Below, one piece after another: positions 1-64,000 of a stretch of 64,000 nucleotides of DNA; positions within the stretch are counted from its first letter, which is position 1, and each line of letters begins with the position of its first letter. The notes under the pieces were generated by a model. That model was not told the DNA's origin. It searched no databases and worked only from the letters and a program-made list of their open reading frames with translations. Location: assembly GCA_017525905.1 (NCBI GenBank), contig JAFXSD010000022.1:1-64000 (forward strand), written 5' to 3'. Both the position numbers and the translations under genes were made by a program. Source of the stretch: Elusimicrobiota bacterium. GTDB taxonomy: Bacteria > Elusimicrobiota > Endomicrobiia > Endomicrobiales > Endomicrobiaceae.

Positions 1-1
1 A

Positions 2-1675
2 ATGATATTAGATAAATATGCAAGACGAGATTTTAAATCTTATGAAGATTTTTTTGAAAATTTTAAAATAAATGTACCGGAAAATTTTAATTTCGGTTTT
101 GATGTAGTTGATGCAACTGCAGATGAAGAACCTAACAAAAAAGCTTTGGTATGGTGCAACGAGCACGGTGAAAACAGAACCTTTACTTTTTTGGATATGA
201 AAAAAGAAACAAACAAAGCCGTAAACTTTTTTAAGTCTTTAGGTGTTAAAAAAGGTGACTTTGTTATGCTTATATTGAAGAGAAGATTTGAGTACTGGAT
301 AAGTTTGGTTGCATTACATAAATTAGGTGCTGTAGCAATTCCCGCAACACATTTATTGAAAGAAAAAGATATTTCTTACAGAGTAAATGCTGCAGATGTT
401 AAGATGATAATTGCGGTAGATTTTTCCGATTTGTTACAAAGAATAGATAATTGCCAAAAAGATTGTCCTACATTGAAATATAAAGTTGTAGTAGCAGGTA
501 AAAGAGACGGTTGGTATAGTTTTACCGATGAAGTAGAAAAACAGTCTGATGTATTTGAAAGACCTACAGGAGCAGAAGCAACACATAACGATGATAAAAT
601 GTTGATATATTTTACATCCGGGACAACAAGTTTACCTAAGATGGCATTACACGATTTTACTTACCCGTTAGGTCATATTTTAACGGCAAAATTTTGGCAA
701 AATGTTGAAGAAAACGGATGTCACTTAACACTTGCGGATACCGGTTGGGCAAAAGCCGCTTGGGGTAAAATTTACGGTCAATGGATTTCGGGCTGTGCGG
801 TATTTGTTTACGATTTCGACAAATTTCATCCTACTGATGTTTTGGATATTATATCAAAGCATAATATTACATCGTTCTGTGGCCCTGCAACTGTCTACAG
901 ATTTTTAATTAAGGAAGATTTATCCAAATATGATTTTTCAAAATTGAAATATTGTTGTGTAGCAGGTGAAGCTTTAAACCCTGAAGTTTTTAATCAATGG
1001 GAAAGACTTACCGGTCACAAAATTATGGAAGGATTCGGACAAAGTGAAGGACCTATTTTGGTAGGAAATTTTGTTTGGATAAAACCAAAACCGGGCTCAA
1101 TGGGAAAACCGTCACCTACATTTAACATAGATATTGTTGATGATGATGGAAATCCTTGTGAAGATGGTAAAGAAGGTAATCTTATAGTTAGAATGCCGGA
1201 CGGCAAAAAGCCTACCGGTTTATTCTGCGGATATTACAAAAGTCCGGATAAAACAAAAGAAGTATGGCATGATAATATGTATTTTACCGGGGATGTTGTT
1301 TACAAAGATGAAGACGGTTATTTCTGGTTCGTAGGAAGGGCGGATGACGTTATAAAAAGTTCCGGATATAGAATCGGGCCTTTCGAAGTTGAAAGCGCTT
1401 TAATGGAACATCCTGCGGTTTTGGAATGTGCAATTACCGCAGTTCCGGACCCTGTTAGAGGACAAGTTGTTAAAGCAACAATAGTTTTAGCGAAAGGTTA
1501 CCATGCAAGTGATTCGTTAGTTGTTGAATTACAAAACCATGTTAAAAATGTTACGGCACCTTATAAGTACCCGAGAGTTGTTGAATTTGTTGACGAGTTA
1601 CCTAAAACTATCAGTGGTAAAATAAGAAAAGTTGCCATAAGAGAAGCAGATAAAGTAAAACATTCTGCAAAATAA
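2..1675 (+). CDS. Acyl-CoA synthetase of the acetyl-CoA/medium-chain (ACSM-like) AMP-forming family
   Basis: A 557-residue adenylate-forming ligase. The family activates a carboxylic acid with ATP to an acyl-adenylate and transfers it to CoA in the cytoplasm. The P-loop-like motif YFTSGTTSLPK lies near residues 203-213, GFGQSEG (adenine-binding motif) near 344, GRADDVIKSSGYRI (hinge) near 445-458, and the C-terminal catalytic-lysine region PKTISGKIRK near 535-545, so all core motifs are present. The N-terminus (DFKSYEDFFENFKINVPENF) looks like the normal start of this family, so the ATG at position 2 is probably genuine although its upstream region lies outside the window. It is co-directional with argJ 36 nt downstream. 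The acid used cannot be read from the sequence: acetate, propionate, aryl or medium-chain acids are all possible. Confidence 0.85.
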   Translation: MILDKYARRDFKSYEDFFENFKINVPENFNFGFDVVDATADEEPNKKALVWCNEHGENRTFTFLDMKKETNKAVNFFKSLGVKKGDFVMLILKRRFEYWISLVALHKLGAVAIPATHLLKEKDISYRVNAADVKMIIAVDFSDLLQRIDNCQKDCPTLKYKVVVAGKRDGWYSFTDEVEKQSDVFERPTGAEATHNDDKMLIYFTSGTTSLPKMALHDFTYPLGHILTAKFWQNVEENGCHLTLADTGWAKAAWGKIYGQWISGCAVFVYDFDKFHPTDVLDIISKHNITSFCGPATVYRFLIKEDLSKYDFSKLKYCCVAGEALNPEVFNQWERLTGHKIMEGFGQSEGPILVGNFVWIKPKPGSMGKPSPTFNIDIVDDDGNPCEDGKEGNLIVRMPDGKKPTGLFCGYYKSPDKTKEVWHDNMYFTGDVVYKDEDGYFWFVGRADDVIKSSGYRIGPFEVESALMEHPAVLECAITAVPDPVRGQVVKATIVLAKGYHASDSLVVELQNHVKNVTAPYKYPRVVEFVDELPKTISGKIRKVAIREADKVKHSAK

Positions 1676-1711
1676 ATTTATAATAATTGTTAAGTTTTAA
1701 GGAGATATAAA

Positions 1712-2905
1712 ATGTTACCCAAAGGTTTTTATTGCGGCGGTTTGCATTGCGGTATAGCAAAAAATAAAGATAAAAACGATTTTGCATTGTTTTATTCGGA
1801 TAGCCCTTGCACTGTTGCCGGAATGTTTACGGGAAGTTTGGTTAAGGCTGCACCTGTATTGATTGATATAGACAGAATAAAAAAATATAGATTATTTCAA
1901 GCTATAGTTGCAAATTCCGGATGTGCAAATGCTTGTACGGGTAAACAAGGTAAAAGAGATGCTTTAATGGTCTGTAAAGAAGTTGCTAAATTTTTAAAAA
2001 TTTCAGATACAGATATTTTAGTTGCTTCGACAGGTGTTATAGGAGATTTCTTGCCTGTAGAAAAAATGATAGATGCAGTTCCTAAACTCGTAGAAAATAT
2101 AAAAAAAAGAGATGAACTTTCGGCGGTAACATCTATTATGACAACAGATACTTATCCTAAATATATTTCAAAAAAAATTAAAGTTTCAAAAGGTGAAATA
2201 AAAATTTGGGCATGCACTAAAGGATCGGGAATGATACATCCGAATTTACAAGGTTTGCATGCAACGATGTTATCTTTTATTTTAACGGATGCACAGTTAT
2301 ATCAAAAACAATTACAAAAAGTTACAGAGATTGCGGTTAAACAATCTTATAACTGCATATCTGTAGACGGAGATACATCAACAAATGATACAGTTTTAGT
2401 TTTGGCTAACGGTCAAAGTGAAACCGGAAAACTTGATGCAAAAGATTTGGAAATATTTCAAGAAGCATTGAATGAAGTTACTTTAAAGTTGGCAAAAATG
2501 ATGGCAAGTGACGGTGAAGGTGCAACAAGAATGATAGAAATTTTTGTTAAGAATACTAAAAAACATGAGGATGCCGAAAAAATAGCTTCAACAATTGCAA
2601 CTTCTCCTTTGGTAAAAACAGCATTATTCGGTTCGGATGCAAACTGGGGAAGAATTCTTGCCGCACTCGGAAGAGCGGGAGTAAAAGTAAATCCGGATAA
2701 AGTCGATATCTATATCGGTGATGTTATGACTGCAAAAGACGGTATGGCTGTAAAATTTGATGAAAAAAAAGCTAAAAAAATATTAGAGCAAAAAGAATGT
2801 AAAATTACCATAGATGTGAAGTCGGGCGGAAAACAATGGGCAAGATATTATACTTGCGATTTTTCCTACGATTATGTAAAAATTAACGGCTCTTACAGAA
2901 GCTAA
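1712..2905 (+). CDS. argJ: Bifunctional ornithine acetyltransferase / N-acetylglutamate synthase ArgJ
   Basis: At 397 residues this is the usual ArgJ length. ArgJ moves the acetyl group from N-acetylornithine to glutamate in the cyclic arginine pathway. The precursor self-cleaves before a threonine in an ATML motif, giving alpha and beta chains; here ATML is present with the threonine at residue 185. An oddity is the spacing: the glycine-rich KGSGMIHPN segment is separated from ATML by LQGLH, about four residues more than in typical ArgJ proteins, where PN-M is followed directly by ATML. The C-terminal part contains GSDANWGRILAALGRAG, a conserved beta-chain signature. AAGGAGATATAAAATG is a strong ribosome site fixing the start. 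No other arg genes are in the window. Confidence 0.93.
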   Translation: MLPKGFYCGGLHCGIAKNKDKNDFALFYSDSPCTVAGMFTGSLVKAAPVLIDIDRIKKYRLFQAIVANSGCANACTGKQGKRDALMVCKEVAKFLKISDTDILVASTGVIGDFLPVEKMIDAVPKLVENIKKRDELSAVTSIMTTDTYPKYISKKIKVSKGEIKIWACTKGSGMIHPNLQGLHATMLSFILTDAQLYQKQLQKVTEIAVKQSYNCISVDGDTSTNDTVLVLANGQSETGKLDAKDLEIFQEALNEVTLKLAKMMASDGEGATRMIEIFVKNTKKHEDAEKIASTIATSPLVKTALFGSDANWGRILAALGRAGVKVNPDKVDIYIGDVMTAKDGMAVKFDEKKAKKILEQKECKITIDVKSGGKQWARYYTCDFSYDYVKINGSYRS

Positions 2906-2928
2906 AAAGATAATTTATATTTTATAAT

Positions 2929-2963
2929 AAAAGAACAAGAAGATTTTTCTTCTTGTTCTTTTT
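2929..2963 (+). terminator. Rho-independent terminator after argJ
   Basis: AAAGAACAAGAAG and CTTCTTGTTCTTT form a stem of about 13 bp around a short ATTTTT-type loop and run into a T stretch. It starts 23 nt after the argJ stop and closes the first transcription unit. Confidence 0.85.
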
Positions 2964-3000
2964 GCTTTCTTGTTTATATTTAAAAATAACGAGAAAAATA

Positions 3001-3029
3001 TTGCTTACAATTGTAAAATTTGTTATTAT
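3001..3029 (+). promoter_or_regulatory. Sigma-70-type promoter of the family-2 glycosyltransferase gene
   Basis: TTGCTT at 3001-3006 and TATTAT at 3024-3029 are separated by exactly 17 nt. The site sits just after the argJ terminator and about 57 nt before the next ATG, so it is well placed to start the glycosyltransferase transcript. Confidence 0.5.
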
Positions 3030-3086
3030 GAAAAACAATAAAATTTCGCAGAACGATTTAATTATGTGGGAATATAAAAAATAAAA

Positions 3087-4118
3087 ATGAATAACGCAAA
3101 AGTATCAATAATAATCCCTGTATACAAGGTAGAAAAATATTTAAGACAATGTTTGGACAGTGTGATAAACCAAACATTTAAAGAAATTGAAATAATCTGT
3201 ATAAATGATTGTTCTCCGGATAATTCTTTGCAGATAATAAAAGAATATCAACAAAAAGACAAAAGAATTGTTTTGGTAAACTTAAATAAAAATGTAGGTC
3301 TTGGCTTTGCAAGAAATGAGGGAATGAAAGTTGCAAAGTGTGAATATATAGTATTTGTTGATTCGGATGATTGGGTTTCGGAAACTTTTGTGGAAAGTCT
3401 TTATAAGTTAATAGAGGAAAAAAATGTTGACTTTGTTTCTTTTAACTATATGCATGTGTATGAAAATGATAAAGTTCTTTTTCGTAATAAAGTAAAGTCA
3501 AAATTTTATAATACTATAGTTTCAAGTGATAAAGATAAACAACAAATATTGTCAAATCTTCCGACAGTTACTGTATGGAACAGAATCATTAAGAGAGATT
3601 TCTTGATAAGAAATAATATATGGTTTAGAGTAAATAAGTTGGAAGATGTGTTGTTTACATGGGAAAGTATTATAAAGAGTAACAATTTTTTATTTTCTGA
3701 TAAATATTTATATTATTATCATAGAGTAGTTAGGGAAGATTCACTTATGATGATAATAAATAAAAAACCTTACGGATATCGTTTATACTCATATAAAAAA
3801 CTTAAACAAATGCTTAAAGATATAAATGCTTATGAAATATATAATAAAAATTTTTATTATTATGTTACGTTTGGAATGATGTTATTAATGGAAAAACAAA
3901 AAAGGAAAACCGTATTCTTTGATTTCAAAAAGAATTTTTATGATAATAGTTATAAGTTAGAGTACAGTTATTCACAAAACTTTTTTTTAAAATTAAGACT
4001 TTTTATATTTAATTTTTGTCTGAAAACAAATATAAATTACTATCCGATATGTAAGATATTAAGTTATATAAGAAATAAAAAAATAAATTTGCAATTAAGA
4101 TACAAAGAGCATAAATAA
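3087..4118 (+). CDS. Family-2 (GT-A) glycosyltransferase
   Basis: A 343-residue GT2 protein. The N-terminus VSIIIPVYKVEKYLRQCLDS is the nucleotide-sugar-binding beta strand plus helix of the fold. VDSDDW near residue 90 is the metal-binding DxD-type motif, and the catalytic-loop region follows around VNKLEDVLF (residues 180-205). There are no transmembrane helices, so it is probably cytosolic or membrane-associated through its basic, aromatic C-terminus (residues 250-343, very rich in Lys, Tyr and Phe). A role in polysaccharide or lipopolysaccharide chain building is inferred; donor and acceptor are unknown. No convincing Shine-Dalgarno sequence precedes the ATG. The gene is followed at once by a decayed copy of its own 5' end. 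Confidence 0.8.
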   Translation: MNNAKVSIIIPVYKVEKYLRQCLDSVINQTFKEIEIICINDCSPDNSLQIIKEYQQKDKRIVLVNLNKNVGLGFARNEGMKVAKCEYIVFVDSDDWVSETFVESLYKLIEEKNVDFVSFNYMHVYENDKVLFRNKVKSKFYNTIVSSDKDKQQILSNLPTVTVWNRIIKRDFLIRNNIWFRVNKLEDVLFTWESIIKSNNFLFSDKYLYYYHRVVREDSLMMIINKKPYGYRLYSYKKLKQMLKDINAYEIYNKNFYYYVTFGMMLLMEKQKRKTVFFDFKKNFYDNSYKLEYSYSQNFFLKLRLFIFNFCLKTNINYYPICKILSYIRNKKINLQLRYKEHK

Positions 4119-4120
4119 AT

Positions 4121-4207
4121 ATTTCCATACATAATGTATAAAAATATTTAAAGCAATGTTTGAATAGTGTTTGTAATCAAATATTTGTAGATATTGAAAT
4201 AATTTAA
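4121..4207 (+). pseudogene. Decayed remnant of a second family-2 glycosyltransferase 5' end
   Basis: Reading from 4121 in one frame gives ISIHNV*KYLKQCLNSVCNQ followed by IFVDIEII*. This lines up residue for residue with the N-terminus of the intact upstream glycosyltransferase (IIPVYKVEKYLRQCLDSVINQ, then TFKEIEII). The glutamate codon GAA has become TAA at 4139-4141 and the frame ends at TAA 4205. There is no start codon and the rest of the gene is gone. It therefore looks like the relic of a tandem duplicate or a neighbouring paralogue, wedged between the intact gene and the convergent SPFH gene. Confidence 0.75.
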
Positions 4208-4218
4208 AACTATAGAAA

Positions 4219-5004
4219 TTAATCTTTATCGTTTAACATTATCATTGAGTTAGACTTATCACCTAACATATATTTTGGTAAATGCCCATCCCATTTTTCT
4301 ATCCATTTTAAATTAATAACGGTTTGATTAGAAGAGTCTCTAAGTAATTTCTGTTTTTGAGCTTCGGCTTCGGCAAGTAAAATAACTCTCTTCTTTTCTT
4401 CTTCTGCTTGCATTCTTTGATACTGTATTTTTTTAACTTTCTGTTCTTCTATTTGTTTTTCTTCTACAACTCTGTTAAATTCCGCTGTAAATTGAATATC
4501 TACAATGTTTACATTTTCTATGATTATGTTATATTCTTCAATTTTTTTTCTTAAATTCTCTTCAATTGCAGCCCTTAAATTTTCTCTTTCTACAATAATA
4601 TTTTCAACAGGCAACTTTGAAATTGCTGTTTTAGAAACTTCTTGAATTGCCGGATAAATAACTTTTACAAAATAATCTTTACCGATTTTTATATGAATAT
4701 CGTTTACTTTTTCATAAACCGGTCTAAAATTTACTACTATTTTTGCTCTAACCGTTTGTAAATCTTTTGAAGCTGAATCAGCTTCAATCTCTTGTTTTTG
4801 TGTTTTTACATCGTAGTTTACTACTTGGTGAATAAAAGGAATTTTGAAATATGTTCCTTGAGCAAAACTTTGTGTTTGCCCGGTAATAATATTTATTCTT
4901 ACACCTACAAAACCTACTTCAACGACAAAAAAACTTGAAAGTACTATAAAAGCAATTATTATAATTATAGCAATACCGATTATAAACCCTGTATCTTTTT
5001 TCAT
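4219..5004 (-). CDS. SPFH-domain (prohibitin/stomatin-like) membrane protein
   Basis: A 261-residue protein with one N-terminal transmembrane segment (about residues 7-29), followed by an SPFH/band-7 domain (about 30-190) and a charged coiled-coil-like helix rich in Glu, Lys and Gln (about 185-220). Characteristic prohibitin-type phrases include VGVRINIITG, GTYFKIPFIH and VVEEKQIEEQKV. The family forms large ring or cage assemblies on the membrane and organises lipid domains or membrane proteases. Here it is the last gene of a minus-strand run carrying ceramide-type lipid enzymes, which fits a link with a special membrane composition, but that link is inference. AAGAGG lies 8 nt upstream of the ATG. 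Confidence 0.85.
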   Translation of the reverse strand: MKKDTGFIIGIAIIIIIAFIVLSSFFVVEVGFVGVRINIITGQTQSFAQGTYFKIPFIHQVVNYDVKTQKQEIEADSASKDLQTVRAKIVVNFRPVYEKVNDIHIKIGKDYFVKVIYPAIQEVSKTAISKLPVENIIVERENLRAAIEENLRKKIEEYNIIIENVNIVDIQFTAEFNRVVEEKQIEEQKVKKIQYQRMQAEEEKKRVILLAEAEAQKQKLLRDSSNQTVINLKWIEKWDGHLPKYMLGDKSNSMIMLNDKD

Positions 5005-5065
5005 TTACTTACCTCTTGAATTATAAATTGTTTTTTTATTTTTGACGTTAGCTATATGTTGTACA

Positions 5066-6043
5066 TTATAAATTGTTTTTTAGAGGTTGCCACCATTGTT
5101 TATTGTTTAAATACCATTGAATTGTTTTTTCTATTGCTTGCTCGAATTTATATTGAGGTTGCCACCCCAACTCCTCTTTTATTTTCGTTGCATCTATTGC
5201 ATATCTTCTGTCGTGCCCTAATCTGTCTGCGACATACTTTATTAATGAGTTATCTTTACCTAAATATTTTAAAATAGTATCGGTAATATATTTGTTTGTT
5301 TTTTCGTTGTTTCCGCCGACATTGTAAATTTCACCATCTTTACCTTTATGTAATACTGTATCGATTGCTGAACAATGATCTTCTACAAAAAGCCAATCTC
5401 TGATATTTAAACCGTCACCGTACAAAGGGACTTGTTTATCAGCAAGAGCATTTGTAATAAATAAAGGAATTAATTTTTCAGGAAATTGATAAGGTCCGTA
5501 ATTATTTGAGCATCTTGTAATGTTAATGTTTAAACCGAAAGTATGATGGTATGCCATAACCAATAAATCTGCACTTGCCTTACTTGCGGAATAAGGACTA
5601 TTCGGTGAAAGGGGGGTTTTTTCCGTGAAAAAGCCTGTTTTCCCCAGTGAGCCATACACTTCATCCGTAGATATTTGAAAGAATTTTTCCAGCTTATACT
5701 TCTTTGCAACTTCCAAAAGATTTTGTGTGCCCAAAACATTTGTTTTTACGAATATGTCCGGATTAGTTATGCTTCTGTCAACATGAGATTCCGCAGCAAA
5801 ATTTATTATTACATCTGTTTTGTTTTCGGAAACGATTTTGTCTACCAATTTATTATCTGCAATATCACCTTTAACGAACAAATAGTTAGAATTGTCTTTT
5901 ATGTCGTTTAAACTTTCAATGTTTCCGGCATAAGTTAACAAATCAAGATTAACAATTTTATAATCTTTATATTTGTTTAACATATATCTTACAAAGTTAC
6001 TTCCTATAAAACCTGCACCACCTGTAACCAAAATGTTTTTCAT
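5066..6043 (-). CDS. rfbB: dTDP-glucose 4,6-dehydratase RmlB
   Basis: RmlB converts dTDP-glucose to dTDP-4-keto-6-deoxyglucose, the second step of dTDP-rhamnose synthesis. The protein is an extended short-chain dehydrogenase with the NAD-binding glycine motif TGGAGFIGSNF at residues 7-17, STDEVYG near residue 125 and the catalytic YSASK. The start was placed at the ATG at 6043 (325 residues, MKNILVTGG), because an alternative ATG 24 nt further upstream would overlap the preceding gene and add residues without family support. It begins 4 nt after the GNAT-fold acyltransferase stop and is thus translationally linked to the ceramide-type genes. rmlC and rmlD lie 28 kb away; rmlA is not in the window. 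Confidence 0.92.
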   Translation of the reverse strand: MKNILVTGGAGFIGSNFVRYMLNKYKDYKIVNLDLLTYAGNIESLNDIKDNSNYLFVKGDIADNKLVDKIVSENKTDVIINFAAESHVDRSITNPDIFVKTNVLGTQNLLEVAKKYKLEKFFQISTDEVYGSLGKTGFFTEKTPLSPNSPYSASKASADLLVMAYHHTFGLNINITRCSNNYGPYQFPEKLIPLFITNALADKQVPLYGDGLNIRDWLFVEDHCSAIDTVLHKGKDGEIYNVGGNNEKTNKYITDTILKYLGKDNSLIKYVADRLGHDRRYAIDATKIKEELGWQPQYKFEQAIEKTIQWYLNNKQWWQPLKNNL

Positions 6044-6047
6044 AGCT

Positions 6048-7157
6048 TTAATTCCCGTAAACCGCATATCTTTTATAAATTGATCCGCCCATCATTTCCG
6101 CCGTTCTTTGAGTCATTACGTTATCTTCCAAAATCCAAGAGAGTTCACATTCTTGATATCCGCCTTTAACGGAATTTATAAGGGCCTCTAAAGACATATA
6201 GGCCTCAATGCCTTTATGTCGGTACTCTTTTTTTACACCCATAATCATAAGTCTTAAATCTTTAACTTTTTTTCTGTAATATAAAAATTTAAAAATACCG
6301 AAAGGGAACAACTTGCCATTCATTTTTTTAAATACATAATTGTAGTCGGGAACAGCTATAAGCATACCTATTGTTTTATCTCCATCGCATGCAAGCATTA
6401 TAATATTCGGATCTGCCAAATCTACCAAATCGTTTGCTATAGATTCGAATTCTTCTCTTGTCCAAGGAACAAATCCCCAATTCTTTTCCCAAGCGGAATT
6501 ATATATATCTATTATATCTTCAAGTTCTTTTTTGAAATATCTTTTATCAAAAGTTTTTAAAGTTATGTTAGGATTTCTTTTTTGAACAATTCTTAATGCT
6601 TTGTTAAGTCTTGGCATTCTGTCATCTAATGCTACCGGAATATTATATGCATAAAGTTCCTTGATTTTTTGTAATCCGCATTTTTCTGCCAAATTTAAAT
6701 AATATTTGTGTGTGTAGGGCATCAATATTTTAGGATAACTGTCGAAGCCTTCACATAAAAAACCGACTTCATCGTTTGTCGATGGGTTCATTGGTCCCAT
6801 CATTTTATTTAAGTTGTTTTTTGCCAACCATTGTTTTGCCGCATCAAACAACAATTTTGCAACTTCAACATTATCTATACATTCAAAAAAGCCGAAAAAA
6901 CCTATTTCCGTCTCTTGAAATTTTATATAGTTATAATCGATAATCCCGGCAATTCTTCCTACAATGTTGTTTTTATCGTCATAAGCTAGAAACAATTGCT
7001 TTTTTGCATGTTTCCAATAAGGATTTTTGTTCGATAATAATTTCTTGTTTTCCGAATCTAACTGCGGTATCCAATAAGGTGTGTCTTTATAAATTTTATA
7101 AGGTAGCTTTATAAAGTCATTAATCTTATCAAAACCTATTTCTTTTACGGAAAACAT
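6048..7157 (-). CDS. GNAT-fold N-acyltransferase, candidate bacterial ceramide synthase (bCerS-like)
   Basis: A 369-residue protein with a divergent GNAT fold. The N-terminal half carries YWIPQLDSENKKLL and the motif MMGPMNPSTNDEVGFL (about residues 119-134), followed by MPYTHKYYLNLAEKCGLQK. The C-terminal half has IMGVKKEYRHKGI, an acyl-CoA-binding-like loop (about 305-317). Large two-part GNAT proteins of this kind include the Caulobacter bacterial ceramide synthase, which N-acylates 3-ketosphinganine. Here the gene starts 1 nt after the stop of a serine-palmitoyltransferase-like gene and shares an operon with an epimerase-fold reductase, the same three components. The assignment rests on context and family resemblance. 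The alternative is a generic acyltransferase of the YghO-like family of unknown substrate. Confidence 0.62.
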   Translation of the reverse strand: MFSVKEIGFDKINDFIKLPYKIYKDTPYWIPQLDSENKKLLSNKNPYWKHAKKQLFLAYDDKNNIVGRIAGIIDYNYIKFQETEIGFFGFFECIDNVEVAKLLFDAAKQWLAKNNLNKMMGPMNPSTNDEVGFLCEGFDSYPKILMPYTHKYYLNLAEKCGLQKIKELYAYNIPVALDDRMPRLNKALRIVQKRNPNITLKTFDKRYFKKELEDIIDIYNSAWEKNWGFVPWTREEFESIANDLVDLADPNIIMLACDGDKTIGMLIAVPDYNYVFKKMNGKLFPFGIFKFLYYRKKVKDLRLMIMGVKKEYRHKGIEAYMSLEALINSVKGGYQECELSWILEDNVMTQRTAEMMGGSIYKRYAVYGN

Positions 7158-7158
7158 T

Positions 7159-8487
7159 TTATTTATTCCACAAATTTTTAAGCCATCTTTTTGTAGCGGC
7201 AGCGAATTTATTGTTTGAAAATGAAAAATTCCATCTTTTATTATTTATATTGTTTGAAGATTTTTTCTTCATTCTTGTTCTTGTATTTCCGCCGGGGATA
7301 ATTCCGAGTTGTTTAGCAACTTTTTCGAATTTATCAAGTATAATTTCGAGATGCTCGTCAGTATGTGTTGCCATGTAACTTGTTCTTATTATTGCTTGTC
7401 CTTCAGGAACGGCGGGACTAACTATAGGTGATGCAAAAACACCTTCTTCGAACAACATTGCACACATTTGAAATGCTTTCATGTCTTCACCTACGGTTAT
7501 AGGTATAATCGGAGATTCTGATGTTCTTGTATCAAAACCGAGTGATTGGAAACCTTCTTTCATTTTGTTTGTGTTTTCCCAAAGCTTGGCTCTTCTTTCC
7601 GGCTCATCCTGTAAAATATCAAGAGCAACATCAATTGCACCTACACAAGCGGGAGGTAATGCTGCAGTAAAAATTAAAGATCTTGCCGTATGTTTAATAT
7701 ATGAAATAACTTCACTTCTGCTGGCTATAAAACCGCCTATTGAAGCGAGTGATTTTGAAGCTGTTGCCATTAAAACATCCACTTCCGGTTCCATATTAAA
7801 ATATTCACCTGTTCCTTTACCGTTTTTACCGAGAACTCCGAGGGAGTGAGCTTCATCTACATAAACTCTTGCACCGTATTTTTTTGCAAGTGCCGAAATT
7901 TCGGGAAACTTTGCAATATCTCCTTCCATACTGAAAATTCCGTCTACAACTATTAAAGCGGAAGTCCCTTTAGCTTGAACTTTTATTAATTGCCTTTCCA
8001 AATCACCCATATCATTATGTCTAAATCTTAACATTTCTCCACCGAAAGAAAGTCTGCAACCATCTATAATTGAGGCATGATCTAATTTATCGGTAATAAC
8101 AAACTCGCCTTTACCGACCAAAGAAGAAATTGCTCCTAAATTTGAATGATGACCTGTTGTAAAAAGTATTGCGGATTCTTTGCCTACGAATTTTGCAAAT
8201 TTTCTTTCAACTTTTTCATGTAAATCATTCGTTCCGTTCACGAATCTTGAACCAGTACAAGATGTCCCGTATTGCTTTGCAGCCAAAACAGAACCTTCAA
8301 TAACCTTAGGATGATCTGCAAGTCCTAAATAATTATTCGAGCACAAAACAATCTTTTCTTTGCCGTCAATTTTAACAACCGGGCTTTGAACTGTTTCTAC
8401 TCTTTTAAAGTAAGGATATATACCTACATTTTGTAAATCTCTCGGTGCCGTAAATTTCGTGCATTTTTCAAAAATATCGTTTGACAT
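7159..8487 (-). CDS. spt: Serine palmitoyltransferase-like PLP-dependent alpha-oxoamine synthase
   Basis: This alpha-oxoamine synthase (442 residues) belongs to the family that condenses an amino acid with an acyl-CoA; serine palmitoyltransferase makes 3-ketosphinganine. The N-terminal phrase GIYPYFKRVET is typical of bacterial serine palmitoyltransferases rather than of BioF or Kbl. Also visible are NNYLGL, GSRFVNGT, DKLDHASIIDG (pyridine-stacking His), DEAHSLGVLG (Asp to pyridine N, His) and ATASKSLASIGGF with the PLP lysine at residue 245. After the catalytic core there is an unusual tail of about 40 residues, very basic and ending FAAATKRWLKNLWNK, which could be an amphipathic membrane anchor. 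GGAGAG precedes the ATG. Glycine C-acetyltransferase is the main alternative, but no threonine dehydrogenase is nearby. Confidence 0.75.
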   Translation of the reverse strand: MSNDIFEKCTKFTAPRDLQNVGIYPYFKRVETVQSPVVKIDGKEKIVLCSNNYLGLADHPKVIEGSVLAAKQYGTSCTGSRFVNGTNDLHEKVERKFAKFVGKESAILFTTGHHSNLGAISSLVGKGEFVITDKLDHASIIDGCRLSFGGEMLRFRHNDMGDLERQLIKVQAKGTSALIVVDGIFSMEGDIAKFPEISALAKKYGARVYVDEAHSLGVLGKNGKGTGEYFNMEPEVDVLMATASKSLASIGGFIASRSEVISYIKHTARSLIFTAALPPACVGAIDVALDILQDEPERRAKLWENTNKMKEGFQSLGFDTRTSESPIIPITVGEDMKAFQMCAMLFEEGVFASPIVSPAVPEGQAIIRTSYMATHTDEHLEIILDKFEKVAKQLGIIPGGNTRTRMKKKSSNNINNKRWNFSFSNNKFAAATKRWLKNLWNK

Positions 8488-8513
8488 AAAAACTCTCCAC
8501 TGTGTAAACTATA

Positions 8514-9527
8514 TTAAAAATACTTGTTACTTAAATACCAATTGTATGTTATTTTTGCTCCGTTTTCAAGTTTTACAAACTCAAAATCGGTATCTTTTAT
8601 TATATTTGAATTGTCGGCTATCCAATAAGTTTGTAACATTTCAACAATTTTTTCTTTACTTAACACTTGCGGCTTTTTCGTGATTTTTGCAACAAGTTCA
8701 TAAAAAAAAGCAACCGATTTAAAAATAAAATCGAACAACATAATCGGTATTGTTTTTATGTTGTTTGTATCTGCTATTGTTGCTGCAACGGATTCCCAAG
8801 TGTAAATATTGCCGTCACAAAGATAATATGTTTTGTTGTCAGTATTTTCGTTGTTTATTACATTTGATATGACTTTTGCTATATCTTTTACGAAAACAAG
8901 CTGAATGAATTTTTTATTATAAGTGTTTAATTTTAAATGATGTTTAACCAAATTAAAGAAAATAAAAATATCTTTGTCTCTCGGTCCGTAAACAGATGCC
9001 GGTCTTATTATTGTATAAGGAATAATTCCGTTCAACTTTTTTATTTCTTGTTCGGCAAGCAATTTGCTTTTACCGTAATTCGAAACCGGATTTTCTTTTT
9101 CCGTTAGTTGTTTCGGTACTTCCGTAGAGCTTGGTCCCATTGCCGCTTGAGAAGATATATAAATAAATTTCTTAATATTTTTTTTGTTTTTAATTGCTGT
9201 TTGAACAAGATTTCTTGTTCCTTCTACATTAGTTTTATAATATTCGTCCCAATTTAATGCTCTTACAACACCGGCACAATGAACAACAATTTCAACTTCG
9301 GAAAGCAATTTTGATAATTGTTCTTCATCGTTTAAAGAACAATATTCGAATTGTATAGGGTAATCTTTTATCCACTTTAAATTAGATGATTTTCGAACTG
9401 TTGCAATAATTTCATGATTTTTTGAAATAAGTTCTTCTACTATGTGGCTACCTACAAAACCTGTTGCACCGGTAACCAAAATCTTTTTCGGAGAGAAAGA
9501 TTTTGTGTGTGAAATATTACTTTTCAT
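8514..9527 (-). CDS. Epimerase-fold NAD(P)-dependent reductase, candidate ceramide/ketosphinganine reductase (CerR-like)
   Basis: A 337-residue extended short-chain dehydrogenase with the cofactor motif TGATGFVGSHI (about residues 20-30), VVHCAG, and the catalytic YGKSK tetrad element. Such proteins are usually labelled NAD-dependent epimerase/dehydratase. In Caulobacter a protein of this fold (CerR) reduces the 3-oxo group in ceramide synthesis, and this gene heads an operon with serine-palmitoyltransferase-like and ceramide-synthase-like genes. The second of two adjacent ATG codons (9527) was chosen because AAGGAG then sits 5 nt upstream; the first (9530) is only 2 nt from it. A sugar-nucleotide or sterol-type dehydrogenase role is the alternative. 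Two palindromic direct repeats lie about 80 nt upstream. Confidence 0.65.
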   Translation of the reverse strand: MKSNISHTKSFSPKKILVTGATGFVGSHIVEELISKNHEIIATVRKSSNLKWIKDYPIQFEYCSLNDEEQLSKLLSEVEIVVHCAGVVRALNWDEYYKTNVEGTRNLVQTAIKNKKNIKKFIYISSQAAMGPSSTEVPKQLTEKENPVSNYGKSKLLAEQEIKKLNGIIPYTIIRPASVYGPRDKDIFIFFNLVKHHLKLNTYNKKFIQLVFVKDIAKVISNVINNENTDNKTYYLCDGNIYTWESVAATIADTNNIKTIPIMLFDFIFKSVAFFYELVAKITKKPQVLSKEKIVEMLQTYWIADNSNIIKDTDFEFVKLENGAKITYNWYLSNKYF

Positions 9528-9607
9528 CATTTCTCCTTATGGATATTTTCAAACATTTTAATATTTTTATCCAATAAATTTATAATGAAAATTACTTTGC
9601 ATTTTAT

Positions 9608-9635
9608 TTTGTTGTTACAAATTTGTTGTTACAAA
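9608..9635. repeat. Perfect 14-bp tandem repeat of a small palindrome
   Basis: TTTGTTGTTACAAA occurs twice head to tail (9608-9621 and 9622-9635). Each unit is itself a palindrome, TTTGT-tgtt-ACAAA. It lies between the 3' end of tRNA-Met and the start of the ceramide-type operon, so it could be an operator of that operon or part of the tRNA termination region. Confidence 0.6.
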
Positions 9636-9642
9636 AAAAAAC

Positions 9643-9714
<72 letters not shown>

Positions 9715-9748
9715 ATAAAACAAACAAACTGTTAATTGATATTTGAGT

Positions 9749-9777
9749 ATTGTATTATTTTAAATAATAAAAGTCAA
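9749..9777 (-). promoter_or_regulatory. Promoter of tRNA-Met
   Basis: On the minus strand TTGACT (9772-9777) and TACAAT (9749-9754) are separated by exactly 17 nt. The -10 box ends about 34 nt before the mature tRNA 5' end. Confidence 0.65.
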
Positions 9778-9803
9778 TAAAAAGATCTGTGCTTTATTCG
9801 TGC

Positions 9804-10250
9804 TTACTCTTTAACTTGCCTTTTCATTAATATTGCATTTTCACCGTTTTTATAATAATTTTTTCTTATATTATATTGTTCAAAACCGAACTTTAAGTAC
9901 AAATTTATTGCGGGAATATTGTTTTCACCTACTTCAAGAAAAATTGTTTTTATGTTTTTATTTAAAATATCCTTAACGGTTCGTTCCAAAAGGAAACTTC
10001 CTAATTTTTGTTTTTTTAGTTTTTCATCAATTACAATATTTAAAATTTCGGCTTCGTCAATAATAATATGATATATTATGTAACCTGCAACAATATTATC
10101 CGAAAGCAAAATTTTAAAAAAAGAATTTTTGTTTTCAAATTCGTTTAAGAACATATTCTTTGTCCAATTGTAACAAGAACTTGTTTTATCAATTTTGCAA
10201 ATGATATCTATGTTTTCTTTAATAAAATCAACGATATTTAATTTTTTCAT
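9804..10250 (-). CDS. rimI: RimI-like ribosomal-protein-alanine N-acetyltransferase
   Basis: The GNAT-fold protein is 148 residues long, the size of RimI, which acetylates the N-terminus of ribosomal protein S18 (and related substrates) using acetyl-CoA. The acetyl-CoA-binding loop reads DEKLKKQKLGSFLLE (about residues 78-92) in place of the usual R/Q-x-x-G-x-G/A form. It is followed by FLEVGENNIPAINLYLKFGFE and a Y-rich segment (RKNYYKNGENAILM), both typical of RimI. The ATG at 10250 was preferred over one 27 nt upstream because the added residues look like promoter translation. No Shine-Dalgarno sequence is present, and a -10 box ends 6 nt before the ATG, so the mRNA may be leaderless. Other small GNAT functions are possible. 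Confidence 0.75.
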   Translation of the reverse strand: MKKLNIVDFIKENIDIICKIDKTSSCYNWTKNMFLNEFENKNSFFKILLSDNIVAGYIIYHIIIDEAEILNIVIDEKLKKQKLGSFLLERTVKDILNKNIKTIFLEVGENNIPAINLYLKFGFEQYNIRKNYYKNGENAILMKRQVKE

Positions 10251-10256
10251 AAGAAT

Positions 10257-10285
10257 ATAATACAACAATAAATACAATAAAACAA
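10257..10285 (-). promoter_or_regulatory. Promoter of rimI, giving a probably leaderless mRNA
   Basis: Minus-strand TTGTTT (10280-10285) and TATTAT (10257-10262) have a 17-nt spacer. Only 6 nt separate the -10 box from the ATG at 10250, so the expected start of transcription falls on or next to the start codon. Confidence 0.5.
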
Positions 10286-10297
10286 TATGAATTTATA

Positions 10298-10326
10298 TTG
10301 AAATTTATATGCAAAAAAGATAAAAT
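10298..10326 (+). promoter_or_regulatory. Promoter of secA
   Basis: TTGAAA (10298-10303), a 17-nt spacer and TAAAAT (10321-10326). It lies 36 nt before the secA ATG, which has its own AAAGGG ribosome site, and is divergent from the rimI promoter. Confidence 0.6.
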
Positions 10327-10362
10327 TTATAGACATATAAATAAATTTTAAAGGGAAAAGTT

Positions 10363-12990
10363 ATGATAAAAGAAATATTTGCGGCAATATTCGGTTCACA
10401 AAATGAAAGAGATATTAAAAAGATAAGGCCGGTTGTAGATAAAATAAATGCCTTAGAGCCAGAAATACAAAAATTATCCGATGAAGAATTAAAAGCAAAA
10501 TCTTTGGAGTTTAAAGAAAGAATTAATAACGGTGAAAAACTGGACAGTATTTTGCCGGAAGCATTTGCATGTGTCAGGGAAGCATCAAAAAGAACAATAG
10601 GTCTTAGACATTTTGATGTTCAAATGATAGGCGGATATATTTTACATCAGGGCAAAATTGCGGAAATGAAAACGGGTGAAGGTAAAACCCTTGTTGCAAC
10701 TTTACCGGTATATTTAAATTCTTTAACGGGAAAAGGCGTTCATGTTGTTACCGTCAACGATTATCTTGCAAAAAGAGACAAAGAATGGATGGAACCTGTT
10801 TACAATGCTTTGGGTATGACGGTAGGGAATATTTGCCACGATACATCCGATGAAGACAGAAAAAAGGCTTATGCCTGTGATATTACTTATGTAACAAATA
10901 ATGAATTGGGATTTGATTATCTTAGAGATAATATGAAGATATCGAAAGATCACAGAGTTTTGAGAGAATTGAATTATGCAATCGTGGATGAAGTCGATTC
11001 AATATTAATAGATGAAGCAAGAACACCGTTAATTATTTCAGGTCCCGGTGAAGAATCTACGGATAAATATTATATTGCAAACAGAATAGTTCCTTTGCTT
11101 AAAGGAAGGCATATAACGGAAAATGAAGAAATAAAAGCTAAATATGAAGGAATAGATTTATCGAAAGGTTATGATTATCTTGTTGATGAAAAAAATCATA
11201 CTGTTGTTTTGACGGAACAAGGTGTACAGAAAGCCGAAAGATTTTTAGGTGTAAAAAATATTTATGATGATATGCAAGCCGAATGGGTACATCATATAAC
11301 TCAAGCAATAAGAGCACATGAACTTTACAAAAGAGATGTTGCTTATGTTGTAAAAGACGGAGAAGTTATTATTGTTGATGAATTCACTGGAAGGCTTATG
11401 CCTGGCAGAAGATGGTCCGACGGACTTCATCAGGCAATAGAAGCCAAAGAAAATTTAAAAATAGAACAAGAAAACCAAACACTTGCTACGATAACATTTC
11501 AGAACTTTTTTAGAATGTATAACAAAATAGCAGGTATGACCGGTACCGCACTTACGGAAGCAAGCGAATTTTGGGAAATTTATAAACTTGATGTTGTCGA
11601 AGTTCCTACAAATAATCCTATGATAAGAAAAGATTATCCGGATGTAATTTACAGAACAGAAAAAGAAAAATACAATGCAATTATTCAGGATATTGAACAA
11701 TGTTGGAGAAAAGGTCAACCGGTTCTTGTAGGTACAAGATCGATTGAAAAATCGGAATTGATTTCGGATATGTTAAGGAAAAAAGGTATTCCTCACAATG
11801 TTTTAAATGCAAAATATCATGAACTTGAAGCTCAAATTATTGCTCAGGCAGGTGCAAAAAGTGCCGTAACCATAGCAACCAATATGGCAGGTAGAGGTAC
11901 CGATATTGTTCTCGGTGCAGGGGATGAGGAAAATGGTAAATTCGTAAGAGAAGTCGGCGGATTGTATATTATAGGAACGGAAAGGCACGAATCCAGAAGA
12001 ATCGACAATCAGTTAAGAGGTAGAGCAGGAAGACAGGGAGATCCCGGAGCATCAAGATTTTATTTGTCTATGCAAGATGAATTAATGAGACTTTTCGGTT
12101 CCGACAGAATGGCAATGGTTATGCAAAAATTAGGCCTTAAAGAAGGTGATGCGATTGAGCATCCGTGGATATCGAAAGCAGTAGAAAATGCTCAAAGAAA
12201 AGTTGAAGGAAGAGATTTTGATATAAGAAAACAATTAATAGATTACGACAATGTTATGAATAAACAAAGAGAAGCCATCTACAGATTAAGAAATGAAATT
12301 CTTGAAGGAGAAGATGTTTCGACCACAATACAAGATATGTGGCTTGAATCCGTAGAAGAAAAAATTGAACAATGGGCACCTGAAAAAACTTATCCGGAAC
12401 AGTGGGAATGGCCGCATTTTCATGCTTGGATGATGAGATCTTTCGGAATAAATTTTGAAGTAGAAAATAAAGATGAATTAAGTTATCTTACAAGAGATGC
12501 TTTAAAAACAATACTGCTCGACAAAATACAAGAAGCATATGATAAAAGAAAAGAAACTTTGGGTGAACCGCTATTAAAACATATAGAACGAGTAGTCCTT
12601 TTACAAATGATAGATGTTGCCTGGAAAGATAATTTGTATGAACTTGACCAATTGAAAAAAGGTATCGGTTATAGAGCATATGCTCAAAAAGATCCTAAAA
12701 TAGAATATCAAAAAGAATCTTTTATGCTTTTTGACGGTATGATGAAAAGAATAAGAGAAACAACAATAGAATACGTGTTTAAAGTTCAGGTAAATGTATC
12801 TGCAAAACCTATGCCTGCAGGACAGGAAAACAGAAATACAGATCCAACAAAAACAAACGCAGGTAACGCTAATAATAAAAAAGAAAAGAAACAAATTTCC
12901 GCAAAAGATATAAAAAAAATAGGAAGAAACGATCCTTGCCCATGCGGCAGCGGTAAAAAATATAAAAAATGTTGCGGAGCAAATAAATAA
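10363..12990 (+). CDS. secA: Preprotein translocase ATPase SecA
   Basis: SecA is the ATPase motor that pushes unfolded preproteins through SecYEG at the inner membrane. At 875 residues it is close to the usual length of about 850-900. In order: Walker A region EMKTGEGKTLVATLP (about residues 103-117), the DEAD-box-like DEVDSILIDEARTPL (about 209-223), the preprotein-binding domain, IAGMTGTALTEA, the second nucleotide-binding domain with TNMAGRGTDI and the arginine-finger region QLRGRAGRQGD, the helical scaffold, and a linker rich in Asn and Lys. It ends in the zinc-binding CPCGSGKKYKKCC tail used for SecB or ribosome contact. All motifs appear intact. It is the first gene of a unit continuing with lnt and prfB. 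Confidence 0.98.
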   Translation: MIKEIFAAIFGSQNERDIKKIRPVVDKINALEPEIQKLSDEELKAKSLEFKERINNGEKLDSILPEAFACVREASKRTIGLRHFDVQMIGGYILHQGKIAEMKTGEGKTLVATLPVYLNSLTGKGVHVVTVNDYLAKRDKEWMEPVYNALGMTVGNICHDTSDEDRKKAYACDITYVTNNELGFDYLRDNMKISKDHRVLRELNYAIVDEVDSILIDEARTPLIISGPGEESTDKYYIANRIVPLLKGRHITENEEIKAKYEGIDLSKGYDYLVDEKNHTVVLTEQGVQKAERFLGVKNIYDDMQAEWVHHITQAIRAHELYKRDVAYVVKDGEVIIVDEFTGRLMPGRRWSDGLHQAIEAKENLKIEQENQTLATITFQNFFRMYNKIAGMTGTALTEASEFWEIYKLDVVEVPTNNPMIRKDYPDVIYRTEKEKYNAIIQDIEQCWRKGQPVLVGTRSIEKSELISDMLRKKGIPHNVLNAKYHELEAQIIAQAGAKSAVTIATNMAGRGTDIVLGAGDEENGKFVREVGGLYIIGTERHESRRIDNQLRGRAGRQGDPGASRFYLSMQDELMRLFGSDRMAMVMQKLGLKEGDAIEHPWISKAVENAQRKVEGRDFDIRKQLIDYDNVMNKQREAIYRLRNEILEGEDVSTTIQDMWLESVEEKIEQWAPEKTYPEQWEWPHFHAWMMRSFGINFEVENKDELSYLTRDALKTILLDKIQEAYDKRKETLGEPLLKHIERVVLLQMIDVAWKDNLYELDQLKKGIGYRAYAQKDPKIEYQKESFMLFDGMMKRIRETTIEYVFKVQVNVSAKPMPAGQENRNTDPTKTNAGNANNKKEKKQISAKDIKKIGRNDPCPCGSGKKYKKCCGANK

Positions 12991-13010
12991 AATAAATAGT
13001 CGGATTACAG

Positions 13011-14498
13011 GTGAAAAAGTTTAGATTAAAATATTTTTTTCTGGCTATATTATCCGGTTTTCTTGTAGCATTGTCTTTTCCGAAGATAAATGCTTTCTAT
13101 TTGGTTTGGATAGCTTTTTTGCCGATTATTTATACTTCACTCAGAAATTCCGTTAGAAATTCCTTAGTATACGGCTTTATATTCGGATTTTCTTTTTATG
13201 CAATTTCCTTATTTTGGATGTTTCCTTTCTTGAAATACAACACGAATATAATTCAGGCTTTAATGGCCTCTTGTTTGTTATGGATATATCTTTCATTATA
13301 CTTTTCTTTATGGACGGGATTGTTAAGCTTTTCAAGAAGACATTTTCATCCGATATTTTCATCTTTATATGCAGCAAGTTCATGGGTGATGTTGGAATAT
13401 ATAAGAACTTATTTCCTTACCGGATTCGGTTGGAATTTGTTAGGATATAGTCAATATAGTTTTATTCATGTAATTCAGTTCGCAGACTTGTTTGGAGTTT
13501 ACGGAATTTCATTTATTATAGTTTTGGTTAATATGTTGCTGTATTATTGGCTAAGAGATGTAAGGGGAAAGTTTTTCCTCGTTTATGTGTTTTGTTTGTT
13601 TGGTGCTCTGTTATTTTACGGTCATGTTAAAGTTAAAAATTATTCGAATCCTTACGGAGAAAAATTAATAGCCGGTGTCGTTCAACCCAATATAGACCAG
13701 TATAAAAAATGGGATGAAAAATATGAAGACGAAATATTAAATTCGATAAAACAAACGGTCAGTGTTTTTAAAGATAAAAATTTGGATTTAACTGTTTATC
13801 CCGAAACTGTTTTGCCCGGATATTTACAATATGAAGGCAATGTTATTGATTTTGTTGACGCAGTATCTTCTTATGCAAAAATGAATTTGCTCGGCGGAGC
13901 AAGTTATGATGATTCCGATAAAATTTACAATTCTATCTTTGCCATAACGGTAAACAGAAAAATTTTAAAAAAGCACGATAAAAATCATCTCGTCGTTTTC
14001 GGAGAATATATTCCTTTCAAAAAAGTATTATCAAGATATTTCGGAATTTTGAATAATTTGGGCGATTTCTCGAAAGGAAGGTACATGAATGTTTTACAAG
14101 TCGACAATATGTTTGTCGGTGCAACTATTTGTTCTGAAAATTTCTTTCCGGATTTATCGAGAAAATATATTTTGAATGGAGCAAGAATTTTAACAAATCA
14201 TACCAACGATGCATGGTTTTTTGATTCCTTTGCACCTCATCAACATTTTATAATGAATATTTTTAGAGCAATAGAAAACAGAAAAAATGTTATTGTATCG
14301 GCAAATACCGGCATATCTGCGGTTATAGATTCCGCCGGTAATATAATCGAAAAAACAAAAGTGAACGAAAATACCGCATTTGTTTCGGAAGTATATCAAA
14401 ATACAGCGGTAACCGTTTATACCGGAATAGGCGATATTTTTTGTTATGTTTGTATGTTTCTGGTTTTATTTGTTGTAGTTATAGTCTTTATAATATAA
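13011..14498 (+). CDS. lnt: Apolipoprotein N-acyltransferase Lnt
   Basis: Lnt adds the third acyl chain to the N-terminal cysteine of lipoproteins in the inner membrane, a hallmark of diderm bacteria. The 495-residue protein has several N-terminal transmembrane helices (about residues 1-200), a nitrilase-type domain (about 215-455) and a last transmembrane helix. The catalytic triad is visible: Glu265 in VYPETVLPG, Lys324 in DKNHLVVFGEYIP and Cys374 in GATICSENFFPD, matching the E. coli triad in order and spacing. The start codon is GTG at 13011, 20 nt after secA, with an AGG-containing ribosome site. It is followed 12 nt later by prfB. Confidence 0.92.
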   Translation: MKKFRLKYFFLAILSGFLVALSFPKINAFYLVWIAFLPIIYTSLRNSVRNSLVYGFIFGFSFYAISLFWMFPFLKYNTNIIQALMASCLLWIYLSLYFSLWTGLLSFSRRHFHPIFSSLYAASSWVMLEYIRTYFLTGFGWNLLGYSQYSFIHVIQFADLFGVYGISFIIVLVNMLLYYWLRDVRGKFFLVYVFCLFGALLFYGHVKVKNYSNPYGEKLIAGVVQPNIDQYKKWDEKYEDEILNSIKQTVSVFKDKNLDLTVYPETVLPGYLQYEGNVIDFVDAVSSYAKMNLLGGASYDDSDKIYNSIFAITVNRKILKKHDKNHLVVFGEYIPFKKVLSRYFGILNNLGDFSKGRYMNVLQVDNMFVGATICSENFFPDLSRKYILNGARILTNHTNDAWFFDSFAPHQHFIMNIFRAIENRKNVIVSANTGISAVIDSAGNIIEKTKVNENTAFVSEVYQNTAVTVYTGIGDIFCYVCMFLVLFVVVIVFII

Positions 14499-14510
14499 AG
14501 GATGAGTTTT

Positions 14511-15600
14511 ATGCTTAACGATTTAAAAGAAAGAATAGACGGCTTAAGGAGGTCTCTTTGATGTTGATAACAAAATCAAAGAGATAGAAGTTCTGGATAA
14601 AGAAATTTCCGCCGTAGACTTTTGGAACGATCAAAACAATGCAAAAAAGGTAATGTCTAAACTCGACGGCTTAAAAGAGACGGTTAATTCATGGAGAAAT
14701 TTAAAAGAACAGATAAATAACTTAATTGAAATAGATGAACTTTTACAACAGGAACAAGATGATTCTTTGTCTGACGAACTTGAACAAAACAAACTTAAAC
14801 TTATAAAAGATGTTGAAGATATTGAAGTAAAGACAAAACTTTCCGGGAAAAACGATAAAAATAATGCCATAGTTTCAATACATGCCGGTGCAGGTGGAAC
14901 GGAGTCTTGCGATTGGGCACAAATGCTTGTTCGAATGTATTCAAGATGGGCGGAAAACAAAGGTTTCGAATTTAATACAATAGATATTTTAGATGGCGAC
15001 GAAGCTGGTATTAAAAGTATAACATTTATTATAAACGGTAAATATGCTTATGGCTTACTTCAGTCCGAAATAGGTGTTCACAGATTGGTAAGAATTTCAC
15101 CTTTTGATGCAAATAAAAGAAGACATACTTCTTTTGCAAGTGTTGATGTTATACCGGAAGTGGATGACGATATAGATATCGTTATAGAAGAAAAAGATTT
15201 GAGAATAGACACATATCGTTCAACGGGAGCCGGCGGTCAACATGTTAATACTACGGATTCAGCCGTTAGAATTACACATTTGCCTACAAACATAGTCGTG
15301 CAGTCTCAAACGGAAAGATCTCAAATAAAAAACAAAGCTACGGCTATGAAACTTTTAAAAGCAAAGCTTTATGAATTCGAACAGGAAAAACTGAGACAAT
15401 CCTACGAAAAACATTATGATGAAAAAGGTCTTATCGCTTGGGGTAGTCAAATAAGGTCTTATGTTTTTATGCCTTATCAGCTTGTTAAAGATCACAGAAC
15501 AGATTATGAAACTTCACAGGTTGATAAAGTTATGGACGGAGATATAGATTCTTTTATTTCGGCGTATCTTAATTGGAAATTGGAAACAAAAAATAATTAA
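14511..15600 (+). CDS. prfB: Peptide chain release factor 2, expressed through a programmed +1 frameshift
   Basis: RF2 releases the peptide at UGA and UAA codons. The zero frame runs from ATG 14511 for 16 codons to a TGA at 14559-14561. An internal Shine-Dalgarno AGGAGG (14547-14552) lies 3 nt before CTT-TGA, the classic RF2 shift site, and shifting +1 at CTT enters the long frame at GAT 14560, which ends at 15600. The product is 362 residues, the normal RF2 length. It has the RF2-specific SPF tripeptide (in RISPFDANKRR) and the catalytic GGQ loop (TGAGGQHVNTTDSAVRITH). The shift autoregulates RF2: low RF2 leaves the in-frame TGA unread. A simple caller would start at 14653 and lose the N-terminus. 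Confidence 0.97.
14547..14561 (+). promoter_or_regulatory. RF2 programmed +1 frameshift element
   Basis: AGGAGG, three spacer bases TCT, then CTT and in-frame TGA followed by T. The spacing equals that of the E. coli element (AGGGGG-TAT-CTT-TGA). The stimulatory Shine-Dalgarno here is the perfect AGGAGG. Confidence 0.95.
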
Positions 15601-15618
15601 AGCGGAGGAAAAGGTTTT

Positions 15619-17193
15619 ATGAAACAATTTTCTTTGTTTGTTAATGGTAAAGATATAGATACCGGGAAATACGAATATTTTCCTTACTCCGATCAAACGA
15701 TTCTAGATTTTAAAAAAACTTATCAAGTTATAAATAAATTAAAAAAAGGTGAAATGTCTGAAGATGTCGATAAATATATTTATGCAAAATATTGTGTAGG
15801 TGATAATGAACTGAATAAAAAAGCAATAGATGCCGCGTACGAAGCCGCTAAAAAATACAGAAAATTTAATGTCCTTAAAAGGAAAAAGATTCTTTATTCT
15901 ATAAGTGATAAACTTGTCAAATATAAGAGTGAGGTTTTAAAAATATTGACGATAGAAGGACATACTAAAAAACTTGCGGAATGGGAATATAACGGTTTAC
16001 AAAAAGTTTTTTGCAAAGAATCGATAGACTTATATAAAGATGAATTGTGGACAGAGTTAGGCTGTGAAAAAAATGAAAGAATATATTTAGCAAGAAAACC
16101 CGACGGTGTTGTTGTTATAATACCTCCTAAAAATGCTCCGGCTTGTAATTCCCTTATAGGTGCATATGCATTGTTATCCGGCAATGCAATAATAGTAAAA
16201 CCTCCTTTAAAAATTCCGGTAGCAACAATATTTGTTTGGAAAAAAATCGTGGGAGAAGCATTAAAAGAAAATGGTGCTCCCGACGGGATAATAAATATAG
16301 TGATGGGAAACTCAAAAGTTATGTTGGATGAATGGTTAAAAAATCCTAAGGTAAATGATATTTTCTTTTCCGGTGGAAGTGCTCAGGGATTAGAAATAGG
16401 CAGACAAGTTTGTGAATATAACAAGAAACCTATTTTAGAATTATCAGGCAATGATAACCTTTTTGTTTGGGACGATTGCGATTTGGAAAAAGCAACAGAT
16501 TCTGCAATAGATTGTTTTTTGGGGTCTACACAAATATGTATGATACCAAAAACATTAATCGTTCATGAGAATATTTGTGATAAATTTGTAGATAAAATGC
16601 TTAAAAAAGTTAAAAGTATGAAATATGGTTTACCGTCGAGTGCGGAAACTTTTTTGACGCCTGTCGTAAAAATAAATGAATGCATAAAATCTTTTGCAGA
16701 TGCGAAAGAAAATAACGGTAAAGTTTTGTGCGGAGGAAACAGAGTTGATTACAATGGAAACATTGATAATAACGGAGTTTATTTTCAGCCTACTCTTGTT
16801 TTGTTTGAAAGTGATAATCCGAATTTGCTTAAAATAAAATGTGTTTGTGAAGAAAATTTTTTCCCTGTAATTCCTATTATTAAAGTTTTATCAAAAAGTA
16901 CGGATAAACAACAAAAAGATAAAGAAATATTTACAAAGATGATGGAGATAGCAGATAGTAATGAGTATGGTTTAAGAGCATCTGTATGGGTGAAGTCAGC
17001 TTTTTATACAAGACAATTTATGCAGTCTATAGACAGAAGCGGATTGCTTAGAATAAATTCAAAGCATATAGGCGTATCGACATATTTATCGAGTCATGGC
17101 GGAATAGGTAAAACAGGTGGACCATACGGAGAAATGAATTATATTTGGTTGAAAACAAGTCATATGCAAGGTATAAGCTTAACAAGGGAGTAG
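15619..17193 (+). CDS. Aldehyde dehydrogenase superfamily protein
   Basis: A 524-residue NAD(P)-dependent aldehyde dehydrogenase fold, oxidising an aldehyde to an acid or acyl derivative. Catalytic residues are in place: the cofactor-binding lysine in NAIIVKPPLKIP, the general base Glu274 in LELSGND and the nucleophile Cys307 in GSTQICMIP. The active-site surroundings differ from ordinary aldehyde dehydrogenases, where LELGGK and GQ-C motifs are usual. About 75 residues precede the region where a typical enzyme begins. It lies between prfB and a histidine kinase with 18- and 8-nt gaps, so it is probably co-transcribed with both. The substrate is unknown; a lipid-derived aldehyde is only a guess. 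Confidence 0.8.
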   Translation: MKQFSLFVNGKDIDTGKYEYFPYSDQTILDFKKTYQVINKLKKGEMSEDVDKYIYAKYCVGDNELNKKAIDAAYEAAKKYRKFNVLKRKKILYSISDKLVKYKSEVLKILTIEGHTKKLAEWEYNGLQKVFCKESIDLYKDELWTELGCEKNERIYLARKPDGVVVIIPPKNAPACNSLIGAYALLSGNAIIVKPPLKIPVATIFVWKKIVGEALKENGAPDGIINIVMGNSKVMLDEWLKNPKVNDIFFSGGSAQGLEIGRQVCEYNKKPILELSGNDNLFVWDDCDLEKATDSAIDCFLGSTQICMIPKTLIVHENICDKFVDKMLKKVKSMKYGLPSSAETFLTPVVKINECIKSFADAKENNGKVLCGGNRVDYNGNIDNNGVYFQPTLVLFESDNPNLLKIKCVCEENFFPVIPIIKVLSKSTDKQQKDKEIFTKMMEIADSNEYGLRASVWVKSAFYTRQFMQSIDRSGLLRINSKHIGVSTYLSSHGGIGKTGGPYGEMNYIWLKTSHMQGISLTRE

Positions 17194-17201
17194 ATTGATA
17201 T

Positions 17202-19388
17202 ATGAATTATCATGCATTGTTTCCTACAATAACATCCGTATTGTTTTTGATTTTTGGACTGTTTATTTTCTTTAAATCCAAGAAAAACGAAGTTACCGTT
17301 TCTTATTTGATTTTTTGTTCTTCTATTTTTTGGTGGTTGGTTAATTTTTCTTTAATGTATTGGTCAAAAAATGAACAGATGGCTTTTTTGTTTGCCAATA
17401 TAGCTTTTTTCGGTGTTCTTCAAATTCCGGTGTCGATGTTACATTTCGTATCTTCTTTTCTCGGATACAATTATAAAAAGTTTATATACTTCTTATACTT
17501 GTTTAATCTCCCTCTTACAATTTTGCAGTATAACTATTTTATATTTTATGAAAAAATAAAGATTTGTTTTTGGGGATATTATCCTAAAGCGGGGATTGCA
17601 TATTCGATTGTCTTTATTGAATTTTGCTTGTTATTTGTTTTCGGTTTGTATTTGTTGTTCAAAAATCTCCGGAATAAAAATTTCCCGGTTATAAGACATC
17701 AACAAATAAAGTATCTTTTCTTTTCTTTTTCTATTCTTATTTTGGGTGTAGGAGATTATGTAACAAAATTTGGCAATATTCAAATATATCCGTTTGGATA
17801 TATACTTATTTTGATATTTGTTGTTACAATTTGTATTACTATTGTAAATTTTAATTTGTTGGATATAAGAATTGTATTAACAAAAACTTTGATATGGGGC
17901 ATATTATATGTTTTTATTTTGGGATTGCCGATTTATTTCGGGTTTAAAACAGGTCAATGGATAATAACATGTATTGCTCTGTTATTACTTTCATCTTTTG
18001 GACAGCTTATAGTAAATTATTTTCAGAGAAAAGCCGAAAGGTTCTTGTTAGCTGAACAAGAACAATATCAACAATTGTTAATGCAAGCTTCAACAGGCAT
18101 GATAGAAAAAGACTATGATATTTCAAAATTATCGAAATTGATAGTAAGAATAATAAAAAGATCCGTAAAAATTGTTTTTGTGAGTTTGTATATTTTAGAT
18201 GAAGCAAAAAATGTTTTTGTAAATATCGATTATAGAGGTAAAGGAAAAAGGGAATTAAAAGATTTTCCGAAAGATAGTGAATTTATAGATTTTATGAAAG
18301 AGACAAAAAAACCTTTCTTCCTTTCGGCTATTCCGGAGAAATATAAAAATGAACTTATGAAAATAAATCCGGGAATAACTTTAATAATTCCGTCAATATT
18401 TAAAGAAAAAGTTATAGGTTTTTTGTTTTTGGGAGATAAAGAAAACAGAACATTGTATTCACCGCGAGATGTTGAGGTTTTCGGTGTATTATCGAATCAA
18501 GCCGCACTTGCCATTGAAAATTGTATGTTTTTGGAAAAAACACAAAGGCAACAAAAAAGACTTTTTGAAGCGGAAAAACTTGCTTCCATCGGAGGTATGG
18601 CCGATGGTATGGCACATCAAATAAGAAACAGGTTAAATAGTTTCAGCTTCGCTGCAGAACTTTTAAGATATGACGTCCATGATTTTTCCGAAAAATATGA
18701 AGATTTTATCAATAAAAATTTAGATGTAGGTGAAATGGTAAAAAATATGGATGAACTTATTGTTTCCATTAACGAAAATATAAAAAAAACAAATGCCATA
18801 TTAACCGGAATTTTAGATTTTGCAAAACCTAAAGGTTCCGTTATACATAAAGAGATATTTTCTTTAAAAGAAATAATTAATCCGTCTGTAATGTTGGTTA
18901 GAGTAAAACATCACAAGGAAAAAGTTCCTGTTGTTCTTGATTTACCTGAAGAAGATAAAATTTACGGTATAAAATATCAAATTCAGGAAGTGTGTTTTAA
19001 TTGTATAGATAATGCTTTTGAAGCTATTTTGGAAAAAGAACAACATATAAAAAATCCGTTGTTTGCCGATATTGAGAAAGATAAAAGTTTCGTGCCGGAA
19101 ATAAAAGTTTCATTAAAATATTTGAAAGATAAAAACAAAAGTCAAATTATTATAAAAGATAATGGTATAGGTATTAAGCCTGAAAATAAGGCAAAAATAT
19201 TTTCAGCATTTTTTACTACCAAACCTTCAAGTAAATCCGGTTCGGGAATAGGTTCTTATGTTGCAAGAAGAATGATAGTGGAGGCTCATAACGGAGATAT
19301 ATCTTTTGAATCCAAATATGGTGAAGGAACGGTGTTTACAATTACTTTACCGATGTCTTCAAAGAAAGAAAAGGATGTGCAGGACTAA
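17202..19388 (+). CDS. Sensor histidine kinase with N-terminal 7TM region and GAF domain (PrsK-like architecture)
   Basis: A 728-residue membrane sensor. Residues about 1-275 form roughly eight hydrophobic helices of the histidine-kinase N-terminal 7TM type. A GAF domain follows (about 300-450, ending VLSNQAALAIENCMF), then a dimerisation/phosphotransfer helix with His472 in MADGMAHQIRNRLNS, and a catalytic ATPase domain with the N box DNAFEAI, the G1 box KDNGIGI, the F box IFSAFFTT and the G2 box SGSGIGSY. This order matches PrsK-type kinases linked to exopolysaccharide or exosortase control. No response regulator is adjacent, so the partner lies elsewhere and the signal is unknown. It is the last gene before the purine operon promoter. 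Confidence 0.87.
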   Translation: MNYHALFPTITSVLFLIFGLFIFFKSKKNEVTVSYLIFCSSIFWWLVNFSLMYWSKNEQMAFLFANIAFFGVLQIPVSMLHFVSSFLGYNYKKFIYFLYLFNLPLTILQYNYFIFYEKIKICFWGYYPKAGIAYSIVFIEFCLLFVFGLYLLFKNLRNKNFPVIRHQQIKYLFFSFSILILGVGDYVTKFGNIQIYPFGYILILIFVVTICITIVNFNLLDIRIVLTKTLIWGILYVFILGLPIYFGFKTGQWIITCIALLLLSSFGQLIVNYFQRKAERFLLAEQEQYQQLLMQASTGMIEKDYDISKLSKLIVRIIKRSVKIVFVSLYILDEAKNVFVNIDYRGKGKRELKDFPKDSEFIDFMKETKKPFFLSAIPEKYKNELMKINPGITLIIPSIFKEKVIGFLFLGDKENRTLYSPRDVEVFGVLSNQAALAIENCMFLEKTQRQQKRLFEAEKLASIGGMADGMAHQIRNRLNSFSFAAELLRYDVHDFSEKYEDFINKNLDVGEMVKNMDELIVSINENIKKTNAILTGILDFAKPKGSVIHKEIFSLKEIINPSVMLVRVKHHKEKVPVVLDLPEEDKIYGIKYQIQEVCFNCIDNAFEAILEKEQHIKNPLFADIEKDKSFVPEIKVSLKYLKDKNKSQIIIKDNGIGIKPENKAKIFSAFFTTKPSSKSGSGIGSYVARRMIVEAHNGDISFESKYGEGTVFTITLPMSSKKEKDVQD

Positions 19389-19395
19389 TTTTTTA

Positions 19396-19424
19396 TTGAA
19401 TTTGTATGACAAAAAATATAAAAT
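19396..19424 (+). promoter_or_regulatory. Promoter of the purine operon
   Basis: TTGAAT (19396-19401), a 17-nt spacer and TAAAAT (19419-19424). It begins 7 nt after the histidine kinase stop. The leader to purC is only about 25 nt, too short for a purine riboswitch, and none is seen. Confidence 0.6.
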
Positions 19425-19456
19425 AAAAGAATACATTTATTAGGAGATATTACAAA

Positions 19457-20338
19457 ATGGTTACAGCACCGGAACTTTCAGGTTGTAAATTGTTGCATTC
19501 GGGCAAAGTAAGAGATGTGTATCAATATCAAGGCGACAAACTTTTGATAGTTGCAACAGACAGAATATCTGCTTTTGATTACATCCTTACTCCGTTGGTT
19601 ACAGATAAAGGAAAAATTTTACACAAAATATCAATGTTTTGGTTTGATTTTGTTCAGAACATAATTCCCAACCATATTATTACCGGAGATTTTGAAAAGT
19701 TTCCCGAAGAGCTTAAACAATATGAGTTTTTGAGAGACAGGGCTATGATAGTAAAAAAAGCCAAAAGATTGGATGTGGAATGTATAGTAAGAGGATATCT
19801 TGCCGGTTCTGGGTGGAAAGAATATCAAAAAAGTCAAACTGTATGCGGCATAAAACTTCCGGCGGGATTACAGCAATCTCAACAGTTACCGGAGCCTATA
19901 TTTACACCGTCAACAAAAGCTGAAGACGGTGAACACGATGAAAATATTTCTTTTGAACAAACTGCAAAAATAGTTGGTGAGGATTTGGCTGCACAAATAA
20001 GTGAAATGTCAATAACTCTTTATAAAAAAGTTAGTGAGTATTGTGCAACAAGAGGAATAATTTTGGCCGATACTAAATTGGAATTTGGTATTTATGACGG
20101 CAAACTTATTTTGATAGATGAAATCTTTACACCGGATTCTTCAAGATTTTGGGAAAAAGAAAAATATGTTATAGGCAAATCTCAGGACAGTTTGGATAAA
20201 CAATTTGTAAGAGATTATCTTGAACAAATTAAGTGGAACAAACAACCGCCGGTTCCGGTTCTTCCGGAAGAAGTTGTAAATAAAACAAAAGCAAAATATG
20301 TAGAAGCTTATGAAAAAATAACAGGTAGGACATTTTAA
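19457..20338 (+). CDS. purC: SAICAR synthetase PurC
   Basis: Phosphoribosylaminoimidazole-succinocarboxamide synthase couples aspartate to CAIR with ATP in purine synthesis. At 293 residues it has the longer form of the family. Recognisable segments are LLHSGKVRDVYQ at the N-terminus, ATDRISAFDYIL, the KKAKRLDVECIVRGYLAGSGW stretch, FTPSTKAEDGEHDENI and the ATP/metal site DEIFTPDSSRFW. The start has AGGAGATATTACAAAATG. It is the first gene of purC-purS-purL-purQ-(small protein)-purD-purE, with purS beginning 1 nt after its stop. Confidence 0.96.
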   Translation: MVTAPELSGCKLLHSGKVRDVYQYQGDKLLIVATDRISAFDYILTPLVTDKGKILHKISMFWFDFVQNIIPNHIITGDFEKFPEELKQYEFLRDRAMIVKKAKRLDVECIVRGYLAGSGWKEYQKSQTVCGIKLPAGLQQSQQLPEPIFTPSTKAEDGEHDENISFEQTAKIVGEDLAAQISEMSITLYKKVSEYCATRGIILADTKLEFGIYDGKLILIDEIFTPDSSRFWEKEKYVIGKSQDSLDKQFVRDYLEQIKWNKQPPVPVLPEEVVNKTKAKYVEAYEKITGRTF

Positions 20339-20339
20339 A

Positions 20340-20807
20340 ATGATATTTGAAATTGAAATTAAAACTAAAAAAGGTTTTGTTGATCCGCAAGGTCTTCATA
20401 CCGTTTCCGATATATCCGGAATAGGTATAAAGGATATTACCGATGTTTCTTATGTTGCCGTTTACAGAATTTCAGGAAATATTACAAATAAACAAGCTAA
20501 TGTTATCGGACAAGAATTACTTAGCGACAAAATAACCGAAGAGTATGTTATTAAACAATACAATTCATTGGAAGATAAAAAGTTAGAAAAAAATTCCATT
20601 GAAGTTTGGTATAAGCACGGGGTAACCGATACTGTTAGTGAAAGTGTGGTAAAAGCAATAAAAGATTTGGGTATTAAAGAGGAATTGACTGTAAAGACAG
20701 GTAAAAAGTATTGTCTCAAAGGTAAAAATATAGACGATAAAAAATTGAAAAAAATAGCTACGGGGTTGTTAGCAAATACTTTAATTCAGGAATATTTAAT
20801 AAAATGA
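20340..20807 (+). CDS. purS: Tandem-duplicated PurS subunit of FGAM synthase
   Basis: PurS bridges PurL and PurQ in the three-part FGAM synthase. Standard PurS is about 80-85 residues and works as a dimer. This protein has 155 residues and reads as two PurS units in one chain. Residues about 1-76 contain FEIEIKTKKGFVDPQGLHTV and end ITEEYVIKQ. Residues about 84-155 contain IEVWYKHGVTDTVSESVVKAI, reach KKIATGLLANTLIQEY, and carry the clearer PurS signature. It thus resembles a covalent PurS dimer, comparable to the PurS-like N-terminal part of large single-chain PurL enzymes. The stop overlaps the purL start (ATGA at 20804-20807), indicating coupled translation. Confidence 0.85.
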   Translation: MIFEIEIKTKKGFVDPQGLHTVSDISGIGIKDITDVSYVAVYRISGNITNKQANVIGQELLSDKITEEYVIKQYNSLEDKKLEKNSIEVWYKHGVTDTVSESVVKAIKDLGIKEELTVKTGKKYCLKGKNIDDKKLKKIATGLLANTLIQEYLIK

Positions 20808-23203
20808 AAGTAAACACAATAGAAATTTTAAATTTAAATGACAAACAGTTGGTAGAATTGAGCAGAAAAAGTGTTCTTTCTCTTTCACTTGTGGAAATGA
20901 AAGAAGTTCAAAAATATTTTCGCAATATAAAGAGAAATCCCACAGATGTTGAGCTTGAAACGATAGCTCAAACATGGAGTGAGCATTGTAAACATAAAAC
21001 TCTTACCGGTAACATTGAGTATTGTGAGGAAAAAGGCGGTAAGAAAAAAATCACAAAATACAAAAACCTTTTGAAAGAAACAATCTTCAATGCAACAATG
21101 AAGTTGAATAAAGATTGGTGTATTTCTGTGTTCAAAGATAATGCCGGTGTTATAGATTTCGATAAAACAAACGGAGTTGCATTTAAAGTTGAAACACATA
21201 ATCATCCTTCAGCGCTTGAACCTTACGGAGGTTCTGCTACCGGTATAGGCGGTGTTATTAGAGATATTTTAGGTGTTGGTCTTGGTGCAAAACCTTTGGC
21301 AAATACCGATGTTTTTTGTTTTGGTCTTCCCGATACAAAAGCAAGTGAAGTACCTGAAGGAATGCATCATCCGAAAAGAATAGCAAAAGGTGTTGTTTCC
21401 GGAGTTAGAGATTATGGCAATAGGATGGGAATTCCTACAGTTAACGGCGGAGTATTTTTTGATAAAGGATATATGGCAAACCCGTTGGTATATTGCGGAA
21501 CAATGGGTATAATTCCCAAAAACAAATCAGAAAAAGAAGTTAAACCGGGTGATTTAGTTTTGGTGGTTGGCGGTAGGACAGGCAGAGACGGTATTCACGG
21601 AGCAACTTTTTCTTCCGTTGAGCTCGATAAAGAATCAGATGTAAGTGCAGTGCAAATAGGAAATCCTATTGTTGAAAAGAAAGTTTTAGATACTATGCTT
21701 AAAGCAAGAGATCTTAACTTGTATAGAGCAGTAACAGACTGCGGAGCAGGCGGCCTTTCAAGTGCTGCCGGTGAACTAGGAGAAAAAACAGGTCTTGTTA
21801 TAGATCTTGAAAAAGTTCCTTTAAAATATAAGGGGCTTGCTCCTTGGGAGATATGGATTTCCGAAGCTCAAGAAAGAATGGTTTTTGCCGTTCCTCCAAA
21901 AAATAAAAATAAGATTTTGAATTTGTTTAAAAAAGAAAATGTTGAAGCTACATTTATAGGTGAATTTACCAATACCGGTAAACTTTTGTTGAAATACGGT
22001 AAAGAAACAGTTGCTGATATGGAAATGGAATTTTTACATGGCGGAGTTCCTAAACCCACAAGAAAAGCTGTTTGGAAAGAAAAAATTCAAAAGAAACAAA
22101 AACCAATTAAAAACTCTTCAAAGACTTTGCAGGAAGATATTAAAAAGGTTTTATCTGATATAAATGTTTGTTCAAGAGATTGGATAATAAGACAGTACGA
22201 CCACGAAGTTCAAGGTCAAACTATAGTAAAACCTTTACAGGGAAGTTCCATAACAAATTCAGGTCCGCAGGATGCGGCAGTTATTTGGCCTTATACCATT
22301 GTAAAGGGAACAAAAAAAGGAATTGTTTTGTCTAACGGAATAAATCCCGAATACGGGAAAGTTGATACTTATAAAATGACGGCTTCTGCAATAGAAGAGG
22401 CAATGAGAAATGCAGTTTGTGTTGGAGCAAATCCGGAGAAAATTTCTTTGCTTGACAATTTCTGTTGGGGAAATCCTAATAAACCGGAAATTTTAGGTAG
22501 TTTGGTAAGAGCGGCACAAGCAGCTTATGATTTATCTTTGGGTTACAGTGTTCCGTTTATCTCCGGAAAAGATAGTTTGTACAACGAATATAGTATAGAC
22601 GGAAAAACTTATTCTATACCGCCTGCATTTTTGGTGTCTTCAATGTCGGTAATGGAAGATGTAAATAAAACAATTACCATGGATTTAAAAAATCCGGGTA
22701 ACATCATTTATTTAATCGGTGTTACAAAAAATGAATTGGGTTGCTCAATATATTCTAAGATAAAAAATATTAAAAACGGTATTGTTCCGGATCTTGATGT
22801 AAAAGTTTCAAAAAAGTTAATGAAAACGATTTTTAATGCAATAAATGAAGGTTTGTTTGAATCTTGTCATGATTGTTCCGACGGCGGTTTTGTTACGGCA
22901 ATATCGGAAATGGCTTTTGCCGGAGATAAGGGAGTAAATATAAATATTGATGCAATAAAAACTTCCGAAAAAATGACTGTTTCCGAAACATTATTTTCGG
23001 AAAGCAATACAAGATTCATAGTTGAAGTTTCACCTGAAAATGTTGGAAAATTCGAAAAATTATTTAAAGGAATTATTATATCCAAAATCGGTGAAGTTTC
23101 TAACGATAAAAATTTAAAATTGGAATCAAAAAAATCAAAAATTTTCGTTAAGGAAAATATAAAAAATTTACAAAAGGCTTGGCAAAAAACTTTACAATGG
23201 TAA
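20804..23203 (+). CDS. purL: Phosphoribosylformylglycinamidine synthase subunit PurL
   Basis: PurL is the ATP-dependent synthetase subunit converting FGAR to FGAM with ammonia supplied by PurQ. The 799-residue chain is somewhat longer than the usual small PurL of about 740. Visible family segments include WSEHCKHKT, the substrate site KVETHNHPSALEPYGGSATGIGGVIRD, TDCGAGGLSSAAGELGE, and a second half repeating the fold with HEVQGQTIVKPL, ISGKDSLYNEY and SHDCSDGGFVTAI. It starts inside the end of purS and is followed 6 nt later by purQ, so the three subunits of one enzyme are encoded together. Confidence 0.96.
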   Translation: MKVNTIEILNLNDKQLVELSRKSVLSLSLVEMKEVQKYFRNIKRNPTDVELETIAQTWSEHCKHKTLTGNIEYCEEKGGKKKITKYKNLLKETIFNATMKLNKDWCISVFKDNAGVIDFDKTNGVAFKVETHNHPSALEPYGGSATGIGGVIRDILGVGLGAKPLANTDVFCFGLPDTKASEVPEGMHHPKRIAKGVVSGVRDYGNRMGIPTVNGGVFFDKGYMANPLVYCGTMGIIPKNKSEKEVKPGDLVLVVGGRTGRDGIHGATFSSVELDKESDVSAVQIGNPIVEKKVLDTMLKARDLNLYRAVTDCGAGGLSSAAGELGEKTGLVIDLEKVPLKYKGLAPWEIWISEAQERMVFAVPPKNKNKILNLFKKENVEATFIGEFTNTGKLLLKYGKETVADMEMEFLHGGVPKPTRKAVWKEKIQKKQKPIKNSSKTLQEDIKKVLSDINVCSRDWIIRQYDHEVQGQTIVKPLQGSSITNSGPQDAAVIWPYTIVKGTKKGIVLSNGINPEYGKVDTYKMTASAIEEAMRNAVCVGANPEKISLLDNFCWGNPNKPEILGSLVRAAQAAYDLSLGYSVPFISGKDSLYNEYSIDGKTYSIPPAFLVSSMSVMEDVNKTITMDLKNPGNIIYLIGVTKNELGCSIYSKIKNIKNGIVPDLDVKVSKKLMKTIFNAINEGLFESCHDCSDGGFVTAISEMAFAGDKGVNINIDAIKTSEKMTVSETLFSESNTRFIVEVSPENVGKFEKLFKGIIISKIGEVSNDKNLKLESKKSKIFVKENIKNLQKAWQKTLQW

Positions 23204-23209
23204 AATAAA

Positions 23210-23992
23210 ATGAAAAAAACAAAAGTAATTATTATAAGAACAGCAGGAACAAATTGTGATTATGAGTTAAAGTCCGCATTTGAACTCTGCGGAGCAACGG
23301 TAGACAGAGTTCATATAAACGAATTGATATCAAACAAAAACAAAATTTTATCTTACGATATTTTAGCAGTTCCGGGGGGATTTTCTTACGGAGACGATAT
23401 CGCATCAGGTAAAATTTTATCAAACGAAATAAAATATAAATTGGGAGACAATGTGAAAAAATTTGCATTGTCCGGTAAACCTATAATCGGTATTTGTAAC
23501 GGTTTTCAAATTCTCGTGAAAATGGGACTTTTACCTAAACCGGAAAATTTCGAGCAGATTTCAACTTTGTCATATAACGATTCAAATAAATTCGAATGCA
23601 GATGGGTTCATTTGAAAACAGAAAAACAAATCAACGGTAATACTTCGTGTTTATGGACAAGACAATTGCCGGATGTAATTTCTCTTCCGGTTGCACATGG
23701 TGAAGGAAAATTTGTTGCCGATAAAAAAATTCTTGATGATATAGAGAAAAATAATCAGGTAGTCTTTAGATATTGTGATAAAGACGGCAAAAATACCGTC
23801 TATCCGCAAGATCCTAACGGCTCTTTAAATGCTATAGCAGGTATTTGTAATAAAAAAGGTAATGTTTTTGGTCTTATGCCTCATCCGGAAAGATACATAT
23901 ATGCTTTACAACATCCGGCAAGAGAAGGTTACGACGGAGTATACGGTTGGGGAAAGAAAATATTCCAAAATGCAATTGATTATTTAAGATAA
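23210..23992 (+). CDS. purQ: Phosphoribosylformylglycinamidine synthase glutaminase subunit PurQ
   Basis: PurQ is the class I glutamine amidotransferase that feeds ammonia to PurL. Of its 260 residues, the catalytic triad can be placed at Cys96 in GICNGFQIL and His225 with Glu227 in MPHPERY; the early glycine-rich VPGGFSYGDDIASG loop is also present. It is a little longer than the B. subtilis protein (about 227), as in forms that bind a larger PurS. The distance from purL is 6 nt. Confidence 0.96.
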   Translation: MKKTKVIIIRTAGTNCDYELKSAFELCGATVDRVHINELISNKNKILSYDILAVPGGFSYGDDIASGKILSNEIKYKLGDNVKKFALSGKPIIGICNGFQILVKMGLLPKPENFEQISTLSYNDSNKFECRWVHLKTEKQINGNTSCLWTRQLPDVISLPVAHGEGKFVADKKILDDIEKNNQVVFRYCDKDGKNTVYPQDPNGSLNAIAGICNKKGNVFGLMPHPERYIYALQHPAREGYDGVYGWGKKIFQNAIDYLR

Positions 23993-24007
23993 AAAAGGAG
24001 TAATAAA

Positions 24008-24310
24008 ATGAAAAGCTGTATTACTTGTCTTTTTCAGGGAGATAATAATGTTGACGTTGAAGGTAACGGCAAAGTTTTTTGCATGGTAGATTGTAAGTGG
24101 AAAAAAGAACAGGATTCTTGTCCGAAATTTACCGAATATGCCGATTTAAGTAAGGAATTAAGATGTAAATATGCAATGCAAAAAAGCGGCAACAACAGTA
24201 GTATATCCTCTATAATAAAATCCAATTGGTATATAATGATAGCGACATTTATAATTGCATTTTTCACATTTTTAATCGTTGTTAAATTCTTTGATAAATA
24301 TATTTTTTAG
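24008..24310 (+). CDS. Small cysteine-rich single-pass membrane protein of unknown function
   Basis: The 100-residue product is not recognised as a family member. The N-terminal part has six or seven cysteines with spacing CITC, CMVDC, C-PKF and RC, which could bind zinc or an iron-sulfur cluster or form a small redox domain. Residues about 73-95 are one strongly hydrophobic helix (WYIMIATFIIAFFTFLIVV), so the cysteine domain would sit on one face of the inner membrane. The start is supported by AAAAAGGAGTAATAAAATG. It lies between purQ and purD with 15-nt and 14-nt gaps and is clearly within the purine operon, but no purine role is known to me. Confidence 0.75.
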   Translation: MKSCITCLFQGDNNVDVEGNGKVFCMVDCKWKKEQDSCPKFTEYADLSKELRCKYAMQKSGNNSSISSIIKSNWYIMIATFIIAFFTFLIVVKFFDKYIF

Positions 24311-24324
24311 TTTTTGGAGAGAAA

Positions 24325-25614
24325 ATGAAATTTTTGGTTATAGGTAATGGCGGAAGAGAACATGCCATAATTTGGAAACTTGCACAAAGCCCGAAAGTAG
24401 ATAAAATTTATTGTACTTTAGGAAATGCGGGTATTTCAAAACAAGCGGAAATTATTAATATAAAAGTTGACGATTTTAATTCTCTTGCAAATTTCGCATT
24501 GGAAAATAAAATAGATTATACGTTCGTAGGCCCGGAAGTTCCTTTAGCTTTGGGAATAGTTGATTATTTTAATTCTAAAAATTTAAAAATATTCGGCCCT
24601 TCAAAGAAAGGTGCATTGCTTGAAGCAAGTAAAAGTTTTGCAAAAGATTTTATGTTGAAATATAATGTTCCGACTGCGGAATACCATACTTTTACGGACT
24701 ATAATTCAGCAAAAAGTTTTCTTGAAACAGAATGGAAAGAAAATAAAAAAATTGTTGTTAAAGCAGACGGCCTTGCAGCAGGTAAAGGTGTTGTTATGTG
24801 CCAAAACAGGCAACAAGCTCTTGAAGCAATAAAAGATATAATGCAGGATAAATCTTTCGGAACAGCAGGTGACAAAATAATTTTTGAACAATGGCTTGAA
24901 GGACAGGAAACATCTGTTTTGGTTTTTGTTGACGGAAAACATTTTTCAATAATGCCTGCGGCACAAGATCATAAGAGAGTTGACGACGGAGATAAAGGTT
25001 TAAATACCGGCGGTATGGGAGCTTATGCTCCTGCACCTATAGCGACATCAGAACTTTTAAAACAAGTTAAAGAACAAATAATGCCTAATATTATGGCAGG
25101 TTTGCAAAAAGAAAATATAGATTATAAAGGTATATTGTATATAGGGTTTATGGTTGATAACGGAAACCCTTATGTTTTGGAATTTAATTGCAGGTTCGGT
25201 GATCCGGAAACGCAAGTAATTTTACCGCTACTTGAAACCGATTTGGTAGACATTGTTGAACATACAATAAATCAGACATTAAATGAAATAAGTATAAAAT
25301 GGTCCGATAAATCGGCGGTATGTGTGGTTCTTGCTTCCGGCGGTTATCCCGAAAAATATGAAAAAAATATTAAGATTTCCGGGTTAGATGCGGTTCAAGA
25401 AGATGAAGCTATAGTTTTTCATGCCGGAACAAAAAAAGATGATAAGGGAAACATTTTAACTTCAGGCGGAAGAGTTTTGGTATTAACATCTCTTGCCGAC
25501 GATATAAAATCGGCAATAGATAAAGTTTACAGAGTAATTCCTAAAGTAAATTTCGACAAGATGCACTATAGAAAAGATATTGCACAGAGGGCATTAAAAT
25601 GGATAAACAAATAG
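24325..25614 (+). CDS. purD: Phosphoribosylamine-glycine ligase PurD (GARS)
   Basis: PurD joins phosphoribosylamine and glycine with ATP. The 429 residues show the N-terminal VIGNGGREHAIIWKL, FVGPEVPLA, the ATP-grasp domain with VVKADGLAAGKGVV, the GARS signature (DHKRVDDGDKGLNTGGMGAY) and the metal-binding EFNCRFGDPETQ. All landmarks are intact. It has GGAGAG 6 nt before the ATG and overlaps purE by 16 nt. Confidence 0.97.
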   Translation: MKFLVIGNGGREHAIIWKLAQSPKVDKIYCTLGNAGISKQAEIINIKVDDFNSLANFALENKIDYTFVGPEVPLALGIVDYFNSKNLKIFGPSKKGALLEASKSFAKDFMLKYNVPTAEYHTFTDYNSAKSFLETEWKENKKIVVKADGLAAGKGVVMCQNRQQALEAIKDIMQDKSFGTAGDKIIFEQWLEGQETSVLVFVDGKHFSIMPAAQDHKRVDDGDKGLNTGGMGAYAPAPIATSELLKQVKEQIMPNIMAGLQKENIDYKGILYIGFMVDNGNPYVLEFNCRFGDPETQVILPLLETDLVDIVEHTINQTLNEISIKWSDKSAVCVVLASGGYPEKYEKNIKISGLDAVQEDEAIVFHAGTKKDDKGNILTSGGRVLVLTSLADDIKSAIDKVYRVIPKVNFDKMHYRKDIAQRALKWINK

Positions 25615-26132
25615 ATATTGCAGTAATAATGGGTTCGGATTCGGATTTGCCTACGGTTGCCGAAACATTAAAAATATTCGATAAATTCGGTATAAATTAT
25701 TCGGTAAATATTGCTTCAGCCCACAGAACGGCAAATTTTGTAAAACAGTGTGTAAATAATGCGGTTAATAGCGGTGCAAAAGCTTTTATAGCCGTTGCGG
25801 GAATGTCTGCGGCACTTCCGGGAGTAGTTGCTTCTGAAACTGTTTTGCCTGTAATAGGTGTTCCGATGGACGGCAAAGCTCTTTCCGGAGCGGATGCTCT
25901 TTTTTCTATAGCACAGATGCCGCCTTCAATTCCGGTAGCATGTATGTCTATCGGTAAAGCCGGTGCAAAAAATGCGGCAATTTTTGCAATGGAAATTCTT
26001 GCAATAAAAGATAAAACCATTTCGGAAAAATTATTACAATACAGAAAAGAGATGGAAAAGCAAATTTTAAGTAAAGATGAAAAATTAAATAAGTTCGGCT
26101 ATCAGAAATATTTAGAAGAAATAAAAAAATAA
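25599..26132 (+). CDS. purE: N5-carboxyaminoimidazole ribonucleotide mutase PurE
   Basis: A class I PurE moves the carboxylate of N5-CAIR to C4, giving CAIR, the substrate of PurC encoded at the start of this operon. It is 177 residues long. The phosphate-binding GSDSDLP lies at residues 11-17, SAHRTA at about 40-45 carries the catalytic His, and GMSAALPGVVA and GKALSGADAL follow. The ATG at 25599 lies inside purD and is preceded by GAGGG at a good distance. PurK, normally the partner, is not in the window. The purine operon ends here. Confidence 0.95.
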   Translation: MDKQIDIAVIMGSDSDLPTVAETLKIFDKFGINYSVNIASAHRTANFVKQCVNNAVNSGAKAFIAVAGMSAALPGVVASETVLPVIGVPMDGKALSGADALFSIAQMPPSIPVACMSIGKAGAKNAAIFAMEILAIKDKTISEKLLQYRKEMEKQILSKDEKLNKFGYQKYLEEIKK

Positions 26133-26199
26133 TACATATCTCATATGTCATTCCGCACTTGATGATAAATTTCGTCAAAAGTATTAATAGTTTATGGTT

Positions 26200-26205
26200 T
26201 ATAAT
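26200..26205 (+). promoter_or_regulatory. -10 box of mnmA close to the start codon
   Basis: A perfect TATAAT ends 5 nt before the mnmA ATG (26211), and no Shine-Dalgarno sequence is present. No good -35 was found at 16-18 nt. The position implies a leaderless mRNA if this box is used. Confidence 0.4.
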
Positions 26206-26210
26206 AGAAT

Positions 26211-27248
26211 ATGAAAAAAGTTTTAGTCGCATTATCCGGCGGAGTAGATTCGTCTACAACTGCTTATTTATTGAAACAACAAGGTTTTGATGTTTCGGCT
26301 CTTACACTGAAATTATACGATTCTCGCTCTAAAGCATCTGTTTCTTTGCAGGCAATAGAAGATGCTAAAAAAGTTTGTGATTTTTTAAATATAAAACATT
26401 ATGTCCTCGACTTACAAAAAGAATTTCAAGATACAGTTATAAATAATTTTATATCGTCTTATCTATCGGCAAGTACTCCTAATCCGTGCATTCTTTGTAA
26501 CGAGAAAATAAAATTTGGTTTGTTACTCGAATACGCAAAAAAAGGAGGGTTTGATTATTTAGCTACGGGGCATTATGCAAAAATAGAAAAACAATCCGAT
26601 GAATATAAGTTAAAAATAGGAAAAGATAAATCTAAAGATCAAACTTATTTTTTGTATAGACTTACTCAAAAAGAGTTAAAACGATTATTGTTTCCTTTAG
26701 CGGATTATACTAAATCCGAAATAAGAGATATCGCAATTTCAGCCGGCCTTCCGGTAGCAAACAAACCTGATAGTCAGGAAATTTGTTTTATTGAAACAAA
26801 TTACCACGAGTTCTTGAAAAAAAACATAAAAGATTTTAATAAAAAAGTTTTGCCAGGTTTTATTGTAGATACTAAAGGTAAAAAACTCGGCAAACATAAA
26901 GGTTTAATATTTTATACAATCGGTCAAAGAAGCGGTTTAGGTATTACTACTCCGGAGCCTGTATATGTTTTAAAAATGGATATAGCTACAAATACATTGG
27001 TTGTAGGTACGAAAAAAGACATATTTTCAAGAATTGCCAAAATCAAAGATATAACATTTGTTTCTGACAAATTTAAAGGCAATGATTTTAAAGCTGTAGT
27101 TAAAATAAGGAGAATGCATCAACCTGCTGCAGCTCTTATTTCAAAAGATATAGTATTATTTGACGAAGAGCAATCTTCCGTTACACCAGGTCAATCGGCG
27201 GTTTTTTATGACAGCTCTTATGTTATAGGTGGCGGAATTATAATTTAG
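26211..27248 (+). CDS. mnmA: tRNA-specific 2-thiouridylase MnmA
   Basis: MnmA thiolates U34 of Lys, Glu and Gln tRNAs, taking sulfur from a relay protein and activating the uridine with ATP. The 345-residue protein begins with the pyrophosphatase loop ALSGGVDSSTTAYLL (residues 7-21). The two working cysteines are Cys96 in CILCNEKIKF and Cys192 in SQEICFI. YLATGHYAKI, KDQTYFLYRL and IGQRSGLGI, typical of the central domain, are also present. An additional Cys93 precedes Cys96. It begins a unit with the FtsB-like gene 10 nt downstream. Confidence 0.96.
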   Translation: MKKVLVALSGGVDSSTTAYLLKQQGFDVSALTLKLYDSRSKASVSLQAIEDAKKVCDFLNIKHYVLDLQKEFQDTVINNFISSYLSASTPNPCILCNEKIKFGLLLEYAKKGGFDYLATGHYAKIEKQSDEYKLKIGKDKSKDQTYFLYRLTQKELKRLLFPLADYTKSEIRDIAISAGLPVANKPDSQEICFIETNYHEFLKKNIKDFNKKVLPGFIVDTKGKKLGKHKGLIFYTIGQRSGLGITTPEPVYVLKMDIATNTLVVGTKKDIFSRIAKIKDITFVSDKFKGNDFKAVVKIRRMHQPAAALISKDIVLFDEEQSSVTPGQSAVFYDSSYVIGGGIII

Positions 27249-27258
27249 GGAATATAAA

Positions 27259-27576
27259 ATGGGAAAAAACGAAAAAGTTTATAAGTATATATTTTGGGGA
27301 ATAATTATTATTACTTTTTTTAGTATAATGATCAATTCTTCCACAAGAGATTTTTTTGTGAAACTATGGACTCTTCATGATCTTAAAATAAAAAAAGAAA
27401 AGATGATAAACGAAAATAGAAAACTTGAAAAGAATATCGAAAGATTTAATAATAAACAAAGAGAAGTTGAAAGAGCATTGAAACTTGGAGCCGGTACAAA
27501 TAAATATGGTGTTATTGCCGAAGATGAAGTTGTGTATGTTTTTGAGGATGATGTTGAACAGGATGCTGAAAAATGA
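27259..27576 (+). CDS. FtsB/DivIC-family septum formation protein
   Basis: The 105-residue product has a single transmembrane helix (about residues 9-25) followed by a coiled coil (about 35-75, LKIKKEKMINENRKLEKNIE). The coil then reaches the short hydrophobic/glycine motif LKLGAGTNKYGVIAEDEVVYVF, which is the family hallmark near the end. FtsB/DivIC proteins form a complex with FtsL and FtsQ/DivIB at the division site. It lies between mnmA and a lipoprotein-like solute-binding gene with which it overlaps by 4 nt. Sequence conservation in this family is low, so the name rests on architecture and the C-terminal motif. Confidence 0.75.
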   Translation: MGKNEKVYKYIFWGIIIITFFSIMINSSTRDFFVKLWTLHDLKIKKEKMINENRKLEKNIERFNNKQREVERALKLGAGTNKYGVIAEDEVVYVFEDDVEQDAEK

Positions 27577-28388
27577 AATATATTTTTAAATTATTAATAT
27601 TTACACTAATATTGTTTCTTATTCCAAAATTACTTTTTGCTTATTCACCGCTCCCGGATAAAAAAATCAAAATAGCTGCTACAACATCAAATATAGCAAC
27701 ATTGTTAAACGAAATATGTAAGGACAAAATTGAAGTTGTTACCATAATACCTGTGACAACAAGTCCCGAAAGTTATGTTATAGATGAAAAAACAATTAAA
27801 GAAGTTAATAAATGTAACATTATTTTATATCATCATTGGCAACCATGGGTGAAAAATTTAAAGTATGAACTAACTAACATAGGCCTTGTTTACAGAGAAT
27901 TGAAAACAAGAGAAAATTTGATGATTCCGTATATAAATTTAAAAGCTGCCCAAGAATTATTTGATTTGTTGTCCGTTTGGGATAGAGATAACAAAGCTTT
28001 TTATGAACAAAATTTTTTGGATTATTCTTTTAAAGTGAATTTTGTATCGAATGAGATAATAAAAAATAATTACGGCAAATATAATAAAAAAATTGTTTGT
28101 AATTCCAAAATAGCTTCTTTTATGGAATGGTTGGGCTTTGAAGTTGTTATGACTTATGGAAGAGAAAACAATATGTCTTCTTCCGAAAAATCGTTGCTTA
28201 AAAAGAAGATAAAAAAAGAAAAAATTAAATATATTGCAGATAATTTACAGGACGGAACGGATGTGGGGAGATCTTTGTCGGAAAATTTGAATATGAAATA
28301 TATTATTATAAGCAATTTTGTTCTTGGAAATTCATATATAAACACACTAAAAAATAATATTGAAAAAATAAATAAGGCTTTGGAATAG
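27573..28388 (+). CDS. Exported ZnuA/TroA-family metal-binding-like protein lacking the usual histidine ligand
   Basis: A 271-residue protein with an N-terminal signal peptide (about residues 1-23, no clear lipobox). The body is the cluster A-I solute-binding fold: IKIAATTSNIATLLNEICKD, then IIPVTTSPESYVIDEKTIKEV and the backbone-helix region that follows. In zinc/manganese receptors the segment equivalent to SPESYVID reads DPHxYEP, with a His ligand. That His is replaced here, while ILYHHWQPW carries two other histidines. No ABC permease or ATPase is nearby. It may bind another ligand or be a divergent metal sensor; transport function is not assured. Overlap of 4 nt with the FtsB-like gene indicates one operon. 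Confidence 0.7.
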   Translation: MKYIFKLLIFTLILFLIPKLLFAYSPLPDKKIKIAATTSNIATLLNEICKDKIEVVTIIPVTTSPESYVIDEKTIKEVNKCNIILYHHWQPWVKNLKYELTNIGLVYRELKTRENLMIPYINLKAAQELFDLLSVWDRDNKAFYEQNFLDYSFKVNFVSNEIIKNNYGKYNKKIVCNSKIASFMEWLGFEVVMTYGRENNMSSSEKSLLKKKIKKEKIKYIADNLQDGTDVGRSLSENLNMKYIIISNFVLGNSYINTLKNNIEKINKALE

Positions 28389-28429
28389 TGATTTTTGGCA
28401 ATGTATACAAAAATAAAATGCTAATAAAA

Positions 28430-28438
28430 TGCTATAAT
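28430..28438 (+). promoter_or_regulatory. Extended -10 promoter of gpmA
   Basis: TGCTATAAT matches the extended -10 form TGnTATAAT exactly, and no good -35 is seen. The site is 48 nt before the gpmA ATG. Confidence 0.5.
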
Positions 28439-28486
28439 AACAAAATATATTTTAAATAAAAATTATGGGATATGGAGGATGTAAAG

Positions 28487-29236
28487 ATGTATAAGTTGGT
28501 ATTGATAAGACACGGTGAAAGTGTTTGGAACAAAGAAAATAAATTTACCGGATGGACAGATGTTGATTTGTCTGAAAAAGGTGTTCAAGAAGCAAAGAAA
28601 GCCGGTCAAGATTTAAAGAAAGAAGGTTTTTCTTTTGATTTGGCATATACATCTGTTTTAAAAAGGGCAATAAAAACATTAAATAATGTTTTGGAACAAA
28701 TGGATTTATTGTGGATACCTGTAGAAAAATCCTGGAGATTAAATGAAAGACATTATGGCTCTTTGCAAGGCTTGAATAAAGCAGAAACTGCTGCAAAGTT
28801 CGGTGAAGCTCAAGTAAAAATTTGGAGAAGAAGTTATGATACTCCGCCGGAACCGCTTTCAACAAGCGATGAAAGATATGCAGGTAACGATCCAAGATAT
28901 AAAAATGTTGATAAAAAAGATATTCCTTTAACGGAATGTTTAAAAGATACTGTTGCAAGAGTTATACCTTTTTGGAATTCTGAAATTGCACCTAAAATAA
29001 AAGAAGGTAAAAAAATAATCATAGCTGCTCACGGTAACAGTTTAAGAGCATTAGTAAAATATTTGGATAATATTAGCGACGAAAATATCGTTAATCTGAA
29101 TATTCCTACGGCAATGCCTTTAGTTTATGAATTGGACGAAAATTTAAAACCTATAAAAAGTTATTATGTAGGTGATCCCGAAGCGGTAAAAAAAGCTATG
29201 GAAGCTGTTGCAAATCAAGGAAAAGTACAAAAGTAA
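28487..29236 (+). CDS. gpmA: 2,3-bisphosphoglycerate-dependent phosphoglycerate mutase GpmA
   Basis: GpmA interconverts 3- and 2-phosphoglycerate in glycolysis through a phosphohistidine. The start at ATG 28487 gives 249 residues (E. coli 250) beginning [12 protein letters not shown], with GGAGG at 28474-28478, 8 nt upstream. An ATG 15 nt earlier lies within that ribosome site and is rejected. Key residues are His9 (phosphorylated) in [32 protein letters not shown] and His182 in [10 protein letters not shown]. The gene stands alone between an extended -10 promoter and tRNA-Leu. Confidence 0.97.
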
Positions 29237-29241
29237 ATTTG

Positions 29242-29270
29242 TTGACTAAAAAAAAATTATAATGTAAAAT
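29242..29270 (+). promoter_or_regulatory. Promoter of tRNA-Leu
   Basis: TTGACT (29242-29247), a 17-nt spacer and TAAAAT (29265-29270). The predicted transcription start is a few bases before the tRNA 5' end at 29282. Confidence 0.65.
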
Positions 29271-29281
29271 AATTGGACATT

Positions 29282-29367
29282 GCCGAGGTGGTGGAATTGG
29301 CAGACACGTGAGACTCAAAATCTCAAGTTGCTTAGGCGGCGTGCGGGTTCAAGTCCCGCCCTCGGCA
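29282..29367 (+). tRNA. tRNA-Leu (anticodon CAA)
   Basis: An 86-nt class II tRNA: acceptor GCCGAGG/CCTCGGC with discriminator A, anticodon arm TGAGA-CTCAAAA-TCTCA giving CAA (reads TTG), a long variable arm around TTGCTTAGGCGGC, and T arm GCGGGTTCAAGTCCCGC. The discriminator A and the long arm agree with leucine. CCA is not encoded. Confidence 0.95.
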
Positions 29368-29391
29368 TTTCCAAGAAAACAATTTATAATT

Positions 29392-29429
29392 AAAAAACAG
29401 TGTCTTTTGATAGAGACTCTGTTTTTTTT
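29392..29429 (+). terminator. Terminator after tRNA-Leu
   Basis: AAAAAACAG and CTGTTTTTT pair around an inner TGTCT...AGACT region and end in a T-run. It follows the tRNA 3' end by 24 nt. Confidence 0.75.
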
Positions 29430-29490
29430 ATAGATTAAAAATTAAAAATAATATAAACTTAACTTAAATTGAGTTTAACGGGGTTTTGAT

Positions 29491-29946
29491 ATGACAAAGC
29501 AGGAACAAGCTCAAGAATATTTTAGGAAAGGATATAATTGCTCACAGGCCGTGTTTGTGACATTTTGCCAAGATTTAGGTATGGATCTTGAAACAGGTTT
29601 AAAACTGACTTCTTCTTTCGGTGGCGGCATGGGGGGATTAAGACAAGTTTGTGGAGCTGTAACCGCAATGTTTATGATTGCAGGGTTAAAATACGGTTAT
29701 ATAGACAGCCAAGATATGAATTTGAAGAACCGGCATTATAAATTAATACAAAATTTGGCAAAACAATTTACCGATAAATTCGGCACAATAATTTGTAAAG
29801 AATTATTATTGTCTCTGGCCAATATAAAAAAAGATGTTTCCATGCCGGAAGTAAGAACTTCGCAATACTACAAAATAAGGCCTTGTGAAAAATTTGTTGT
29901 TTATGCAGCAGACTTAACTGAAAAAATGTTGAACGGAGAATTATAA
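29491..29946 (+). CDS. C_GCAxxG_C_C family protein
   Basis: A 151-residue member of the family named for its cysteine pattern (often called redox-active protein or split-soret-like). Present here are YNCSQAVFVTFC near residues 16-27, the glycine-rich FGGGMGGLRQVCGAVTAM near 43-60, and a C-terminal cysteine in IRPCEKFV. The conserved cysteines probably bind a metal or an iron-sulfur or redox centre. The biochemical role of the family is not established. The gene stands alone between tRNA-Leu and the bidirectional terminator. Confidence 0.85.
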   Translation: MTKQEQAQEYFRKGYNCSQAVFVTFCQDLGMDLETGLKLTSSFGGGMGGLRQVCGAVTAMFMIAGLKYGYIDSQDMNLKNRHYKLIQNLAKQFTDKFGTIICKELLLSLANIKKDVSMPEVRTSQYYKIRPCEKFVVYAADLTEKMLNGEL

Positions 29947-29977
29947 TATACAATTTATAAGTTGCAATTAAACAAAT

Positions 29978-30014
29978 AAAAAAAGGCTTGTGCTAAATGC
30001 ACGAGCCTTTTTTT
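29978..30014. terminator. Bidirectional terminator between the C_GCAxxG_C_C gene and initiator tRNA
   Basis: A-run, GGCTTGTGC, loop TAAAT, GCACGAGCC, T-run. The stem is near-perfect with A and T tails on both sides, so it can stop the + strand gene and the minus-strand tRNA transcript, whose 3' end is at 30018. Confidence 0.85.
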
Positions 30015-30017
30015 AAG

Positions 30018-30094
<77 letters not shown>

Positions 30095-30118
30095 ATTCAT
30101 TTCAAATGATATTCAAAT

Positions 30119-30147
30119 ATTTTATATTTTTAAAATTTTTTTGTCAA
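30119..30147 (-). promoter_or_regulatory. Promoter of initiator tRNA
   Basis: Minus-strand TTGACA (30142-30147), a perfect -35, a 17-nt spacer and TAAAAT (30119-30124). The -10 lies about 24 nt before the tRNA 5' end. The remaining sequence up to the next gene is AT-rich without other visible elements apart from the promoter listed next. Confidence 0.75.
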
Positions 30148-30268
30148 TCCTGCTTTACAGGTGTGACTTTCTTTAATGTTAATCTCTTATTAATTAATTT
30201 TATTGTTACATTGTTAAACAAAAACTATAGATTGCCTTTTTTTATGCTTTTATTGTATCAATATAAAA

Positions 30269-30297
30269 TAGACAAATTTGTTATATTTAAGTAAAAT
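30269..30297 (+). promoter_or_regulatory. Possible promoter of the GH94 phosphorylase gene
   Basis: TAGACA (30269-30274), a 17-nt spacer and TAAAAT (30292-30297), followed after 39 nt by the ATG with GCGGAGATAAAA as ribosome site. The -35 is imperfect. Confidence 0.4.
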
Positions 30298-30336
30298 ATA
30301 AAACTATGTAAATGTATTTTATTTGCGGAGATAAAA

Positions 30337-33003
30337 ATGAAAAACTTATGGTCTTACGACAAGCAAGGTCAATGTGTTGTAAAAGATGCAAGAAGTTTAA
30401 AACAACCTTTAATTCACATGATAGCAAATTGTCCGAAATATTTTTCTATATGTGATAATTTTTTAAGAGGATTCTCAGGCTTTGATTATACGAGAATGTT
30501 CGGAGAATTCGACGGCCCGAACTTTCCTAAAGGACAGGCAAGATTTATTTGGATAAGAGAAGGAAAACAAACTTGGCTTGTTAACAATTACGATTTAACG
30601 GATACTCAAACTTCTAACCCGAAATATGAAATGGGACTAGGCTATGTAAATTTTTACGGCTCTTCTAAAAAATTAAATTTGGATGTTAAAACTACAATTT
30701 TTGTTCCGCTGGAAGAAATGGCAGAATTGTGGCTTGTAGATATCACAAATAATTCTAAAAAGGATAAAGTTATAGATTTTATACCAACGGTTCCTATTTA
30801 TGGCGGTAGCAGAGCTTATGTTGAATATCATAGAGATGTTGTAAGACTTTATAATAAAAGCGAAGTAAAAAACAGTATAAAAATTCTTCCCGGACTTGAA
30901 TGGATAGAAGGTTCAACGGATTCAAGTGATATTTGTTACTTTATGAGTGCAGAAACTCAAACCGGTAAGAAGGGCAACAGATTCTATTCTGACAGAGAAA
31001 CTTTTCTCGGACCAAACAATATGTGGTTAAAACCTGATTCAATATTGAACGATATTGCTCCGCAAAAACAATGTTACGGTAAAGAAGCCGTAGGTGCAAT
31101 AGAATTTAAAAAAATAAAAATTCCTGCAGGAAAAACCGTAAGTTTTGTTGTAATAAACGGCATAACGTTTACCGGCAGTAAAGATGCAGACAAATTAATA
31201 AAGAAATATTCATATAAAAAAGCGCTTAAAGCTTTTGATGATTTAAACAAATATTGGCTGGAAAGAGCTTCAAGAGTGCAAATAACAACGGCAAACAAAG
31301 AATTCGATAATTTATGGAACAATTGGTGGTGCTATCAATTATCAATGAGATATTGGTTTGGAAATACAGCTCATCCTCAAACAGACTATGGTTCAGATTT
31401 TGCGGGTTGGAGAGATTTTTGGCAGGATATGATGGCTGCAACGGTAATTGATCCGAAAGGTCTTGAAGAAAGAACAATGAAAACTCTTGAAGGTATAAGG
31501 CTTGACGGAACAAATGCTACAAGATTTTTTGCAAGGACAAAAGAGTTTGGCAGTGATGAAGTTAACGGTTTATGGTGCGATCATCCTTATTGGACGGCAC
31601 AAACAGTTATGATACTTGCAAACTTTTTAGGTGATAAAAAATTCTTGTTTAGAGACGGAATAGGATATTTTAAAGATTGTTACCAAAACAGAGGCGAGAG
31701 TAAAAACGATAAATGGAAAAAAGGTTATATCGAAAATCAAAAGACAACAACAGGTAAAAAATATACCGGAACGGTAATTGAACATATGCTTGTTCAAATA
31801 GAAACAATGTTTTATGATGTAGGAAACAATAATCTTTTAAAACAAAAAAGAGCAGATTGGAATGATGCTGTTGACCAAGTAAAAGGTGAAAATGTAACAT
31901 TTTCTTTCGCGCTTGCTCAAAACTGTAACGAGATTGCAGATTTGTTGGAAAAAACAGCAAACGATTTAAACATTAAAGAGATAGAAGTTTTTACGGAGTT
32001 GGCGGAACTTATCCAAAATTTTGATGATAATGCAAAGGATATTCCTGCAAAACAAAGACAAGCGGTTTTGGCAAAATATTTAAGTAAAGTTAACGATGCA
32101 ATTTCCGGTAAAAAAGTTAAAGTAAAAATTTCAAAGATATTGAAAGATTTAAGAACAAAAGCACAATTTGTTATAGATAATGCAAATAAAAAAGCTTTCA
32201 ACGGATATTATTACAGCGGGTACATTTTTTCAGACGGTAAACCTGTAGATACAATTTGGAATAAATCCGCATTAAATAAAAAGAATCCTACATCAAATGA
32301 TTTTGAAATGATGTTAATGCCGCAAACTTGGTCACTCGTTTCCGGAGGTGCAAAGAAGATCGGTGTAGAACAAAAAGTTATAGATTCGGTATTTAAATAT
32401 TTATTTGATAAAACTACCGGTGCATTAAAATTAAATTATCCTGCTTATACGAAATTTAACAAAACTATAGGAAGAATAACAGGATTTGCTCCAGGAACAA
32501 AAGAAAACAACGCTTTGTTTTCTCATGCAAACTTGTTTTTTGTTTGGGCTTTAATAAAACAAGGTATGCCGGATTTGGCATATAAAGTTTTTTCCGGAAT
32601 AAATCCTTTAAATCATGAACACGAAATAATAAGAACCGGCCCTTGGATACCGGAATATTATATTTCCAACGATAATCCTAACATTGCAGGTAGAGGAGAA
32701 TATCCTGTTTTAACAGGCTCTTGTGCTTGGACAAGATATGCTTTCCAAAACTTTTTCTTCGGCGTAAAAGGTGTTTTTGAAGGGTTGTCTATAGATCCGC
32801 ATTTGCCTGCAAACAAAGATTTTCAAAATTGTAAATTGTTTATAAAGTTTAGAAATGCAAATTACGATATTTCTTTTGAAAATCCGAAGTTAAAGAAAAA
32901 CTCAACGGCAAAGGAAATTATTGTTGATGGTAAAAAAATTGAAGGAAACATTATAAAACCGTTTAAGAACGGAACTCATAAAGTTTTGGTAGTATTGGGA
33001 TAA
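30337..33003 (+). CDS. Glycoside hydrolase family 94 (GT36-type) phosphorylase
   Basis: An 888-residue enzyme of the GH94 family, which split beta-linked disaccharides such as cellobiose or chitobiose with phosphate to give a sugar 1-phosphate. There is an N-terminal beta-sandwich (about 1-290), a helical linker, then the (alpha/alpha)6 barrel with YGSDFAGWRDFWQDMMA (substrate/phosphate region), GLWCDHPYWT and ADWNDAVD, where Asp510 is the expected general acid. Between ADWND and the next conserved segment (FNGYYYSGY) are about 110 residues, rather long, including a charged helical stretch. No signal peptide is present, so it works in the cytoplasm on imported sugar. Which disaccharide is used cannot be read. 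Confidence 0.85.
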   Translation: MKNLWSYDKQGQCVVKDARSLKQPLIHMIANCPKYFSICDNFLRGFSGFDYTRMFGEFDGPNFPKGQARFIWIREGKQTWLVNNYDLTDTQTSNPKYEMGLGYVNFYGSSKKLNLDVKTTIFVPLEEMAELWLVDITNNSKKDKVIDFIPTVPIYGGSRAYVEYHRDVVRLYNKSEVKNSIKILPGLEWIEGSTDSSDICYFMSAETQTGKKGNRFYSDRETFLGPNNMWLKPDSILNDIAPQKQCYGKEAVGAIEFKKIKIPAGKTVSFVVINGITFTGSKDADKLIKKYSYKKALKAFDDLNKYWLERASRVQITTANKEFDNLWNNWWCYQLSMRYWFGNTAHPQTDYGSDFAGWRDFWQDMMAATVIDPKGLEERTMKTLEGIRLDGTNATRFFARTKEFGSDEVNGLWCDHPYWTAQTVMILANFLGDKKFLFRDGIGYFKDCYQNRGESKNDKWKKGYIENQKTTTGKKYTGTVIEHMLVQIETMFYDVGNNNLLKQKRADWNDAVDQVKGENVTFSFALAQNCNEIADLLEKTANDLNIKEIEVFTELAELIQNFDDNAKDIPAKQRQAVLAKYLSKVNDAISGKKVKVKISKILKDLRTKAQFVIDNANKKAFNGYYYSGYIFSDGKPVDTIWNKSALNKKNPTSNDFEMMLMPQTWSLVSGGAKKIGVEQKVIDSVFKYLFDKTTGALKLNYPAYTKFNKTIGRITGFAPGTKENNALFSHANLFFVWALIKQGMPDLAYKVFSGINPLNHEHEIIRTGPWIPEYYISNDNPNIAGRGEYPVLTGSCAWTRYAFQNFFFGVKGVFEGLSIDPHLPANKDFQNCKLFIKFRNANYDISFENPKLKKNSTAKEIIVDGKKIEGNIIKPFKNGTHKVLVVLG

Positions 33004-33006
33004 AAT

Positions 33007-33525
33007 ATGAAAAAGCTATTAATATTACTTGTAGTATTTGTTTTTACATGTATAAACTTATATTCGGAAAATTTAGATGTAAGAGTGATAATCAAATCAA
33101 TGAATGTAATTTCTCCGGACGGAGAAACAAAAACTTATGTGGAACCGAGAAGTGTGCCGCCTATAGATTATGCGTCAACCATTATAGCAAACGGAATGTC
33201 AATTTTAAATTATCATTCGGTGGGAATTGTTTTAAAAAATCAGCAGGGAATTTTTATATCGAAAGATCCGATTACAAATATTTTAATGTTTTCTAAGGTG
33301 GAAAATACAAGATCCGGCCCTATCATAGTTTCTTTCAATGCAACAACTATAGCACAAATAGATGCCGATACAATTTTTTCTTTGCACTATGAGCCAAAAG
33401 ATAATTCCGTAACTTTGGCAATTATAGACGGACATGCGACACTCAAAAAGAATGAAAAAGAAATTGAGTTAACAACAGACAAAAAATATAAACATAAATT
33501 TATAGGCGGTTCTTATGCCATTTAA
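33007..33525 (+). CDS. Small exported protein, function unknown
   Basis: The 172-residue product starts with a clear signal peptide (KKLLILLVVFVFTCINLYSE, cleavage probably near residue 20). The mature part is predicted beta-rich. The end, with LAIIDGHATLKKNEKEIEL, resembles the small beta module of FecR-like periplasmic domains (VxxGxVxVxxxxxxxxL), but this is only a resemblance. It lies 3 nt after the phosphorylase stop and overlaps rmlC by 11 nt. So it is co-transcribed with both, without a known link to either. Confidence 0.65.
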   Translation: MKKLLILLVVFVFTCINLYSENLDVRVIIKSMNVISPDGETKTYVEPRSVPPIDYASTIIANGMSILNYHSVGIVLKNQQGIFISKDPITNILMFSKVENTRSGPIIVSFNATTIAQIDADTIFSLHYEPKDNSVTLAIIDGHATLKKNEKEIELTTDKKYKHKFIGGSYAI

Positions 33526-34075
33526 GTTTTCTTCTTTAAAAATAAAAGATGTCGTTTTAATACAATCCGTGAAGTTTAAAGATGACAGAGGTTTCTTTGA
33601 AGAAGTTTTTAAAATCCCGGATTTTAAAAACTTTGGAATAGATTTAACAGTTAAACAAATAAATTTTTCACATTCAACAAAAGGTGTGTTGAGGGGATTA
33701 CATTATCAGTTAGCTCCGTTTGCTCAAGCAAAATTAGTTAGAGTTATACACGGAAAAATTTTTGATGTTGCTGTAGATTTAAGATTGGGATCGGAAACTT
33801 TCGGTAAATGGGTAGGAGCAGAACTTTCCTCAAACGGACAAAATATGTTGTTTATTCCCGAAGGCTTTGCTCATGGTTTTGAAGTTTTATCGGATGAAGT
33901 TGATTTTGAATATTATTGTTCCAATATTTATTCTCCGGAACATGAAAGGGGTATTTTGTATAACGATTCTTTTTTAAATATCGAATGGCAGACATCAAAT
34001 CCAAAACTTTCAAAGAAAGACTTGGTATACCCTACTTTTGAGTATGCGGAACATAATTTTGAGTATAAACTATAA
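33515..34075 (+). CDS. rfbC: dTDP-4-dehydrorhamnose 3,5-epimerase RmlC
   Basis: RmlC epimerises dTDP-4-keto-6-deoxyglucose at C3 and C5. The 186-residue cupin has the conserved DDRGFFEEVF at the N-terminus, GVLRGLHYQ with the catalytic His, KLVRVIHGKIFDVAVDLR, the FIPEGFAHGFEVL segment and the YSPEHERGILYND end. It overlaps the exported-protein gene by 11 nt and is followed by rmlD after 47 nt. rmlB is in a different operon (5.1-6.0 kb). Confidence 0.95.
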   Translation: MPFKFSSLKIKDVVLIQSVKFKDDRGFFEEVFKIPDFKNFGIDLTVKQINFSHSTKGVLRGLHYQLAPFAQAKLVRVIHGKIFDVAVDLRLGSETFGKWVGAELSSNGQNMLFIPEGFAHGFEVLSDEVDFEYYCSNIYSPEHERGILYNDSFLNIEWQTSNPKLSKKDLVYPTFEYAEHNFEYKL

Positions 34076-34122
34076 ATTTATATTTTATAGTTAAAAGACT
34101 GTTAACAATCAAAGGTAAATTT

Positions 34123-34953
34123 ATGAAATATATTATTACAGGAAGCTCGGGACAATTAGCAAAAGAATTTATAAAGAAATTTACGGAATTAAACATTGAT
34201 TTTATTGCTCCGAGTGAACAAGAACTTGATATTACAAACAAAGAAAAGATTTCAGATGTTTTTTCTCAATTTAATCCTGATGTCGTTATAAATTGTGCTG
34301 CATATAACAATGTAGAATTAGCCGAACAAGATAATACTAAAGCTTTTTTAATAAATAAAACTGCCGTAACAAATTTAGTTGAAGAAACTAAAAAATATAA
34401 AGCAAAATTAGTTCATTTCAGCAGTGATTATGTTTTTGATGGCAAAAAGAAAGATTTTTATATAGAAACGGATGAACCCAATCCGTTAAACGAGTATGGT
34501 AAAAGCAAGCTTGCCGGAGAAAAAGAAGCATTAAAATATGATAAAAGTTTAGTTTGCAGATTGAGTTGGGTTACCGGTTATGGACAACAAAATTTTATTT
34601 ATAAACTTTCAGGCTGGTTAAAGAATAATAAAACAGTCAGTGTTTCCGAAGATGAAATATCTGTTCCGACATTTACTTTTGATATTGTAAATGTAATTAT
34701 AAAAGCATTAGATGAAAATTTGTCCGGATTATATCATCTTACAAATTCCGGTAAAGCCTCGAGATATGAAGTCGCAAAAGAATTTGTAAAACTTAGTAAT
34801 CTTGATAATGAATTGAAGCCGGTTTTAATGGCAAGTTTTGATTCCAAGGTGCAAAGACCTTTGTTTACGGCAATGTCAAACAAAAAAATATCCAAAGAAT
34901 TAAATATAAATATCCCAGACTGGAAACAGTCTATTCGGAAATTTATATCATAA
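34123..34953 (+). CDS. rfbD: dTDP-4-dehydrorhamnose reductase RmlD
   Basis: RmlD performs the last step to dTDP-L-rhamnose using NADPH. It is 276 residues long with TGSSGQLAKEF (nucleotide loop, residues 5-15), DVVINCAAYNNVELAEQD, SSDYVFDGKK, and the catalytic YGKSKLAGE. The downstream substrate-binding region keeps LSWVTGYG. Together with rmlC and the distant rmlB it gives three of the four steps; rmlA was not found. Confidence 0.93.
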   Translation: MKYIITGSSGQLAKEFIKKFTELNIDFIAPSEQELDITNKEKISDVFSQFNPDVVINCAAYNNVELAEQDNTKAFLINKTAVTNLVEETKKYKAKLVHFSSDYVFDGKKKDFYIETDEPNPLNEYGKSKLAGEKEALKYDKSLVCRLSWVTGYGQQNFIYKLSGWLKNNKTVSVSEDEISVPTFTFDIVNVIIKALDENLSGLYHLTNSGKASRYEVAKEFVKLSNLDNELKPVLMASFDSKVQRPLFTAMSNKKISKELNINIPDWKQSIRKFIS

Positions 34954-35017
34954 AAAATCAGTTTTTTACAAAATTTTCACAAGAAAAATTTTAAAAAAAA
35001 GAGTACAATACTATTAT

Positions 35018-35560
35018 ATGGAGAAGAGCCTTTTTTTGTTACCATCTAAAAAGATAATTTCTTTAATATTGTCAGTTATGACAATATTAAATGTTTTTAG
35101 TGTCGTTCTTATATACAATGCCGAAAGTATAGAAGAGTCAAAGAACTATACTACAGATACAATTGCAAAATATTGTAATATCGCAGTAGATATTCCGATG
35201 AAACTTATGAGTCATTTTTTCAAGGATGATGTTTCAAATAGTATTGGAATGCTTGCACCGATAAAAAATTCAGACAATGGTAATAAAAAACAGGAAAAAG
35301 ATGGGTTGAACGATCTTTTTCAGTATGCGGTTGCCAATGATAACATATCTTCGGTTAATTTTGTCAAAAGTTTATTTTTCCCGGTTTTATTGCCTTTTTA
35401 TAATGTGGAAATAAGTAAGCATAATTGCAATATTGATGTTATAGTTTTGGAAATATTACTGTTTATTATATTATTCAATGGTTCTATTATGCTTGCCAGA
35501 GGAGATACGGAAGATATTATTAATAATACAAATATAGAAAGAAAAGTCCGTCTTGCATAA
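35018..35560 (+). CDS. Membrane protein of unknown function preceding the giant-protein gene
   Basis: The 180-residue product is not recognised. It has a hydrophobic N-terminal helix (about residues 12-33), a polar middle (34-115) that would be outside the cytoplasm, and a second hydrophobic helix (about 141-160), ending in a short basic tail. No cysteine or catalytic motif stands out. TACAAT (35004-35009) ends 8 nt before the ATG and there is no Shine-Dalgarno sequence, so a leaderless message is possible. Its stop codon lies in the loop of a terminator-like hairpin, after which the 2803-residue protein starts 37 nt later. The arrangement suggests an accessory or regulatory partner of the giant gene. 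Confidence 0.6.
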   Translation: MEKSLFLLPSKKIISLILSVMTILNVFSVVLIYNAESIEESKNYTTDTIAKYCNIAVDIPMKLMSHFFKDDVSNSIGMLAPIKNSDNGNKKQEKDGLNDLFQYAVANDNISSVNFVKSLFFPVLLPFYNVEISKHNCNIDVIVLEILLFIILFNGSIMLARGDTEDIINNTNIERKVRLA

Positions 35561-35585
35561 TGAAATACAAGGCGGATTTTATTTT
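35542..35585 (+). terminator. Terminator-like hairpin (possible attenuator) between the 180-residue gene and the giant gene
   Basis: AAAAGTCCGTCTTG pairs with CAAGGCGGATTTT (12 or more pairs with two G-U), loop CATAATGAAATA, then TTTTATTTTG. The stop codon of the upstream gene (35558-35560) is in the loop, so translating ribosomes would interfere with folding. This could set the ratio of the two gene products. Confidence 0.6.
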
Positions 35586-35597
35586 GTGGAGAAAACT

Positions 35598-38500
35598 ATG
35601 TTAAATAAAAAATTAAAGGAATTTTGGATAAAAAAAATTACAAGTGTGACAATTGCAACCTGTTTGATAATAACAAGCTTGCAAGGTTTGACATTTTCTA
35701 TGTCGGTACCTGTTAATACAGTACCTTTGTTGCCTCAAATTAGTACGAACATTATTCCATTTAATATCGGAAGAGTTACTGAAACAACCTATAACGGAGA
35801 CGGACAAGTACTTGTATTGATACAAGATTTACACAGTCATAAACAAACACAAGAAAATATAAACAGTATATTAAAAGTGTTGGATAACAAGTACGGAATA
35901 AAAAATATTTGGCTTGAAGGAGCAAGCGGACATCTTGATACAAGTTGGATATCCAAAATTCAAGATACAACAGAAAGGGAACAAGTTGTAAAGGTACTTT
36001 TAGAAAAAGGAATGCTTACCGGAGCAGAAATGTTTTCTATAAAATCCGGAAAAACAGATATATTAAAAGGAATAGAAAATAAAGAAGTATATTTAAAAAA
36101 CTTTAACAGATTGAATGAAATATATAGTAAGAAAGTTGAAATAGAAGAATACCTCCCGCAAATAAAAGCAATTCTTAAAGCAAAGACAGAAGGTTATTTT
36201 TCGATAAATAACAGAAAGATAAATAGTCTTCAGGAAAAGAATAAAGAAGGTAAAATAAGAGCTGACAAGTACTTTGCATATATTTTAAGAGCAATGAAAA
36301 AAGCCGGATTAAAGTTGTCTGATTACGAACAAATTTCCAAGTATGTATATGTTATGGCAAAACAAAAGAGAATAAATTTTAAAAGAGCAAATAAAGAAAT
36401 CAGAACAATAATAACAGAATTAAAAGAATTATCAACTTATCAACAGTATAGAGAGCTTTTAAACAAAGTAAATAACAAAGAGACCGAGACCGAATTTTAT
36501 TCGGAAATAAAGAAGTTTGCCGAACAGAAAGGAATACTTAATAAATATAAAGAAGCGGAGAAATTTTTTGAATATTTGACGTATAACGAGATGTTAAATC
36601 CGATAGAACTTGTTGAGCAGGAAGAAGAACTTATAGACGATATAGAGACAAGTTTTGCACAAAACGGATACGAGAAAGAAGTATTATTTTTGAAGAAATA
36701 TTTTAGGTTGATAGAAAGTTACTTAATGAACAAGATTACGGCGGACGAATACAGATATTTTGAAAACAACAGAGAAAGGTTTAAGCTGTTATGGACAAAA
36801 TACGTAGATATTGACGGTATAATAAACATAGATGAATATTTTAGTTTGTTTGACGACTTTTATAAAGACAATGTAGAAAGGAACAGATGTTTTATAGAAA
36901 ATATTACCGGTAAAAAGCCGGCAAAAGAAAAAGAAGCGATAGTTATAAAAGCCGGAGCGGAATATAATGCAAAAGCGATAGAAGAGTTAAGTAAAACGAA
37001 AACCGGGATAGATGTTGTTATAACCGGCGGATTTCACACGGGAGGCTTAAGCAGACTATTTGAAGAAGAGAAAATCAATTATATAGTAATAACACCGAAT
37101 GTAACGGAAGAGACGGTAACGAGTGAAAAATTATATGCAAATATGTTTGCGGAAGAATATGAGATAGTAAAAGAAAAATTTGCAAATATGCCGATATCGA
37201 ATATCATTTCTTTATTGGATGATACAAATAAAATAGAAAAAATAGAAGCAATTGAAAATGTCGTAAAAATAATAACAGTTGATGGTAAAGAAATATTTGT
37301 CGGTCGTGATGGTGTAATAACTGGAAAAGATGTTCAAAAAGAATCTTCTTTACAAACAAAATTAAGTGAGAAACAGGCAAAAACTGCTGCAGAAGCTTTT
37401 ATAAGTTTACAGGAATATTTAAAAAGAGAACGAGAAAATAAGAGAAGAGAAACAGCAGGAATTGCACCTTTAGATAATTCTAATTTGAGAGAAAAAACTC
37501 AAGAATTAATAAGTGGAATAACAGATAATAGTTTGAAATATGCTTTTAGTGAGAAAATTTCTAATTCTGCTCCTATTTTACAGACGAATGGAACCATCGA
37601 CCGGTTGGAAAGAGTTGCAAAATTTTTCGGTTTAAGAAACCCGAAAGAATTCAGAAAAAATCCGTTCGGAGTAGCTTTGGGTGCATTTTTGGAAACATTT
37701 AGCTTATGGAGAAAAGATTTTGCCGAACAGCATGAAAGTTGGACGATCTTGCAAGAAAAAGCACTAAAAAACATAAAAGAACAAAGTATATTAGCAGGAA
37801 TGGATGGAATAAGACTCGGTATGATACTGGGATTAGCATATGGAATATTATTTTCTAATTCTTTGTTTGGAGGATTAGTAGTGATTGTTAGTGCTGCAAC
37901 AATATGTAGTACCATTTCTTTTCTAGTAACGGAATGGGTACTCCATTATAAACATAATATAAATCATACCAACTATATGTTGCAAACCGGTGGCACTTCG
38001 GATAAGAAAACCGATGCGACAGGTATAAAAGATATTTTACCGATAAAAACAAAGAAACCTTTTAACATTCCCGGAATTATAAAAGAATTAAAGAGACGAG
38101 GAATAGAAAATAAAGAGCTGTTTAATTTTTTAGTTAAATTTAGGGAAGATAAATATATCGGGTTAATTAACGGCTTACTTAAAGAAAAAAATCTGCTGGA
38201 AGCTTTTGAACAAAAATTGGAGGGGGAATATGAACAAATACTCAATGAAGAAGATTTTTATATAACTTATGAGAAGGCAGAAAAAATCTATGAAGAAGAA
38301 ATGCATTTATTAAGAGCAACAGACAGAGCGGAATATGAGAGAATTAGTTCTTTTATAGGAAAGCCCGCAATAGAAGAATTTAAAAATTATATTAACAACA
38401 GAAAATCTACATTACTAAAACAGTGGAAAAGAATGTTAAGAGAAGATAAGTATACAAATGCCGAGAGGGTTTTAATAGCAAGAGGAATAAAACAATATTT

Positions 38501-41500
38501 AAGAAAAGCAAAAACATCCGCAATTCCCGTAGAATATATAGAGACAGCATTCGACAAATTTATAGAAAACTTTAAGAATACACAGATAGAAGAAGTAGAA
38601 CGATTCAACATATATGAACAATATTTAAAATGTATAACTGAACAGATAACTGCAGGAGGTAATAATCCGATAGTAAAAGAAGTGAGCTATAACTATAACG
38701 GAACAGAGGTACAAGGGAAATGGATCCGGATAAAAGGGAAAAAGAGCATTGAGGCAGAAGGTAAAGGAGATTTAGAATTAAATAAACAAATATTATCTGC
38801 AGTATCATCTGAGGAATGGTGTACAAGAGGAAGAGGAGGAGAATATATAGTATTAGAATGGCATGGCAGTGATTTTTATGTATTTATAGAGGATGGTCAA
38901 ATAAGATCTACATTAGGATTTGTTCCTGCGGAAGATTTAGAAGATTTAAAAACAGATCCGTGGTATTACGGATTGTTTGAGCAGGGAAATGGGCAGAACA
39001 ATATAGTTCCTGAAATATATGATGAAGCGGTGAAGGAGTTACAAAAAGAATTAGAATCAGGCAAATATCAGGATGAAGACGGATATAAAACATTACAAGA
39101 TATAGTAAATAAGAAGAGAGAAAAAAGAGAGAAGCAGAAAAAATTTTTTGAAAAGACAAAGGATTTAACGGATTATACGGATGAGACAATAAGGCAGATG
39201 TTTGTGGAAGCCTTTTCTGTAGTGATAACACAAGATGAGTATGGGAATTGGAATACCGTTCATGAAGTAACTGATTCGATGTTGGATGAAATGGCTGAAA
39301 TCGATATATCTATAGTAGAAAAATTTTTAAAGACAATAAAGAATGTAGAATTATCGGTGAGTATTTTAAGTGCTAATTATGCCAAATATATAGAAGATTT
39401 AAATGTCGGACAAGATTTAAAATTGGGAGTTAGATCTCTTAAAAAAGGAGTAAGTCTCAAAGCCGGTGGAGATGTAGATTTCCGAAATTTAATTGAAGTC
39501 GGGGAAGGAGTAACTGTCAGTGCCGGTGAAACTTTGATTTTAAGTAAAGTAACCGAAATAGGAGAAGGAGTAAGTCTCAGTGCCGGTGAAAATTTGTATT
39601 TAGATAAAGTAACTGAAATAGGAGAAAGAATAAGTCTTAGTGCCGGCAGAACTTTGAGTTTAGGATTAGCAAAACTGACAAAAGAAGCTACAGATAAAAT
39701 AAATGAATTTAAATTTAATTCGTTATCATTGTTGTCTGCAGAAAGTGTTGAGAACGGAGTAGAGTTAAATGTTGATGGAAATTTGGAACTGAGAAATGTA
39801 ACCGAAATAGGAGAAGGAGTAACTCTCAGCGCCGGTAACAATTTATTTTTAAATAATGTAAGTGCTTTGCCTAAGAAAGTAAATCTTATTGCCTATGAGA
39901 ATTTGTATTTAGAGAGATTAGCCGAAATAGAAGAAGAAGTAAGTCTTATAACCGGTAACCTCTTGCTTTTATATAACTTAACAGCTTTACCTGAAAATAC
40001 GGATAGTATTAAGTTATATTTTGATGATATAGAGTTATACTCGTATGATGAAGAACTTGAACAACAACTAATAGAAATAAGAGACAGAACAAAGAGAGAA
40101 TTAACTACCGAAGAAGAAATAGATAACCTTATACATGAATTGGAAGTTGCTGAGAAAAATTATAATCAAAACAAAACAGAAAAAAATAAGAAAAAATTAG
40201 AAGCAGCTTTTATCAATATAAAATTGGATGTAAAAAATATGTCTTTAGATACATTGTACGATATTGTGGAAAGAATATTTACAATAATGCAAAGATATTA
40301 CAATATGAGTCCTGAAGGATATTTTGAACAGCTAAACATGGTAAAAAGATTTTTAAAGGACAAAAAATATGATATTAAATCACAAACCGAAAAATATATG
40401 ATTGATGATAATCTGGACGTAGATAGAATGCAGTCAAAATTCCCGAATATGATAGTCTCCGCACAATCTATACCGGATAGTTACGGTGATAAAGATATAA
40501 TTGAAAATTTATATGTTGTCTTTAGTTTAATGTTGTCAGGATTAGGATCGAGATTGAACAGAACAGACTTTTTAAAAGCTGTATTCGTATTAGATAAAAA
40601 ACTTTTAGAGACAAAAAAGATACAAAATGAGTTTTTGAAAGAAAAAACAGAAAAAGAATTGGAACGAGCTGTAAAAACTTTAGATTTTTTAAGATACAGT
40701 GAAGAATATGAATCGTATGTGAGACAATATGCTGAAGAATCACAAACAGAAGGGTTAATTGATGACGAAGGGAATATTCTTAATCCCAATCAAAAAACAA
40801 AATCAATTGATTTAAAATTAAGAGTACAAACAAGTGAAGGTTGGAGAATGAAATCTTTGGCACAAATGATACTTGATTCTTTGTTAATAAAGAGTCAAGA
40901 AATCGGAGATAATTTTGCCGTAAATATACTTACGGATAACCAATCTATTCCCGCAATAAATGTTTTACTTGACAGTATAATAGAAGAAGGAGCTTTCGCA
41001 GGTAAGAAATACAGAGAAGTTTTAATGAACAAAAAAATAATTCAAACAACATTAGGTAGGAATATTACCGGCATTAGTTTACACAGAATGCATCCTTCAG
41101 TTCAATACGATGAAAATACGGGAATTTTTAATTTTTATACTGAACAATATCCTTTGGGCCATTCGAGATATGCTGTTGAATTGGGAGAACAATTGATGAG
41201 TGAAACTTCGTCTAATAAAGAAGAGGAGATAAATGTTGTAACAAATAGTGACAACTGGAAAGCAGGTAATTTATTTAACAAAATAATCGGATGGGTTGCC
41301 AAAACGAAAACACCCATAGCGATATTGGTAACAAAGAAAGGAACGAATCAGGGTGGTATTCCAATGTTAGTTTCTGAAACGATTAATGGAGAGGAATTCT
41401 TGTTTTATAAAATTATAGAATCCGCACAAGCGGAAGAAAACGATGAACTTAAGCAAAAATTCAATAATTCGCCCAATGCATTATATAATACCAATATGAT

Positions 41501-44009
41501 TGTAGAATCGAAAAGAGCATTTATGAAACAGATAAAACTTGCCGAGAAAAATATAAACGATTCTCAAAATTCTCAAATAAGAGAAAGAGTTAAGAGAGTT
41601 TATGGTTTAAGTACGGAAGAAGATTTAAAAGCTTTTATTAAAACAAAATTTGCTCTTGCAGATTTGATTGTAAATACTAAGACGAATGATGAGACAGAAG
41701 AAAAATTTATTCAACTTGAGGGGGCAATCGGTTCGGCTTTAATGGAATTAAGTAATCTAATGTATGTAATAAATGGTGAACATTTATTAAAGTTTGTTGT
41801 GTTAAATGAAAAAGAAAAAGATGAACTTTTTGGCGCAATGAAAAACAGCGACGATTTTTATTCATTCCTGCAAGCAATAGAGGAAATGGATGTTGAAGGA
41901 GAAAGAAGCAGTTTTCAACAAAATAATATGTCGAATTGTTTCGTTGATCCAAAAAGTCCATTGAAGAAATTAACCGTAAAGGGTGCGGTTAAGTTAGAAG
42001 ATTTGGAACTTAGGGGAGATTTTGTTTCGGTAATAAATAATTCAAAAAAAGAAATTATAATATCTCCGGAGATATTAAAAAAATATGATTTTGATATTTC
42101 CGATAATAGAATTATTTTGGAAAATATTAATATTGTTGTTGATGAAAAGGCTAATCTATTTGTGGAAAAAGATGGTGTTGTAATAATGACGGAAGAAGAA
42201 AGAATTCAACAAGCTGATGTTGTTGATGTTTCAGCAGATGCGGTAAAAGGAATAGTAGGAGTAACGAAGGTAAGTCTGTTAAGAACCAAACAATCTAATT
42301 CGCAGAAAATTACTCAAATTGTTGAAGGGGCAAACAACTTCTTATATTTAGACGAGCTGCAACAAGAATCTATAGAAATAGCAACAATGTTCAATGTAAA
42401 ACCGGAAACTATTTCAATAGTAGATGCAAACGATACAAAACGGATACGAGAAGCTATCGAAATAGCAGAAAACGGAACGAAAGTAAAGATGATAATTTTA
42501 AACTCTCAAGCGGGAGAAGTTACCGACGAAACAGGAAATGTAATATACGGTGAAGATAACAATGCATTGCTGGAACTTGCAAAGAAAACCGGCAATTTGG
42601 AAATAATAAAATATGAAACGCTCGAAGGAGAAACAGCCGCAGGAAGAGAAATTATCAGAGGTATTTTGGAAAATATAAAAGCTAAAAATATTATAGGGCA
42701 AGGTAATAAAAATGTTCTGTATATTACACCTTCACTTCTTGACGGCCGGGAAGACATTGTTTACGAATATTTGCAAGACGGAACGATTCTTTCGGTAAGT
42801 ACAAACAGTATCAAAGGAGCATTGGTAAAAGGTCTGTTGAACTATGGTAACTTAAAAGTTAAAACATTGGAAAATATGATAATACAACCAGCAAATATTT
42901 ACGGAACATTTAAAGTTGAAGATGTTACAGATGCAGTTCTTAAAGAACTTTGTTCGAAAGGAATACATACTGTTATGATGGAAGTTACCGATGCCGACAA
43001 AGATGCATTAAATAATGCATTAGTCAGAGCACAAAATGCTGAAATGGGAATTGTTGTATTTGGTGAAGGAGCAGAAAATATTAGTTTTGAAGGTATAGAG
43101 GTAGAAGTTGCTGTAAAAGGAGATTCACAAGATAAGAGACGAGTAGTGGAATATAATGAAGCACTAACAATGGAAAATTTATCAAAAGATGTTATAGTAA
43201 ATATTGCACAAAGAGAAGGTGCAAATATTGTAATGACACCGGAGAATATAAAGAGATTGATAAATGCCGGAGCAGCTATAGCATTTGACGGAGAAGTATT
43301 AAGGGAAGTTAGTAAAGAAAATACTGCAAAAAATGGAATAACGATGTTAGATATAGTAAAAGCGATGTTTACCGAAAATTCTCAACAAAAGGCTGCAAAA
43401 GCAAGAGCAAGAGGAATAAGAGCAGGAAGAAATATAGCTGTGAAAGCATTGTCGGCAGGAACAGACTTAAATGAACTAATAAATAATATAGATTCTATTT
43501 TAGATTTGATACAAAACAAAGAAAATGGGGCGTTGACTATAATCGGACAAATTCTTGGAAGAGAAAGGAAATTAGGCGAACTTCTCGATATTGATTCGAC
43601 AAGTTTAACCGGAAAAGAAGACGATTTGTTGGGAAAAACAGAAGGAATTTTGCAAGTAATAGAATTATCTAAGGTTGTAGATAATATAAAAGATATCGAC
43701 AGAATAGATAATATGAATGAACTTATGGCAATGCTTGTAGAATACAGAATGTTGACGGGAGAAAGTTATAATCCTCAAAAAGGAAAAGAAGTTATTAATG
43801 TTCTTTCGGATAAAACACATGATGAGATAATGAAAGATCTTAGAGAACAGCTCAAAGATGAAAATTTGTCAAAAACGGATAAAACATTTGTTTTGAGCGG
43901 AATAATTGATTTGCTTTTGGCAGATGACTTACGTATTGATGCACAGTTTGAAAAAATGTTTGAAGGTATGGATACCAAAGGTATACATGCAATGCTTTCA
44001 GCTGCATAG
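35598..44009 (+). CDS. Giant exported multidomain protein (2803 residues) with ChaN/Tiki-like N-terminus, beta-solenoid repeats and UDP-sugar-pyrophosphorylase-like region
   Basis: The start is ATG 35598 (GGAG 6 nt upstream); an earlier in-frame ATG at 35553 lies inside a hairpin. Residues 1-35 form a signal peptide. Residues about 65-510 resemble the ChaN/EreA/Tiki fold: LIQDLHSHKQTQENI near 72-86, WLEGASGH near 105 and VVITGGFHTGGLS near 473-485. Residues about 735-780 form a hydrophobic hairpin. Residues about 1268-1475 contain 20-residue repeats of the type VTEIGEGVSLSAGENLYLDK. Residues about 1615-2195 resemble eukaryotic-type UDP-sugar pyrophosphorylases: LSGLGSRLN, SLAQMILDSLL, YPLGHSRYAVEL, VVTNSDNW, NTNMIVESK and LTVKGAVKLEDLELRG. 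The last 600 residues are unassigned. Similar giants are known to me from Omnitrophota and Elusimicrobiota. Function is unknown. Confidence 0.8.
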   Translation: MLNKKLKEFWIKKITSVTIATCLIITSLQGLTFSMSVPVNTVPLLPQISTNIIPFNIGRVTETTYNGDGQVLVLIQDLHSHKQTQENINSILKVLDNKYGIKNIWLEGASGHLDTSWISKIQDTTEREQVVKVLLEKGMLTGAEMFSIKSGKTDILKGIENKEVYLKNFNRLNEIYSKKVEIEEYLPQIKAILKAKTEGYFSINNRKINSLQEKNKEGKIRADKYFAYILRAMKKAGLKLSDYEQISKYVYVMAKQKRINFKRANKEIRTIITELKELSTYQQYRELLNKVNNKETETEFYSEIKKFAEQKGILNKYKEAEKFFEYLTYNEMLNPIELVEQEEELIDDIETSFAQNGYEKEVLFLKKYFRLIESYLMNKITADEYRYFENNRERFKLLWTKYVDIDGIINIDEYFSLFDDFYKDNVERNRCFIENITGKKPAKEKEAIVIKAGAEYNAKAIEELSKTKTGIDVVITGGFHTGGLSRLFEEEKINYIVITPNVTEETVTSEKLYANMFAEEYEIVKEKFANMPISNIISLLDDTNKIEKIEAIENVVKIITVDGKEIFVGRDGVITGKDVQKESSLQTKLSEKQAKTAAEAFISLQEYLKRERENKRRETAGIAPLDNSNLREKTQELISGITDNSLKYAFSEKISNSAPILQTNGTIDRLERVAKFFGLRNPKEFRKNPFGVALGAFLETFSLWRKDFAEQHESWTILQEKALKNIKEQSILAGMDGIRLGMILGLAYGILFSNSLFGGLVVIVSAATICSTISFLVTEWVLHYKHNINHTNYMLQTGGTSDKKTDATGIKDILPIKTKKPFNIPGIIKELKRRGIENKELFNFLVKFREDKYIGLINGLLKEKNLLEAFEQKLEGEYEQILNEEDFYITYEKAEKIYEEEMHLLRATDRAEYERISSFIGKPAIEEFKNYINNRKSTLLKQWKRMLREDKYTNAERVLIARGIKQYLRKAKTSAIPVEYIETAFDKFIENFKNTQIEEVERFNIYEQYLKCITEQITAGGNNPIVKEVSYNYNGTEVQGKWIRIKGKKSIEAEGKGDLELNKQILSAVSSEEWCTRGRGGEYIVLEWHGSDFYVFIEDGQIRSTLGFVPAEDLEDLKTDPWYYGLFEQGNGQNNIVPEIYDEAVKELQKELESGKYQDEDGYKTLQDIVNKKREKREKQKKFFEKTKDLTDYTDETIRQMFVEAFSVVITQDEYGNWNTVHEVTDSMLDEMAEIDISIVEKFLKTIKNVELSVSILSANYAKYIEDLNVGQDLKLGVRSLKKGVSLKAGGDVDFRNLIEVGEGVTVSAGETLILSKVTEIGEGVSLSAGENLYLDKVTEIGERISLSAGRTLSLGLAKLTKEATDKINEFKFNSLSLLSAESVENGVELNVDGNLELRNVTEIGEGVTLSAGNNLFLNNVSALPKKVNLIAYENLYLERLAEIEEEVSLITGNLLLLYNLTALPENTDSIKLYFDDIELYSYDEELEQQLIEIRDRTKRELTTEEEIDNLIHELEVAEKNYNQNKTEKNKKKLEAAFINIKLDVKNMSLDTLYDIVERIFTIMQRYYNMSPEGYFEQLNMVKRFLKDKKYDIKSQTEKYMIDDNLDVDRMQSKFPNMIVSAQSIPDSYGDKDIIENLYVVFSLMLSGLGSRLNRTDFLKAVFVLDKKLLETKKIQNEFLKEKTEKELERAVKTLDFLRYSEEYESYVRQYAEESQTEGLIDDEGNILNPNQKTKSIDLKLRVQTSEGWRMKSLAQMILDSLLIKSQEIGDNFAVNILTDNQSIPAINVLLDSIIEEGAFAGKKYREVLMNKKIIQTTLGRNITGISLHRMHPSVQYDENTGIFNFYTEQYPLGHSRYAVELGEQLMSETSSNKEEEINVVTNSDNWKAGNLFNKIIGWVAKTKTPIAILVTKKGTNQGGIPMLVSETINGEEFLFYKIIESAQAEENDELKQKFNNSPNALYNTNMIVESKRAFMKQIKLAEKNINDSQNSQIRERVKRVYGLSTEEDLKAFIKTKFALADLIVNTKTNDETEEKFIQLEGAIGSALMELSNLMYVINGEHLLKFVVLNEKEKDELFGAMKNSDDFYSFLQAIEEMDVEGERSSFQQNNMSNCFVDPKSPLKKLTVKGAVKLEDLELRGDFVSVINNSKKEIIISPEILKKYDFDISDNRIILENINIVVDEKANLFVEKDGVVIMTEEERIQQADVVDVSADAVKGIVGVTKVSLLRTKQSNSQKITQIVEGANNFLYLDELQQESIEIATMFNVKPETISIVDANDTKRIREAIEIAENGTKVKMIILNSQAGEVTDETGNVIYGEDNNALLELAKKTGNLEIIKYETLEGETAAGREIIRGILENIKAKNIIGQGNKNVLYITPSLLDGREDIVYEYLQDGTILSVSTNSIKGALVKGLLNYGNLKVKTLENMIIQPANIYGTFKVEDVTDAVLKELCSKGIHTVMMEVTDADKDALNNALVRAQNAEMGIVVFGEGAENISFEGIEVEVAVKGDSQDKRRVVEYNEALTMENLSKDVIVNIAQREGANIVMTPENIKRLINAGAAIAFDGEVLREVSKENTAKNGITMLDIVKAMFTENSQQKAAKARARGIRAGRNIAVKALSAGTDLNELINNIDSILDLIQNKENGALTIIGQILGRERKLGELLDIDSTSLTGKEDDLLGKTEGILQVIELSKVVDNIKDIDRIDNMNELMAMLVEYRMLTGESYNPQKGKEVINVLSDKTHDEIMKDLREQLKDENLSKTDKTFVLSGIIDLLLADDLRIDAQFEKMFEGMDTKGIHAMLSAA
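39399..40020 (+). repeat. Array of 60-nt (20-residue) repeats in the giant gene
   Basis: About ten units with consensus (V/L)-(T/A)-E-I-G-E-G-V-(S/T)-L-S-A-G-x-N-L-x-L-x-x. The middle units at about 39485-39660 are the most alike; the later ones diverge. The alternating hydrophobic pattern fits coils of a beta-solenoid. Confidence 0.75.
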
Positions 44010-44090
44010 TATATTAATTTTAAAAGAATTGTTTGAAAAAAACTATTATGACTTTTTAGAACTTACAATAAAATGAAAGTTTAAGAATTG

Positions 44091-44185
44091 AATAGTTGAA
44101 TAATCAAAAACTTGTCTTTATGACATAGAAAAAAACAATTGTTGATTTTTGATTAATAAGTTGTGTTAAAGCCTGTTCAACTATT
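44091..44185. repeat. Two nested 10-bp inverted repeats in the convergent gap after the giant gene
   Basis: Outer arms AATAGTTGAA (44091-44100) and TTCAACTATT (44176-44185); inner arms TAATCAAAAA (44101-44110) and TTTTTGATTA (44146-44155). The left arms are adjacent. It lies between the convergent giant gene and the polyprenol-phosphate glycosyltransferase gene, so it may be a two-way terminator or a structured RNA. The 180-nt gap has no gene. Confidence 0.55.
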
Positions 44186-44189
44186 TTGT

Positions 44190-44888
44190 TTATGAAAATA
44201 ATCTTAGTTTTACTACTTTGAAAAGATATTTTATTAAAGTGAAAGGCTTTAATTTTGATTGACCTGAAACTCTTTCCAAAAATGCGATAGGATATTCCTT
44301 AATAATTGCCTTTGTTTTTTTTGTATAGTAGAGCATTTCCGTTACAATAAACGGATCTGAAGCTTTTAGTTTATCTATATATTGTTCTACAATTTCTTTC
44401 TTAAACATTCTGTAACCGGATGTAGCATCTGCAACTTTTACACCTATACAAAACTGTAAATATCTTCTTGAAAGATGACTTACTATTTGTCTTAAGAATC
44501 CTCTTTGTGTATCGGAACCGCCTTTAACATATCTTGAACCGATAACCACATCACAACTGTTAATAAGTTCTCTGAAATCTTTAATATATTTAGGATTGTG
44601 TGAACCGTCACCGTCTAATTCAACAAGATATTTGTAACCTTTTTGTATGCCCCACTTAAAAGCATCTATACCGGCGTACCCTCTGCCTCTTTTTTCTGTT
44701 CTTAACAACAAATGAACTTTGGAATTTTCTTTCTCCATGCCTTCTACAATTTTATATGTCCCGTCGGGAGAAATATCGTCGGCAACAAGAACTTCTATAT
44801 CTTCAACGCCGCAATTTAATATATCGTTTACAACTTTTTTTATGTTTGTTGCTTCGTTATAAGTACAAACAATCGCTAAAGTATCCAT
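44190..44888 (-). CDS. Polyprenol-phosphate mannosyl/glucosyltransferase (DPM1-like GT2)
   Basis: A 232-residue GT2 enzyme of the dolichol-phosphate-mannose-synthase type, which transfers a hexose to a polyprenyl phosphate at the membrane. It has AIVCTYNEATNIKKVV, VLVADDISPDGT, LLRTEKRGRGYAGIDAF, the metal-binding ELDGDGSHNP and the signature DVVIGSRYVKGGS, then ATSGYRMFKKE. No C-terminal transmembrane domain is present, as in the soluble catalytic type. ATG 44888 was chosen: AGAGG lies 6 nt upstream and an ATG 72 nt earlier would overlap the preceding gene with cysteine-rich out-of-family residues. It starts 11 nt after the GT9 stop. Confidence 0.87.
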   Translation of the reverse strand: MDTLAIVCTYNEATNIKKVVNDILNCGVEDIEVLVADDISPDGTYKIVEGMEKENSKVHLLLRTEKRGRGYAGIDAFKWGIQKGYKYLVELDGDGSHNPKYIKDFRELINSCDVVIGSRYVKGGSDTQRGFLRQIVSHLSRRYLQFCIGVKVADATSGYRMFKKEIVEQYIDKLKASDPFIVTEMLYYTKKTKAIIKEYPIAFLERVSGQSKLKPFTLIKYLFKVVKLRLFS

Positions 44889-44899
44889 TTTATCCTCTG

Positions 44900-46033
44900 T
44901 TAATAAATATAAGTTTGTATTGCATCTAAAACATTTTCCACAGAAACTTTGTCCATGCATTTAACTTTTTTATTACAATCCGGTTTATAACAACAATTAC
45001 ATTCCATAGACACTATTTTTATTCCTCTGCCATACATTTCAATTTCATTGTATGATGTAGGTCCGAAAATAGCAACAACATTCTTTTTGAGTCCTAATGC
45101 GGCATGCATTGCCATCGTATCACCGCAAACCACCAAATCACATAAATTTACCATTGCAAAAAATTCCTGCACTGAATTGTCGGTTCCGGTAGAATATACA
45201 TTTTTAATTTTTTGTTTAAGTATTAATTTTATTTCTTCTTCATCATCTTTTCCGCCGAGCAACAATATATTATAACCTTTAGATGATAAAATTTTTATAA
45301 GCTTTATATATTTTTCTATTCTCCATTTTTTCATAACCCATCTTTTTCCGGCACTTGGGTTAATGCCGATAACTTTATTTTTATTCAGTTTTAATGAAGA
45401 TTTTAATTTTTTTGCTTTTTGTTCCGCTTCTTTGGATATAGGAACAACTATTTCATAATTGTCTTTTTTTAGTTCGCAAATGTTTGCCATCCAATATTGG
45501 TAAGTGTGTTTGTTTTCTTTTTTTAAATTGTCATAAGCACTTGTAGGCAACCATTTTTTTGCATACTTATTTGAGCCTATGATTTTTCTTGAAGAATCAA
45601 GATAATAACCTATTATTTTATTTGCAAAAACAAGTTTAGTGAAAGATAAACTTTCAGGTGATAAATCTAAATTTATAACTATATCGTACTTTGTCGAAGA
45701 CAAAAATTCAAAAACTTTGTTATCGTTAGGAATAATAATATCTATATATTTGTTACCAACCAAAACATCAACGTTTTTTTTGTCTACCAGCCAATCTATC
45801 GTGGAATTTTTATATTTTTCTTTTAATCCTTCCAATATAAAAGTTGTTCTTAAAACATCTCCCATTGCTCCTAATTTAACAATCAAAATTTTTGTCTGTT
45901 TTGTTCTTTTGTTTATCGAAATATACTTTTTACAGGAAGAGCATACGAAAGCATTTTCCTTTTGATATTTACAAGGTCTGTCTAAAGGAAAGTTAATACA
46001 ATCTGAATATAATTTGTAATTTGTTTTTTTCAT
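44900..46033 (-). CDS. Glycosyltransferase family 9 (ADP-heptose:LPS heptosyltransferase-like)
   Basis: The 377-residue GT-B protein belongs to family 9, which adds heptose or similar sugars to the lipopolysaccharide core. Typical phrases are ILIVKLGAMGDVLRTTFIL (about residues 50-68), IGINPSAGKRWVMKKW, NILLLGGKDDEEEI, and the nucleotide-sugar site LVVCGDTMAMHAALGLKKNV with FGPTS. The N-terminus has a four-cysteine pattern (CINF, C-KYQ, CSSC) and the C-terminus a second (CNCCYKPDC, CMD), so it may carry zinc. The start at 46033 is preferred over one 48 nt upstream, which falls in the divergent promoter region. The TGCTAAAAT before it ends 8 nt from the ATG. It is in one unit with the DPM1-like gene. 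Confidence 0.87.
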   Translation of the reverse strand: MKKTNYKLYSDCINFPLDRPCKYQKENAFVCSSCKKYISINKRTKQTKILIVKLGAMGDVLRTTFILEGLKEKYKNSTIDWLVDKKNVDVLVGNKYIDIIIPNDNKVFEFLSSTKYDIVINLDLSPESLSFTKLVFANKIIGYYLDSSRKIIGSNKYAKKWLPTSAYDNLKKENKHTYQYWMANICELKKDNYEIVVPISKEAEQKAKKLKSSLKLNKNKVIGINPSAGKRWVMKKWRIEKYIKLIKILSSKGYNILLLGGKDDEEEIKLILKQKIKNVYSTGTDNSVQEFFAMVNLCDLVVCGDTMAMHAALGLKKNVVAIFGPTSYNEIEMYGRGIKIVSMECNCCYKPDCNKKVKCMDKVSVENVLDAIQTYIY

Positions 46034-46041
46034 ATTTGTTA

Positions 46042-46050
46042 ATTTTAGCA
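46042..46050 (-). promoter_or_regulatory. Extended -10 close to the GT9 start codon
   Basis: Minus-strand TGCTAAAAT ends 8 nt before the ATG at 46033. No clear -35 and no Shine-Dalgarno sequence. If used, transcription would begin about at the ATG. Confidence 0.35.
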
Positions 46051-46148
46051 AATTGTTTGAAAAAAAAATAGGTGAAAACAAAATATTCTGCTGTTTTTTA
46101 TGCGTTTCATATGTAAAAAGAATAACAAATAATGTAAAATATTACATT

Positions 46149-46904
46149 ATGTTGACAGTAAGAGAACTAACTAAAATTTATAAAAAATTTTCTTCTCTTT
46201 TTCAAAAAGAAGAAGAATTTAAAGCATTAAATAATGTTTCTTTTGAATTAGAAGAAAACAAAGTCCTTTCAATTATCGGAGAAAGCGGTTCGGGGAAAAC
46301 AACTCTTGCTAAAATAATTTGTGCTTTGCTTCCTTATGAAAACGGAGTTGTTGAAATCAATAAAAAAAACATTTTGAATTATACAAGACAAGAACTGTCA
46401 AATACAGTCCAAATGATATTTCAAAATCCGTATTCTTCTTTTAATCCCAAACTTACTATAGGACATTCCTTATTTGAAGCCGTTGATAAAAATATAAATG
46501 ATAAAAAAGAATTTATAAATGAAAAACTTGCACTTGTAGATATGAAAGAGGATGCTGTGTTTGATAAATATCCTCATCAATTTTCCGGCGGGCAAAAACA
46601 AAGATTAGCAATTGCAAGAGCATTATTAAAAAATCCGAAGATTTTAATTGCGGACGAACCTTTTGCTTCACTTGATGTTATAAACCAATCTTTAATAATG
46701 GATATATTTCGTAAAATAAAAAAAGAACAAAAAACAAATATTATATTCATTACACACGATATTTCTTCGGCTTTTAAAATATCGGATAAAATTTTGATAT
46801 TGCAAAACGGAAATATGGTAAAATATGGGGATATTGAAGATATAAAAAAAGATAATAATGAGTATATCAGAGAACTTATAAATGCAACATATTTAATGGA
46901 GTAA
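46149..46904 (+). CDS. ABC transporter ATP-binding protein (oligopeptide/nickel OppF/DppF-like)
   Basis: A complete nucleotide-binding subunit of 251 residues: Walker A GESGSGKTT, Q-loop MIFQNPYSSFNPKL (the extended form of peptide/nickel importers), signature FSGGQKQRLAIARAL, Walker B ILIADEP, D-loop SLDV and the switch His in FITHD. ATG 46149 was chosen (MLTVRELTKIY); an in-frame ATG 96 nt upstream would run into the divergent gene. No permease, binding protein or second ATPase is adjacent, so its partners must be elsewhere. No Shine-Dalgarno sequence; TAAAAT (46135-46140) ends 8 nt before the ATG. Confidence 0.88.
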   Translation: MLTVRELTKIYKKFSSLFQKEEEFKALNNVSFELEENKVLSIIGESGSGKTTLAKIICALLPYENGVVEINKKNILNYTRQELSNTVQMIFQNPYSSFNPKLTIGHSLFEAVDKNINDKKEFINEKLALVDMKEDAVFDKYPHQFSGGQKQRLAIARALLKNPKILIADEPFASLDVINQSLIMDIFRKIKKEQKTNIIFITHDISSAFKISDKILILQNGNMVKYGDIEDIKKDNNEYIRELINATYLME

Positions 46905-46910
46905 ATTAAA

Positions 46911-48365
46911 GTGCTAAAAGAAATTAATGCGGTTATAAAACTTTCTCAAGAGACAAATACCGATGTTTATGTTGTTGGAGGTTATTTAAGGGATTTCTTG
47001 TTAAAAAAGAAGTCTTTGGATATAGATTTGGCCGTATCTAAAAAGTCAGAAGTTTTTGCAAAAAAATTGGCAAAAAATATAAACGGAAAATGTTTTAAAT
47101 TACATGACGACCTGCAAACTTACAGAGTAGCCGTTTTTAATAATCCGGATTTGGAATATATAGATATTTCTCTTATTCAAGGTAAAGATATAAAAGATGA
47201 TTTAACGAGAAGAGATTTTACAATTAATGCATTAGCCTTAAAAATTGAGTGCTTTGATAATATTAAAAAAAATATAATCGATTATTTCGGTGGAATAAAA
47301 GATTTAAAAAAGAAAGAAATAAATGCTGTCTCAAAAACGATTTTTAATGATGATCCTTTGAGAATGTTAAGAGCCTTCAGATTTTCAAGTGAATATAGTT
47401 TTAAAATTTCAAAAGAAACTTTATCTTTAATAAAAAAGTATTCTTCAAAAATTACTAATGTTGCCGGTGAAAGAATAAAGAACGAAATTTTTAGAATATT
47501 AAACAATAAAAAATCTTCAAAATATATTGCAATGATTGATGACTGCGGATTATTGGAAAAAACATTTCCCGTTATAACAAAAATGAAAAAGTCCGCAAAA
47601 AATTTTTATTATCATCCCAAGGGATTATTTCAACATTGTTTTCAAACTTATGAAGCATTGGAAAAAATTTTAATTAAAACAGATAAATATTTCCAAAAAT
47701 CCGTCAATGAATTAGATAAACATTTAAGTGAAAGTTTTTCTGAGTATGTAAATAAAAAAAATCTATTAAAATTTATTGCTCTTTTCCACGATTGTGCAAA
47801 ACCCGAATGTGCCAAAAGAATGGATAATAAAATGAGATTTTTGGGCCATGAAGCATTGGGTGCTAAAAAAACGGCACAAATAATGAAAGAGTTAAAAATG
47901 AGCAATAAGGAAATATCTTATGCAAAAGCAATAATATCAGAACATATGAGACCTTCAAATTTGGCAAAATCCGATGTTATAACAAACAGAGCACAAATGA
48001 GACTTTTTAGAGATATAAAAGAAAATACTCCGGATCTTTTGATATTGGCAATGTCTGATTGGCATTCTTATCAAACTTTAAAAGTGAAAGTATATTCAAA
48101 GAAAGTTTTAAAACAGCAGGAAAAAGCTGTTGCTAAACTGATATTCAATTATTTTGAATTCATCAATAATAAGCCTAAAGATAAAATTGTCGATGGTAAT
48201 GTTTTAATGAAAGAGTTTCATCTTAAGCCCGGGAAAATAATAGGTGATTTGTTGTTGCTAATAAACAATGCTTATGAAGAGGGAAGAATAAAAGATAAGA
48301 AACAAGCGTTGAAATATGCAAAATCTCAATTGACAGTATTAAAGAAAAAACATAAAATTATATAG
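46911..48365 (+). CDS. Class II tRNA nucleotidyltransferase/poly(A)-polymerase family protein without flexible loop, candidate CC-adding enzyme
   Basis: A 484-residue protein with an N-terminal nucleotidyltransferase head: VVGGYLRDFLL, the metal-binding DID in KKSLDIDLAV, RRDFTINALAL, DDPLRMLRAFRF and GERI. A C-terminal HD domain follows (FHDCAKPE, GHEA, SEHMR). Between the DxD strand and RRDFT there are only about a dozen residues after the last beta strand (ISLIQGKDIKDDLT). The R-x-E-x-Y...LEQD flexible loop needed for A addition, present in the second paralogue at 56 kb, is missing, as in known CC-adding enzymes. The GTG start has GGAG 9 nt upstream. It ends 40 nt before tRNA-Gly. Poly(A) polymerase is the alternative. 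Confidence 0.8.
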   Translation: MLKEINAVIKLSQETNTDVYVVGGYLRDFLLKKKSLDIDLAVSKKSEVFAKKLAKNINGKCFKLHDDLQTYRVAVFNNPDLEYIDISLIQGKDIKDDLTRRDFTINALALKIECFDNIKKNIIDYFGGIKDLKKKEINAVSKTIFNDDPLRMLRAFRFSSEYSFKISKETLSLIKKYSSKITNVAGERIKNEIFRILNNKKSSKYIAMIDDCGLLEKTFPVITKMKKSAKNFYYHPKGLFQHCFQTYEALEKILIKTDKYFQKSVNELDKHLSESFSEYVNKKNLLKFIALFHDCAKPECAKRMDNKMRFLGHEALGAKKTAQIMKELKMSNKEISYAKAIISEHMRPSNLAKSDVITNRAQMRLFRDIKENTPDLLILAMSDWHSYQTLKVKVYSKKVLKQQEKAVAKLIFNYFEFINNKPKDKIVDGNVLMKEFHLKPGKIIGDLLLLINNAYEEGRIKDKKQALKYAKSQLTVLKKKHKII

Positions 48366-48405
48366 ACGATAAATTCCGGTAGTTAGTTTATAAATTATTG
48401 TTATT

Positions 48406-48476
48406 GCGGGCATAGTCTAGTGGTAAAACCCGAGCTTCCCAAGCTCGTGATGCGGGTTCGATTCCCGTTGCCCGCT
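48406..48476 (+). tRNA. tRNA-Gly (anticodon CCC)
   Basis: A 71-nt cloverleaf: acceptor GCGGGCA/TGCCCGC with discriminator T (U73, as in bacterial glycine tRNAs), anticodon arm CGAGC-TTCCCAA-GCTCG, T arm CGGGTTCGATTCCCG. CCA is not encoded and a T-run follows. Confidence 0.95.
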
Positions 48477-48555
48477 GTTTTTTTGTGCCGAAAATTAATA
48501 AAATCATAAAAAATTACGACAACACCCTGTCGCAATCATTTTATAAAATATACAA

Positions 48556-48903
48556 ATGAAAATACTCATAGCAGGCAGTAGAACCATAACAAATATTAAT
48601 GTTTTATTAAAAGCAATAAATTTGTCCGGGTATAAAATAACGATTAAAGATGAAATTGTTTCCGGCGGAGCAAGAGGAGTGGATACTTTGGCGGAAATTT
48701 TTGCTAAAAATAATAAAATACCGATAACAATTTTTAAACCGGATTGGAACAAATACGGAAAATCAGCCGGTGTTATAAGAAATTATGAAATGGCAAAATA
48801 TTGTGATATCGGTATTGTTATACATAACGGAAGCAGGGGAAGTCTGAATATGATAAGAAACTTAATTAAGTTCAAAAGAGATTTTTTTGAATATGAAATA
48901 TAA
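48556..48903 (+). CDS. SLOG-fold (YspA/DUF2493-like) protein
   Basis: A 115-residue Rossmann-like protein: KILIAGSRTIT at the N-terminus, EIVSGGARGVDTLAEIFAKN (phosphate-binding loop, residues about 36-55) and RNYEMAKYCDIGIVIHNGSRGS. This is the SLOG superfamily, which binds or processes nucleotide-derived ligands and includes DprA and LOG relatives. Single-domain forms of this type are common but functionally undefined, and are sometimes phage- or defence-associated. The ATG has no Shine-Dalgarno sequence; a TATAAAAT box ends 6 nt upstream, suggesting a leaderless mRNA. CGACA-ACACCC-TGTCG, a 5-bp hairpin, lies about 35 nt upstream. Confidence 0.8.
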   Translation: MKILIAGSRTITNINVLLKAINLSGYKITIKDEIVSGGARGVDTLAEIFAKNNKIPITIFKPDWNKYGKSAGVIRNYEMAKYCDIGIVIHNGSRGSLNMIRNLIKFKRDFFEYEI

Positions 48904-48946
48904 AAATTTATTATAATATAAAAATAATTTTATAAGGAGTAATAAA

Positions 48947-50314
48947 ATGTTGCTTGCACTTGTAATTTTGGTGTCTTTAAATTTAATTTTAATGATTTTG
49001 TTTTTTCTGAAGAATAAAAATTCAAATCAAGATACTATAAATAAAAAGTTTGAAAATTATGAACAGAAATTAGATTCTTACGAAAAAGATTTTAAAGACG
49101 AATTTGAAAGAAGCAGAAGAGAATCTGCCGAGACGGCAAGAGTTTCAAGAAAAGAAAATCAAGAAACATTAATAAATTTTCAAAACTCCATAAATACAAA
49201 ATTTGATACCCTTTCGAAAAACACACAAGAATCTTTGGATAAACAAAAAGAAACGATACAAGAAAATCTTAAAGATATTCAAAACAGCAACGAAAAAAAA
49301 TTAGAACAGGTAAGAACTACCGTAGATGAAAAATTGAAAAACACACAAGATATTTTGGACAAACAAAAAGATTCTGTTCAAACAAGCTTAAAAAATATTC
49401 AGGAAAGTAACGAAAAAAAATTAGAACAAATGAGACTTACCGTAGATGAAAAACTGCAATCTACTTTGGAAAAGAGATTAAATTCTTCTTTTGAACTTGT
49501 AAACAGACAATTAGAATCTGTTCAAAAAGGTTTAGGTGAAATGCAAAATCTTGCAGCAGATGTTGGCGGTTTAAAAAGAGCCTTAACATCCGTAAAAGTT
49601 GCCGGTAACTTGGGTGAAGTTCAGCTTGAATCTTTATTATCTCAAATTTTAACTGTCGCTCAATATGAAAAAAATGCTCATCCAAATCCGTCAAATCCTA
49701 CAGGTGTAGTCGAATTTGCAGTAAAGATTCCATCCAAGGAAAGTCAAAATAAATATATTTATTTGCCGATAGATTCAAAATTTCCTACTGCGGTATATGA
49801 GCAACTTCTTCAAGATTATGAACTTGCGGATAAAACTGCAATAGAAAATGACAAGAAAAAACTCGTATCCGATATAAGAAATTTTGCTAAAGATATTAAA
49901 AACAAATATATTGAGGTTCCTTATACAACGGATTTTGCAGTAATGTTTTTACCTTTTGAAGGTCTTTATTTGGAAGTGTTAAGAATTCCGGGACTTATAC
50001 AACAAATTCAAAATGAATTTTCAATAACTGTTTCTGGTCCGACTACTCTGGGTGCATTTTTGAATAGTTTGCAAATGGGATTTAGAACGCTTGCCATTCA
50101 GGAACAAACAGATTCTGTTTGGAATATTTTGAGAGCTGTAAGAACCGAATTCGGTAAATTTGGAGATGTTTTGGATGCAACAAAGAGAAAATTAGAGAGT
50201 GCAAGTAAAGAAATAGATAATGCCGGTGTAAGAACAAGAGCCATAGAAAGAAAGTTAAGAGATGTTGAAACTTTACCAAAAAATCAAGCTGAAACACTTT
50301 TGGAAAAAATTTAA
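48947..50314 (+). CDS. rmuC: DNA recombination protein RmuC homologue
   Basis: A 455-residue membrane-anchored RmuC. One N-terminal transmembrane helix (residues 2-22) precedes a long coiled coil (about 30-200) and the RmuC nuclease-like domain (about 205-400, starting VAGNLGEVQLESLLSQIL; later PIDSKFPTAVYEQLL, the EVPYTTDFAVMFLPFEGLY stretch and VSGPTTLGAFLNSLQMGF). RmuC limits inversions at short repeats and has been linked to anti-phage defence in some hosts. Within the coiled coil a 40-residue unit is duplicated (KNTQESLDKQ to TTVDEKL, then KNTQDILDKQ to LTVDEKL). The ribosome site AAGGAG fixes the start. Confidence 0.93.
   Translation: MLLALVILVSLNLILMILFFLKNKNSNQDTINKKFENYEQKLDSYEKDFKDEFERSRRESAETARVSRKENQETLINFQNSINTKFDTLSKNTQESLDKQKETIQENLKDIQNSNEKKLEQVRTTVDEKLKNTQDILDKQKDSVQTSLKNIQESNEKKLEQMRLTVDEKLQSTLEKRLNSSFELVNRQLESVQKGLGEMQNLAADVGGLKRALTSVKVAGNLGEVQLESLLSQILTVAQYEKNAHPNPSNPTGVVEFAVKIPSKESQNKYIYLPIDSKFPTAVYEQLLQDYELADKTAIENDKKKLVSDIRNFAKDIKNKYIEVPYTTDFAVMFLPFEGLYLEVLRIPGLIQQIQNEFSITVSGPTTLGAFLNSLQMGFRTLAIQEQTDSVWNILRAVRTEFGKFGDVLDATKRKLESASKEIDNAGVRTRAIERKLRDVETLPKNQAETLLEKI
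49217..49456 (+). repeat. Tandem 120-nt duplication in the RmuC coiled coil
   Basis: Two adjacent 40-codon units, 49217-49336 and 49337-49456, encode nearly identical coiled-coil segments (NSNEKKLEQVRTTVDEKL against ESNEKKLEQMRLTVDEKL). The match extends along the whole unit. Confidence 0.8.
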
Positions 50315-50371
50315 TTCTATAAAATAAATTCTATAAAAATATAAATTATTCGATAAAAACGCAAAGTAATT

Positions 50372-50419
50372 TATACCGAAAACTATGTAAACCATAAAGA
50401 GGAACCAAACCGGTATATG
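50372..50419. promoter_or_regulatory. Inverted repeat between rmuC and pyrR
   Basis: TATACCG (50372-50378) and CGGTATA (50413-50419) are perfect complements flanking a 34-nt loop that holds a smaller TATG/CATA pair. It may be an operator or a weak rmuC terminator. It lacks the conserved PyrR RNA-binding sequence and lies upstream of the likely pyrR promoter. Confidence 0.35.
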
Positions 50420-50421
50420 TT

Positions 50422-50450
50422 TATAAATCATTATTTTTTTTATATAATAT
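50422..50450 (+). promoter_or_regulatory. Likely promoter of pyrR
   Basis: TTTATA (50422-50427), a 17-nt spacer and a perfect TATAAT (50445-50450). The leader to the pyrR ATG is about 22 nt with TAAGGAA as ribosome site, which leaves no room for a PyrR attenuator before pyrR. Confidence 0.5.
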
Positions 50451-50478
50451 GAAACAATAATATGTAAGGAATGTTGTT

Positions 50479-51000
50479 ATGGAAATTTTGAACTCAAATC
50501 AAATAGATTCTAAAATAGAAAATTTAGCGAATGAAATTTTAAAACAAAATATAGATGATATTGTTATCATAGGTATTCAAACAAAAGGTGTTGTTGTTGC
50601 TAAAAGATTATCAAGAAAAATAGAAAATATTAAAAAAATGAAAGAACAAATACCATTCGGCGTGTTGGATATCACTCTTTACAGAGATGATTTGCAGGAA
50701 GCCGGAGCCGATATTCCCACAATAAAAGATACCGATATTCCTTTTGATATAAATAATAAAAATATAATTTTAGTTGACGATGTTTTATATACCGGCAGGA
50801 CAATTCGTTCTGCTTTGGATGTTTTAAAAGATTTCGGCAGACCTAAATCCATAAAATTAGTTGTTTTGGTTGACAGAGGCCATAGAGAACTTCCCATACA
50901 ACCGGATTTTGTAGGTCTTGTGCACCATACAAAAAATGAAGTCTATGTGAATTTGAATACTGAAATTTCCGACAGAGACACTGTTACGATAGAAGAATAG
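50479..51000 (+). CDS. pyrR: PyrR: pyrimidine operon regulator / uracil phosphoribosyltransferase
   Basis: A 173-residue type I phosphoribosyltransferase. PyrR binds UMP/UTP and pyr mRNA in Gram-positive bacteria and often retains uracil phosphoribosyltransferase activity. The PRPP loop IILVDDVLYTGRTIRSAL (about residues 95-112) is complete. GIQTKGVVVAKRL, ITLYRDDLQEAG and LVDRGHRELPIQPDFVG are characteristic of PyrR rather than other phosphoribosyltransferases. It heads pyrR-pyrB-pyrC-pyrK. No PyrR-binding RNA motif was recognised upstream of pyrR or in the 80 nt before pyrB, so RNA regulation is not shown. Confidence 0.92.
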   Translation: MEILNSNQIDSKIENLANEILKQNIDDIVIIGIQTKGVVVAKRLSRKIENIKKMKEQIPFGVLDITLYRDDLQEAGADIPTIKDTDIPFDINNKNIILVDDVLYTGRTIRSALDVLKDFGRPKSIKLVVLVDRGHRELPIQPDFVGLVHHTKNEVYVNLNTEISDRDTVTIEE

Positions 51001-51080
51001 AGCCAATTTGTAATTTGCAGTTTATAATGTCTGTAAAAATGTTGGTAACTGTTTAATTAAATTAAAATAAAGAGGCCAAA

Positions 51081-52034
51081 ATGTCTTTTAACAGAAAAGA
51101 TCTTCTAGGTTTGGAACATTTGGATAAAAAAGAAATTCAAACAATTATTGATGCGGCGAAACCTTTCAAAAATATGTTCACAAGATCAATAAAAAAAGCA
51201 CCTGCTCTTATCGGAAAGACCGTGGTGACATTATTTTATGAACCATCCACAAGGACAAGAACTTCTTTCGAAGTTGCAGCAAAAAGATTATCAGCAGATG
51301 TGGTTAATATCGCAACCGCGACCTCAAGTGTTGTAAAAGGTGAAAGTTTGGTGGATACAGCCAAAACACTTGAAGCCATGAAAGCAGATATTATTATTAT
51401 AAGACATACACTTGCGGGAACACCTGAATTATTGGCAAAAAATTTAAATGCATCAATAATAAATGCCGGTGACGGTTTCCATGAACATCCAACACAAGGA
51501 CTCTTGGATCTTTTTACAATGTATGATAAAAAGAAAAAAATAGAAGGTTTAAAAGTTTTATTGGTGGGCGATATTTTACATAGCAGAGTTGCAAAATCAA
51601 ATATTTGGGCATTAACAAAATTCGGTGCAAAAGTAAGAGTAGTGGGACCGCCGACTTTGATACCGAGGAAAATATCAGAATTAGGAGTAGAAGTTTTTTA
51701 CGATTTGGATGAGGCAATAAGAGATGTTGATGTTATAAATATTTTAAGAATACAAATGGAAAGACAACAAGGAGCTTTTTTCCCTTCTGTTCATGAATAT
51801 ATTGAACTGTATCAAGTAACAAAGGAAAGGCTTGCAAAAGCAAAGCCCGATGTTTTAATTATGCATCCCGGTCCTATGAACAGAGGAATAGAAATAGCAT
51901 CCGAAGTTGCGGATAGTCCGGCAGCAGTTATTAATGAACAGGTAACAAATGGTATTGCCGTCAGGATGGCAGTGTTGCACTTATTGGAATTAGCAAGAAA
52001 TAAACAGGGGAGAAAACATGTTAATTCAAATTAA
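51081..52034 (+). CDS. pyrB: Aspartate carbamoyltransferase catalytic subunit PyrB
   Basis: PyrB joins carbamoyl phosphate and aspartate, the first committed pyrimidine step. It is 317 residues long with the carbamoyl-phosphate loop STRTRTSFE (about residue 56), GDGFHEHPTQGLLDL, LLVGDILHSRVAKSN, ILRIQMERQ and the late HPGPMNRGIE. The length and the lack of an adjacent pyrI agree with an unregulated catalytic trimer. GAGG 7 nt upstream supports the ATG. The last 17 nt overlap pyrC. Confidence 0.96.
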   Translation: MSFNRKDLLGLEHLDKKEIQTIIDAAKPFKNMFTRSIKKAPALIGKTVVTLFYEPSTRTRTSFEVAAKRLSADVVNIATATSSVVKGESLVDTAKTLEAMKADIIIIRHTLAGTPELLAKNLNASIINAGDGFHEHPTQGLLDLFTMYDKKKKIEGLKVLLVGDILHSRVAKSNIWALTKFGAKVRVVGPPTLIPRKISELGVEVFYDLDEAIRDVDVINILRIQMERQQGAFFPSVHEYIELYQVTKERLAKAKPDVLIMHPGPMNRGIEIASEVADSPAAVINEQVTNGIAVRMAVLHLLELARNKQGRKHVNSN

Positions 52035-53304
52035 AAATATAAGAATAGTTGATCCTGCATGTAAAGTTGATAAAATAGGTGATATATTTATTGAAAATGA
52101 CAAAATAGTTGAAAAACTTTCTTCTAAACCGGATAAAATAATTGATGGTAAAAATAAAGTTGCGGTTCCCGGTTTAATAGATGTTCATTCTCATTTAAGA
52201 GAGCCGGGACAAGAGGAAAAAGAAACAATTAAAACCGGAACTCGTGCTGCCGCAAAAGGCGGTATAACTACCGTTTTTTGTATGCCGAATACAAAACCCG
52301 TAACCGACAATGCGCCATCGGTTGAATATATTCTTATGAAAGCACAAAAAGAAGGAACCGTAAATGTGTTTCCTATAGGATGTATTACAAAAGGTTCGGA
52401 AGGTAAAGAGTTAGCGGAAATAGGAATATTAAAAAAAGCAGGAATTGTTGCTGTAAGTGACGATGGAGTTCCTGTTGCAAATTCTCAAATTATGAGAAGA
52501 GCCTTAGATTACACAAAGATGTTTAACTTAACCGTAATATCCCATTGCGAAGATAAAGAATTATCTAAAAACGGTGTTATGAATGCAGGTAAAAATTCCA
52601 TGATATTCGGACTTAGAGGAATTCCCAACCAAAGTGAAGAAATAATGGTCTCAAGAGATATTATGCTCTGTGAACTTACAGGCGGTAAATTGCATATAGC
52701 ACATGTTTCAACCGCAGGTTCTGTGGAACTTGTAAGACAAGCGAAGAAAAAAGGTTTAAATGTTACTTGCGAAACTTGTCCTCATTATTTTTCTTTAACC
52801 GATGATTATGTTCAAAACTATGACACAAGTTATAAAATGAATCCTCCTTTAAGAACACATAAAGATGTTGAAGCGATAAAAGAAGGTTTAAAAGACGGAA
52901 CGATTGATTGTATTGCTACCGATCACGCGCCGCATACACAAGAAGAAAAAAATAAAGAGTTTGATTTGGCACCGTTTGGAATTATAGGCTTTGAAACTGC
53001 ATTATGTTTGATTTTGAGTGAGCTTGTAGATAAAAAAGTTTTAACTTTTGAACAGGCTATTGCAAAAATGACAACAAATCCGGCAAAAATATTTTCTTTG
53101 AAAAACAGGGGGACATTGAAAGCCGGGTCCATCGCGGATATAACAATTATAGACTTGGAACAAAAATATGAATTTAAGAAGGAAGATATATTATCTAAGA
53201 GTAAGAATTCTCCTTTTATCGGAAGAAAATTTAAAGGTTGTGCAGTAATGACTATTGTAGGGGGAAAAATAGTTTGGACATTAAAAGATGGGATTATCAA
53301 TTAG
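52018..53304 (+). CDS. pyrC: Dihydroorotase PyrC (type I)
   Basis: The enzyme cyclises carbamoyl aspartate to dihydroorotate. This 428-residue amidohydrolase is of the type I (Gram-positive-like) class. It shows VPGLIDVHSHLREPGQEEKET (metal-binding HxH), AAKGGITTVFCMPNT, ISHCEDKEL, LHIAHVST and the catalytic Asp in CIATDHAPH. The start at 52018 overlaps pyrB and has a GGGGAG ribosome site. Its 3' end overlaps the proposed start of pyrK. Confidence 0.95.
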   Translation: MLIQIKNIRIVDPACKVDKIGDIFIENDKIVEKLSSKPDKIIDGKNKVAVPGLIDVHSHLREPGQEEKETIKTGTRAAAKGGITTVFCMPNTKPVTDNAPSVEYILMKAQKEGTVNVFPIGCITKGSEGKELAEIGILKKAGIVAVSDDGVPVANSQIMRRALDYTKMFNLTVISHCEDKELSKNGVMNAGKNSMIFGLRGIPNQSEEIMVSRDIMLCELTGGKLHIAHVSTAGSVELVRQAKKKGLNVTCETCPHYFSLTDDYVQNYDTSYKMNPPLRTHKDVEAIKEGLKDGTIDCIATDHAPHTQEEKNKEFDLAPFGIIGFETALCLILSELVDKKVLTFEQAIAKMTTNPAKIFSLKNRGTLKAGSIADITIIDLEQKYEFKKEDILSKSKNSPFIGRKFKGCAVMTIVGGKIVWTLKDGIIN

Positions 53305-54038
53305 AAATAACTGAAAACAAAAATATTTGTTTGAATTTTTATAAAATTTCCGTAATATCAAAAGATATTGCCCAGGTTGCAAAAGCCGGTCAATTTTGTA
53401 TGATTGGTTTAGAAAAAGTTTTTCTAAGAAGACCGCTAAGCATATATTCCGCAGATAAAAATACGGGAATTGTGTCTTTCTTGTATAAAGTTGTTGGTAA
53501 GGGAACGAATATTTTGGCAAATTTACCTGTCGGATCAGAAGTTAAGGTTTTAGGTCCGTTGGGACAAAGCTATCCTTTAGACATAGAAAAAAGTTTTAGA
53601 CCTGTACTTGTTGCAGGCGGTACAGGAATTGCTTCCATTCATTTTTTAGCAAGCAATTTAAGTACTCCGGGTAGTTTATACTACGGTGTAAGAAAAAAAG
53701 AAGAAATATTGTGCTTGGATGAATTTGAAAAAATGGGTTGGGAACTAAATATTTCTACGGAAGACGGATCTTACGGATATAAAGGTTTTGTTACCGATTT
53801 ATTATCAAAACAAATTCAACAAAACAGTGTTATTTTTGTTTGCGGGCCTACGCCTATGATGAAAAAAGTTGCACAAATTGTTAAAGAAAAAAATATTTCC
53901 GGATTTGCTTCTTTAGAACAGAAAATGGCTTGCGGTTTAGGAGTTTGTCAAGGGTGTGCCGTTAAAATTAATAATGTAAATAAAATGGTTTGTAAAGACG
54001 GACCTGTATTTTCAATATCGGATATATATTTTGAATAA
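53274..54038 (+). CDS. pyrK: Dihydroorotate dehydrogenase electron-transfer subunit PyrK
   Basis: PyrK carries FAD and a [2Fe-2S] cluster and passes electrons from the PyrD type 1B catalytic subunit to NAD. The flavin site RRPLSIYSAD, the NAD-binding LVAGGTGIASI and GPTPMMKK, and the cluster cysteines in CGLGVCQGCAVKINN with a final C before KDGPVF are present. A TTG at 53274 is proposed as start (254 residues, close to B. subtilis 256), with AGGGGG 9 nt upstream. The only in-frame ATG (53238) is far inside pyrC and adds a cysteine-rich out-of-family stretch. pyrD is not in the window. The stop overlaps the next start (TAATG). Confidence 0.87.
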   Translation: MDIKRWDYQLEITENKNICLNFYKISVISKDIAQVAKAGQFCMIGLEKVFLRRPLSIYSADKNTGIVSFLYKVVGKGTNILANLPVGSEVKVLGPLGQSYPLDIEKSFRPVLVAGGTGIASIHFLASNLSTPGSLYYGVRKKEEILCLDEFEKMGWELNISTEDGSYGYKGFVTDLLSKQIQQNSVIFVCGPTPMMKKVAQIVKEKNISGFASLEQKMACGLGVCQGCAVKINNVNKMVCKDGPVFSISDIYFE

Positions 54039-55672
54039 TGTTTATTAAAGTGTTGTTTTCAATATTACTTTTTTTTGTACCTTTGAGTTTTGCGGCTACG
54101 GAACCGTGGGCTTTTTTTGTTTTTCAAATTATAGTGTCGTTTATTTTTTTGAATATCCTTCTTACAAATAAAGTTTTTCAATTTACATTGCCTGCATTAA
54201 TTGTAAATATCATTTTTGGCTTTACTATTGTTGTCGCTTTCATACAGTTATTAAATCATCATTCAATAACACAACAAACAAATTTCATTCCGTTTACTGT
54301 TTCTCCTTATAATACATTAAAAGAACTTAATACTATTTTTACATATATGATGTTTTTTGTTATTGTGACTCAGTTGTTTTATAGATTAAAAGAAATAAAA
54401 AAATTGCTGTATGTGGTATTGTTTGCTTCTTCGCTTGTTATGATTATAGGACTTTGTTTTCCTAAAGGGGAGTATATTAAATTTTTCTTAGGGCCCGGAA
54501 GCTTTGGTAATTTTGGACCGTTTACAAACAGAAATAATGCCGGAATCTTTTTGTCAATGTCTTTTTTCATATCTCTATCTTTTGTATTCTATAACTTTTT
54601 AAAATATCCAAAATATTTATTCTACAATAAAAATAAAAAAAATAAATTTGTTACACTGCAGATAATAAATATAACATTGTCGCTATTGTTTGCGATAAGT
54701 ATTATTGTAACACGTTCAAGAGGGGCAATGTTTGCAACTTATATAACCTTATTCATTTTTTTATCTTTGTTTGTTTACCATTTTTCAAAAACAACCTGGC
54801 AAAAAACATATAGATTTTTAATAATTTTTGTTTTACTTGTTACATCATTTTTTGCGATATATAAAAATATGAATGATATAAACGACTATAGCAAAAGATT
54901 TGGAGGCTTATCCGAGAAAGAAAGATTAAGCCTATATGATATGTCTTTTGATATTTTAAAAGATTATCCTCTTACAGGTATAGGTTTTGCGTCTTTCCCC
55001 TTGGTTTTTGATAAATATTTTGAAGGAAAAACCGCTGCATATCCGGAATATCTCCATAGTGATTGGTTGGAACTTTTGTTGGATATCGGGTATCCCATGT
55101 ATATAATAATTTTGTTACTTATTTCAACAATTTTATTTATATTTTTAAGAAGAATAAAGTTTTTACCGTATAAGAAAAAGATTTTATTTATAGGAGTTTT
55201 TTCTTCTTGTTGTTCAATTTGTATCGGTAGTATTATCGATTTTCATCTTCATATTCCGGCAGATGCAATATTATTTCTTATATTTTTAGCAATATTATGC
55301 GCAATATCTTTTTATAAAGGAGAAAAACAATTTAAGTTTAATAATAGTTTGTTTTTTAAATTTGTTAGTTGTTTATTGATATGTTGTTTCATATTCTTCT
55401 CTTATAGAAATACATTGGCATGGAAATATTATCTTTTTTCAAAAAATATGTCTAAATACCAAGAAATGCAATATTTGAACAAGGCATTTGATTTAGTTCA
55501 CAATCCAAAATACTTTGAAAATTCTATTATAGTGTTGCATAACTATTTAATAAAAAAGAAAGATGTAACCGAAGAAGAGAAAGAACTTCTACATTCTATG
55601 GCTTATGAATATATAAAACAATATCCGTATAATAACAAAATATCGAAAGTTTTTTTACAAAGTAATCAATAA
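54038..55672 (+). CDS. O-antigen ligase/polymerase (WaaL/Wzy-like) membrane protein
   Basis: A 544-residue polytopic membrane protein with about eleven or twelve hydrophobic helices. The Wzy_C/O-antigen ligase domain is indicated by VTRSRGAMFATYI in the middle (about residues 225-237), followed by a large outside loop containing FGGLSEKERLSLYDMSFDILKDYPLTGIGFASF and HSDWLELLLDIGYP. After the last helix a soluble helical tail of about 70 residues follows. Such proteins join O-antigen or other glycans to lipid A core, or polymerise repeat units. The start overlaps the pyrK stop, yet a functional link with pyrimidine synthesis is not implied. With rmlBCD and GT9 it supports a lipopolysaccharide surface. 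Confidence 0.82.
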   Translation: MFIKVLFSILLFFVPLSFAATEPWAFFVFQIIVSFIFLNILLTNKVFQFTLPALIVNIIFGFTIVVAFIQLLNHHSITQQTNFIPFTVSPYNTLKELNTIFTYMMFFVIVTQLFYRLKEIKKLLYVVLFASSLVMIIGLCFPKGEYIKFFLGPGSFGNFGPFTNRNNAGIFLSMSFFISLSFVFYNFLKYPKYLFYNKNKKNKFVTLQIINITLSLLFAISIIVTRSRGAMFATYITLFIFLSLFVYHFSKTTWQKTYRFLIIFVLLVTSFFAIYKNMNDINDYSKRFGGLSEKERLSLYDMSFDILKDYPLTGIGFASFPLVFDKYFEGKTAAYPEYLHSDWLELLLDIGYPMYIIILLLISTILFIFLRRIKFLPYKKKILFIGVFSSCCSICIGSIIDFHLHIPADAILFLIFLAILCAISFYKGEKQFKFNNSLFFKFVSCLLICCFIFFSYRNTLAWKYYLFSKNMSKYQEMQYLNKAFDLVHNPKYFENSIIVLHNYLIKKKDVTEEEKELLHSMAYEYIKQYPYNNKISKVFLQSNQ

Positions 55673-55862
55673 ACTTAATTCAAGCAAAATGTTGAAAAAA
55701 ATAATGGTTTGTATTATAATATATTGCGATATTTGATTAGTGATTTGTTAACGTTGATATAGAATGTTATTGTAAGGCATTGAAGTTAAGAGGTTCTCTT
55801 CCGTAACAATTTGAAATAGCGGAGAGAGAATAAGTTATTTGATACTTTTTATAGTCTCTTAT

Positions 55863-55949
55863 GGAGAGATGGCCGAGTGGTTGAAGGCGGCAGTCTCGAA
55901 AACTGCTATAGGGGGAACTCTATCGAGGGTTCGAATCCCTCTCTCTCCG
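55863..55949 (+). tRNA. tRNA-Ser (anticodon CGA)
   Basis: An 87-nt class II tRNA: acceptor GGAGAGA/TCTCTCC with discriminator G, anticodon arm GCAGT-CTCGAAA-ACTGC, long variable arm TATAGGGGGAACTCTATC, T arm GAGGGTTCGAATCCCTC. CCA is not encoded. The 190 nt upstream contain an imperfect hairpin (CTCTTCCG/CGGAGAG near 55795-55826) but no gene. Confidence 0.95.
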
Positions 55950-55957
55950 TATCCTTT

Positions 55958-55984
55958 CAAACTTTTTAATCAAAAAAGTTTTTG
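55958..55984 (+). terminator. Terminator-like hairpin after tRNA-Ser
   Basis: AAACTTTTT and AAAAAGTTT pair around AATCA and end in TT. It starts 9 nt after the tRNA. Confidence 0.55.
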
Positions 55985-56023
55985 ATGTTTATTGTTTAGA
56001 TGTGTTAGTTTTAAGTGTTTTTG

Positions 56024-56051
56024 TTGGAAATAACAAATTTCTTGTTAGAAT
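56024..56051 (+). promoter_or_regulatory. Promoter immediately before the second tRNA nucleotidyltransferase
   Basis: TTGGAA (56024-56029), a 16-nt spacer and TAGAAT (56046-56051), 6 nt before the ATG at 56058, which lacks a Shine-Dalgarno sequence. A leaderless transcript is implied. Confidence 0.45.
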
Positions 56052-56057
56052 ATAAAA

Positions 56058-57410
56058 ATGAATTTTTCAAATATTCCCAAAACATATCAATCTGTTATTG
56101 AAAAACTTATAACAATAGCTAAAAGTAACAATTTTGTTATTTATGCTGTCGGTGGCTTTGTGAGAGACATTATCTTGAACAGAGAACCTAACGATTTAGA
56201 TATTATGGTTGATGGTGAAAAAGCCGGCATCGAGTTTTCTAAGATTGTTGCTGAAAAATTGAATATTCATCCTCCGATTATTTTTGAAAAATTCGGAACA
56301 GCCAAACTTCTTATAGAAGACAAAGAAATAGAATTTATAATGCCGAGAAAAGAATATTATGATGAAAATTCAAGAAATCCAGAAACTGAAATAGGAACAT
56401 TGGAACAAGATGCTTTAAGACGAGATTTTACGGTTAATGCATTATTTTTATGTTTAAATAATTTCACACTTCTAGATTTAACTCAAAAAGGAATAAAAGA
56501 TATAGAAAATAAAATAATAAGAGTCACCGATGAATCTGCATCCGATATCATTTTTGAACAAGATCCGTTAAGAATATTGAGAGCCGTTCGACAATCTTTT
56601 CAATTAAAATTCAAAATAGAACCTAAAACTTATCAAAGTATGAAAAACAAATCCGGTCGAATATCAATAGTTTCCGGTGAAAGAATATCAGAAGAAATAA
56701 ATAAAATTTTATTGTTGGATAAACCTTCAGAAGCCTTTTCTATGTTAGATGATATTGGTTTATTGGATATTTTATTTCCGGAATTAAAACAAGCACAAGG
56801 AGTATCTCAACCTAAACCATATCATACAAAAGACGTGTATGGACACACGATGGATGTAGTGGATAATATTAAATCCGATTTGCTTTTAAGAGTATCGGCA
56901 TTGTTTCACGATATAGGTAAGCCTGAAACTAGAACGGAAACAGGCGGAAAAATATCATTTATCAATCATGAAACAACAAGCTCTATAACAGCAAAACAAA
57001 TTCTGTTAAGATTAAAATATCCTTCGGATTTTATAAAAAAAGTTTGTTTCCTGATACAAAATCATATGTATCCTAAAATGTATACAAGTCAATGGAAAGA
57101 TTCTTCTGTTAGAAAATTCGCATATAAAATCGGAGATGATATTGAAAATATAAAATTGTTAAATTATGCCGACAGTAATAATTTTAACGGAGAGCTTTTT
57201 GATAGAGTTGAACAATTAAGAAATAGAGATATGTTGATGCCAAAAGAAGATTTACTTGACGGTAATGAATTGATGAAAAAATTTAACAGACCTGCCGGCA
57301 AGTGGATAAGCCAAGCAAAAGAACACATAAGGAATTTACAATCGGATAATCCTAAAATAACAAAAGAAGAAGCTCTTAAAAAGTTAAAAATTATATTGAA
57401 AATACAATAA
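56058..57410 (+). CDS. cca: Class II tRNA nucleotidyltransferase with flexible loop, candidate A-adding or CCA-adding enzyme
   Basis: A 450-residue paralogue of the 46.9-kb gene. It shows AVGGFVRDIIL, the DLD pair in EPNDLDIMV, EFIMPRKEYYDENSRNP leading to LEQDALRRDFTVNAL, DPLRILRAVR and GERISEEI, then an HD domain (LFHDIGKPE, INHE, QNHMYP). The R-x-E-x-Y to LEQD segment is the flexible loop that positions the last A, and it is intact here. With the loop-less paralogue, the pair fits a split CC-adding plus A-adding system as in Aquifex or Deinococcus. A single CCA-adding enzyme plus a poly(A) polymerase is the alternative. Four of five tRNAs in this window need CCA addition. Confidence 0.87.
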   Translation: MNFSNIPKTYQSVIEKLITIAKSNNFVIYAVGGFVRDIILNREPNDLDIMVDGEKAGIEFSKIVAEKLNIHPPIIFEKFGTAKLLIEDKEIEFIMPRKEYYDENSRNPETEIGTLEQDALRRDFTVNALFLCLNNFTLLDLTQKGIKDIENKIIRVTDESASDIIFEQDPLRILRAVRQSFQLKFKIEPKTYQSMKNKSGRISIVSGERISEEINKILLLDKPSEAFSMLDDIGLLDILFPELKQAQGVSQPKPYHTKDVYGHTMDVVDNIKSDLLLRVSALFHDIGKPETRTETGGKISFINHETTSSITAKQILLRLKYPSDFIKKVCFLIQNHMYPKMYTSQWKDSSVRKFAYKIGDDIENIKLLNYADSNNFNGELFDRVEQLRNRDMLMPKEDLLDGNELMKKFNRPAGKWISQAKEHIRNLQSDNPKITKEEALKKLKIILKIQ

Positions 57411-57452
57411 ATATAATGATATAATAAAAAGAAAGTTTTATGAGTGAACAAA

Positions 57453-57656
57453 ATGGAATCGGAAAACAATAACGAAACAACAAATCAAGATAAAACAAAG
57501 CAAACAAAACAACAAACTTATGATGTTGCAGGCCTTTTAATAGGAGCTGTGGTCGGAATATTTTTGGCAATAGTAGGCATAACAGATATTTTGATGGGGA
57601 TTATCGCAGGAATGTTTATAGGTCTTGTTGTAGGAACTTTTATAAAAAAGAAATAA
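57453..57656 (+). CDS. Small membrane protein, function unknown
   Basis: The 67-residue product has a polar, Asn/Gln/Lys/Thr-rich N-terminus (about 25 residues) and two closely spaced hydrophobic helices (about 29-45 and 47-64), rich in Gly, Ile and Val, ending KKK. The glycine-zipper look (GLLIGAVVGIFLAIVG) suggests a tight membrane hairpin that could oligomerise. ATG 57453 was preferred; a GTG 9 nt earlier is possible. It lies 16 nt before the TPR-protein gene and may be co-transcribed with it. Confidence 0.55.
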   Translation: MESENNNETTNQDKTKQTKQQTYDVAGLLIGAVVGIFLAIVGITDILMGIIAGMFIGLVVGTFIKKK

Positions 57657-57672
57657 TTTATAGGAGAAATAC

Positions 57673-60600
57673 ATGGCTGTAGACTATAGAAAAAACATTG
57701 ATTCTTTTATAAAAAAAATAGCAGATGAAGTAGAGTTTTATCCGGAAAAGTATAATATAAAAATAAATAGAATTTTAAGTTCTCAACAAAAAAAGGAATT
57801 AAATAATCTTATTTCATCATATACCGCAAAAATTGCTTACAATCCTACGGATGCTTCGGTTTATTATAACAGAGGTTTAGTTTATCATAAAAAAACAGAT
57901 TACAAAAATGCTCTCAATGATTTTACAAAAGCCATAGAACTTGATAAAAACTTCACTTTTGCATTTATTGCAAGAGGAGAAACTTATGTTTTTTTAAAAG
58001 AGTTTGAATTGTCTGAACAAGATTTTTCACAAGCAATAAAACTTAATCCCCAAAATCCAAGTGTTTATACCACATTAGGCAATATAAGAGTTTTTCAAAA
58101 TTTATTTAATGAAGCAATAGAATATTTTGATAAAGCTATAGAATTAAATGATTGTATAGAATCCGCTTTTTACGGAAGGGCTCTTGCTCATAGAAGTTTG
58201 TCGCAATATCAGAAAGCGATAAAAGATTTTACAAAAGCTATAGAGTTAAACCCTAAAGATAGTTATGCTTTTTGTGACAGAGGTATAACATATGCGAATA
58301 TGGAAATGTTAGATGAAGCCATAAATGATTTTGAAACTGCTTTAAATTTAAAGTCCGAAGATGTTTTTTTTCTTAATAATAAAGGAATTGCTCACAGGAG
58401 AAAATTGGAAGAAGAAGAGGCAGAGAAGTGTTTTAAACAAGCTATAGAGAAAATGCCTGAGGACAGTTATGCATATTATAATCTTGGTAATTTACACAGA
58501 GAACAAGGTTTGGACGATAAAGCATTGAAGTTTTATAGTGAAGCAATAGATTTGGATTATACTTTCGGCCCTGCGTATATATCCAAAGCAATTATTTTTA
58601 TAGCTCAAAAGAAAATTCAAAAAGCTTATGAAGAAATTTTACAAGCTATAGAATTTATGGATGAAAGTTTTATAAGTTTTGCATTTTTGGCATATATTAA
58701 TTTTATAAATGAAGATTATCAAAATGCAATATTAAACTTTAAAAAATCTATAGAACTCGATAAAAATAAAAATCCTGAATTATTATATTGTTGCGGTTTG
58801 TGTTATTTTCTTACAAAAGATTATCTTGCTGCGGAAAAATATTTTTCAAAGGCAATAAACCTTTCTTATGATGCTTCCGAATTATTGTTGGCATATGCAT
58901 TAAGTTTATTTGAGTTAAAGAAATACGATGAATCTATAAAGTATTTTAGTGAAATAATAAAAAAGGATTCTCCGCTTACGGAAGCATATTATTGGAGAGG
59001 TATTGCATATATCAATATAAGAAATTATGGTAATGCATCAGACGATTTCAAAAAGGCAATAGATTGTAAATATATGCTGAAAGAGAGTTATTATTACTTA
59101 GGTGTTTGTTATATGTATTTGCCCGAGTATAATATGTCTCTTGAATGTTTTGACAAGGCTGTTTCCCTGGAATATAGTGATATTTCGATATTTAAAAACA
59201 GAGCTTTTGTTTTAGACAAGTTAGGTTTTGAGGATAAGGCACTGGAAGACTTGGATAAAGTTTTAGAACAGCAAAAAAAAGATATTGAATCTTATATTAT
59301 AAGAGTTCGAATATGTATAGATAAGAAGTTATATGATGAAGCCGAAGATGATATAATTAAAGTTTTGGAACTTGATGAAAATAATAGAGAAGCTATATTG
59401 TTAAATATAAGAATTAAATTTTTAAGAGAAGAATATGAATCTTGTATAGAATTTGCAACGGATTTTTTAGATGAAAATCCTAACAATATGGAATGTTTGC
59501 AATTGAGAGCAGATTCTTATGTTAGAGTTGATGAATTGCAAAAAGCACTTTTGGATTATACCAAAATGATAACTTTAAATCCCGGGAATGAAGATATTTA
59601 TTTAAAGAGAATAAATTTATATATAAAAATGAAATCCTATTCAGAGGCTTTATCGGATATAGATTTCTTGTTAAACAGTGATGATACTAATGCACTTATA
59701 TATTTTTATAAAGGGATAATAAACAGAAACAGAGGTGAAATTATTGATGCTTTGAAAAATTATGATATTGCATTGAAAATATTAACCGCTGACAAGATAT
59801 TAAACTTAGATGAAGAAATTTTGGAAACAAAAAGATATTTCTATTCGGAAAAGAAAAAAACAATTCCAAAAGTGTTTGGTAAAAAGTCTCCGTCAAAAAG
59901 TCAGAGTGAAAACAAAATAAAAGAAGAAAATGATACTGAAGAAAAAGATGCAATACAAGAACAGAAGTTGGATGTGGAGACAAAAAATACAACAAGTGTT
60001 GAAACACAGACTATAGATTTATCGATGTCTCAAGAACAAAATGTTGCTGTAAATAATGAAACTGAAAAAATTTTAGATGAGGTTTTATCTAAGAAAAAAG
60101 AAGAACAAAATATTGTGACAGAGATTGAAACTAAGTCTGAAAAAAATGAAGAACAGAACATTTCGGCAGAACTTGAATCTAAATCTGGCAAAGAAGAACA
60201 AAGTACGGAAAATATTTTTATACAAAACGAAACGATTTCTTCAAATATGGTATCAGGCAACACTGCTAATTCAGATAACACTATTATACAAACTGCGAAT
60301 GAAAATATTGAATCAAACCAATCGATAAAAGACATTCAAGTTGAAAATAAAAAAGAAACAGCTCCTTTAAGCATGGAGCAATTGAATAAACTTATAAAAG
60401 AAGATAAAAAGAATTCTGCTTATTATCACCAAAGAGCAGATTTGCTTTTTGCAAAATCAAATTTTAAAGATGCCGTTAAAGATTATGATTTAGCAATAAA
60501 ATATTCCGAATTATTGAATCCGGAAATGTATAAAAGCAAAGCTAAAGCTTTTGTTGAATTGGAAAAATATAAGGATGCTATAGAAACCATAAGTAAACTG

Positions 60601-62130
60601 ATTAAAAACGGGTTTGCTGATGCAAAGTTATATTATGAAAGAGCATTGTTATATCAATCACTAAAAGATTCTGCCAATTATTTTGAAGATATAAATTCAG
60701 CATTGGAATGTGATCCTTGTTTTGATGAAGCTTATTTGTCGAGAATAAATTATTATATTAAACAATCAAATTTTGCTGAAGCCTATAACGACATGAAACA
60801 GGTAAGTGATTTTGAATTAAAAACAGACAATAAATATTTGTTGGCTAAAATTTGTTTCCAGTTAAAAAAATATTCCGAAGTTATTTTGTTGTTGACTTCA
60901 ATATATGAAGCTAAAAAACAAGAGAAAGAAACAGATTATTATTTAGGAATAAGTTTTGCCGAAACAGGGGATTATGATAATGCATTGAAATATTTGACAA
61001 ATGCTCTTGAAAACGGATTTAAGAATAAAAATCTTTTTTATTCTTTGGCAAAAACCTATTTCAATAAGAAAAATTTTAAAACCGCTTTGGATTTTTTAAA
61101 TAAATCTATCAGTATAGACTCTTCGAATTATGAATATTATTGGTTAAGAGCAAGAATATATTATGAATTGAATAATATTAAACTTTCTTTGCAGGATTAT
61201 GATAAAGCAATTAAAATTGATTTTAAGAATAAAGATTTGTTATTGGAAAAAATAAAAGTTTTAGAAAATGGAAATAACACTGATGATATGATTTCCTGTT
61301 ATTCCAAAATAATACAAATGGATGCTAAAAACGGAGATGTGTTTTATAAAAGAGGTTTGTTATATAAAAAAATAGGCAAGGATAAAGAAGCTGAAAAAGA
61401 TTTTGCTCAAGCAAGAAATTTAGGTATAAATATAGCAGAAGATCAAATAAATAAAAATATAAACAGCAACAAAAATAAGGTCGCCGATACTATCGTTAAA
61501 GAGACTGTTGTTGATATTCAAAAAAAGCAACCGATATCAAATCAATTAAAATCTGAAGTTATAAAAGAAAAAATCGAAGAAAAACCTTTAACTAAAGACC
61601 ATATTGATAACAAAATTCAAGAAATCAAGCAGATGAATAATGCGGAAATGAAAAAAGAAGGGACCATAAATGTTTCGGCAAGCATGATACATTTGAATCG
61701 AGGGAATATAAGTTTTAGAAAGCAAAATTATGAAAATGCTATTTCAGAATTGAATAAAGCAATAGAATTTAATTATAAAGATCCTCAGTGTTATTTGTTG
61801 AGAGCCGAAGTATACAGCGAAATGAAAAAATTTGATTTTGCCATAAAAGATTTACTTATGGTTATAGATATTTCTCCGAAGGCAACTTTTGCATATTCAA
61901 AAATAGCTGATATATATAAATTAAGCAATAATATTGAACAAGCAAAAATATTTTATTCTAAGGCTATAGAATTAAATCCGAAATATGCAAATGCATATTT
62001 CGGTTTGGCGGAAATTTATGAAAAAAGTAATCAAACAGATTTAGCAATTGAAAAATATAAAGAAGCTGCAAAACTTGATGTGAAATTAGCAAAGGAATGC
62101 AATATGAAAATTGCAGAATTAAATTCTTAA
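57673..62130 (+). CDS. Very large tetratricopeptide-repeat protein
   Basis: A 1485-residue protein made almost wholly of 34-residue TPR units (for example AYNPTDASVYYNRGLVYHKK and NPKDSYAFCDRGITYANMEM). There are three blocks: about 50-727, 900-1255 and 1337-1485. They are joined by a low-complexity acidic/Gln/Asn/Ser linker of about 170 residues (727-900) and a shorter Lys-rich one (1257-1337). No signal peptide and no transmembrane helix, so it is cytoplasmic. No enzymatic domain is visible; a scaffold role is inferred. It is sandwiched between a small membrane protein and an exported ankyrin protein (2-nt gap), which suggests a protein-interaction module. AGGAGA precedes the start. Confidence 0.88.
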   Translation: MAVDYRKNIDSFIKKIADEVEFYPEKYNIKINRILSSQQKKELNNLISSYTAKIAYNPTDASVYYNRGLVYHKKTDYKNALNDFTKAIELDKNFTFAFIARGETYVFLKEFELSEQDFSQAIKLNPQNPSVYTTLGNIRVFQNLFNEAIEYFDKAIELNDCIESAFYGRALAHRSLSQYQKAIKDFTKAIELNPKDSYAFCDRGITYANMEMLDEAINDFETALNLKSEDVFFLNNKGIAHRRKLEEEEAEKCFKQAIEKMPEDSYAYYNLGNLHREQGLDDKALKFYSEAIDLDYTFGPAYISKAIIFIAQKKIQKAYEEILQAIEFMDESFISFAFLAYINFINEDYQNAILNFKKSIELDKNKNPELLYCCGLCYFLTKDYLAAEKYFSKAINLSYDASELLLAYALSLFELKKYDESIKYFSEIIKKDSPLTEAYYWRGIAYINIRNYGNASDDFKKAIDCKYMLKESYYYLGVCYMYLPEYNMSLECFDKAVSLEYSDISIFKNRAFVLDKLGFEDKALEDLDKVLEQQKKDIESYIIRVRICIDKKLYDEAEDDIIKVLELDENNREAILLNIRIKFLREEYESCIEFATDFLDENPNNMECLQLRADSYVRVDELQKALLDYTKMITLNPGNEDIYLKRINLYIKMKSYSEALSDIDFLLNSDDTNALIYFYKGIINRNRGEIIDALKNYDIALKILTADKILNLDEEILETKRYFYSEKKKTIPKVFGKKSPSKSQSENKIKEENDTEEKDAIQEQKLDVETKNTTSVETQTIDLSMSQEQNVAVNNETEKILDEVLSKKKEEQNIVTEIETKSEKNEEQNISAELESKSGKEEQSTENIFIQNETISSNMVSGNTANSDNTIIQTANENIESNQSIKDIQVENKKETAPLSMEQLNKLIKEDKKNSAYYHQRADLLFAKSNFKDAVKDYDLAIKYSELLNPEMYKSKAKAFVELEKYKDAIETISKLIKNGFADAKLYYERALLYQSLKDSANYFEDINSALECDPCFDEAYLSRINYYIKQSNFAEAYNDMKQVSDFELKTDNKYLLAKICFQLKKYSEVILLLTSIYEAKKQEKETDYYLGISFAETGDYDNALKYLTNALENGFKNKNLFYSLAKTYFNKKNFKTALDFLNKSISIDSSNYEYYWLRARIYYELNNIKLSLQDYDKAIKIDFKNKDLLLEKIKVLENGNNTDDMISCYSKIIQMDAKNGDVFYKRGLLYKKIGKDKEAEKDFAQARNLGINIAEDQINKNINSNKNKVADTIVKETVVDIQKKQPISNQLKSEVIKEKIEEKPLTKDHIDNKIQEIKQMNNAEMKKEGTINVSASMIHLNRGNISFRKQNYENAISELNKAIEFNYKDPQCYLLRAEVYSEMKKFDFAIKDLLMVIDISPKATFAYSKIADIYKLSNNIEQAKIFYSKAIELNPKYANAYFGLAEIYEKSNQTDLAIEKYKEAAKLDVKLAKECNMKIAELNS

Positions 62131-62132
62131 AA

Positions 62133-63455
62133 ATGTTAAAAAACAAAAAAATTGCAATATTAATTTTTATTTTCTTTTTTTTAACACAACTTTGTTATTC
62201 GGCAACGGTTAATTCCGAAATGCTTTTAAATGCCGTAAGGCAAAATGATGTAGATGTAGTCCGTCAGTGTTTAAGAAAAGGCGTAAGCCCGAATTCCCAA
62301 GATTCTATGGGTAATTCGGCATTGTTAATATCAATCAGTATGGGATACTCAAATATAGCAACCGTTCTCATAAAAAACGGAGCAACGGTTAATGTTGCAT
62401 ATAACATGGGAATGGATTCTTTGATGTTGGCAATAAACAAAGGTATGGAAGAAGTTGCAAAATTGTTGATAGATTATGATGTGGATTTAAATACTAAATT
62501 AACGAACGGAATGACGGCATTAATGATGGCTTCCGAGAAAGGAATGTTTGATTTGGTGAAGTATATGGTAAAACACGGTGCGGATATAAATGCAAAAACA
62601 AAAGACGGGCTTACGGCATCCGTATTCGCAATGAAGAGCGGTCATAATGATATTGTTAAATATTTTAATCAAGTTGGAACTGTCCCGGGAACATTGGGAG
62701 AATCTATTCTTACTTCAAACATTCGATTAGCCGAAAGATTTATTGCGTACGGTTCGGAAATAGACGAAAGAGGTATACAGGGAAAGACTCCGTTAATAAT
62801 TGCCTTTGACAGTAACGACTATGAGATGGCGGCTTTTTTAATATCAAAAGGTGCTGATATTAATGCCAGGGATAATAGCGGTATAACTCCTATAATATCG
62901 GCATGTGCTTCAAATAACATGGATTTAATTCAGCTTGCATTTACAACAGGAGCAAATATAAATGTTTGTGATGTTAATGGTGTTACTCCTTTGATGTATG
63001 CATTATATAAATCGAATTATGATGTGATAAAAATGTTGGTAAAATATAAAGCAGACATAAATGTTTGTGACAATAATGGTGTTACTCCGTTGGGAATAGC
63101 CGTAAGAATGGGAAATTTAGAAATTGTGAAGTTGCTTGTGCAAAACGGGGCAATAATAAATTACAAAGATGAAAACAATACTCGTTTATTGAATATTGCG
63201 GTTGATACGAATAACTTGGATATGGTTTCTTTTTTATTGGATAGCGGAGCAAGAGTTAACGGTAAAGATTTAAGTGGAAAAACTCCGTTGATATTGGCTG
63301 CTTCGAAAGGATATTTTGATATAGCAAAAAAATTGTTAGATAGCGGAGCAAGATTACATTCAAGTGATAATGATGGTTTAACTGCATTAGATTATGCGAA
63401 AAAAAATAAAGATTACAGCATGACAGAGCTTTTGAAAAACAGGAAAAGCAATTAA
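62133..63455 (+). CDS. Exported ankyrin-repeat protein
   Basis: A 440-residue protein with a signal peptide (residues 1-24, ending LCYSA) followed by about twelve ankyrin repeats from residue 28 to the end. They are seen as phrases such as NSALLISISMGYSNIATVLI and GVTPLMYALYKSNYDVIKML. One repeat near residues 180-205 is degenerate (VGTVPGTLGESILTSNIRLA). Ankyrin repeats bind proteins, and exported ones occur in host-associated bacteria as periplasmic or secreted binders. The ATG at 62133 (MLKNKK) begins 2 nt after the TPR stop; an in-frame start 36 nt earlier, inside that gene, is rejected because it would precede the signal peptide with polar residues. Confidence 0.87.
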   Translation: MLKNKKIAILIFIFFFLTQLCYSATVNSEMLLNAVRQNDVDVVRQCLRKGVSPNSQDSMGNSALLISISMGYSNIATVLIKNGATVNVAYNMGMDSLMLAINKGMEEVAKLLIDYDVDLNTKLTNGMTALMMASEKGMFDLVKYMVKHGADINAKTKDGLTASVFAMKSGHNDIVKYFNQVGTVPGTLGESILTSNIRLAERFIAYGSEIDERGIQGKTPLIIAFDSNDYEMAAFLISKGADINARDNSGITPIISACASNNMDLIQLAFTTGANINVCDVNGVTPLMYALYKSNYDVIKMLVKYKADINVCDNNGVTPLGIAVRMGNLEIVKLLVQNGAIINYKDENNTRLLNIAVDTNNLDMVSFLLDSGARVNGKDLSGKTPLILAASKGYFDIAKKLLDSGARLHSSDNDGLTALDYAKKNKDYSMTELLKNRKSN

Positions 63456-63498
63456 AAGGAATTTTTTGACATATTAAAAAATGTTTTCCTTTTTTTTA
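63454..63498 (+). terminator. Terminator after the ankyrin gene
   Basis: AAAAGGAATTTTTT and AAAAAATGTTTTCCTTTT form a long A/T-rich stem around GACATATT, then a T-run. It overlaps the stop codon. Confidence 0.65.
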
Positions 63499-63538
63499 GA
63501 TAAATAAATTTATTAATAAAGGATAAAAGGATAAAATT

Positions 63539-64000
63539 ATGGAAAATTATGTAAGACCGTTTTCATTGTTTTCAGAACAGGATATTTATCTTTTTAAAGA
63601 AGGAAGTCATTTTCAACTTTATAATTTATTGGGAGCTCATCATGTAAAGTATGAAGATAAAGACGGGGTTTATTTTGCTGTTTGGGCACCTAATGCAAAA
63701 CATGTTTCCGTTATAGGTGATTTTAATTATTGGGACAAATATTCTCATCCCTTGGTGCCGAGAGGGGATTCTTCCGGTATTTGGGAAGGATTTATTCCTT
63801 ATTTAAAACAAGGTGATACTTACAAATATTTCATAATTTCAAATTTTAATAATTATTCTGTCGAAAAAGCTGACCCTTATGCTTTTCATTGTGAAACTCC
63901 TCAAAAGACCGGTTCTAAAATTTGGGATCTTTCTTATGATTGGAATGATAAAGATTGGATGAATTTCAGATATAAAAAAAACAGCATGAAATCTCCTATG
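63539..64000 (+). CDS. glgB: 1,4-alpha-glucan branching enzyme GlgB, 5' part
   Basis: The reading frame from ATG 63539 is open to the window end (154 codons), so the gene is cut by the window border. The translated part is the N-terminal glycogen-binding (CBM48) domain: LYNLLGAHHV, VYFAVWAPNAKHVSVIGDFNYWD, SGIWEGFIPYLKQGDTYKYFI and KADPYAFHCETPQKTGSKIW, all characteristic of branching enzymes. GlgB makes alpha-1,6 branches in glycogen. The catalytic barrel lies beyond the window. AAAAGG stands 8 nt upstream of the ATG, and the terminator of the ankyrin gene separates it from the previous unit. Confidence 0.93.
   Translation, partial: MENYVRPFSLFSEQDIYLFKEGSHFQLYNLLGAHHVKYEDKDGVYFAVWAPNAKHVSVIGDFNYWDKYSHPLVPRGDSSGIWEGFIPYLKQGDTYKYFIISNFNNYSVEKADPYAFHCETPQKTGSKIWDLSYDWNDKDWMNFRYKKNSMKSPM

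What the first reader, a model, noticed from the sequence alone, without database searches (positions are those of the whole stretch)
6048..9527. Three-gene ceramide-type sphingolipid module
An epimerase-fold reductase, a serine-palmitoyltransferase-like enzyme (GIYPYF signature, PLP Lys245) and a large GNAT-fold acyltransferase are consecutive and tightly spaced. These are the three enzyme types of the Caulobacter bacterial ceramide pathway (CerR, Spt, bCerS). In this lineage (tentatively Elusimicrobiota) sphingolipids are, as far as I know, not established.
Basis: partly seen in the sequence, partly recalled or inferred. Interest (0 to 1): 0.75.

Follow-up and report, generated by a model that had tools for sequence, protein, structure and literature searches.

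The report
Ceramide-backbone genes in Elusimicrobiota
Three neighbouring genes in this little-studied bacterium are clear relatives of the known bacterial enzymes that build ceramides (the sphingolipid backbone), and most genomes sampled from its phylum carry the core pair side by side, so these bacteria probably make sphingolipids, which I could not find reported for this phylum.

Summary
On the minus strand, an extended SDR (8514-9530), a serine-palmitoyltransferase-like enzyme (7159-8487) and a tandem-GNAT protein (6048-7157) lie 26 bp and 1 bp apart. The synthase falls with known Spts and away from Kbl/BioF (98/96 and 100/99 support; AU test p=0.001 against grouping with Kbl/BioF). The GNAT protein is the only match in the whole genome to E. 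coli YghO, the published orthologue of Caulobacter ceramide synthase CC_1154. The SDR is the only match to the E. coli CerR orthologue. The Spt-GNAT pair is adjacent in 133 of 137 sampled genomes of the phylum, which a named relative identifies as Elusimicrobiota. The same module occurs in many other phyla, so the kind is known. New are the wide presence in Elusimicrobiota, a conserved tryptophan/basic C-terminal tail on the synthase, and Spt loss between intact reductase and acyltransferase genes in two small-genome relatives. The amino-acid substrate (serine rather than alanine or glycine), the head group and the lipid itself are not shown. The dTDP-glucose dehydratase gene just downstream is a local neighbour, not part of the conserved module.

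The parts
8514..9530 (-). Extended SDR, CerR-like 3-keto reductase
   Evidence: Epimerase Pfam 128 bits; only whole-genome match to E. coli CerR orthologue, 1.6e-30, 32%; GATGFVG NAD motif and SS...YxxSK conserved with E. coli and Sphingomonas CerR
7159..8487 (-). Serine-palmitoyltransferase-like alpha-oxoamine synthase (Spt)
   Evidence: Best NCBIfam model SerpalmtaseCFB 508.8 bits, below its 640 cut-off, next model 405; PDB best Sphingobacterium SPT 389 bits; tree and AU test; His137, Asp211, His214, Lys245, Arg368 conserved
7162..7293 (-). C-terminal extension of the Spt (about residues 399-442) ending in a basic, tryptophan-containing predicted helix (KRWLKNLWNK)
   Evidence: Tail present in many Elusimicrobiota Spts, absent from reference Spts and from the Spts of other phyla examined; AF2 helix 425-440 at low confidence; moderately amphipathic
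6048..7157 (-). Tandem-GNAT acyltransferase, bacterial ceramide synthase (bCerS/YghO/CC_1154) family
   Evidence: tblastn to E. coli YghO 33% over 98%; reverse search single hit 1.1e-58; AF2 model and fold search; tree
5066..6067 (-). RmlB (dTDP-glucose 4,6-dehydratase), downstream neighbour, probably co-transcribed but not a conserved part of the module
   Evidence: TIGR01181 518 bits, over cut-off; beside the GNAT gene in the related genus (L110, 85%) but not in the other regions examined

Best explanation
The three genes form a ceramide-backbone module. Spt condenses an amino acid, most likely L-serine, with a long-chain acyl-CoA (no AcpR/AasR partner was found) to give a 3-keto long-chain base. 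The tandem-GNAT enzyme N-acylates it, and the SDR reduces the 3-keto group, before or after acylation, giving a dihydroceramide-type lipid for the envelope. Shown here: homology, family placement, conserved catalytic residues, operon-like layout and conserved synteny. Inferred: the reactions, their order, the amino acid, the acyl donor and the lipid. The basic tryptophan helix at the Spt C-terminus may hold the soluble enzyme at the membrane or at the acyltransferase (inference).
For: Spt separates from Kbl/BioF (98/96; 100/99; AU p=0.00115). Best sequence and structure match is Sphingobacterium SPT (389 bits; Z 52.6, 45% identity, though Z is tied with Kbl). E. coli YghO and CerR each hit only the window gene in the whole genome. 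PMC9386255 names yghO and its neighbours as the E. coli set, and L060 shows them together. The pair is adjacent in 133 of 137 genomes of the phylum; SDR, Spt and GNAT genes also lie together in Rubrobacter, Streptomyces and Aureispira, and Spt lies within 1.5 kb of the GNAT gene in 50 of 80 named loci from many phyla. No AasR orthologue.
Against: No lipid data. NCBIfam SPT cut-off is not met (508.8 of 640). Cys49 and Ser353 differ from the Gly and Asn of all seven reference Spts; Cys49 is what E. coli and C. necator Kbl carry. The branching order inside the Spt-like clade is unresolved. CerR-family placement of the SDR is by unique reciprocal match, not by a resolved tree, and several families of the phylum lack the SDR next to Spt. 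No head-group enzyme is in the cluster.
Confidence: 0.86

Rival explanations
1. Same module, but the synthase uses alanine or glycine (or another amino acid), giving 1-deoxy- or otherwise altered ceramides rather than classical ceramides.
For: Cys49 and Ser353 depart from the residues shared by all seven reference Spts; 1-deoxysphingolipids were found in euxinic Black Sea water and Spt is said to be able to use alanine (PMC11334938).
Against: Most other Spt-distinguishing positions follow Spts (Pro25, Tyr26, Thr75, Asn84, Thr111, Glu188, Ala275, Ala359, Ser370). The positions that set the amino acid were not established here.
Confidence: 0.2
2. The synthase is a glycine C-acetyltransferase (Kbl) or BioF and the neighbours are unrelated.
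For: Kbl and BioF models score 337-395 and 385 bits; structure Z-scores are nearly tied; the LCSNNYLG motif resembles Kbl.
Against: Tree and AU test reject it; conserved pairing with a YghO-type acyltransferase across the phylum; no biotin or threonine dehydrogenase genes beside it.
Confidence: 0.03
3. Sulfonolipid (capnine) pathway: the synthase uses cysteate, and the acyltransferase and reductase make an N-acyl-capnine.
For: Same three reaction types; SulA is an alpha-oxoamine synthase and matches the window protein (250 bits).
Against: Match to SPT is much better (389 bits; 45% vs 31% identity in structure alignment). Cysteate synthase was not searched for.
Confidence: 0.04
4. The SDR is not the ceramide reductase but a sugar or hopanoid-type epimerase that happens to precede spt.
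For: HpnA and GalE models match below cut-off (114 and 79 bits); the SDR is not next to Spt in several families; tree of SDRs poorly resolved.
Against: Only genome match to E. coli CerR; SDR-Spt adjacency conserved in 8 of the 15 families whose regions were read and in other phyla.
Confidence: 0.12

Closest known systems
Caulobacter/E. coli spt-cerR-bcerS cluster (CC_1162/CC_1164/CC_1154; ECD_02854/02852/yghO)
   Same: Homologues of all three enzyme types; GNAT and SDR are single reciprocal genome hits
   Different: No AcpR/AasR partner found; no LptFG or head-group genes alongside; different gene order; Spt only about 38% identical to the E. coli one; longer SDR loop
Bacteroidota SPT (Sphingobacterium multivorum 3a2b; NCBIfam NF047600)
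   Same: Closest characterised synthase, 45% identity over 392 residues, YPYF-type motif, catalytic residues
   Different: Below the model cut-off; C-terminal extension of about 45 residues; Cys49 and Ser353; in the Bacteroidales loci read here spt and the GNAT gene are not together
Three-gene modules of other phyla (Rubrobacter, Streptomyces, Desulfuromonadaceae, Zixiibacteriota, Nitrospirota and others)
   Same: SDR, Spt and GNAT side by side
   Different: No tryptophan tail on Spt in those printed; GNAT 33-48% identical

Membership tests
Serine palmitoyltransferase / Spt-like clade | Phylogenetic placement with known Spts, apart from Kbl and BioF | tested here: met
   98/96, 100/99, AU p=0.00115
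Serine palmitoyltransferase / Spt-like clade | PLP lysine and alpha-oxoamine synthase catalytic residues | tested here: met
   His137, Asp211, His214, Lys245, Arg368 aligned with S. paucimobilis H159, D231, H234, K265, R390
NCBIfam NF047600 SPT equivalog (Bacteroidota type) | Score over curated cut-off 640 | tested here: not met
   508.8 bits; module-linked Spts of Aureispira and Rubrobacter also fall below it, so it is not filed under this equivalog
Serine palmitoyltransferase / Spt-like clade | Uses L-serine and long-chain acyl thioester | not testable with these tools
   needs enzyme assay
Bacterial ceramide synthase (bCerS, CC_1154/YghO) | Full-length homology to a published orthologue, with no better candidate in the genome | tested here: met
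   YghO single genome hit 1.1e-58; 33% over 98%; PMC9386255
Bacterial ceramide synthase (bCerS, CC_1154/YghO) | GNAT fold | tested here: met
   AF2 pLDDT 91.7; top match tandem GNAT MAB_4324, E 1.3e-15
Bacterial ceramide synthase (bCerS, CC_1154/YghO) | N-acylates a long-chain base | not testable with these tools
   needs assay
Ceramide reductase CerR (CC_1164 type) | SDR homologous to published CerR, NAD motif and catalytic Tyr-Lys | tested here: met
   E. coli CerR single genome hit 1.6e-30; motifs
Ceramide reductase CerR (CC_1164 type) | Groups with known CerRs in a tree | tested here: inconclusive
   SDR tree mostly unresolved
Ceramide reductase CerR (CC_1164 type) | Periplasmic location | not testable with these tools
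   Shown for Caulobacter CerR (PMC11087976)
Kbl / BioF | Groups with Kbl or BioF | tested here: not met
SulA cysteate acyltransferase | Closer to SulA than to SPT | tested here: inconclusive
   250 vs 389 bits and 31% vs 45% in structure alignment point away, but SulA was not in the tree

The most novel reading that the evidence does not exclude
Sphingolipid synthesis is an ancestral and widespread trait of Elusimicrobiota, with a phylum-specific membrane- or partner-docking tail on Spt. Some small-genome members have dropped Spt while keeping the acyltransferase and reductase, so they may acylate long-chain bases taken from their hosts.
Probability: 0.2. Interest if true: 0.65.

Novelty: new member of a known kind. 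Interest (0 to 1): 0.42.

Why it matters
Bacterial sphingolipids influence envelope stability and host interaction. A core spt-cerS pair in most sampled Elusimicrobiota genomes makes a whole phylum, with many gut members, a predicted source of these lipids. Isolates exist (Elusimicrobium minutum, Endomicrobium proavitum), so the prediction is directly testable. No paper I could search links the phylum to sphingolipids, but the supplement of PMC11334938 (38 phyla) could not be read and may already list it.

Tried and rejected
Kbl/BioF identity (rejected by tree and AU test). A rhodobacterial, ACP-dependent version (no AasR orthologue, best 1.9e-6 over a short stretch; no AcpR in the window). 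RmlB as part of the module (adjacency only in the window's genus and one relative). Upstream biotin carboxylase and cytidylyltransferase-like genes next to spt in family f13 (genes of like size precede it in f16) as pathway parts: read as ordinary neighbours. A DAGK-type ceramide kinase: no PF00781 in the genome; PF01066 has two copies, which do not point to a ceramide head group. SDR tree as a test of CerR membership: unresolved. Structure Z-scores cannot separate SPT from Kbl. Stankeviciute 2022 is not held. Literature searches for Elusimicrobiota or Endomicrobia with sphingolipid, ceramide or serine palmitoyltransferase gave nothing relevant.

Full report
What is there. The minus strand carries SDR (9530-8514), Spt-like (8487-7159) and GNAT (7157-6048) ORFs, in that order of transcription, with gaps of 26 bp and 1 bp; an RmlB gene starts at or just after the GNAT stop. 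Pfam gives Epimerase, Aminotran_1_2 and a weak Acetyltransf_1. NCBIfam ranks the synthase first with the Bacteroidota serine palmitoyltransferase model (508.8 bits, cut-off 640), 103 bits ahead of the next. RmlB is an ordinary dTDP-glucose 4,6-dehydratase (518 bits, cut-off 365).

The synthase. In the PDB its best sequence match is Sphingobacterium SPT (389 bits), ahead of the Thermus enzyme (312), C. necator Kbl (281) and SulA (250). In a 37-row tree all Elusimicrobiota Spts, the Bacteroidota, Sphingomonas and E. coli Spts and module-linked relatives are separated from Kbl and BioF with 98/96 support. With 52 rows the Kbl/BioF set stands alone at 100/99, and holding the window protein and two relatives with Kbl/BioF is rejected (delta lnL 58, AU p=0.00115). 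The branching inside the Spt-like clade is unresolved. The catalytic His, Asp, His, Lys245 and Arg are present; most Spt-distinguishing positions agree, but Cys49 and Ser353 do not, so serine as substrate is inferred.

The GNAT protein. tblastn against plasmids finds full-length relatives, including E. coli YghO at 33%. PMC9386255 lists yghO (ECD_02850) with Caulobacter CC_1154 as the acyl-CoA N-acyltransferase gene required for dihydroceramide synthesis. The E. coli locus carries spt, acp, epimerase and fatty acyl-AMP ligase genes beside yghO. YghO used as a query has one hit in the window's whole genome: this protein, 1.1e-58. The AlphaFold model (pLDDT 91.7) is a tandem GNAT; its best match is M. 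abscessus MAB_4324.

The SDR. The E. coli CerR orthologue has one hit in the genome, this SDR, 1.6e-30. It keeps GxTGFxG and SS...YxxSK. A tree of SDRs does not resolve the group. So the reductase role rests on unique reciprocity and synteny.

Lineage and conservation. Locus L131, from a record titled Elusimicrobiota bacterium isolate Cf509_bin71, lies in a genome (G198) whose hit is at the same place with the same score (C242:427-1500, 462.6 bits) as G107, a genome of the window's own family. That fixes the phylum as Elusimicrobiota; class Endomicrobia is my inference. GNAT matches occur in 161 of 198 sampled genomes and Spt-type matches at 1e-60 or better in 183 (the weaker of these may be other alpha-oxoamine synthases). 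Among genomes whose places I transcribed for both genes from those tables, 133 of 137 have the genes adjacent; in the other four the two hits lie on different contigs. The SDR is adjacent in families f1, f3-f7, f9 and f10, not in f2, f8 and f12-f16.

Mechanism. By analogy with Caulobacter, Spt and the acyltransferase would act in the cytoplasm and the reductase after them (PMC11087976); the order is disputed (PMC11324152). No AasR orthologue was found in this genome, so acyl-CoA is the likelier donor, as stated for Bacteroidetes Spts in PMC11324152. The head group is unknown: there is no DAGK-type kinase.

A new detail. The window Spt and those of most families of the phylum carry about 40 extra C-terminal residues, basic, ending in a helix such as KRWIKNLW. 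It is absent from the reference Spts and from the Spts of other phyla printed; it occurs there only in L142 (an Elusimicrobia record) and L146 (an unnamed bacterium that clusters with it). It is also absent from some Elusimicrobiota. AlphaFold draws a helix at 425-440 with low confidence; amphipathicity is moderate. Membrane or partner docking is a guess.

Erosion. In G001 and G017 (small genomes of the same family, 99% complete) the SDR and GNAT genes are intact and neighbours, but no Spt was detected between them; in G123 both survive only as frameshifted remnants.

Verdict. Real, correctly read, a new phylum-wide occurrence of a known pathway rather than a new kind of system. PMC11334938 already reports Spt-like genes in 38 phyla; its text does not mention Elusimicrobiota and its supplement was not readable here.

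Noticed in passing
L211 (G001) 2898-5692; L212 (G017) 3791-6109; L213 (G123) 4758-6959: Spt gene not detected between intact SDR and GNAT genes in two small-genome relatives; in a third both are frameshifted remnants. May reflect loss of synthesis or use of host-derived long-chain bases.
   Followed up: partly
window 7162-7293, and Spt C-termini of L093-L102, L106, L110, L142, L146: Conserved basic, tryptophan-containing C-terminal tail on Spt, seen only in Elusimicrobiota and one unnamed relative that clusters with them.
   Followed up: partly
L107 4280-5479 and L108 4631-5764 (G028); also G030, G070, G177: A second copy of the ceramide-synthase-type GNAT gene elsewhere in the genome, without Spt beside it in the region read (L108).
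   Followed up: no
L115 6007-7221 (Priestia megaterium plasmid): Spt-like synthase 48% identical to the window's on a Bacillota plasmid, with a methyltransferase and an acyltransferase but no YghO-type GNAT gene annotated nearby.
   Followed up: no
window 35553-44009 (+): ORF of 2818 aa with no Pfam match and internal repeats of 60-base register near 39438-39984.
   Followed up: partly
window 57673-62130 (+): 1485-aa protein made almost wholly of TPR repeats.
   Followed up: no
window 46911-48365 and 56058-57410 (+): Two different poly(A) polymerase/CCA-adding-type proteins with HD domains about 8 kb apart, perhaps split CC- and A-adding enzymes.
   Followed up: no
window 4219-5004 (-): SPFH/Band 7 protein just downstream of RmlB on the same strand; such proteins often sit in membrane lipid domains, so its nearness to lipid genes may or may not mean something.
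   Followed up: no

Follow-up and report, generated by a model that had tools for sequence, protein, structure and literature searches.

Introduction

Members of the Elusimicrobiota are described as enriched in “huge proteins” without COG assignment (PMC11573180), and giant ORFs of the Omnitrophota have been linked to symbiosis (PMC10066038). In the accessible portions of both sources, the likeness of these proteins to the family reported here is one of size, and a shared head and tail are not among the features described. The word “giant” is absent from a paper on genome evolution in the Endomicrobia (PMC11257099), and we found no description of a shared head or tail in the literature outside subscription papers, as far as the accessible portions of the sources go. 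On that partial literature, and judging from sequence comparisons, a giant family with a common head appears to have been previously unnamed.

Several known systems resemble parts of these giants. The Tiki superfamily (Tiki, TraB/PrgY, erythromycin esterase, ChaN of PF04187, and the RRSP of MARTX) resembles the N-terminal head in its beta-strand core with D-x-H, E, and GxxH at strand ends, as placed by an AF2 model of the head, and PF04187 recognizes distant members of the head family. The head differs in its length of 500 residues, its long helical insert, and its position at the N-terminus of giants, and in a direct comparison its profile does not match ChaN proper significantly. Tiki enzymes have a 2His/2Glu site (PMC6254334), one Glu position of which is occupied by Asp in the head. 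With UTP-glucose-1-phosphate uridylyltransferases and UDP-sugar pyrophosphorylases (PF01704), a central domain of the protein analyzed here shares the fold, most substrate-site motifs, and the invariant FxPxK lysine, whereas it sits in an apparently exported giant and has SGLGSR for the GG loop. C-terminal sorting signals (LPXTG, PEP-CTERM, the T9SS CTD, and type I signals) are, like the tail of the giants, conserved C-terminal signals on otherwise dissimilar proteins. The giant tail, however, is ~8 residues long and without a terminal transmembrane stretch, and no LPXTG or PEP motif was present in the tails read. Proteases of the Prc/CtpA type recognize nonpolar tails; Tsp, for example, acts on WVAAA (PMC5758756).

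The Gene and Its Features

The window, which is the whole stretch of 64,000 nucleotides that was analyzed, carries the giant gene on its forward strand with the following features (window coordinates).

35588–35591, forward: GGAG ribosome-binding site, 6 nt upstream of the ATG at 35598, read from the sequence
35598–44009, forward: whole gene, an uninterrupted open frame of 2803 codons plus stop
35598–35702, forward: apparent Sec signal peptide, residues 1–35 (basic start, hydrophobic core), recognized by eye; paralogs also have hydrophobic N-termini
35703–37256, forward: Tiki/ChaN-superfamily-like module, residues 36–553, with long helical insert (AF2 model, conserved residues, homologs)
35820–35840, forward: IQDLHSH motif (residues 75–81; D77, H79) at a beta-strand end; H79 invariant in 58 members, D77 in at least 90%
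35910–35933, forward: WLEGASGH motif (residues 105–112; E107) at a beta-strand end; E107 and G108 invariant
36858–36893, forward: FYKDNVERNRCF motif (N425, R428); N425, R428, and F432 invariant; inside the PF04187-matched region of distant members
37023–37046, forward: TGGFHTGG motif (residues 476–483; H480) at a beta-strand end; G477, G478, and H480 invariant
37812–37943, forward: hydrophobic hairpin, residues 739–782, from sequence; its region recurs in other giants
38031–38990, forward: block of residues 812–1131, 87.5% identical to paralog C22; mosaic boundary
38814–38846, forward: EWCTRGRGGEY motif of a small module; surrounding region homologous in L131/L142
39447–40019, forward: 20-residue repeats, residues ~1284–1474, of solenoid-like period (hydrophobicity autocorrelation)
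40515–42137, forward: UDP-sugar pyrophosphorylase-like domain, residues ~1640–2180 (paralog match, profile, AF2/Foldseek)
41955–42797, forward: module common to other giants, residues ~2120–2400 (sequence homology)
42765–43982, forward: C-terminal modules, residues ~2390–2795, 37–55% identical to giants of the genus
43983–44006, forward: tail IHAMLSAA; family consensus [IVY][RK]x[ILM]L[AS]AA-COOH

An earlier note, made from the letters of this DNA, had proposed that one gene encodes a 2803-residue protein with a signal peptide. The single gene was borne out, in that the frame is unbroken from start to stop and the G+C content is unequal between its codon positions in the pattern expected for coding DNA. 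The ATG at 35598 is preferred as the start over an in-frame TTG at 35553 because the GGAG sits 6 nt before it. Comparison of residues 812–1131 (320 codons) with a paralog gave a dN/dS of ~0.2, which indicates purifying selection where this was testable. The N-terminus does resemble a signal peptide by eye. Misassembly or non-expression of the long frame was considered and is rejected because long intact frames occur in dozens of genomes and because of the dN/dS of ~0.2. The whole window protein had no usable match in Pfam or among PDB sequences, and its one NCBIfam match (E 0.022) was at chance level, far under the cut-off of that model.

Immediately upstream of the giant, at 35018–35560, is a 180-residue orphan whose N-terminus is signal-like and whose C-terminal part includes a hydrophobic stretch; it was without a match in Pfam and NCBIfam. 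A GH94 phosphorylase and the dTDP-rhamnose genes rmlC and rmlD are also located upstream (30337–34953), and two glycosyltransferases are located downstream (44190–46081). Nothing was seen tying the GH94, rmlC, rmlD, or glycosyltransferase neighbors to the giant.

The N-Terminal Head

The AF2 model of the head, made from 58 sequences (pLDDT 87.9, pTM 0.87), places D77-x-H79, E107, and H480 at the ends of core beta strands. These four residues, two His and two acidic, compose a Tiki-type residue set. The motifs first noticed in the head are present at residues 75–81, 105–112, and 476–483, and in the alignment of 58 family heads H79, E107, R428, G477, G478, and H480 are invariant. Across classes, a 50-row alignment had the D, H, and E conserved in 100% and the GGFH His in 98% of rows. 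Distant members have the same residue pattern, often with RD or RN ahead of the GGFH motif, and the endomicrobial and distant head sets form one family by hhalign (E 5e-63).

Comparisons with described families were more variable in outcome. PF04187 (“Tiki superfamily, ChaN”) matched 6 of 33 distant members at E ≤1, the best of them (4e-7) above the curated cut-off, and in a separate family search it matched two giants of one genome, one above the cut-off. The window protein itself had no Pfam match, PF04187 included. The head profile did not match 12 Elusimicrobiota ChaN proteins significantly (hhalign, probability 2%); with the profile of distant members, the segment aligned to ChaN was the GGFH/GNGH region despite a probability of 2%. 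When the head model was compared by Foldseek with PDB and viral models, coiled-coil matches dominated; none was significant, and those to EreC and BcR135 were weak (E 0.7–3). The TraB and erythromycin-esterase Pfam models had no match in 100 genomes of the phylum. The head likely belongs to the Tiki superfamily, at superfamily level and not to ChaN proper; it is graded as likely because the ChaN profile comparison was not significant and the Foldseek matches were weak. The ChaN/EreA/Tiki resemblance originally suggested for this module thus stands at the superfamily level, on the AF2 model, the invariant residues, and the PF04187 matches of distant members, and fails for ChaN proper.

Enzyme Folds and Mosaic Middles

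The earlier note had also suspected a nucleotidyltransferase-like region, and both profile and fold comparisons support this. Residues 1832–2179 match a paralog in which Pfam UDPGP (PF01704) exceeds its cut-off. A profile of 17 homologs retrieved 16 PDB chains, all of them UTP-glucose-1-phosphate uridylyltransferases (best E 6e-18). The AF2 model of the region (pLDDT 78.6) gave a best Foldseek E of 3.6e-12, and the 50 matches listed were all UDP-sugar pyrophosphorylases. By these predictions, residues 1640–2180 are a UDP-sugar pyrophosphorylase fold. The domain retains PLGH, NSDN, a GG pair, YNTN, and FxxxK2082, with lysine 2082 invariant. Its nucleotide loop is altered, as the GG nucleotide-binding loop is not present and SGLGSR is found where several homologs have NGG(L/I)G.

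Pfam searches of the giants in the same genome identified PPDK_N, PEP-utilizer, ABC1 kinase, M48 peptidase, metallophosphatase, and UDPGP domains, and one giant has the four PGM/PMM domain types in order. By eye, catalytic motifs are intact in the PGM (TASHNP, DVDGDR, RPSGTEP), M48 (HELQH), ABC1 (HADLHTGN), and PEP-utilizer (GGVLSHAA) domains; the nucleotide loop of the window UGPase is the exception to retained motifs among the embedded enzymes. Of the remaining modules that had been pointed out, the hydrophobic hairpin corresponds to a hydrophobic segment at residues 739–782, and the 20-residue repeat period is significant by autocorrelation (lag-20 hydrophobicity autocorrelation of 0.40 vs. 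a 99.9% shuffle maximum of 0.30). A match to phrog_16467 near EWCTRGRGGEY was weak (E 0.06). The ~600 C-terminal residues that had been left unassigned turn out to be modules common to other giants of the genus. A mosaic junction is placed at the block of residues 812–1131 because this block is 87.5% identical to C22, whereas the heads are 60% identical. From such comparisons, the middles of the giants are mosaic and may include enzyme folds.

Copies and Distribution of the Family

By homology, the window gene is one of ~22 paralogs in its genome and belongs to a giant family of predicted exported type that is found across much of the Elusimicrobiota. A search of its own genome with residues 1–601 matched 22 places. 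Twenty-one family frames, counting one fragment (C4_12) placed by its tail alone and several frames truncated by contig ends, total 64,382 residues and take up 9.5% of the 2.03-Mb assembly; the longest giant has 11,683 residues. The estimated contamination of this assembly is 7.4%, yet the heads closest to the window copy are from genomes of the same genus. Some copies are arranged in tandem: at G000:C83:45986-87100, the 11,683-residue giant is followed, after 66 bases, by a 1998-residue giant, and C111 has a similar tandem start. At G000:C4:10921-13843 there is a 498-residue stand-alone head without a tail. Upstream of it, a frame truncated by the contig end encodes the last part of a multi-helix membrane protein, which bears the tail LLACA.

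The search of other genomes for the shared N-terminal motif, which the earlier note had called for, uncovered a family with mosaic middles. The link to giants of the Elusimicrobiota raised in that note was borne out and is larger than proposed, with ~22 paralogs in the own genome and, when a 58-head profile was used, 16–61 copies in each of 10 genomes of other classes. With a single sequence as query, 59 of 248 Elusimicrobiota genomes matched; within the class Endomicrobia, the family was found in 49 of 96. Among named genome contigs, a scan found one relative, in Candidatus Endomicrobium macrotermitis (44% identity over residues 1–520). In a scan of viral contigs, the sole relative, a weak one, was a 2106-residue member with a head on IMGVR_UViG_3300045144_000334 (L173), which is filed as viral and is probably a bacterial contig. 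Giants of other classes (L174, L176, L180–L184, and L189) have a [FL]WxxRR/K-like motif right after the signal peptide; this motif, absent from the window protein, is possibly a second export motif.

A genus with reduced genomes (g2), probably intracellular and presumably Endomicrobiellum, has kept a copy in 12 of 42 genomes, and one copy in that genus (G084) has five stops. No family copy was found in the single 1.6-Mb contig of G023, which is probably the free-living E. proavitum, so the family would not be required for free-living life. A tree of 58 heads does not group the 17 copies of the own genome as a single clade; many of them are placed among the heads of other genomes. A recent species-specific burst is rejected on these grounds, and much of the paralogy is old because the own-genome heads are scattered in this way.

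The C-Terminal Tail

In a first count, the tail was present in 32 of 35 family members vs. 1 of 96 other ORFs. When the count was repeated on a larger set of loci, the extreme C-terminus fitted [LIMVK][LIKM]x[ASC]A in 33 of the 38 members from the Endomicrobia. The tail pattern was fitted by 9 of 119 ORFs that had been classed as non-family, namely eight C-terminal pieces of family members separated from their heads and C4_12; with the eight pieces set aside, the tail was in 1 of 111 other ORFs. These counts, including the Fisher p of 1.7e-20 obtained with all nine kept as controls, are descriptive and no independent test because the pattern was drawn from the same tails, having been composed after they were viewed, and members with common ancestry are not independent. 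The 300 residues upstream of the tail fell into 14 clusters (blastp, E <1e-3; “unrelated” here means no similarity detectable at that threshold), with the tail in the sampled representative of 12 and a near-variant in 2. As read from these sequences, Endomicrobia C-termini without detectable mutual similarity nearly always end in an 8-residue hydrophobic/alanine tail. Of 15 members from other classes, 10 have Ala as the last residue and 2 have the strict tail pattern.

Of 15 genomes, 14 had a Prc match over the cut-off; G017 did not, and it is also without giants. Prc is a candidate reader of the tail only, not a specific one, because it is present in G023 and G001, which have no giants. The HlyD family of type I secretion was below its cut-off in all 15 genomes. 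The tmRNA genes at G000:C83:31599-31990 (L220) and at L222 encode an unusual 27-residue tag ending AFMPIAA, a reading by ARAGORN that may be wrong.

Discussion

We tentatively favor, as quite possible, a reading of the family as modular giants exported by Sec, with a Tiki-type hydrolase head, a C-terminal tag that marks complete chains, and middles that act outside the cell. The signal-peptide-like N-termini suggest that Sec would export the giant chain. The head would be a hydrolase, either a peptidase or an esterase, because its conserved D-x-H, E, and GGFH set resembles the Tiki 2His/2Glu site. A periplasmic or envelope factor that binds C-termini may read the tail once export is complete, the obvious candidate being a Prc/CtpA-type PDZ protease, and such reading would limit maturation or retention to full-length chains. 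The variable middles would then bind or act on extracellular partners (neighboring cells, protists, or polymers), and this would explain their diversity and the loss of the family in most reduced, probably intracellular relatives. Against this reading are the nucleotide-dependent enzymes, which have no obvious substrate beyond the cytosol, and the weaker tail outside the Endomicrobia (10 of 15 ending in Ala, two strict). A bolder form of it is a so-far-unknown two-ended maturation, in which a dedicated factor reads the octapeptide tag and only complete, Sec-exported, Tiki-headed giants with nucleotide-using enzymes are installed outside; we consider this rather unlikely.

Other readings of the middles assign the embedded enzymes different fates. 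If the giants were multi-effector proteins delivered into neighboring or host cells, where ATP, UTP, and PEP let embedded enzymes work, the nucleotide-using enzymes would be explained. The intact catalytic motifs in the PGM, PPDK_N/PEP-utilizer, ABC1-kinase, and M48 domains of paralogs fit such delivery, as do the Tiki domains that serve as effectors in other giant secreted proteins (PMC6254334) and the link of Omnitrophota giant ORFs to predation or host attachment in the accessible part of that study (PMC10066038). However, no delivery machinery was found (HlyD was under its cut-off in 15 of 15 genomes), the reduced, probably intracellular genus has lost the family in most of its genomes, and in the own-genome stretches listed the copies are flanked by housekeeping genes, not secretion operons, so we think delivery unlikely. 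The same degree of doubt applies to structural surface giants, i.e., coats, fibers, or adhesins in which old enzyme folds would be ligand-binding or scaffold blocks and the tail an anchor. Repeats, helical blocks, hydrophobic segments, mosaic change, and the altered nucleotide loop of the window UGPase are all consistent with such a role, and a coat or adhesin role is proposed for the Omnitrophota giants in what is accessible of PMC10066038, but catalytic motifs are retained in several embedded enzymes and in the head, and Pfam found no Ig, cadherin, or lectin repeats in the giants scanned. That the giants are polyproteins, cleaved into separate enzymes by the head or another protease, seems very improbable to us: the head is of a peptidase-type superfamily, whole multi-domain enzymes lie inside (as with the ordered set of four PGM/PMM domain types), and one paralog has an M48 domain, but an unsystematic look noticed no recurrent cleavage motif between modules.

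The tail has likewise been considered in other terms. It ends in -AA, as ssrA tags do, and the own tmRNA tag ends in PIAA (ARAGORN), so that the tail could be an ssrA-like degradation or quality-control tag that clears chains left in the cytoplasm. When checked with the own and distant tmRNA genes, this idea was weakened and now appears improbable, as the own tag does not fit [ILM]L[AS]AA, and in other classes the tmRNA tags end in LALAA, unlike the giants there, of which just 2 of 15 have the tail pattern. Certain type I substrates, HasA among them, may close with a comparably short hydrophobic/Ala motif, and this would favor reading the tail as the C-terminal signal by which a type I secretion system exports the giants. 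The signal-peptide-like N-termini of the giants and an HlyD family that is under the cut-off in every one of the 15 genomes make this extremely improbable.

Whichever reading holds for the middles and the tail, the common head, together with the common tail in the Endomicrobia, brings what were separate orphans together in a single family, which makes up about a tenth of its own genome. Viewing these proteins as a family makes the export, processing, and function of the giants testable.
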